Origin: Ceraceosorus guamensis
Taxonomy: Eukaryota > Basidiomycota > Exobasidiomycetes > Ceraceosorales > Ceraceosoraceae
Direction of reading: 5' to 3'
NCBI RefSeq assembly: GCF_003144195.1
Contig: NW_020290138.1
Span: 1-30,812, forward strand
DNA: 30,812 nucleotides
Shown here: piece after piece, positions 1 through 30,812 of the stretch
Layout of the letters: the number at the start of each line of letters is the position of its first letter
Position numbering within the stretch: position 1 is the first letter of the stretch
The notes under the pieces: generated by a model
Told to the model about the DNA's origin: nothing
Seen by the model: only the letters and a program-made list of their open reading frames with translations
Database searches by the model: none
Position numbers and translations under genes: made by a program

Positions 1-417
1 CCCCTCTCTTTTTCTTTCTTTTAAGTGATTTGCCCCCTGTATTCACCTCAGATTTGTTCCAGGATGGAACGGGAGGTCTGGGAATCTCATCGATTATACT
101 CGTCGGACAAAGTGAGAACAATCTGACTCGGCTCGACAAGAGCGCCGAAGCACACATCTGGTGCAATCGTAGGCGACACGTCGCTCGAATGTGGAAAGCT
201 ACATTTTGGATTTGTAGGTTCGCAGGCCTGGGCAAGTTGGTTGAGGGGTCGGAGTCTCTGCCTGCGGCACACATTCGTCGTGGGTCGAGAGGGCTTGGGA
301 GGGGAAATGGATGACTCGGAGCATGTGCTCGTTTACGATCTCGACGTGGTTCAGTGCTACAAGCCTTCTTTCTCAATGATTGTTGTAGGTGCGTCTGCCT
401 TCTGTATCAGCATGCAT

Positions 418-452
<35 letters not shown>

Positions 453-475
453 CTTCGGAAGGCTCGTCTTGGGAT
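1..475. other. Unassigned left edge, possibly the end of a neighbouring gene
   Basis: This stretch lies downstream of the minus-strand helicase stop. A plus-strand frame is open from about 124 to 501 (it includes the words GDTSLECGKLHFGF and EHVLVYDLDVVQ), and a minus-strand frame is open from 272 to 87. Splice-like signals are present (CTCAG at about 50, GTGAGA at about 112). I recognise no family in any frame. It could hold the last exon of a gene that starts left of the window, or only 3' flanking sequence. Confidence 0.3.
420..452. repeat. Poly(T)28 followed by A5
   Basis: A run of 28 T residues (420-447) is followed directly by five A residues (448-452). On the minus strand this reads as an encoded poly(A) tract starting about 28 bp after the stop codon of the ZNFX1-type gene, so it lies in its 3' UTR or just beyond. 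No target-site duplication or retroelement body is visible next to it. Confidence 0.9.
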
Positions 476-3400
476 TCAGCGAATCCATTCGGAGCGTCTA
501 GCGCCCTGCGCTCGAGCAAGTTGCATGAGCTCGGCATCTCTGTGAACAGGCGCAATGCCATTTTGAGCTGGGAAGCTTAGCGGCAGCGGAATCGAGGTAG
601 TGCGCAAACGCACCTTGAATTATCGTCGAGGACGCGATGAGAATCTCCTCCGATCGCCTCTCCGCATTCAGGACATGTCGCAACCTCCATTGCTTGCCCG
701 CACTGATAGGATACAAGATTAGACAGGGGCCAGTCATTTGCACAATTCGATGATGAGCGAGCGAGCGAATTGCTTGCGGATGAGCTACTCACATCTCCAA
801 TCGTGAAAGAGTGCCCATTCGGACAGCGATAAAAGTGTCCGTCATCGGCGTACTCCAGTGCTTTGATGATCATCGCCTTTTCTGAGAGCGTGACTGGCCT
901 GTAGCGCACGACTCCCTTCTCAAGCTCGACCAGCCACTCCGAGACGCTGAGGTGCATTGCTTGGAGCTCGCGAGACAAGATTTCGCCTTCTTCGCAGAGT
1001 GCCGGACTCGTCGTGGCCGCAAAAACCTCCCATGCGGCTTCTGCGCGCTCTCGGGCAGCGAGGAGCTTCTTGCGCGCTCTTTCGAGGCTTTCCTCCGAAT
1101 TTGACTTGATCTTGGGAGCTGGTCCCTTTGTCGAATCACCTGCTCTGAAGCTGCTTGACATCGTCTTGTCCAGCTCGATCAAGAAGCGAGTATGCTCAAA
1201 ATCGATGCGATAGAGCAGCAACTCGGCTCGCATTTCCAATCGTCCCGATTTGGCTCCGCGCGCTTTGCGTATGACCTTTTCGGCATCACACCCCGAGCTC
1301 TCGAGCATGAAGTGGACCTGTTGATGAAATCGCAAGGTAATATCAGCGACTGCGTGCTTGATGAGGTGAGCCTGAAAGGTTCAAAGGAGACATACCTGAA
1401 ACTTCCACAGACGAGCTTCGCCAAAACGCTCCTTGTCAAGCATTTGCTGCAACGCGGTGGCGATGCGTAGCATGGCCACACGCGCATGCAACATCATGAG
1501 CATGGCCTCAATTTGGATTCGTGTGTCGGCCTGAGATCGAGGCATGGCTACGCATCGATGAGATTCCGCCAAAGCCTTTGCATCCGAGTTCGGATCGTCG
1601 TCGGAATATTTGGGACGCGCTTCCTGGTATGCCTTGCTCAAGGCTGCTTCGAATGCCTTTGATTGAAGACAAAAGATTTTAAAGGTCAGCGCACTGGTTC
1701 GTTGAATCTCATAGCCGGAACGCCTCTGCCGGACTCACGGTGACCAGTTGCGCTACACAACCAATGATTCATTACATAAGCAGGAGCTCGAAGTGGTGTC
1801 CTTGAGCCACGCGACTCACTTTTGCTTTCGCTGAGCTGCCGAGCCTTCTCGTAGAGGTGGCGCAGCTCGGTTGTAGCTCGCATCCACGGATAGTGGATAT
1901 CGTAAGGCAGCTTGAAGGCCTTCGAATTTGTAAGATTGTGCGCAGTCATCAAGAGCGCTTCCGATTCCTGCTTAAGGCGATCGCGACAAATGGAGCGCAA
2001 CGCGCGGGTTGTTGGCTGATCGATTTTGGGCGCCTTCACCCGCGGATCCCGAAGTTCGGACAAGAGAGAGGTGATCTTGTGGGCAACGTCGATAGAAGTC
2101 CAAAGCCTCTGGAGCTTCTCAAGCTCCTCACCGAGACGAGCAAGCGCTCGCCTCTCGTGCTTGTCCAGGCGTGAACGCGCGAGCGGTCGACCATACCTGG
2201 GTGACAGAATCTGTGCTCGACAGGTTGGGCATGTGGGACCGTTGCTGAAAGCGGAAGGCGGTTGACGTAAACCGTCCCATTGCCCATTTGTCGGATTCTG
2301 CGTGAAGTAAAGAAGCATCTCGCAGTGCCCATCGAGGGTCTCCACTGTGAAAGTATGGCCACAAGTGCTGAAAAGGTGGCCATGAGCTCAGTAAATTGCT
2401 CAGATGTCAGAGGATTATGTGCCGCCCGGACTGCACTCACAGAGTAATGATACGCTCGGACAAATCACTGACAGTGTGATTGAGATCCAAAAGCGCCCTC
2501 ATACCGAGCAGATCCACAATTTGGTGTTTTTGGGAGTCCGATGAGCACGTTGGACAGAGCTGCTGAGCACAAGGTTCTCCGCAGACTGCGTTGCGAGCGG
2601 AGGTCAGCACTGCGGTACGCACATCAGCCGGTCGAATACATACCGGATGGACAAGAATGGCCACAGGCCAACAACTCGTCACAAGCTTCGTCACATGGCA
2701 ATCGTCCACACGGCTGTCCGGGACGAGGACACGTCAGTGCTCGATGGATCCTGACTAGTCCACTAAGCCAGACTCACCGTGCCGCATGGCTCTGGACAAG
2801 CGCCCTGATGCTTGCAACTCCAGGCGCAAGGTTCCAAGCAGATGACGCACGGATCCGAGCACAGCGAATCGCAACGGCGATGTTCGCACGTCTGCGTGTC
2901 GCATCTCTCTTGACAAGGTCCACAACCTTTTTGTGTGTGGCTCGTGTTGCACTTTGCCCCGCACTTGTGTCGGCAGCTCTTGCGCTCTTTGCCGCATCGG
3001 TGTTCTGAGTGTGCCAGACGAGGCACGAGGTCAGGTGTCGTGCAATCGGACGTCTCGCTTGCGTCCTCCGTGCCTTGCTCGCTGTGGTCGTCGCGCTGCG
3101 TGGTGGGCGTAGAGAGTTGCTGGCAATCATGGCAGTCCGCCTCACAAGGACGGCCGCAACATATCAGAGTGATGCCGCAAGCGACAGTGCACTTCACTGC
3201 GGAGGCATCGACATGGCACGGAAGACGAGTCTGATGCTCGCAGTGAGTCATTTGCTTCTCTACCATGACGTGGCAGGTGTAAGTGCCGGACATCGCAGCA
3301 TGACACGGCACGCGCTTGGCCTCGTGACCGCACGGCAAGGAGAGCGCGGCAATTTCGAAATCGCATTTTCTGATCGGCCAAAGCATAGCTCATCAGCAGC

Positions 3401-6400
3401 GGTGGGATCTCGCTGTCATCTTCACTCACCCGCAGTCTTGCCAGCATGCTTTGGAGCAGGGATGCTCACAGCCGGGCTGCAGCCTTCGGCAATCCGAAAG
3501 ACAACGAACTTCGAAGTCCTGTCGTCAAGAAAGGGAAAGTCGTGTTCATTTAGGCCCCATTGTCTGCTGGCTCGAAGTCTAGCAGAAGAGATTGGAACTC
3601 ACTTCGTGGCTTCGCGGGTGGCACTGTGAAGAATAGTGACAGGTCAGAAATGGCACTCAAATAGACCGGATCCAAGCCGGCAGCCGGGAACGAACCTTCA
3701 GAGGGCACACATGACCGCATTGAAGTTCCTTGCCACATGGTCTAGCGCAGCCTCCGTCGGGCGCCCAGTGGGCTATCTGCTCTGGGTCAGCTGCTAAGTA
3801 GTCTTCATCCGGATGCGAGACACACCGAAGCTGTTTGATTTGGAATGGCGTTAGTATGGCAACGAAGTCGAAAAGCGCTGTGTGGAACTCACCGGTAGGC
3901 CGGTGAGGATGCTGCCAGTGTTCTCGAATTTCTGGACGACTGTAGCCCAGAATTGGCTCTGCACTGCCATTTGCGTTGCGTTACCCATCACAATCATTGC
4001 ATCACGCGCCCGCGAGAGAGCGACGTTAGCGCGATTGGTAGACTGGAGTCACAGAATAGGTAGAACAGTCATTGTAAATGTCGTAAATGGACAATTTTGT
4101 CTCTTCGAGTGACGTAGTCCTGACCGAGCTCACTTTGACAAAACCCGCGCTTCTAGACGAAAGCGCTGCTTCAAAACTGCTAAGGTCGCCTTCGTTACGG
4201 ACCAATGAGATGATCACAATTTTGGCTTCCTCGCCTGGATGAATACGTTGCGTGCTTTCAGCAGAGCTCTTGACCGGCGGTGTGTCTTAAAGTAAATCAA
4301 TCCACTTACCTTGAAACCGATCGACCGTACCGATGCGGACTGCCGTGCCAAGGGACATGTTCTTGACTTTCATCTCGTCATGCTGTAGGGTAGCACTGTC
4401 GGGTACAGCAGCAGCGGCGTGGAGTGCTGCTTCGTCTCGCTCGTCAACTCTGACAGAGATGTGTTCAGACGCGAGTCTTTCTCGCATGCGAACCAGCTGA
4501 CCGAGGTAGGTTACCAGAATGCATATGTCCCCCGGCTTTGTGTACCCTTGGTTCAGCAAATGCCGGACAGTAGCGGCGGCCATCTCCACCTGAGTCAAAG
4601 TTGGTCTTTGAGTTAGCGTGAAATCCGTGAAGGCATACGAGGGTTACGAGCTCACTTCATAGGCGTTTGACTTGCTGGTCGAGTGTTGCATCGTTTCTTC
4701 TCGGTGGGTGTGATGCTGAGGTGAAAGAACACTATAGTGTGAGCTCATGGCGGTCCGATGCGAGAAGTCTGCGTTTGCATCTCCACGCACGATCCACATC
4801 ACATTCTTGCCGAGCCCCTTGACATCAGGTCTGTCGAGCGTGGTGTCATGATCCTCCAAGTTCTCGTACAAGCCTCGGACGAGCTCAGAGATCTCCGGAC
4901 GCATGCGACGCTGCACTTCCAGCCGTCTCATGGGAATTCGACACTCTGAGGCTAGCCGCTCCATTAGAGACAAGTCGAGGCGATAGGCTTGTCCGCCTCG
5001 CGCGTTCTCGACAGACAAGCCGAAATTGTTGACGTGAGGACGGAGCTGCATTGGATCGCCGATGAGCACGAGCTGCTCCATAGATCGAGTCAGGCAAGCG
5101 AGCACATGAGCCTCGAGCACCTCGCCCGCTTCTTCGACAACCAGCACCCGAGGCTTGATGCGCTGGACATGAGAAGGAACAGGAGTTGCGCATAAGATTT
5201 ACCGTGACTCCTCGTTTCCTGAAGGCACCGTGCTCACCTCTAGAAGGCCACAGAGCTGTGCAGCGCCGGTCGTTGTGCATCCGATCACTTTGGCCTCTCG
5301 AGCAACTTGAAGGCGAGTCTGACAAAGTTGTCATAAACACTCAGCATCAGCGCAGGGCAACGAGCGCGACGCGAGCTGTGCTTACTTGATCTCTCAGCTC
5401 ATTTATAGCTGCTTTGGCGGCTGTGAGCTGTTGTGCTGCGCGATCCATCTCGGGAATCGCGATTCTCATTAAATCGCCCTGCCAATGCTCTAGTAGCCTC
5501 TGTCGCTCGCCCTGACTGAATGTCCACAGTTCGGTGTCCGCGAGAAGCTCTTCCAAAGGACGCACCAGCGTGCTGGCTTGTGAAGCGCTGGAAGACGTGG
5601 AGGAACTGTCTGTGACGTCTGCATCCAGTGTCGGCATCACCGCGCGCTTGTCAGGCTCGGCGGACTCGTCGCTGTTCCAAAACCAGCCTACGTCCGAGCC
5701 GTCATCGCCGTCGTCACTGCCATTAGCCGCCTCGGAGTCGTCACTATCATACTTTGATTGTAACGCGCTCCACATGTTCGTCGCTGGCTTGTCGTTATCG
5801 TGGCCTCGCTGTAGAGGGACAGTCGAGGAGCTGAGAGCGCCAGCGTCGCTCGGAACACGTGTCGCTTGATCCGAACGTTCAAGATCTTGCAGCGAGGCCC
5901 AGTATGATAAAAGCGTCTCATCATACGAAGGCTTGTCGGCCCGCGACCAGGTCCGGTATTCCTCCCACAACTGAGCAATGTGGTCGGGTGGCTGTTGGAT
6001 CGCGTGGAGTTGACGAGGGTAGTTGTCTTCAAGCAGCTCCTGGAGCAACTTGTAGTTCCAACTGACAAAACGAGGACGTGTTTGCGAAGGCGCGGGACAA
6101 GCGCTTCAATCGCGGCGACTTACTGAGTACGGCTTGCAACTTTCGCTGCATCCAGCATTGACTGCTCCGTTTCCTTTATGTTCTTGAAGGCCCTAGCGTA
6201 CTCCCCACTCCGGGCCCTGGGTACGGCCTCGCAAAGCGTGTCCAAGTTAAATTGGCTGATTGTGTCGTGCTGTGATCGTGAACCAAGTCTTACAAGACTG
6301 CTGATGCCGTGGCCATGCAAGTCATTTAGGAATCGGTCCAGAGCATGATTGGTCACGCAAACCACCAAAATTGGCGAAATGCCGGAGTCTAGAAGCGTCG

Positions 6401-9400
6401 ACAAGAGATGGACCCCTGTGTAGCTCTTTCCGGTGCCTAGAGACGGTTCAACGGGCACGCACGAGGTTGAACGTGAACTCCTGAAGCTTCGAACGGAGCT
6501 GAACAGCTGCCGACTCACCCGGCGGGCCTTGTATGAGAGACACTTGAGTGTCCAATGTCGATAGCAGGGCCGTCATCTGCGAAGCATCCAGCACGCCATC
6601 AGCCAATGGAGCTTGCTGACGGATGTTGCCTGGCTCCACGTGAAGATTAGGGGCATCCTGGGTCCCATCACTCGAGCCGTCCGTACTCGAATCCGTTTCT
6701 TCCGTCGTTTCGCTAGGCGCCTCGTCCAAATTCTCAGCAATGGCGGCGAGCAGCTTTAGGAAAGCCTGGTCTCGGGGCGGAGGTTTCTTCAAAAGCCCCG
6801 TGAGGTCAAACTTGAAGCCTGGGATGCGAGAGTAATTGGGTGGCTCCATTTCCACGTCTCGCAGTGAGCCAGCGGCTCGCGACGTGATGACTTCGCTGAA
6901 AGGGATGTCGCGTGCCTGATCAGCCAGTCTCTGCAGCGAGCGCAAGAAAGGTTCAACGGTGTTGAACAGAACTCCGGACACCTCCGCAAGGAGGCTGATG
7001 CCACGCAAATCTTCTCCGTGTCCAGCAGCGACCTTGAGCATTGCGTTGTCGAAGAAGTGCACGTCTATAGTCAGCGATCCATCTGCGCCGACGAAGCGAT
7101 TGCACTGATTTCCCAGGTGAGAGACTACTGTGCCCAATTGCACCGTCATCTCAGCTTCTGAGTCGGCCAAGGCGACGTATGCCACCAATGCACCGAAGGT
7201 CAGCGCTGAGGAGAAGCGAACAAGTCATCAGCACGATTGCAAATCGAATGGCGCGCAACAATTTCTCATGCACTGACCGTGCCTAGTGATGGACTGCCAA
7301 TATGCAACACTATCTTTACGATGCGCGTTTCTGATGTCGAGAGAGGCCGGTGCTGGCAGGACTATACCAACGGCCGGCCCCTGCTGCAAATGATGTGAGC
7401 AAGACGTGCGGCGCACACAACAGACGGATCCCAAAACTGACCTTTGCAGAGATGGAAATGTCGGAGAAAAATCACCTCGCCATCGCCATACAGACGCAGC
7501 GTCGCGCCGTCTTCAGGTCCACGGTACACACCACCGTGTGCTGCAAGAAGTCGCGAACACTCATTGTGCTCAGCGTTGCCTAGCAAAGTCTGCCTGAGGT
7601 CTTTGATGAGAATGGGCAATGTCTCTAGTAGGGGTCCCAAGAACTCATGTCGAAGAAGTCGGAATTGAGTGTCGATGCTGCCAGAGGGATCTAATAGCTG
7701 TCAGCGTAGCGTGGACGATAGGTAAGCTGCACGCATCGACTTACACTCGAGCCATGGAATTTTCCGGCAGATGGTGTGGCGCGCCAGCTACTGTCGAAGG
7801 CAGGAAGGGGGGAACATCACACTTGAGTTCTTGTGCCGTGGGCCCAATCTTGATGCGGGTGATATCCGCGTGATCGTTATCGTGGCGGGGACCCGCCTTG
7901 CGGAGCTCGCCCGGACCGGTGTTCTCCCAAGCGGCATGCAGCCAAGCCAACTGGCCTGTACTGATCGAAGGTACGTCGGTGACAAATTGGGGTCGCTGAG
8001 CATTTGCTGAAGGCTCTGGCACAACAGGTGTGAGCCGGGCCTGCAGACGCAAAAGTACGTCTTCTGCTTGCTTGACGCAGTATTGTTGTTCTTTGGTTGA
8101 GAGTGAAGAGAACAAATCTTCATCGAAGCCGCCTGTTTGCAGAATGTTGAGCCACTCCTTCAGCCACTTCAACAGAAAGGCGCAGAAGTTCCAAAGCACT
8201 TTGCGATGCAAGTCGGCTGCTTCGCTGAATATCTTCGTGTACCTGTGGGCGCATTGGATGCTCAACGAGCGACTTCAAGAGCGCTCGTTAAAAGCCTGAG
8301 CGTGCTGGACTCACTCTTCTAGCAGGATGCACGTCGGCCAAACAACTTGGAAGTGTGTGATCAAGTTGAAATTCCTCGGGTTACCGGGCGCCTTGAGCTG
8401 GCGTGCCTTCAATAGAGTTGACAAGTGGCACTGGATAGACTCCAGCATTGGGGCGAGGGAGAGCTCGACGATCCCCAGCAAGTGCGATCTGTTGACCGAA
8501 GTAGAGTCCAGGACTTGTTCGCTGCTTAAAAACTGTGATGGATTGATATAGCAAGGAATCAAGTCAAGCGCCAATCCATGCGCGAAACTCTAGCTCACTC
8601 ACCAACAGTACTGGCACCATGATCTGCTGAAAAGACATTTTGGGCGACGCAAAGGATGTGGTGGTGGACTCGTGGTCCGCGATCAAAATCTTGCGGAGCG
8701 TAGATGCGCGAGAGCGGTTACGATCTGCCATGCGTCCGACCAATTCTGCTCGCGCAGAGTGGTCGGACTGGTGGGAAAGCCAAGCCTCACGGGAGAGTCA
8801 GCGAGGTATCCTTCGAACGGGTCGCTACCCTAGGCGAGGTACTACACACCCATGCGTTCATGGATACCAGCATGGAGCCCAGAACTTTGGCCTGATCGGG
8901 GTGATCGAAGTCGAAGGCCGGACGCAAAAAGGTGTTCAGCCGACGATGCACGTCTTCGGGGCTGATACCGCTGCGTGGAAACAAGACGTTGCTTCGTCTC
9001 GTGTGTAGCGTCTGCATTAGAACGCGTTGAAGTCGCGGCGGCTCAAAGCTGATCGGTTCGTTTCCCTCTGCGACCGCCTTCGTGCCCAGCATGGACACGG
9101 CGGTTGAGGGGCCCGGCGGAACGTTAGGGCGCCAGAAAAGAAGTGCGTCTGTTTTGTCCGAGCGAGCTGGCTCGTCAGAGGGTGCCTGCGCGTGGAAAAA
9201 ATAGCATCGGTCACCATAGGGGCAGCCTGATGGTGACGAGTAGAGTCTGCAAGCGCGGGGAGTAAAACTCCATTTCGAGGAATGCGGAACAGCCTCAGCT
9301 TTCTTGTTAGCGAGGACACAGCGTGATCGCTCACTCACTTTTGCGACATTGACTCGTCAGAGGGTGCCTGTGCGTGCGAAAAATGGCATTGGTTACCATA

Positions 9401-9531
9401 TGGGCAACCTGAAGGTGTCGAGTAGAGTCTGCAAGCGCGGAGACTAGGATCCCATTTTGAGGAGTGCGGAAGAGCCTCAGCTTCCTGAACCGTCAAGACA
9501 CAGCATGATTGCTCACTCACCGTTGCGACAT
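476..9531 (-). CDS. ZNFX1: NFX1-type zinc-finger RNA helicase (ZNFX1/Hrr1 family)
   Basis: SF1 helicase of the ZNFX1 family; relatives act in small-RNA silencing (S. pombe Hrr1, C. elegans ZNFX-1) and dsRNA sensing (human ZNFX1). Exons, 5' to 3': 9531-9521, 9428-9339, 9246-8850, 8767-8603, 8532-8315, 8242-7747, 7697-~7442, ~7383-7278, 7205-6519, 6436-6124, 6061-5386, 5318-5238, 5162-4656, 4589-4310, 4234-4134, 4042-3893, 3830-3696, 3623-3603, 3518-3430, 3369-2778, 2713-2644, 2585-2441, 2367-1820, 1752-1739, 1656-1396, 1317-793, 702-614, 539-476. All joins keep frame except the one near 7442/7383, which I could not resolve. Order in about 2,360 aa: CCCH fingers (1-60); conserved N-terminal region (VELSLAP, DTQFRLLRHEFLGPL); Walker A GPPGTGKS (~808); TNHALDRFL; IGCTTTGAA (~1150); Walker B VVEEAG; IGDPMQL; VDRFQGEEA; NRANVALSRAR (~1465); NF-X1 Cys/His array (~1515-1860); CGHTFTVETLDG with CPTCR..RYGR; RZ finger (~2300-2335). 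Human ZNFX1 is about 1,900 aa; the excess is mostly acidic Ser-rich insertions. The start codon is the least certain point. Confidence 0.92.
614..860 (-). other. RZ-type zinc finger at the C-terminus of the helicase
   Basis: The spliced product reads FYRCPNGHSFTIGD, then an intron (792-703), then CGQAMEVATCPECGEAIGG and DSH. This is the RZ finger shared by ZNFX1 and RNF213. All expected ligands are present: Cys of CPNGH, its His, Cys of CGQ, and the CPEC pair. In RNF213 this finger is needed for E3 ubiquitin-ligase activity, and the His and the Cys seven residues later that matter there are both kept here. The intron falls exactly between that Asp and Cys. Catalytic activity of this protein is inference only. 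Confidence 0.85.
2441..3830 (-). other. NF-X1-type cysteine-rich zinc-finger array
   Basis: Six exons (3830-3696, 3623-3603, 3518-3430, 3369-2778, 2713-2644, 2585-2441) carry repeated CGH and CxxxC patterns, such as CGKELQCGHVC, LSLPCGH, CGAKCNTSHTQKGCGPC and LLACGHSC. This is the NF-X1 array that follows the helicase core in ZNFX1-type proteins. One exon is only 21 bp (CHPRSHE, 3623-3603) and supplies a Cys-His pair, so skipping it would break a finger without shifting the frame. Confidence 0.88.
4134..6530 (-). other. SF1 RNA helicase core
   Basis: Motifs run in order on the minus strand: motif I IQGPPG ending at 6519, with TGKS resuming at 6436; Ia TNHALDRFL (about 6350); IGCTTTGAA (about 5280, in the 81-bp exon 5318-5238); II VVEEAGEVLEAH (about 5130); III IGDPMQL (about 5060); V VDRFQG-EEAKIVIISLVR across the intron 4309-4235; VI NRANVALSRAR in 4042-3893. 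Walker B is EE in place of DE, as in human ZNFX1. An acidic, Ser-rich insertion of about 100 residues sits in exon 6061-5386. Nothing needed for catalysis appears to be missing. Confidence 0.9.
9172..9531. repeat. Tandem duplication of an exon-intron unit encoding a CCCH finger
   Basis: Two direct copies of about 179 bp (about 9172-9350 and 9352-9531) are roughly 80% identical by eye. Each contains, on the minus strand, ATGTCGCAA followed by a GTGAGTGAGC donor, an intron-like stretch, and a finger-coding segment (LYSTPSGCPYGNQCHFSH in the upstream copy, LYSSPSGCPYGDRCYFFH in the downstream copy). Both end in HAQAPSDE. Finger spacing is C-x8-C-x5-C-x3-H if the first Cys is retained. The downstream copy needs splicing because AAGTGA follows its MSQ in frame. 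Joining donor 9338 to acceptor 9247 keeps the frame. Confidence 0.88.
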
Positions 9532-9869
9532 ACTTGCAGCTCAACGACAGCGCTCAGGGCGCTGCCAGACGGTGATCGCTTTGCCTCGTACCTCTGACAA
9601 GAAGCGATGACGGTATTGTTCTGCGCGTACCGGATCCGGCGACCTATCGGTGCACAGGAAGTGCAGGTGAAGAACGAATGGTGGAAGAAGAGGATGAGAG
9701 AGAGGAATCGTTACTTCGCAGGTCGGCCTGACATATACGAGGGAAGCTGTCGGACGAGTCAAGATATCGAGCAGCTTGAGGTGCCAGAACCATCAGCAGT
9801 CATCTCGCAGACGCCTGCTCTTTAAGATATACTCTGTTGGGCGCCTCTCGCTCATCAACGACACTGCGA

Positions 9870-9937
9870 GAGTGGTGCGCTTGAATGCCCACGGCCCCGA
9901 TTCTGTTCGAGTGGCTCGCCTGAATGCCACCTGCCCC
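9870..9937. repeat. Imperfect 29-bp direct repeat, 39-bp period
   Basis: Copies at 9870-9898 and 9909-9937 share GAGTGG..CGC.TGAATGCC and end in GCCCC, with 23 of 29 positions identical. They lie about 340-400 bp upstream of the helicase start. They could be a duplicated regulatory element or a chance local duplication. Confidence 0.6.
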
Positions 9938-11061
9938 AGGCCTGATCCATTCATTCGACAGCTTGCAGCAGATGGCGATCCGCGTCGTATCACGCGTGGC
10001 GACATGTAGACCGATGGACTTGAGACACTGTGTCTCTCCTGAGTCTGATGCGGCAATATGAATATTTTCTGACACGATCAGACACACGTTCGCCCTTCTC
10101 GTCTCGACTCGACGGCCAAGCGGCACTTCATCTTGAAGTTGACGTTCAAGCAGGTGTGAAATCGACCCGGCCCACAAGCCTTGGCGAACCCAAATTCTCA
10201 AGCTCCAATTCGAATTCGGCCCAGACAGCGAAGTATGGCGCGCAGCAGGACATCAATCAGATCCTGATTGGCTCGGCATTCACGAGTGTGGATGCGCAGA
10301 CAGCACTCTTCTTTGGGGAGCAGCGGCAGCGGGCAAGGACGAGTCAGTAGACAGATGCCTCCGCAGTAGAGACATAGATGACTCACTTGACACCCATGCA
10401 ACGTTGTTGATTCTGTCAGTCTGTTGGTGATCTACATCACCGTTTCCTCGTCTCAGCTACAGACGTGGCCATCTGTAGCAGCCGTGAAATTGAACCCATT
10501 GCCCTCACTCATTATCGAGCTGCGCTCGGCCAAGTGAGACTCTAGGCGCTTCTCTCATCGTGGCAGCATCTTGTCGCCCATGATGCAAAGGGACTTGAAG
10601 TCGAGACGACGAGGTCAACGAGCGTAAAGTTGCATTCACGAAGCCGGGTTCACGCGCTCAGAGCAAGCAGGCCCATGCGGCGCTTGTCTTGCTACCAATC
10701 GTCTGCCAGAACGACCCATCCGCCCTTCGATCTCTTTTCAAGCTCGCGTTTGCCTTTGCCTCTGCTGTTCCTTTTTCCTTTTGGATTTAGATTGCCGAGA
10801 TCTGCCCAGATGGGTGCTCTATACGCGTAGATGGTCATCTGTCTTGGATCCAAATTTCCTAATATCTGTTCCTGATTGGCGCCCAGACCCGTGCTCCATC
10901 GCCCAGTAGCATGATGTCTGCACTCTCGTGCTTCACGGGCACGCTAATAGACTTGCGAAGGACCCCTGCAAGCACCTCGTGACTGATTCTCGATCGATTG
11001 ATATTCACGATTGGTGGGTGCTCTTGAGTGCGTGCGTGCTTGCTTGCTCGCTGCGGGCTCC

Positions 11062-11092
11062 TGCTGGTCGAGAAAGACATTATCGACCAGCA
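11062..11092. other. Perfect 10-bp inverted repeat (hairpin)
   Basis: TGCTGGTCGA (11062-11071) and TCGACCAGCA (11083-11092) are exact reverse complements around an 11-nt spacer. There is no T-run right after it on the plus strand. It lies in gene-free DNA, so it could be a dyad binding site or a structured RNA element. Confidence 0.7.
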
Positions 11093-11273
11093 TGATGTGC
11101 CCACGCCTTCCGCACTGGTTGTTTTCTTTTTTTTTGCCTTCGGAGGCGAGGTGGGCAGCGTGTATGAGCCATCACATGGATATATGCCTCTTTTGAGCTC
11201 TGCTCAGCAGGCAGCAACGTCCGCACGTCCATCTCCTGTGAATACCGTACACGGCTTCATGCTGCAGTCACGA

Positions 11274-11283
11274 GTCACGTGAG
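11274..11283. promoter_or_regulatory. CACGTG (E-box/Cbf1-like) site
   Basis: GTCACGTGAG contains the palindrome TCACGTGA and fits the RTCACRTG consensus of fungal bHLH regulators of the Cbf1 type. It is intergenic but far from both flanking starts, so function is uncertain. Confidence 0.35.
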
Positions 11284-11870
11284 TATATACGTACGCGCTA
11301 GCTGCTGCATGATCAACGCGGCCCCTCGTTTCAGCGCGGCAATTTGTTGCAGCAGGCTTGCCCGCTGCATGCGAACCCGAGACATCAGCGGCTGCTCATT
11401 CCAGCATGTGTCAGTGTACCGATGACTGCCTGCCGTCGGCTGGCTGTCACGGAAGAGCGTCAAGGGTGTTCCCGGTTCCGAACGCTAGCTCGCTGACAGC
11501 GATTTAGAAGGGCATGATTGAACTCAACAAAGGCTGATGAGTCGGCCTGATGCAGCAGATTGAGAGCCGTCTCCCACAGTCGCATCAGTGAGTGTGGAGT
11601 CGAAGCATAGTCAGTCTTGAGTCAGGTGACGCCGCGGCGATTTGAGGGGTCCGCGCGTGTGTGAGTTTATTAATTGTTGATGATAGTGATTGCAGCGTAA
11701 CAGTAGAGTAGTAACGCGCGGTGGGGCCCTACCCTAATCGTTAGCGCGCCAAATGAGACGCTAAATTCAGCAACAAATTGCCTCTACATTCACGCGATTT
11801 CACGATTATTGGGGGTTTGCGTGCCCCCTTTTGCGCTAGCTTTCGCTCGATTCCGCTTTTCCTTCTCGTC

Positions 11871-11905
11871 GCGCCGCGCCGTGCCGTGCCGTGCCGTGCC
11901 GTGCC
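11871..11905. repeat. (GCGCC)2(GTGCC)5 microsatellite
   Basis: Seven consecutive 5-bp units, two GCGCC followed by five GTGCC, in gene-free DNA. Confidence 0.9.
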
Positions 11906-12115
11906 TCACCCGACGTGCACGCACGCATGCATGCGTAGCTTCGAGATCAGTCGGCAGCAGCAGCTAGAGAAAGGCCATTCAAGATTTACGATTTCTTGAT
12001 TTGAGATTCATGTGCCATGCAGTCAAGAGTGGTGAGTCTGCTTGGCTAGCTTTCGTGCTGCACACACGCTAGTTGGAGCCGCGACCGTGGCTGGCTTAGA
12101 TCAACGCCGCTGACC

Positions 12116-12138
12116 CCTCTCCTCTCCTCTCCTCTCTC
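12116..12138. repeat. CTCTC-rich pyrimidine microsatellite
   Basis: About four consecutive CTCTC-type units form a pure pyrimidine tract in gene-free DNA. Confidence 0.75.
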
Positions 12139-12717
12139 ACACTTTCCGCGCTTGATGAAGGCTCTGCAGATGCCGACTTATGATTCAAGTTGATTGCTGC
12201 TGTCTGCGCGCATTGCTCCATCTGCATGCCATGGGGGCTCATTCATGCACGGCTCTCCCCAGCTCGAGGGCACACCCATTCGCTCGAATCACAAAATCAA
12301 CAATTTGAATTGAATGGTTCAGGAGCACATCTATACCGATACTTCATCGATCGTAATTCTTGATTGGCTTCAGTCGATGATTGTGTATAGTGGTAGACTG
12401 CCTGTCTGCGCCGGTGCGGTCAGCAGCACACTTGCCGCTGGTGCGCAACATCTATGATTGTAGACTCTTTTAACTTGCGAGTTGCCGGGGCCGCCTAACG
12501 AATGGACTCGCTCATCATGCACTCCTCCAGCAAGTCTCCAGCAAGCGTTTGGACACGAGCACCTGATCTCCGTATTTGCAGGCGCAGGCGCGAGCGGAAA
12601 CGCGGCGTATGACGACATTTTGAGGGGGCCTGTGCTCGAGCGAGCAGAGTCACAATCACAACAATCTGCGATTCGTCAGTCGCAAGTCAGGAGTCAGGCG
12701 CACAAGGGATAGGAAAA

Positions 12718-12739
12718 GGGGGGGCTGGGGGGGGGGGGG
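12718..12739. repeat. Poly(G) tract G7-CT-G13
   Basis: A G-homopolymer pair, a likely site of polymerase slippage and sequencing length error. It sits at the GC-rich edge of the AT-rich motif zone. Confidence 0.85.
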
Positions 12740-13329
12740 ACGAAATGAGCCATGCAACCACGAAATCGCGATTCAAGATTTTTGATACAGATTCTCAATC
12801 TTGAATTCGATAAGTCAAAAACAAATGAAAACAAAAGAGGCGCAAGTCAACACTTCAATGAGACAATTTTGAATCTGAATCTGAAAAAGACGCTTTGACT
12901 AGATCAAATCAAGAATATGGATGACGTGCTATGCCGAGACAAAAGAACGCGCGAGCTCGACGAACAAGTCTTGAGTAGGTACATGGGGTCGAGTCAAAAA
13001 AGATCTCGCATCAGCTATACAATAGTCTAGTAAATGATATTCTTGATTTATACTTATAGCTATAGCTATCAGTGTATGTATTTAGGAGACGAACAAGAGG
13101 GGCGCTAGCGCGGTCTCGGTGCATCCAAGACGCGTGGCATGGGCCTCTCTCTCGCTGCTTCATTTCAAGTCTTGGCAAGAGCGGGTCTGAATCAAGAGTT
13201 TGAATCCAACGGTCTCTTGAATCAAAATTTTGATTTTGATATATTTATGTATAGAAGACGGACTTTGAGGGCAGCCACTCGTGACTACTGACTACGCTTG
13301 CACTCACGTCACGACTCACTTACAAAAGA

Positions 13330-13343
13330 CTCGATCGATCGAG
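13330..13343. other. 14-bp palindrome CTCGATCGATCGAG
   Basis: A perfect palindrome in gene-free DNA about 1.2 kb upstream of the RA-PH start. It could be a dimer-binding site; no known consensus is claimed. Confidence 0.5.
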
Positions 13344-13845
13344 ACTCGCGACCCTCTTTCTTCTCCGCTGACTGACTGCACGCTGCTGATGATGGCTTGC
13401 AAGCTCCCCTTCAATTGACGGCTATAGCTGCAGCTAGACTATCTCGCATGCATCAGCTGAAACGAAATTCACATTGTGCTTGTTTGGATGCTGCCCGCTT
13501 ATTGTGATTGTTTTCTCAGTCGAGTGATTCATTCCCTCGGCGCGAGTCGTTCGCGTTGCCCATGCAGATGCAGCATCATATATATGCTGCACTCTTTTGA
13601 CTGACGGACTGCTCTCGTGACAGCGTCTTGACGGTGATGTACAGTATGTGTATGGCGTGTGTGTGGTCCATTTTAAACTCGTGACCGCATGACATGCAGC
13701 GCGTATGCATGCGCGCATGAGGACATCAGCAGCAGATGAGGTGTCGCGTACGTAGACCGCGCTCTCTGCAGCATGCGTGCAGTCAGTCACAGAGTCGCAC
13801 GCAATAAGATACGCAGACGCGGCAGACGCGACTGCTGCTGCATGC

Positions 13846-13851
<6 letters not shown>

Positions 13852-13875
<24 letters not shown>
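13852..13875. repeat. (CTG)8 microsatellite
   Basis: Eight uninterrupted CTG units, preceded by a shorter CTGCTGCTG at about 13832. It is in non-coding DNA upstream of the RA-PH gene. Confidence 0.9.
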
Positions 13876-13878
<3 letters not shown>

Positions 13879-14530
13879 CGCCGCTATACCATAGCCGCGT
13901 TCGTGACCGACCCTTTTTTTGGCGCGCTATGCATGCTGGACACTTGCATGGACTCAAAAGACTCACGACTCATCACGCCGGTGACCTCTACTGTACCGTA
14001 GCTGCACTCGTGACTTCCAACACGGCGAAGTCTGCAGCAGCAGCAAGCTACACCTTCCTCATTGCTCACTCTTTGACTGGTGCACGCTCATCCCGCCCAC
14101 CACTCAGATTCTCGCCACACCATCATCACCATCATCCGAAAGGCTGCATATGCGCCCGGTGTCGTCTGTTCCTTCCCCTTTTTGCAGGTCGAGCTCGCAT
14201 GGCAAATCCTCCGAAACACTCCGGTCATCTGAACGCGACTCATTGACTCCGACGATTCCGAATCCATCACGAGAACCGAATCCCAGCCGTCGTGCTTCCA
14301 TCGTCACTGACAGCAAGGCTCACTCGCATCATCCAACATTCTCCGTATCATGGCCGTCCATGCCTCATAGATCGACGACATTATTCAATCGAACGTTACA
14401 AGTTCGAGGCACCCTGCACCTCTCACTCGCACAATCCACACAAGCCAAAGGGCAGGCTTCTTGGCACTGAGCTCTCGCGTCGGTCCTCAGATGTATGCGG
14501 GCGCAACGAGCAGTGCGGGTCTGATCAGAA

Positions 14531-17500
14531 ATGTCGGCGACAGCGCCTCTGTCGCCTCAGCACTCGCCTCACAGTCCTATGCTTAGCCTCTCGCCGCTCG
14601 GCGTGCATGCTAAATTGCCAACACCTCCTCACGCTACCCAAGCCCTCGAGGTCTTGTCATCCTCATTCAACTTTCCCGAGCCGCCCAGTCGATTATTCAG
14701 AGATGGGTTCGGCTCCGCTCGCTCTTCGCCCAGGACCAGTCGGGCGGGTAGTCCGCCGCCGCCGACGATGCGGAAGAAGAGGAGTCCGAGGAACAGCGCG
14801 AAGCGCTTGACGCAGGAGTCTGCAAAGGCTCGCCCCCCCATGCCTGATCTGCCCTCCCCTGCTCAAAACGACTTTCCAGCTTCGGCAATCTCGGCGCCCA
14901 CCTCACCTGCCAACTCATCAGCACACCCCTCTTCGCAGCCTCTTGGCGTGTCAGGCAACCGCCCTAGCCACAGCAGCGCGCCTCCAGAGCAGTCCAGGTC
15001 AGCGCCAACCACGCAGCATCCACACGCGCACATACAGGCAGCCAATTCTTCCGATGTTTCCTCTGCGAGGCTTGAGCATGCGCTTGGGAATGCGGAATAC
15101 GCGAGCGACGCAGGAGTCGTCGCGCAAGAAGCAGGAGGGCTGGGATTGCACATGGCAGAGGCGGTGGAGGCCGACGAAGGAGATGTGGAGCAACGTCTCT
15201 CCTTCCTGAGTGGAAGTGGCCAGAGGCAATCTGCCGTACCAGCTTCGCAGCGAGTGTCGAGCGGTTCAAGCATTTATTCGGATCAGCAAGAGTACCTGGC
15301 TCAAGAGGGGGATGAGACCGGCGATGGTAGCGCTGGCGGGCTCAGTCTGTCGAGTGACAGCGACTCGTACATGCCCGTGACGCCAGCTACGCCGGGTCAT
15401 TCATTCAGCTCTTCCTTCTCGACCTCGTCCACTTGGCGACCGCGCGAGCTCACCCTGGCACGCGCGGATGCGCAAAGTGAACGAGAGCGCTCTTTGGCCG
15501 GTCTTGCTCTTAACCCGCGCTCCGCCTCGCCGATGATGTCCCCCTGGTCCTCTTCATCCACAATTGGTGTTCCGCGCGATAGACTTTCACCAGCGCCAGG
15601 AGCATCTTCACCATCTCATCTGCGAGGCGTAGCCGGCAGTTCTTCTGCAAACACGAGCCTCAGCAGCGGTGGTGGCCACAATAGCGGTGCTGCAGGCACT
15701 CGAGGCCTCATGCTCGCTTCAGCAGCGGCTCCTCCAAACTCCGCGCGGAATTTCCCACCTCTAGCCCTGGCACTTCCTACTTCGACAGGTGCTACTGCCA
15801 CCGACGCTGCTCCGCCGCGATCTTCGCCGTTGGCACCCAGAAGCAGGTTTGTGAGCGCTCCTGGCGCAGCTCTGACCAGTCAGGCTCCGCTTCGAAGTCC
15901 ACTTCCTGTGCTCTCGCGCGGACCGGCATTTCCGCCTGCTCGAGATGCGACTCTGGAAAGCATGGCTGCTGAGCGCGTGCCCAACGAGGATCTGGGAGCA
16001 CTACAGGCCATGCTACCCCATCGACGGCTTCTGAGCGGGTCGAGCGCAAGGCTATTGAGCCCTGCGCTACACAGCGCGAGTGCGCAAGGCGTCATCAGTC
16101 CCATAGCTTCCAAGCCTAGCTGGGAGAAACCTTTTGGAGAAGCACGCAGCGCCAGCAGCGACTCGCAGTATGGGAACGAAGCGCGGCCAATGGATCCGGA
16201 GGCGTTTGTCGCTGCTATGCAGGCGGCCTCGGCCGCCGAAGTGGCGGCAGCTTTGGAAGCGAGGAAGCAGCTGCGAAGTACCGCGTCGGCGAGCCAGCTT
16301 GCAGAAGAGGTCAAATCGGCCCCTTCTGCGCGTCCGCAAATGCCAACGAGATCCCGATCGCAGTCCTTTTTGCGCTCCTCATCGATGACGCGTCGGAGAG
16401 CACCACCGCCTCCCCCACTGTTGCTCGCCACTGCCCCTTCGAATCCTGACATGGCCGGAGCAATCAGCAAGGACACGTCTGCGCCGACGACGAAAGATTC
16501 GACGCTCGACGCCGCCTCGAGCAGCGTGGTGCCTGACGACACTCTCGAAGCGGCGCAGGAAAGTCCAGAATTCGTCACTGCGCCTGGCATCTCCTCGTCC
16601 CCCAGCTTCGAGATGATTACCCATAGCGCAGGGGATCAGGATCAGGGCCAGAGTCGGAATCTTCTGGCACCCCTCAGCTTGCCCCTCGCTGGAAGCGCTT
16701 CTCCCATGAGCGCCGCATTCCACACCCCGCTTGCCAGCCCAGCCAATATGCCCTCGCCAGAATCCGAGTCTCGATCGCTGGATGATTCCTTGATGATGGC
16801 TGTCGTGGAGGCTCAGATCGACACTGCCATTGTGGACCCTCTTGCGGAAGCTGGGGACGATATCGCCATGCCCCAGACCTCGAGAGTGGAGGAGGAGCAC
16901 ATCACTGCGGATGCCCCGGACGAAGCCCTAGAGGTTTTGGTGGATTCGCCATTGCAGACACCCTCAAACGAGCTGACTGCTGATCCGAGAGCAGAGTCGC
17001 GCGAGAGTGCAAGGGCTTTGGGAGCTAGCAGCAGTCTGAGCGTGCGGCCTGGATCGTTGGAACAACCCAACACGGCTTACTTTGACTTTGATAGCGACAG
17101 CAGCGACGCGCCTGAAGGTATACGCGAGCCGATGATCTTCAGAAAGATGAAGACCAGGAGCACGGTCCAGGAGAGCGAGCCGGAGCCGGAGCCTGAGCGG
17201 GAGCAGATGCAGCGTTTGTCGGTGGCAGATGTCAGGTCGAGCTTGACCTCTGGGTCGGAAGCAGCGGACGCTGCGGAGAGCGCGTTGGGAGGGAGAGCGT
17301 TTAGCGAGGCGGAGGCTGCGTCTGCTCGTGAATCAACGGCGGGTCTGAGTCTGAGCGCAAAATCAGATGAAGCAGGTGAGTGTTCTGGTCTCATAATCTT
17401 GCCGATGGCCGCGACAAAGCGCTGATCGAGAGCGTCTTGGCACGCAGCTGGTGCAGCGCCGTTCGAATTTGACGATGCCGATGCAGAATCGGGAGATCAC

Positions 17501-20500
17501 GAGAGTGTAGCCGTTATGCGCCGGTCCTCGTCTTGGGGTAATTTGGAGCCTTTTGAGGAGCGCAGAGTCTCGTCGCCCAACAGTTCGGTGCAGGGACGAA
17601 CGTCGATACCGCCAACGATCAGCTTCAGGACTTCCATCTTCAAGCATCTCGACCCCAAAGGCGCTTCTGGACCGAAAGGGGCACCGGAGGCTCGGGCGGA
17701 TATTTCTCCGTTTGACACTGACGGCGGCGATGAAGATCCGCTGGTGAAGGCATCTTCAAGACCAAGTGCGGCCGTCACGACGGAAGATGTGCTTGCTGAT
17801 ATGCTGTCAAGAAATCAAGAAGTTCGCATCTCTCACCGAGTCGAACCTTCGAAGCTTGCCAGATCGTCTTCGCAGGTCGCGCCCGCAGGACCACCGCCGT
17901 CCGAACCTTTGCCCGCGCCACCACCCGGAAGTTCATTGCGTCGCTCGAGCCGATCGGTCGGCAGAATGTCGCGCGCGGAGCGAACTAGTCTTGCCGCCAC
18001 TTCGCAGCCGCAAGCGGAACCGACCAAAATGCCCCAGACTGCTCCTTCGCGTCCGAAGCGGCCCAGCGGCGTCGAGCTTGAACAACTCGATCTGCAGCCG
18101 AGCCCCATGCCAAACTTGGTGCCCAGCACAGAGCCACTGCCACAGGGCAGGTGGAAAGCTGATGCGCACCTTCCTTTGGCCTCAGGGGCAAGTCCCGAGA
18201 GACCTGTTCATGGAGCTGAAGGTAGGAGTCAACCTCTCAGATCACGCTCTCGTCCCAACCTCACGGTGCGCACAAATTCGGAAGCTGTGGAACAGGCCGA
18301 AAACCTGCAGGCCCGCCCACGGCCACCTGTCCCTAGGTCAAAGGCGAGCCTCGTACCAGAGGTGCCTAGCTTTGGCTACATGGGCCCTTCGACGCCTCTC
18401 GACTCGGCGATGATGTCGCCGACGAGCGGAGCCGCCGGGCCATTCAGCGCCTTCTCGAGCAGCTCATTTTCTGATCGGTCCACCTTTGAGCCAACGTCTA
18501 GCCGATGGAGCTCCGGTTCAGATTCCGAAGCAGAAGCGAGCAAGCTGGCTGCGCGGAAAGCTGCGGCAAAGAGCAAGAAGGCTGCAAAGGGCCCGCAGCT
18601 CACGAGTCGGACGAGCAGCTCGAGCTTGGGCCAAGGATCAATGGGTCCCCCTCCTACGCCGGTCAAAAAGTCTAGCTTCTTCTCTGGACTTGGTCTGCGC
18701 AAAAAGAGCCTGACAAATGCTGCAGCTGGCGCTGCTGGTGTTTCGCCTGCCAGCTCCGTCGGTGCACCATCGCCGAGAGTCATGGATGCCGCAAGCGAGT
18801 TCCCTTTCCCTGCCAGCACTGGACCTTCGCCCTCGGTGGCGGCCTCTGCTGAAGGTGCACGCACGAGCACAAGCTTGCACTCCCGAAATCGTGGAGGTTC
18901 CACCTCGTCCAGAGCGTCCAACACGACTAGCATTGGTCAGTCCTTGACGAATCGTCCGTCGTTGGCCAGTTTGCGATCGATCACCAGCTACGATCCCAGT
19001 CGACGTCCTTCTGTCAGTGCCGAGTCCTTTGCCAGCCCAGCAATCAGTGGTCCGCCTTCTCCCGCCCTGGAAGGAATGCCGCGAGGCTTCGATTCTGTCC
19101 ATCGCCGTCCATCCAACACTGGACTCGGCATCGATATGAATGGCAGCTCATCGAATGGCCCTTCAGAGCCTTCTGTGCGCGCATCGCAAGGCCTCAGATC
19201 TGCCCGAGCTTCTTTGAACAGCTTGCGAGCATCCAGAGATCTGGCGGTCATCCGCGCTAGTGGCGAGAGCGACGAAGACCTCGCTGCTTCTGCCATGTCA
19301 CCCAAAAGTACACGTCGGAGGTCCCAAACCATCGCTGCAGGTGATGGTAGGATGTCCAATCGCGCTTCGAGACAGACGCCCTTGTCGAGCATCGAATCTC
19401 CGTCTAAAACCGCTGAAGGAGGCAACAGGGTCAGGGAAACTGATGCGGCGACGGACGATCTTGACGACACGCCCCGCGTAGCCTACGCTTCTCTGCCCGG
19501 CTCGCGCAGGGAAAGCGTCACCAGCCCCTCTGTTGCGCGCGCGAACGCCAAGCGTTACTTCGAGACGGATCACGAGGCTCTGGACGCCTTGGGCTCACGA
19601 TTGTATCAAGCGGGCGCAGGCGATGCAGAAAGTCAGACTGGGACTGCGCCCAACAGCCCAACGGTGCCGTCGCGCGTATCGTCCATTCGCCGACATGAAC
19701 GAAGCGGCAGCAAGGGCAGGCAGAGCCCTAGCCCTTCTCTATTGCGTCACTCCCCCAGCGGCTCTTTGTTGCGCCACTCTCCAAGTCCAAGCTTGACTCG
19801 CAGCATCAGCGCATCATTGCTGCGCGCCATGAGTCCCGAGGTCCAGCCGTCTCCGCCACCCCGAACCACTTCCAAGCCGAAGAGGTTGATCGAGAAGTAC
19901 AATGGCACCGCACTGCCTCATTATCCTTCGCTCACAGATTTAGGCCGAGCGTGGGTAGCGCAGCATCCAAATGAACCGTTGCAGGCGGCTAGTGGCCCGC
20001 GAATGATGGCACGGATATTGGATGGAGTTTCCAAGCGGCGCCAGCATGCTGGCTCGGGTAGCAAGACGCCATCGGACGCTAGCACCGATGACTATGGCTC
20101 AAGTGATGGCGGTGGTGCTGGAGATCACACGAATTCGATTCGCAGCAACGGCCACGGGTCTGCTCCTCAACGAGGAGGCGACCAGGCTGGAGGCGGTGGA
20201 GGAGACGATCCGGACGGTAGACGCAATCAGCAAAGTCGTGCGGATAGTCACGTTGACAATGCGAATGGCAGCGACGAGTCAGAGGATGAGAGCGATGACT
20301 ATGGCTCACAAAGCGATGAGGATCTAGCGCTTGGCGATGCTTTGGGAGCCGGTCACATTTTGGGGAGCAGCAGCCAGAGCGCTGGCTCGAGCCGCTCGGA
20401 ATCGTCGGATGACGTTCCGCTGGGAGACCGCGTGGGCAACGCTGCTGCACTTCAGAAGCGTCTTCAGGATCAAGAACGCAAAGCTCAGATTCAAGATGCT

Positions 20501-22955
20501 CGCAATGCTCTTGAACGAGGAGGTGTCAAGGCGACAAGCTCTGGAAAAGCTCGTCGTCCACGACGAGTCGCGCCAGTGCCAGAAAGAGCTCCTGATGCCG
20601 GACCGCTGAATGCGCTCGACTTGATCGGACGTCTACAGCGGGTGCAGATGCAGAGAGGCGGCGATCAAGCTACAGCAGCAAACGATCAGAATCTTGTAGC
20701 AAGCCAATCGATGCCTTCCAACGCTGCCCGAAGACCAGAAGCTCGCGAGGATCCGCACGGGCCTCAAGCACACCTCTTGGCACATCACGGTCTACCGGGA
20801 CCTTCTCAAGCGCAACGTCGACCCTCGCCTAGACAACAAACGATGCCTTTGCCAGCGGTCTCCGCCCCTCATTTGCGTGGAGGTGCGACTCGAAATGGCA
20901 GCAGCGAGTCAGCGGGTCGACCTGCTCAGGCACGTCCCTCTCTTGGGTCCAGCGAGTCTCAACTACGCGCGATGATGATGGCAACGTCTCACCCGGCGCA
21001 ATTCGATCCACAGCGGCGGCCCAGCCTGCATCCTTCTGATCAGCAGCAGCAGAGAGATTTCAGACCGCCCGTAGCGACGATGATGATGATGCCTTCTTCC
21101 GGCAGCTCTTCAGGGAACTCCAGTCCTCGCTTTCCACCGAACGACCATCAGCTGCAGCTATCCAGTAGGATGGCTGCTGTCATCGATCAAGGCCACAACT
21201 TTTCGGCCCCGTTGCCGCCATACGCTCGTCAGGGCACGTCACCGAGGCTCGGTGGATCTGCTCCTCTACGGCCCATGCACTCTGCTGGCGCGGCTGGCCA
21301 GCCTGAAGCCCGCGAAGATGCGGTTACACAAGCGAGAGCTCGCGCAAGGAGCGTGTCGAGAGCTAGGCCGCCGGCGACGGCCATAGACACTAGAGTTGCG
21401 CCTCCGATGCCAGTGCCGGCTCTGCTCGGCCGCGCTGTACCACCCCCCGCGCAAGAAGTCTCTCCACAGAAGCAAGCCATTCCGATTGGCGGCCCACTCA
21501 GCGCCTTGTCCCGCTCTTCCAACGAACCGCGCAGCTCGAGCGAGTCGCCTTCGACGGGGCTCGAGCGGGCGATCACTGCAGCTGTTCCCTCTACTGTCGC
21601 AACTGCGCACCTCGTGCAGCATCGCGTCTACATCAATACGCGCCAGCGCTTTGGGACTGCGCAGATCCTGCCCAACGCTCGCGCTCGAGATTTGATGTTG
21701 GACATTGTGGAGAAGGAGCATGTGCCGACAGAAGAGGCTGCCGGTGGCGGTGGCGGTTGGGTCATCTTTGACTGCTCGCCGACTCACAGTATTGGTGAGG
21801 TGCACAATGTCCTTTCACGCAAGCCTAAGCGAGATCTGATACCTCTGACCCTTTCGCGCGCCCTTTCAGAGAGACCTATGCGCGAATACGAATCGGTGGC
21901 TGAAGTCGTCGACTCGAGGCCTTCGCCAGACTGCTACTTTTTGTTGAAGCGCACAGAGCTAGCACCCTTTGCGAGCGTTCGTGCGGTGCCACCAAGCCTT
22001 CCCTTGTTGGCTGGCTACGTCTACGTCCAGGATCACAAGAAAAAGTGGACCAAGCGCTGGCTCGAGCTGCGCGAGCATTCGTTGTTCCATGCCAAGTCGG
22101 AAAAGGTGAGTCTTCTCGTTGATTGCGAGAGTGAGCGATTTGCTGACTTTCGCTTGCTTCTACACGCAGGGCAAGGACGAAGTGCTGATCTGCACGCTGA
22201 GCACGTTCGACGTCTATCTGGTCGACAGCGCCAAGTACAAGGCACCGAAAGCGCACACCTTTGCGGTCCGAAGCCAGAATCACATTTCGCAATTCGAAAA
22301 GCCAGAGCTGGACTATTGTCACTACTTTAGCCTTTCGGATCCACTGGCTCATCGGCATTGGTATCGAGCACTCTACACGAGCCGAAGCTATATGCTGAGG
22401 CAAGAGCGTCCGCAGCTCTTCTCGCCGCCGCCTCGGGCCGCGGCGCCATCTGCGCCTAGTCCAGCAACCAATACGACGAATGAGGGCCTGAAGGCAGCAT
22501 CAGCGGCGGCGGCGGCGGCGACTACTCTCGGAGTGTCGCGCAACACGAGCATCAATGATCGTTCAGCATCCTCGGCGCAACGAAGAATACCTGCACGAGG
22601 AGCAACGACGGATGACCGCAGCCCATCTCACCGTCCTGAAGGCAGCATCAGTGGTCAGAGCGCAGCGTCCGCCTCCGCATCCGTATCAGCCGCAGCCGCA
22701 GCCGCAGCTGCAGCAGCGCCAGCTCCGCTCATCGGACGTGATGCATTGAGCACCGGTCCTTTTGAAAAGGGAAGCTTGCTAGCTGCGGCGGCGCAGAACC
22801 AAGCGCAGAGCGAACAGATCGATCTGAGCCTGCACGAACGCACCCGGGCTAGACAGGTCGAAGCTGCACGAAAGGCGGAGCTGGCTGAAAGGACGCGAAG
22901 AGCTAGAGCTGCTGGTCAACCGCTGATTGGCGTGCCCACCTCTCGGGCGACGTAG
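14531..22955 (+). CDS. Giant Ser/Pro-rich protein with C-terminal RA and PH domains
   Basis: Three exons (14531-17375, 17448-22105, 22170-22955) with introns of 72 and 64 bp that keep frame give 2,762 residues. Residues 1 to about 2330 are low-complexity Ser/Pro/Ala/Arg with many SP sites, so probably a disordered, phosphorylated scaffold. It holds a short conserved-looking patch around 19885-19985 (KPKRLIEKYNG; aa ~1760-1790), a coiled-coil candidate (LQKRLQDQERKAQIQDARNA, aa ~1945) and four LLRHSPS-like repeats. A Ras-association-like domain starts at VYINTRQRFGTAQIL (aa ~2340). A PH domain follows (LAGYVYVQDHKKKWTKRWLEL to HWYRALYTS, aa ~2468-2577), ending in an Ala-rich tail. RA-PH tandems of the Grb7/MRL type bind Ras-like GTPases and phosphoinositides at membranes, so a role in polarity or Ras signalling is inferred. 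The start ATG has A at -3; an upstream exon (14150-14470, same frame) is possible. Confidence 0.86.
19730..19845 (+). repeat. Four imperfect LLRHSPS-type peptide repeats
   Basis: Within the disordered part of the RA-PH protein the frame reads LLRHSPSGS, LLRHSPSPS, LTRSISAS, LLRAMSPE. Each unit is 8-9 residues and has Leu-Leu/Thr-Arg followed by a Ser(-Pro) site. This suggests a repeated docking or phosphorylation motif. Confidence 0.75.
21610..22398 (+). other. RA-PH tandem
   Basis: The RA-like part runs from about 21620 to 21960 (HRVYINTRQRFGTAQIL, RARDLMLDIVEKEHV, then WVIFDCSPTHSIGEVHNVLS and YESVAEVV). The PH part runs from about 22005 to 22395 and is split by the 64-bp intron 22106-22169 after SLFHAKSEK. 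The KKKWTKRWLEL basic strand is typical of a PH beta1-beta2 phosphoinositide-binding region, and the Trp in HWYRALYTS fits the invariant Trp of the PH C-terminal helix. Confidence 0.8.
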
Positions 22956-23929
22956 CCAGCGCTTCACGTTTCACGCCCCCAGCAGTCAACAGCACGCGGC
23001 ACTTGCCCTCTCTTTTCTTCCGTTGCGATGCGTTGTTCCTAGTCACGAAGAGCCTTCTATTTAAAGGCGCACTGCCACTGCCCCTGTATGCAATTGAAAT
23101 CCTGCATGTTGCTCATCTCTCTCCACCTCACATAATGACGCTTTCTCAAGATGCAAAATGCCTCTGAACCGCCCGTCCCCGAATCTTGTACCTCTAAGCT
23201 GCTGCTTCGCTCTCGAGCACACGCAAAGAAAGGCTCAGCTCATGAAGAAAGCTCTGAATGCGCTAGCGAAGGGTATGCTGATTTCATTGTGCCGATGCGA
23301 TTGCGATGCGCTGCGGTGCGAAGCGAGAAACAATTCGATGTACGTTGTTTTGCCATGGGGGAGAAAGGGTCGTAAAGGTATCGTCTGCCTGAGCATCGAC
23401 AAGAACCTGCGCAATGCTTCCTCGATGCCTCTCGCACGACGTCGAAGCGCGCAAAAGCAAGAAAAGTTAGCCCCACCGCTCCTTCTCCAACATTTGGGTG
23501 GAAATCGGGGCCGGGGCGAAACTTTTTGCTCCACGTCTGCATCTCTCTCTCGTGCCCACGTCTACGTTCCTGATGAGGCGAGCGATCGAGCGGGACTTGG
23601 CACCCTTTTCCCTTGCTGATCACGTTGAGCATCGCAGAGAAGGCGTTCACCCCGTCTCCCTGCTCCTCCGCAAGCGTTCGCCCACGTTGGCCAGGATTCG
23701 ATTCGAACGAGCGGCATTGCGGTCCGCTTCTTTCTTTTTCTGATGCCCCGATCGGTTGAATGTTCCAAGTTCCACGTGACCGATGATGATGATGATGATG
23801 ATGTTGTTGTTGTTGTTATGGTTGTTGCTCATCTCGGTCGCACTCGCAGAAGCAGAAGCGCCATCATCGAATTCTTCATCTTGCATTTCTCCCCATTGCC
23901 TATCCTTGCGTCATGCCTGCCTCGAGATG
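22956..23929. other. Convergent 3' flanks of the RA-PH gene and the minus-strand gene
   Basis: No recognisable gene. Short frames overlap on both strands (for example plus 23158-23619) but look like chance. The region must hold both 3' UTRs. It contains a (GAT)n(GTT)n microsatellite near its right side and a CACGTG at 23773-23778. Confidence 0.55.
23782..23818. repeat. (GAT)7(GTT)6 microsatellite
   Basis: Two adjoining trinucleotide runs downstream of the minus-strand gene. In one plus frame they read as Met and Leu runs, which creates a misleading hydrophobic start to an antisense frame. Confidence 0.9.
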
Positions 23930-25750
23930 TCACAACGCTCGCCGCGGTACGTCCAATTTGCCGCCCATGGGTGTTCGTTTGACCGGACTGAGCGAACGAG
24001 CTTGGGCTCGCCTGACGGCGGGCGAAGGAGGTATGGTTCTCCTGCTCAGGCTCTTCTTTGGACTGCTCTCCAGCTCGGGCTCGTGCGCGTGCGCACGAGG
24101 AGCTGTAGCGGAGTTGAAGTTGGAATCGGAGTGGAAGATGGAGGGTGTGAAGGATGCTGCTTCGTGGCTGTCATGCATGGGTCTCGTAGAACTTGTTCGC
24201 ATGCCGCGATCGCCTTGCGAAGCATGACTTGTCTGGCTCGTCGAAGAGGAGGACGGAGGACTTGCAGAAGGCCCAAGTTTCATCTTTGCATCTCCATCGT
24301 GCGCCTTCGTACCCTTCCTTTCGCTTCCAAGTCCTTTCACAGCATTCAATCTCACACGACTCTCTTTCGAGGGCGAAAGAGGCAGAGGCGCCAGCGCAAA
24401 TTTCGCTTCCTTCTCCTCTTCCTTCTTCTCGGTGCTGCTACGATGCACACCGTCGACGCTCAAAGAAGCCATCAACTGATCCCTGATCAAGTCCATCTTC
24501 ATCTTTTCCTGCTCTTGTCGACGTACCGACTGCATGCTGTGTCTCGTGCTCGAGGTGGTCGAGTCCCTACTGGCGTTACGTCTACGTCCACCTCTGCTAA
24601 TTTCCGAAGAGGCCGGAGGAAATGTGCGAGAATTGGCCGCAGCGAGTCGCACCTCGGGCCCAGCAGCAGCAGCAGCAAACCTCCTTGGCGCAGCGCTACT
24701 CGAAGCGTAATCCCCTTCGCGTGGCGTCGCGTACCCTTCATCCTCTTCTTGTCCATTCTCTTCAGCCTCAGCCCCAGAAGAATCTCTGCGATTATCGCGT
24801 CGAACTGCTTCTCTAGCAGCACCTTCCATCGCACCTCGCCTACCAGGTGCGCATTCACCGGGGCCGCCGCCGCCGGGCTCCGAAGCAAAAGCTCTCCACC
24901 TCCTCTTCATCCTCTTCAGCTCCATCTCCGCTTCCTCCTCGATCGCTTTGCGATCCCTCAAACCCCATAGCAAATCCCTAGCCGCATCTCTTCTCAGTCT
25001 CGCAAACGTCCCTCCTCTCCTCACCTGCCCCTCCGATGCAGCCTCGACGGCGACGGAAGCGGATTTCGTAGTGGTGGTGGTGATGGATGATGTGGAGGGG
25101 GATGAAGGAAGAGAGATGCGCCGGATCGCATCGACTCCTCCCAAAGCTTCGAAATGCTTCGATGACTTCTTGCGCGTGAGCAAGAGCAGGGAGAGCAACT
25201 CGATCGCGTCTGCAGGAGCAGCGCCTATCAGATCCTTTTCCCCTTCCTCTTCCTCTTTGTCTTCCTTGTGCTTGTGCTTTACCCTCCTATCTTGTACCTG
25301 GGTACTTGTCCTTCCCGACCTCGATGCGTCATTCTCCTGCTCCTCCTCCGCGTCGTCGTACCAATACTCGGCAGAAGCGAGCACGAGTAGCAATTCGCAC
25401 TCGTGCGAAGTTCCGCGTCCAGCAGGACAAATGAGAGCCAGTCCCTTGAGAAGAGCAAAGCAAGCCCCAGCTTCAGCCGACAATTGTTGCCTTTCCTCTT
25501 TTGCTGTCGATGGGGTCGTTGAGTGCGACCGAGGAGAGAAAGAGGAAGATGAGGAGGATGAGGAGGATGAGGAGGAAGATGAGGAGGAGATTTCGGAAGA
25601 GGAGAAGGAGACGCGACAAGCGGGACAGATGAGAGCGGAGAGAGCGGACAGGTGCGTCATGCGAAGATGAAGTTTGGAAAGGTTGTTTAGCAGGCATGGA
25701 GCCACTGCGATAGCATAGCGGATGGCGGCGAGGAGGAGAGCGTAAGCCAT
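23930..25750 (-). CDS. Ser-rich protein with armadillo-like segment, possibly SIN Cdc14-like
   Basis: One uninterrupted frame of 606 residues; the start (AGCATGGC) has A at -2 and G at +4. Residues 1-50 are helical and hydrophobic with a CPAC motif, then comes a Ser run (~55-70). Residues ~85-260 contain ALLKGLALICPAGRG, AIELLSLLLLTRKKSSKHFEALGGVDAIRRI and RRDAARDLLWGLRDRK, an armadillo-like helical pattern broken by an acidic Lys/Glu insert. Spacing and words such as GL.L..P..R and FE.LGG resemble the fungal septation-initiation protein Cdc14 (partner of kinase Sid1, unrelated to the phosphatase of the same name), but the match is weak. The C-terminal half is low-complexity, with charged stretches and a closing SLSPVKRTPMGGK motif suggestive of CDK sites. 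Another armadillo-type scaffold is equally possible. Frames on the opposite strand are judged to be shadows. Confidence 0.62.
   Translation of the reverse strand: MAYALLLAAIRYAIAVAPCLLNNLSKLHLRMTHLSALSALICPACRVSFSSSEISSSSSSSSSSSSSSSSFSPRSHSTTPSTAKEERQQLSAEAGACFALLKGLALICPAGRGTSHECELLLVLASAEYWYDDAEEEQENDASRSGRTSTQVQDRRVKHKHKEDKEEEEGEKDLIGAAPADAIELLSLLLLTRKKSSKHFEALGGVDAIRRISLPSSPSTSSITTTTTKSASVAVEAASEGQVRRGGTFARLRRDAARDLLWGLRDRKAIEEEAEMELKRMKRRWRAFASEPGGGGPGECAPGRRGAMEGAAREAVRRDNRRDSSGAEAEENGQEEDEGYATPREGDYASSSAAPRRFAAAAAGPEVRLAAANSRTFPPASSEISRGGRRRNASRDSTTSSTRHSMQSVRRQEQEKMKMDLIRDQLMASLSVDGVHRSSTEKKEEEKEAKFALAPLPLSPSKESRVRLNAVKGLGSERKGTKAHDGDAKMKLGPSASPPSSSSTSQTSHASQGDRGMRTSSTRPMHDSHEAASFTPSIFHSDSNFNSATAPRAHAHEPELESSPKKSLSRRTIPPSPAVRRAQARSLSPVKRTPMGGKLDVPRRAL
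25549..25612. repeat. GAGGAT/GAGGAA microsatellite encoding the Ser run
   Basis: A purine-rich hexamer-like tract inside the minus-strand gene; on the coding strand it gives a run of about 16 Ser codons (residues ~55-70). It is probably length-polymorphic. Confidence 0.8.
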
Positions 25751-26386
25751 GCTCAGCCGGGAGTCAGTCGCGAGTTAGAGTCTGAGCAAGTCTTGCCCTT
25801 GTGTCGCGCACCCGCACGCGTACGCGCACATTCCCCTCGCTTGAACCAACACATCTGCGCCTCGCGGTGATCTGCTTTGAAATCAAATCGATGGACCAGA
25901 CAAAGGCCAATCGTGACGCTACTCTTCTTCTTCTCCTGCTGGTGCACCTTCCCTCAGCCTTTCCCCCTTCTCGAACCTTACCCACCCCCCAACTCACCTC
26001 TGCTCCACACATTTCCACCTGCACCTCTTCTTCTCGCTCCTCTGATCCTGCTCCTAGCCATGCGCACCCCGAATCCTATTCCTTCATGCTCCCCTTGCCT
26101 CTCCCCCTCGCCCTCGCCCGCATCACGAGGCGCATTGAGGCTGCGATTCAATGCCAGCTCCAAATCGTACAGCGCTTCTGTCCTTTCCAACGAGTTGGAA
26201 GTTGGTGAAGCGATCTGTCACACACACGAAAAGAGAGCGCGCGCGGGCGGGGGCGGAAGGGCAGCTTTGATCAGTGCGTGCGTGGGCGGGGGGCGGGAAT
26301 GCGAATGCGAGCGAGCGAGAGAGCGAGCGAGAGGTAAGGAGCATATACGCACAATGTCCAGTGCGGATAAGAGGTACTTGTTCCTC

Positions 26387-26409
26387 GATGACGATGACGA
26401 TGACCGTGG

Positions 26410-26446
<37 letters not shown>
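26387..26446. repeat. (GATGAC)n hexanucleotide microsatellite
   Basis: About ten GATGAC units with one interruption (CGTGGC at 26405). Read in the plus frame from 26353 this gives a poly-Asp run; on the minus strand it reads as Ser or His-Arg runs. Confidence 0.9.
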
Positions 26447-26628
26447 TCTCCATCCCCATCCCAATCCCAATCAGGGTCAGACGCATCGTCCGACTCTAGA
26501 CGCCTTCTTCCCCCAGACCTCGCAGAGCGCAAGGTATGGAGCAGGTGGGACATGGATGCTCTTCTTCTTGGTTGTAGAGGGAATGCGCAAGAGAAAGAAG
26601 ACTTTTTGCCAATTTTGTTCGTACCCAG

Positions 26629-26655
26629 CTGGCTGGCTGGCTGGCTGGCTGGCTG
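26629..26655. repeat. (CTGG)6 microsatellite
   Basis: Six CTGG units in intergenic DNA upstream of GPATCH1. A tetramer run shifts frame at each change in unit number, which argues against coding here. Confidence 0.9.
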
Positions 26656-26735
26656 CTTGCTGCCCCCCCTTTTTGAAAAAGAGGCACAGAGAATTGTCTG
26701 AAGGAGTAGAATGGCAGTGGGCGAGTGTGGGGTGT

Positions 26736-26764
26736 GGGGAGTGCGGAGTGGGGAGTGCGGAGTG
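26736..26764. repeat. Doubled GGGGAGTGCGGAGT unit
   Basis: Two near-perfect 14-bp copies in a G-rich plus strand, next to other GTGGGG words. Intergenic. Confidence 0.7.
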
Positions 26765-27030
26765 AGTGGAGAGTGGAGATGATGATGTGCGCGCTTCCAA
26801 CCTGACCATCGAGGGCAGGCAGGGCAGACAGGCAGACAAGGAAGGCAGACATGCAGACAAAGGCAGAGGCATATACGCAGCCATGCATGCACGCGCGAGC
26901 AGCCATGCAGGTGTTGCTCTCCTTTCCATCACGCGCGCGGTTGTCACCGTTACGGTAAACGGTCGCGCGCGCGCGACGTGCGCGTGTGCGTGCGTGCGTG
27001 CGCGAAGCAAAAGGCAAAAAAAGGTGCGCA

Positions 27031-27041
27031 ATCACGTGAGT
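27031..27041. promoter_or_regulatory. CACGTG site upstream of GPATCH1
   Basis: ATCACGTGAGT, about 380 bp before the GPATCH1 start codon, matches the RTCACRTG consensus of Cbf1-type bHLH factors. Position in a promoter makes it a better candidate than the intergenic copy at 11276. Confidence 0.4.
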
Positions 27042-27214
27042 GAGAGCAGTCAAGTCAACCAGCAACAACGTGAACGCTTCTTTCCTCCACCCAGCTGCTG
27101 CATGCTGCTTGCTGCACACTCACGACTCGCTCTTCGACTCACACTCGACTGTTGCAAGAACAGCGAACAGCGAACAGCCTGACCAATCCATCTGGCTTTG
27201 CATTCGAGATTGCC

Positions 27215-27403
27215 TCGCTCACGCTCACACTCACGCTCACGCTCACGCTCACGCCCACGCCCACGCCCACACCCACGCCCACGCCCACACTCACACTCAC
27301 ACTCACGCTCACGCCCACGCCCACGCTCACACTCACACTCACACTCACACTCACACTCACGCCCACGCCCACGCTCACACTCACACTCACGCCCACGCAC
27401 ACT
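27215..27403. repeat. Hexanucleotide minisatellite (CTCACG/CTCACA/CCCACG) before GPATCH1
   Basis: About 30 units of 6 bp, of the form C-(T/C)-C-A-C-(G/A), end 15 bp before the GPATCH1 ATG. Variants are arranged in blocks (CTCACG, then CCCACG, CTCACA, CCCACG, CTCACA and so on), so higher-order copying has occurred. The plus strand is strongly C-rich; the minus strand has repeated GTGGGC and GTGAGC. It contains no stop codon in any plus frame. Confidence 0.93.
27250..27290 (-). other. Predicted G-quadruplex tract on the template strand
   Basis: The CCCACG block reads on the minus strand as GGG runs separated by CGT or TGT. Six or so GGG runs with 3-nt loops satisfy the usual G3+N1-7 quadruplex rule. 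It lies about 130-170 bp upstream of the GPATCH1 start. Confidence 0.6.
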
Positions 27404-27418
27404 CCCCTCCTCAAAAGC

Positions 27419-27781
27419 ATGTCCTTCGTCCGACTAGGTACTCCCCTCTCCCTCAAGCCCTCTTCCTCATCATCCGGCACCGCCAGCAGCAGCAGCACAG
27501 CCTACAAACCAGCTTGGGAACAAGAAGTGCTGGATGAGCAAGGAAGACGTCGTTTCCACGGCGCTTTCACCGGTGGTTATTCGGCCGGATACTTTAATAC
27601 CGTGGGATCCAAAGAAGGATGGGTGCCCAGTTCCTTCATCTCCAGACGTCGCTCGCACAGACGGGATGATAATGATGCGGAGCATGATGATGATGATGAT
27701 GATGATGGAGCAGCAGCAGCAGCAGGATCAGCAGCAGCAGGATCAGATAAGAGGAGAAGGTTGAATGCGCAGAGTCGAGGT

Positions 27782-27813
<32 letters not shown>

Positions 27814-30749
27814 TGCAAATGGAAGAGCAGGAGCAGGAGCAGTGCAGAGGGTGGAGGATTTCATGGATGAGGAGGATAGGCAATCGATGAGCCTTGGCGT
27901 AGCTGCGCTCCAAACGCAGCGTCGGGACGCGTATCGGTATGATCCCCTGTTGGGCGCACTGGGAGGTCCTGTTTCTACTCCCTCCCATGCTCCTTCTCAT
28001 CAAACTGGCATGGCAGAGCAGGCAGAGTGAGTTCAGGTCATTTGCGGGGCATGGGGGGTGTGGCGTGTATGCGGCCGGCGTGCCCCATCTCGTATGCAAG
28101 CCCCCGCATCCTTGCTCCGCATCCATCCTGATCGCGCTGGCGCTGAAGTGCGCCCCCCCCCCCCACCCCTCTTCCTCGCGAACACGCCCATGGCCTCTCA
28201 GTCCAATCTCTGTCCGCACATTTTCCAAAGGTCAAGAGCTTTTGGAACGTATGGGCTGGAAACGCGGAACAGGTCTAGGTCCTCGCATCTCCCTTTCCCG
28301 CTACCTCGAGCTTCTTCGTCTATCATCATCACCATCTTCAGCAGCATCAAAAGACGCCGCCGCCGCAGATGCCGTCGCACTGCTTTCCAAAGGCGAAGAG
28401 GAATCTATAAAGAAGCATGGAGCGCTACCTCCCGATATGCCATTGGTCACGCCTGAGAGCCAGAGGGGCGGTGCGAGCGTGGATAGAATGGACAGAAAAG
28501 TGGGCTTGGGATACGATGACGGGAGAGCTGGGGGTGCGGGTGCGGGTGCGGGTGGGGGTGCGGGTGTTGCCGGCCCGAGTCGAGCAAGAGACATGCAAGA
28601 AGCTTTGCGTCTAGCTCGACAAGAACAGGCGCAATCTGGGATAAGGGGGGCATTCGGAGTTGGAGCGTTGGAGGATGAAGAGGGAGATGAGGGGGAAGCG
28701 TACGCTTCGGGCATGGACCTGCTTCGACAACGTGTGGATTTCGAGAAATGGGAAGCTGGCTTGAGAGGTGCCAAATCGGCAAATGGAGAGCTTGCCATGC
28801 GTGAGGGACTCAAACGTGGAGACGAATCACGTGCAGAGCGTGCAGATCAGTCGAACAAGCAGGAGTCGAGACGCGGCAAGTTAGGAGAGGATGAGAGGGA
28901 TGAGAGGAGATGGCAAGATGGACGGGTCTTGCCCAAAGGATTTCTGGTGGGCGATAAGTTGGGCGGCGAGGAAGAAGAATGGTGAGCGTTGAGGTCAGCT
29001 GTGCAGGTCGAGGAAGCGGTCGTTTCTGAACCTCGTCATTTTCGCCACCCACCTTTGTTTCGAGGACAGGTACGCGCCGCCGGAAGTGCCGCCCGGCTGG
29101 ACACCTGATCCCCAGTCTGTCTGGGGTGCGGAGAAGGAGAAGGACGGGCCTCAGGGATCGGCATCTGCGTCAGCTTTGCAAGCTCGGGACGTGAGTGGGC
29201 CAGTCGCGGTGTTGTTTGCGCTCTCAAAGTTGAGGAATTGACAGTTGTTGCTGATGCCTGCTAGCGCGCAAAGATGCTGGGAGAAGCCCCGATGCCTGGA
29301 CCACCGCCTAGCATCCTGAATTATCTCTCTGCCAAGGACAGGGAAAGGCTAGAGGCGTCCAAAGCTACCGCGCAGGGGCGCAATGCCACCGCAAATGCTG
29401 GCGCGCCTTCAGCTGTCAAAGTGGACGTACCGCGCACCGAACAGGGTGTTGCCCTGGCGGCTCTGAAAGGAGGCTACCAGCCATTTCCGGAAGACTTGCA
29501 GAAGCAACAACGCTACGAACGATACTTGCAAGCGCAAGCTGGGGTGGACGTGGAAGGAGAAAGTGCGCACGGCGATACCATCGCTTCTACATGTCTCGCC
29601 GCCCACGCGGGCCATGCGGAGCAGGCGAATCAGGAACTGCGAGAGTTTCAAAAGAGCGCCAACATCTTCAGACCTATGAGCAGCGCCATGTCTTCGCGAT
29701 TCATTGGTAGCAGCAGCAGCAGCTCCTTGAGCGGCCCTTCTGCACAAAGATCAGTAGATGCAGCGCAAGCTGGGGATGTGCAACCTCTTCGACCGGGTCT
29801 TTATCAGCCTACGCCCAAATCCGCTTCGGAGCGCGCAAAGAAAGATGCCAGATTACCTGCTCCTTCTGCAGACTCGGGCTCGGGCTCGCAGTCGGACACT
29901 GCAGACTCGGGCTCGTCGACCTTGACGCCAGCGCAACAGGCAGCAAAGAAGCGCATGTTCGGTGCGCTCACGCGCAGGACGCGCAAGTGGAAGGTGGAGA
30001 GGTTACTGTGCAAGAGGTTGGGCGTACCCGCTCCTGGCCATGTCGAGGAAGATGAGGAGGAGGAGGAGGCGGAGGATGTGGCGGTGAAAAAGCATGCGAA
30101 GACCACGGATTCGGGCTCTACGTGGCATGCTCACAAGGCGAGCATCGAAGCGCTAGCTCGCGCTCGAGCTTGGGAATCCTCCGCCGGCGCCAGCGCCGGC
30201 TCCTCTGATGCCTCGAAGCGAGGAGATTCCGGCGCTGCGGCGGAGGAGCAAAAGGAGGCCAAGGACGACGATTTGAATACGGTAGGCGTGGGAGAGGATC
30301 AGAGGCAGATGAAAGAGCTGGACTTTGTCAGACCTGCCTTGGACATTTTTAAAGCCGTCTTTGCTTCCGACGAGTCGGACGAGGAGGAGGAGGAGGAGGA
30401 GGAGGAGAGGAAAGGTGCGAGGGATAAGCTTCTCGTCGATGCTAGGTCCAGCAGCGGTTCCAAGGCGGCAGCAAGCGGAAGGGACGAGGAGGAGATGGCT
30501 AGAGGAGAATCTTTGGCGGAACACAGCGACGGACCTCTTGCTCCTACCTCTTCCAGCATTGCAGGCGATATCGCAAAGACGACGATAAGAGCATCGCTCT
30601 CGTCCGCTCCCGGCAAGGTGCTTTTCAGACGACCACCACCTGCTGCTGAGGGGCAAAAGGAGGAGAAGAAAACGAAGAGGAAGGAGAGGGGGGGAAAGAA
30701 GGAGAGGGCAAAGGGAATGCTGCTGACTTTTGATCTGGACGAGGAATGA
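27419..30749 (+). CDS. GPATCH1: G-patch domain protein 1 (GPATCH1/TOUGH family), spliceosome-associated
   Basis: Four exons (27419-28026, 28202-28981, 29070-29190, 29265-30749) joined in frame across introns of 175, 88 and 74 bp give 997 residues. The N-terminal DUF1604-type block is clear: [10 protein letters not shown], then [20 protein letters not shown] and [19 protein letters not shown]. It is followed by poly-Asp and poly-Ala runs and the family motif VEDFMDEED. The G-patch ([19 protein letters not shown]) opens exon 2 at residue ~213. Later landmarks are [58 protein letters not shown] and an acidic, Lys-rich tail ending [10 protein letters not shown]-patch proteins activate DEAH helicases; GPATCH1 homologues are spliceosome components linked to DHX35. 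Likely nuclear. The start is the first ATG in the conserved frame, immediately after the minisatellite. Confidence 0.95.
27685..27815 (+). repeat. GAT and CAG runs encoding poly-Asp and poly-Ala in GPATCH1
   Basis: (GAT)n gives an Asp run at about 27685-27706, then GCAGCA-type runs give Ala stretches at about 27709-27740 and 27781-27811. They interrupt the conserved N-terminal block between FISRR and VEDFMDEED and are likely polymorphic linkers. Confidence 0.8.
28153..28164. repeat. Poly(C)12 in GPATCH1 intron 1
   Basis: A C homopolymer between a CTGAT branch-like sequence and the CTCTCAG acceptor at 28201. It acts as the pyrimidine tract of this unusually long (175 bp) intron. Confidence 0.75.
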
Positions 30750-30812
30750 GCGCCGATTGGACAGAGTGCGGCAGGGGAGGGGGGAAGACGTGCGGGCTCG
30801 ACATGGTACTTC

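Follow-up and report, generated by a model that had tools for sequence, protein, structure and literature searches.

A 182-bp tandem duplication with a candidate second CCCH finger in the predicted 5' region of a ZNFX1-family helicase gene in Ceraceosorus guamensis

Helicases of the ZNFX1 family are tied to small-RNA amplification in other organisms. The described members, human ZNFX1, C. elegans ZNFX-1 and S. pombe Hrr1, share an SF1 helicase core, a Cys-rich region and a C-terminal RZ-type finger. Tandem fingers of the tristetraprolin type are defined by two CCCH fingers, an 18-residue linker and a YKTE-like lead, while tandem exon duplication is a known kind of event in eukaryotic genes. 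Here, we compare these systems with a locus of the basidiomycete Ceraceosorus guamensis. The window is the whole stretch of DNA that was analysed, i.e. positions 1 to 30,812 of contig NW_020290138.1 (30,812 nucleotides; GCF_003144195.1), and all coordinates refer to it. The features are as follows.

476 to 9531, minus strand: predicted ZNFX1-family helicase gene with 26 introns and 2,374 codons (hand-corrected model).
9350 to 9531, minus strand: copy A, the upstream unit, with an ATG at 9531-9529, an 11-nt first exon, a predicted intron and a finger exon.
9168 to 9349, minus strand: copy B, the downstream unit, identical to copy A at 149 of 182 positions, with an ATG at 9349-9347.
9444 to 9520, minus strand: predicted intron of copy A, GTGAGT...CTAG, 77 nt, phase 2.
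9268 to 9338, minus strand: predicted intron of copy B, GTGAGT...GGAG, 71 nt, phase 2.
9371 to 9436, minus strand: CCCH finger A, CRLYSTPSGCPYGNQCHFSH with flanks, above the Pfam zf-CCCH cut-off both in a short-peptide scan and across the genome.
9189 to 9254, minus strand: CCCH finger B, CRLYSSPSGCPYGDRCYFFH with flanks, its span derived from copy A by a 182-nt shift; below the Pfam cut-offs.

The gene looks like a ZNFX1-family helicase. In the modelled protein, one or more N-terminal CCCH fingers are followed by an SF1 helicase, a Cys-rich region and a C-terminal RZ-type finger, and the model has Pfam matches to AAA_11, AAA_12 and the RZ-type finger (PF20173, 77.0 bits, C-terminal). The closest of 24 solved relatives is human ZNFX1 (PDB 9q9z, E 6.3e-60), ahead of the UPF1-type helicases. 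Thus, the protein has the two hallmarks by which the family was recognised, an SF1 (UPF1-like) helicase closest to ZNFX1 and an RZ-type finger at the C-terminus, and its identification as a helicase in an earlier, first-pass annotation of this DNA is supported by the AAA_11, AAA_12 and RZ-type matches together with the best solved relative. The 23.8-Mb genome has two RZ-type matches, both of which lie inside this gene. Cys-rich repeats are visible by eye after the helicase; zf-NF-X1 was not recognised by Pfam in the full model, and no Pfam family reached E 1 with the 469-aa Cys-rich stretch. A difference from the members named above is the predicted presence of one or two N-terminal CCCH fingers before the helicase. 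Early gene models skipped or misplaced some exons, and the final model was corrected by hand. A run of 28 A (420-447, minus strand) is present just 3' of the helicase stop codon.

The tandem duplication at the predicted 5' end of this gene is confirmed. Copies A and B adjoin, and the base-by-base comparison that the first-pass annotation had proposed gives 149 matching positions out of 182 (82%) with zero gaps; the top ungapped 182-nt match in shuffled controls was 79 (200 letter shuffles, 1,801-nt region, offsets 182-599). The order is the same in both copies: ATGTCGCAA is followed by a GTGAGT donor with its short predicted intron, and then by a C-x8-C-x5-C-x3-H finger. That annotation had described this order (with the donor as GTGAG) in both copies, and it is indeed there, the intron being a prediction; it had also correctly reported a tandem duplication with about 80% identity, while its size of 179 bp and its start at 9172 are slightly short of the 182-bp unit and the span of 9168-9531. 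The similarity between the copies begins at the ATG, and by eye the sequences 5' of the two ATGs are unlike. Because no recognisable sequence 5' of the ATG was copied along with the unit, the old leader precedes copy A. An assembly artefact, in which two alleles or reads were joined in tandem, would be hard to reconcile with copies that are 18% divergent over 182 bp, have unlike flanks and meet at a junction compatible with the frame, and we regard it as extremely improbable. With an ungapped method, no other direct repeats of at least 60 nt were reported in the window except a simple-repeat tract. When the genome was searched with the two copies, no second place was found among the best candidates, which were the only ones scored. 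A scan for similar duplications found the A/B pair and one weak 70% pair in locus L006; it covered the window and 33 loci of 2.2-4.2 kb, among them the helicase locus and several that overlap, in total 140,721 bases with overlaps, and provides no genome-wide rate.

We moderately favor a model in which the first exon, the intron and the CCCH segment were copied as a 182-bp unit and both fingers are read into the helicase. In this model, the copied unit would begin at, or a few bases from, the start codon of the helicase gene, and removal of the phase-2 introns would preserve the frame from copy A. Translation would then proceed from the ATG of copy A through finger A, an internal Met (the former start) and finger B into an unchanged helicase, and the most likely effect of the finger pair would be additional RNA contacts ahead of the helicase. 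The duplication itself, a compatible frame, the codons for the ligands and the match to the family are observed, and the model adds to these a predicted splicing pattern, a predicted translation start and putative zinc and RNA binding.

The reading frame makes the introns indispensable: since 182 is not a multiple of three, the frame from copy A is kept only if the phase-2 introns are removed, and the unspliced frame from the ATG of copy A reaches a stop after MSQR. Both copies have, in addition to the acceptors listed above, an in-frame CAG that gives a 92-nt intron. In copy A, this intron ends at 9429 and the first Cys of finger A is lost; in copy B, the CAG lies 21 nt downstream, the intron ends at 9247 and the first Cys of finger B is lost. 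We compared nine splice combinations from the ATG of copy A. Six of them reach the helicase frame, all by removing both introns, either one by one or in a single span that skips finger A; in the other three, at least one intron is retained and the frame stops after 4, 39 and 4 residues. Two complete fingers result from the TAG of copy A combined with the GAG of copy B. One finger results from A-TAG with B-CAG, from A-CAG with B-GAG, or when finger A is skipped to B-GAG, and zero fingers result from CAG at both introns or from a skip to B-CAG. With both introns removed, the second ATG is internal and in frame, so the earlier statement that the duplicate ATG had become internal holds under the predicted splicing.

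The first zinc ligand of finger B is retained only via the GAG acceptor and would, therefore, be translated only if this weak site is used. Among the acceptors of the 24 other modelled introns (58-95 nt long), CAG occurs 23 times, TAG once and GAG never, a count biased by the rules of the intron model and by hand choices that favored CAG and TAG. Because GAG is absent from these 24 introns, the acceptor of copy B is suspect. This observation bears on an alternative that we consider possible but clearly less probable than the model with two fingers, namely that only finger A works and that copy B is a relic: splicing of its intron would mostly use the strong in-frame CAG, the first zinc ligand would be deleted and copy B would provide a linker only. 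The contrast between GAG and the acceptors of the other introns fits this alternative, as do the preserved frame and the 92-nt intron length, which is inside the modelled range, and the scores of finger B under the Pfam cut-offs. However, all four ligands and a C-R-L-Y lead persist in the DNA of copy B, and the same CAG in copy A would break finger A too; thus, a preference for CAG cannot be assumed for copy B alone. The first-pass annotation had called the locus a clear case of the gain of a second finger. This wording is too strong, because finger B needs a poor GAG acceptor that competes with the in-frame CAG removing the first cysteine, and a gain of a functional second finger by the helicase is, on these splice predictions, unproven.

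The two fingers also differ in how well they are recognised. Finger A scores 23.2 bits against zf-CCCH as a 38-aa peptide (cut-off 20.5) and 22.7 bits in the genome scan, and is a standard CCCH finger that probably binds RNA. The zf-CCCH score is no proof that the first Cys is used, because a version of finger A lacking it is still at 20.7 bits. Finger B keeps the C-x8-C-x5-C-x3-H spacing and scores 10.6 bits against zf-CCCH (cut-off 20.5) and 18.3 bits against zf-CCCH_4 (cut-off 24.6); the 20 candidates scored in the genome zf-CCCH scan do not include it. With the full-length protein as query, all CCCH families stayed below their cut-offs (zf-CCCH 16.0; zf-CCCH_4 22.6 of 24.6). The idea that finger B is broken by the Phe before its His was not upheld, as this position varies elsewhere: in 13 CCCH-like patterns, which are regex hits irrespective of coding status from seven of eight loci scanned in the same genome, the residue before His is L, K, P, G, R, S, T, W or A, and four solved tandem pairs have I at this position of the second finger.

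The start of the gene is likewise a prediction. In its first run, the unconstrained gene finder placed the start at 9092, downstream of both fingers (score 170.50), and the scores were 170.07 from the ATG of copy B and 169.93 from that of copy A; this gap of less than 1 unit is too small to decide. Two early runs took the CAG of copy A, which breaks finger A, and the TAG was taken only after a coding bonus had been added. Because the score differences are small and the gene finder is crude, the start and both acceptors are treated as predictions. The slight preference for 9092 agrees with the improbable alternative that translation of the helicase begins at copy B or, without any finger, at 9092, or that finger A is skipped, with copy A serving as leader. 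Consistent with this alternative, a start at the ATG of copy B, or splicing of 9520-9268 as one piece, would give an in-frame protein with one finger, and retention of the intron in copy A would leave a 4-codon frame only. By contrast, the better-scoring finger is in copy A, and copy A has the first ATG within 202 nt and an undoubled leader before it; the nearest ATG 5' of the ATG of copy A is 203 nt off and opens a 7-codon frame. Moreover, skipping finger A would require a 253-nt intron, compared with the 58-95 nt of the modelled introns.

Between the two copies, the finger exon differs at 12 of 94 sites (0.128) and the intron, with the limits of copy A, at 19 of 77 (0.247; Fisher p 0.049), and the Jukes-Cantor distances are 0.14 for the finger exon and 0.30 for the intron (0.27 with the intron limits of copy B). 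Thus, the finger exon has been conserved somewhat better than the intron, whereas the two had been described as comparable in similarity. Three methods give a dN of 0.11-0.12 versus a dS of 0.20-0.29. The differences in the finger exon are distributed over the three codon positions as 4, 3 and 5, a pattern that is not clearly coding-like. In a neutral simulation of a 93-nt finger segment at a distance of 0.24-0.30, 3.7-6.9% of the runs keep all ligands and acquire no stop; if only one copy drifts freely, 17-24% of the runs keep the ligands. Because few neutral runs retain both the ligands and an open frame, at least one finger has probably been kept by selection; the evidence that both have been kept is only suggestive.

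Divergence in the intron and at synonymous sites amounts to about 0.2-0.3 substitutions per site. At commonly quoted fungal neutral rates, such divergence would correspond to millions to tens of millions of years or more, and the earlier description of the event as recent is, therefore, not supported. The tandem may instead be old and common to relatives with no gain in the lineage of C. guamensis itself, a possibility that we find evenly balanced and that is compatible with our preferred model. The intron distance of 0.27-0.30 and the dS of 0.20-0.29 per site are large enough for sister species to share the tandem, but the copies still align gap-free over 182 bp.

As in usual tandem exon duplications, adjacent copies of an exon and an intron are found, and the frame is kept after the predicted splicing. 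However, in this case the unit starts at the start codon, holds a whole predicted intron and turns the old start into an internal Met. The resemblance to tristetraprolin-type tandem fingers is also partial. Residues 5-65 of the predicted two-finger product align with 9y10 (E 2.4e-10), 1m9o (E 3.5e-8) and 1rgo (E 5e-7), and in these structures, as in the helicase, both fingers are C-x8-C-x5-C-x3-H. An 18-residue linker is seen in 9y10 and 1m9o, while the linker in the helicase, given the GAG acceptor, has 17 residues, there is no YKTE-like lead before the second finger and the pair is attached to a helicase; thus, the pair falls outside the definition of the tristetraprolin type. Two of the five residues that differ between fingers A and B follow the first- versus second-finger pattern of four solved pairs: finger A has Q and S where the first fingers of the solved pairs have K/Q and A, and finger B has R and F where their second fingers have R and I. 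Scores for the whole fingers are mixed (+11, 0, -3 and +8). Based on these alignments, it is plausible that the pair represents doubled RNA contacts and not membership of the tristetraprolin family. We consider it doubtful that a tristetraprolin-like pair arose in a ZNFX1 helicase, that its copies then specialised and that acceptor choice switches the fingers on and off.

Use of both fingers would mean that a tandem RNA-binding module was gained by a ZNFX1-type helicase, and this through a unit that is workable only with its intron, because 182 bp alone would break the frame. If one finger is used, the locus would show a duplicated exon decaying through its splice acceptor. The second copy may be between use and decay.

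Searches of the genome found no second gene with an RZ-type finger to serve as outgroup, and the fingers could, therefore, not be polarised within the genome. Other helicase-like matches, with 31-41% identity, are present on contigs C4, C9, C53 and C67. Locus L016 (G000:C141:27288-27860) has a weak AAA_12 match (31.8 bits) with an internal stop and was unlisted in the search with the helicase protein of the window. The 178-aa N-terminus has no orthologue in the viral contigs searched. A 130-aa piece of the helicase matched no viral contigs and 10 loci in prokaryote genomes, none of which is titled as a fungus; these scans yielded no fungal orthologue that includes the 5' end. The best of these matches (41%; L034) is on CANHON010000426.1, a 4,122-bp contig filed under a Deltaproteobacteria MAG; as a guess, this contig could be eukaryotic contamination.

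The genome has one Argonaute-like place, consisting of two neighbouring matching pieces, and RdRP matches on two contigs. By analogy to other members of the family, the helicase might have a role in small-RNA silencing in this fungus; according to PMC9276528, Hrr1 is the S. pombe orthologue of ZNFX-1 and functions with an RdRP. Cryptococcus Znf3, considered as a relative, was rejected because its architecture differs; as described in PMC4778953, it has a coiled coil and a putative ribonuclease domain in addition to three zinc fingers. Among the literature matches listed, no title or beginning of an abstract describes a doubled CCCH finger in a fungal ZNFX1 helicase.

Elsewhere in the window, no stop-to-stop frame of at least 120 aa lies wholly inside 10253-13433, between the helicase start and the next frames, and this interval includes a 13-base G run at 12727-12739. 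On the plus strand, 14525-22955 has very long open frames of 966 and 1,634 aa, which are Ser/Pro/Ala-rich by eye and are possibly parts of one gene; three stretches of these frames had no Pfam match at E 0.001. Further downstream, DUF1604 and G-patch Pfam matches are found in the plus-strand frames 27074-28027 and 27903-28982, and a CAC-rich array of short repeats, with copies 12 or 18 nt apart, is present at 27189-27449 on the plus strand just before the apparent start of the DUF1604/G-patch gene.
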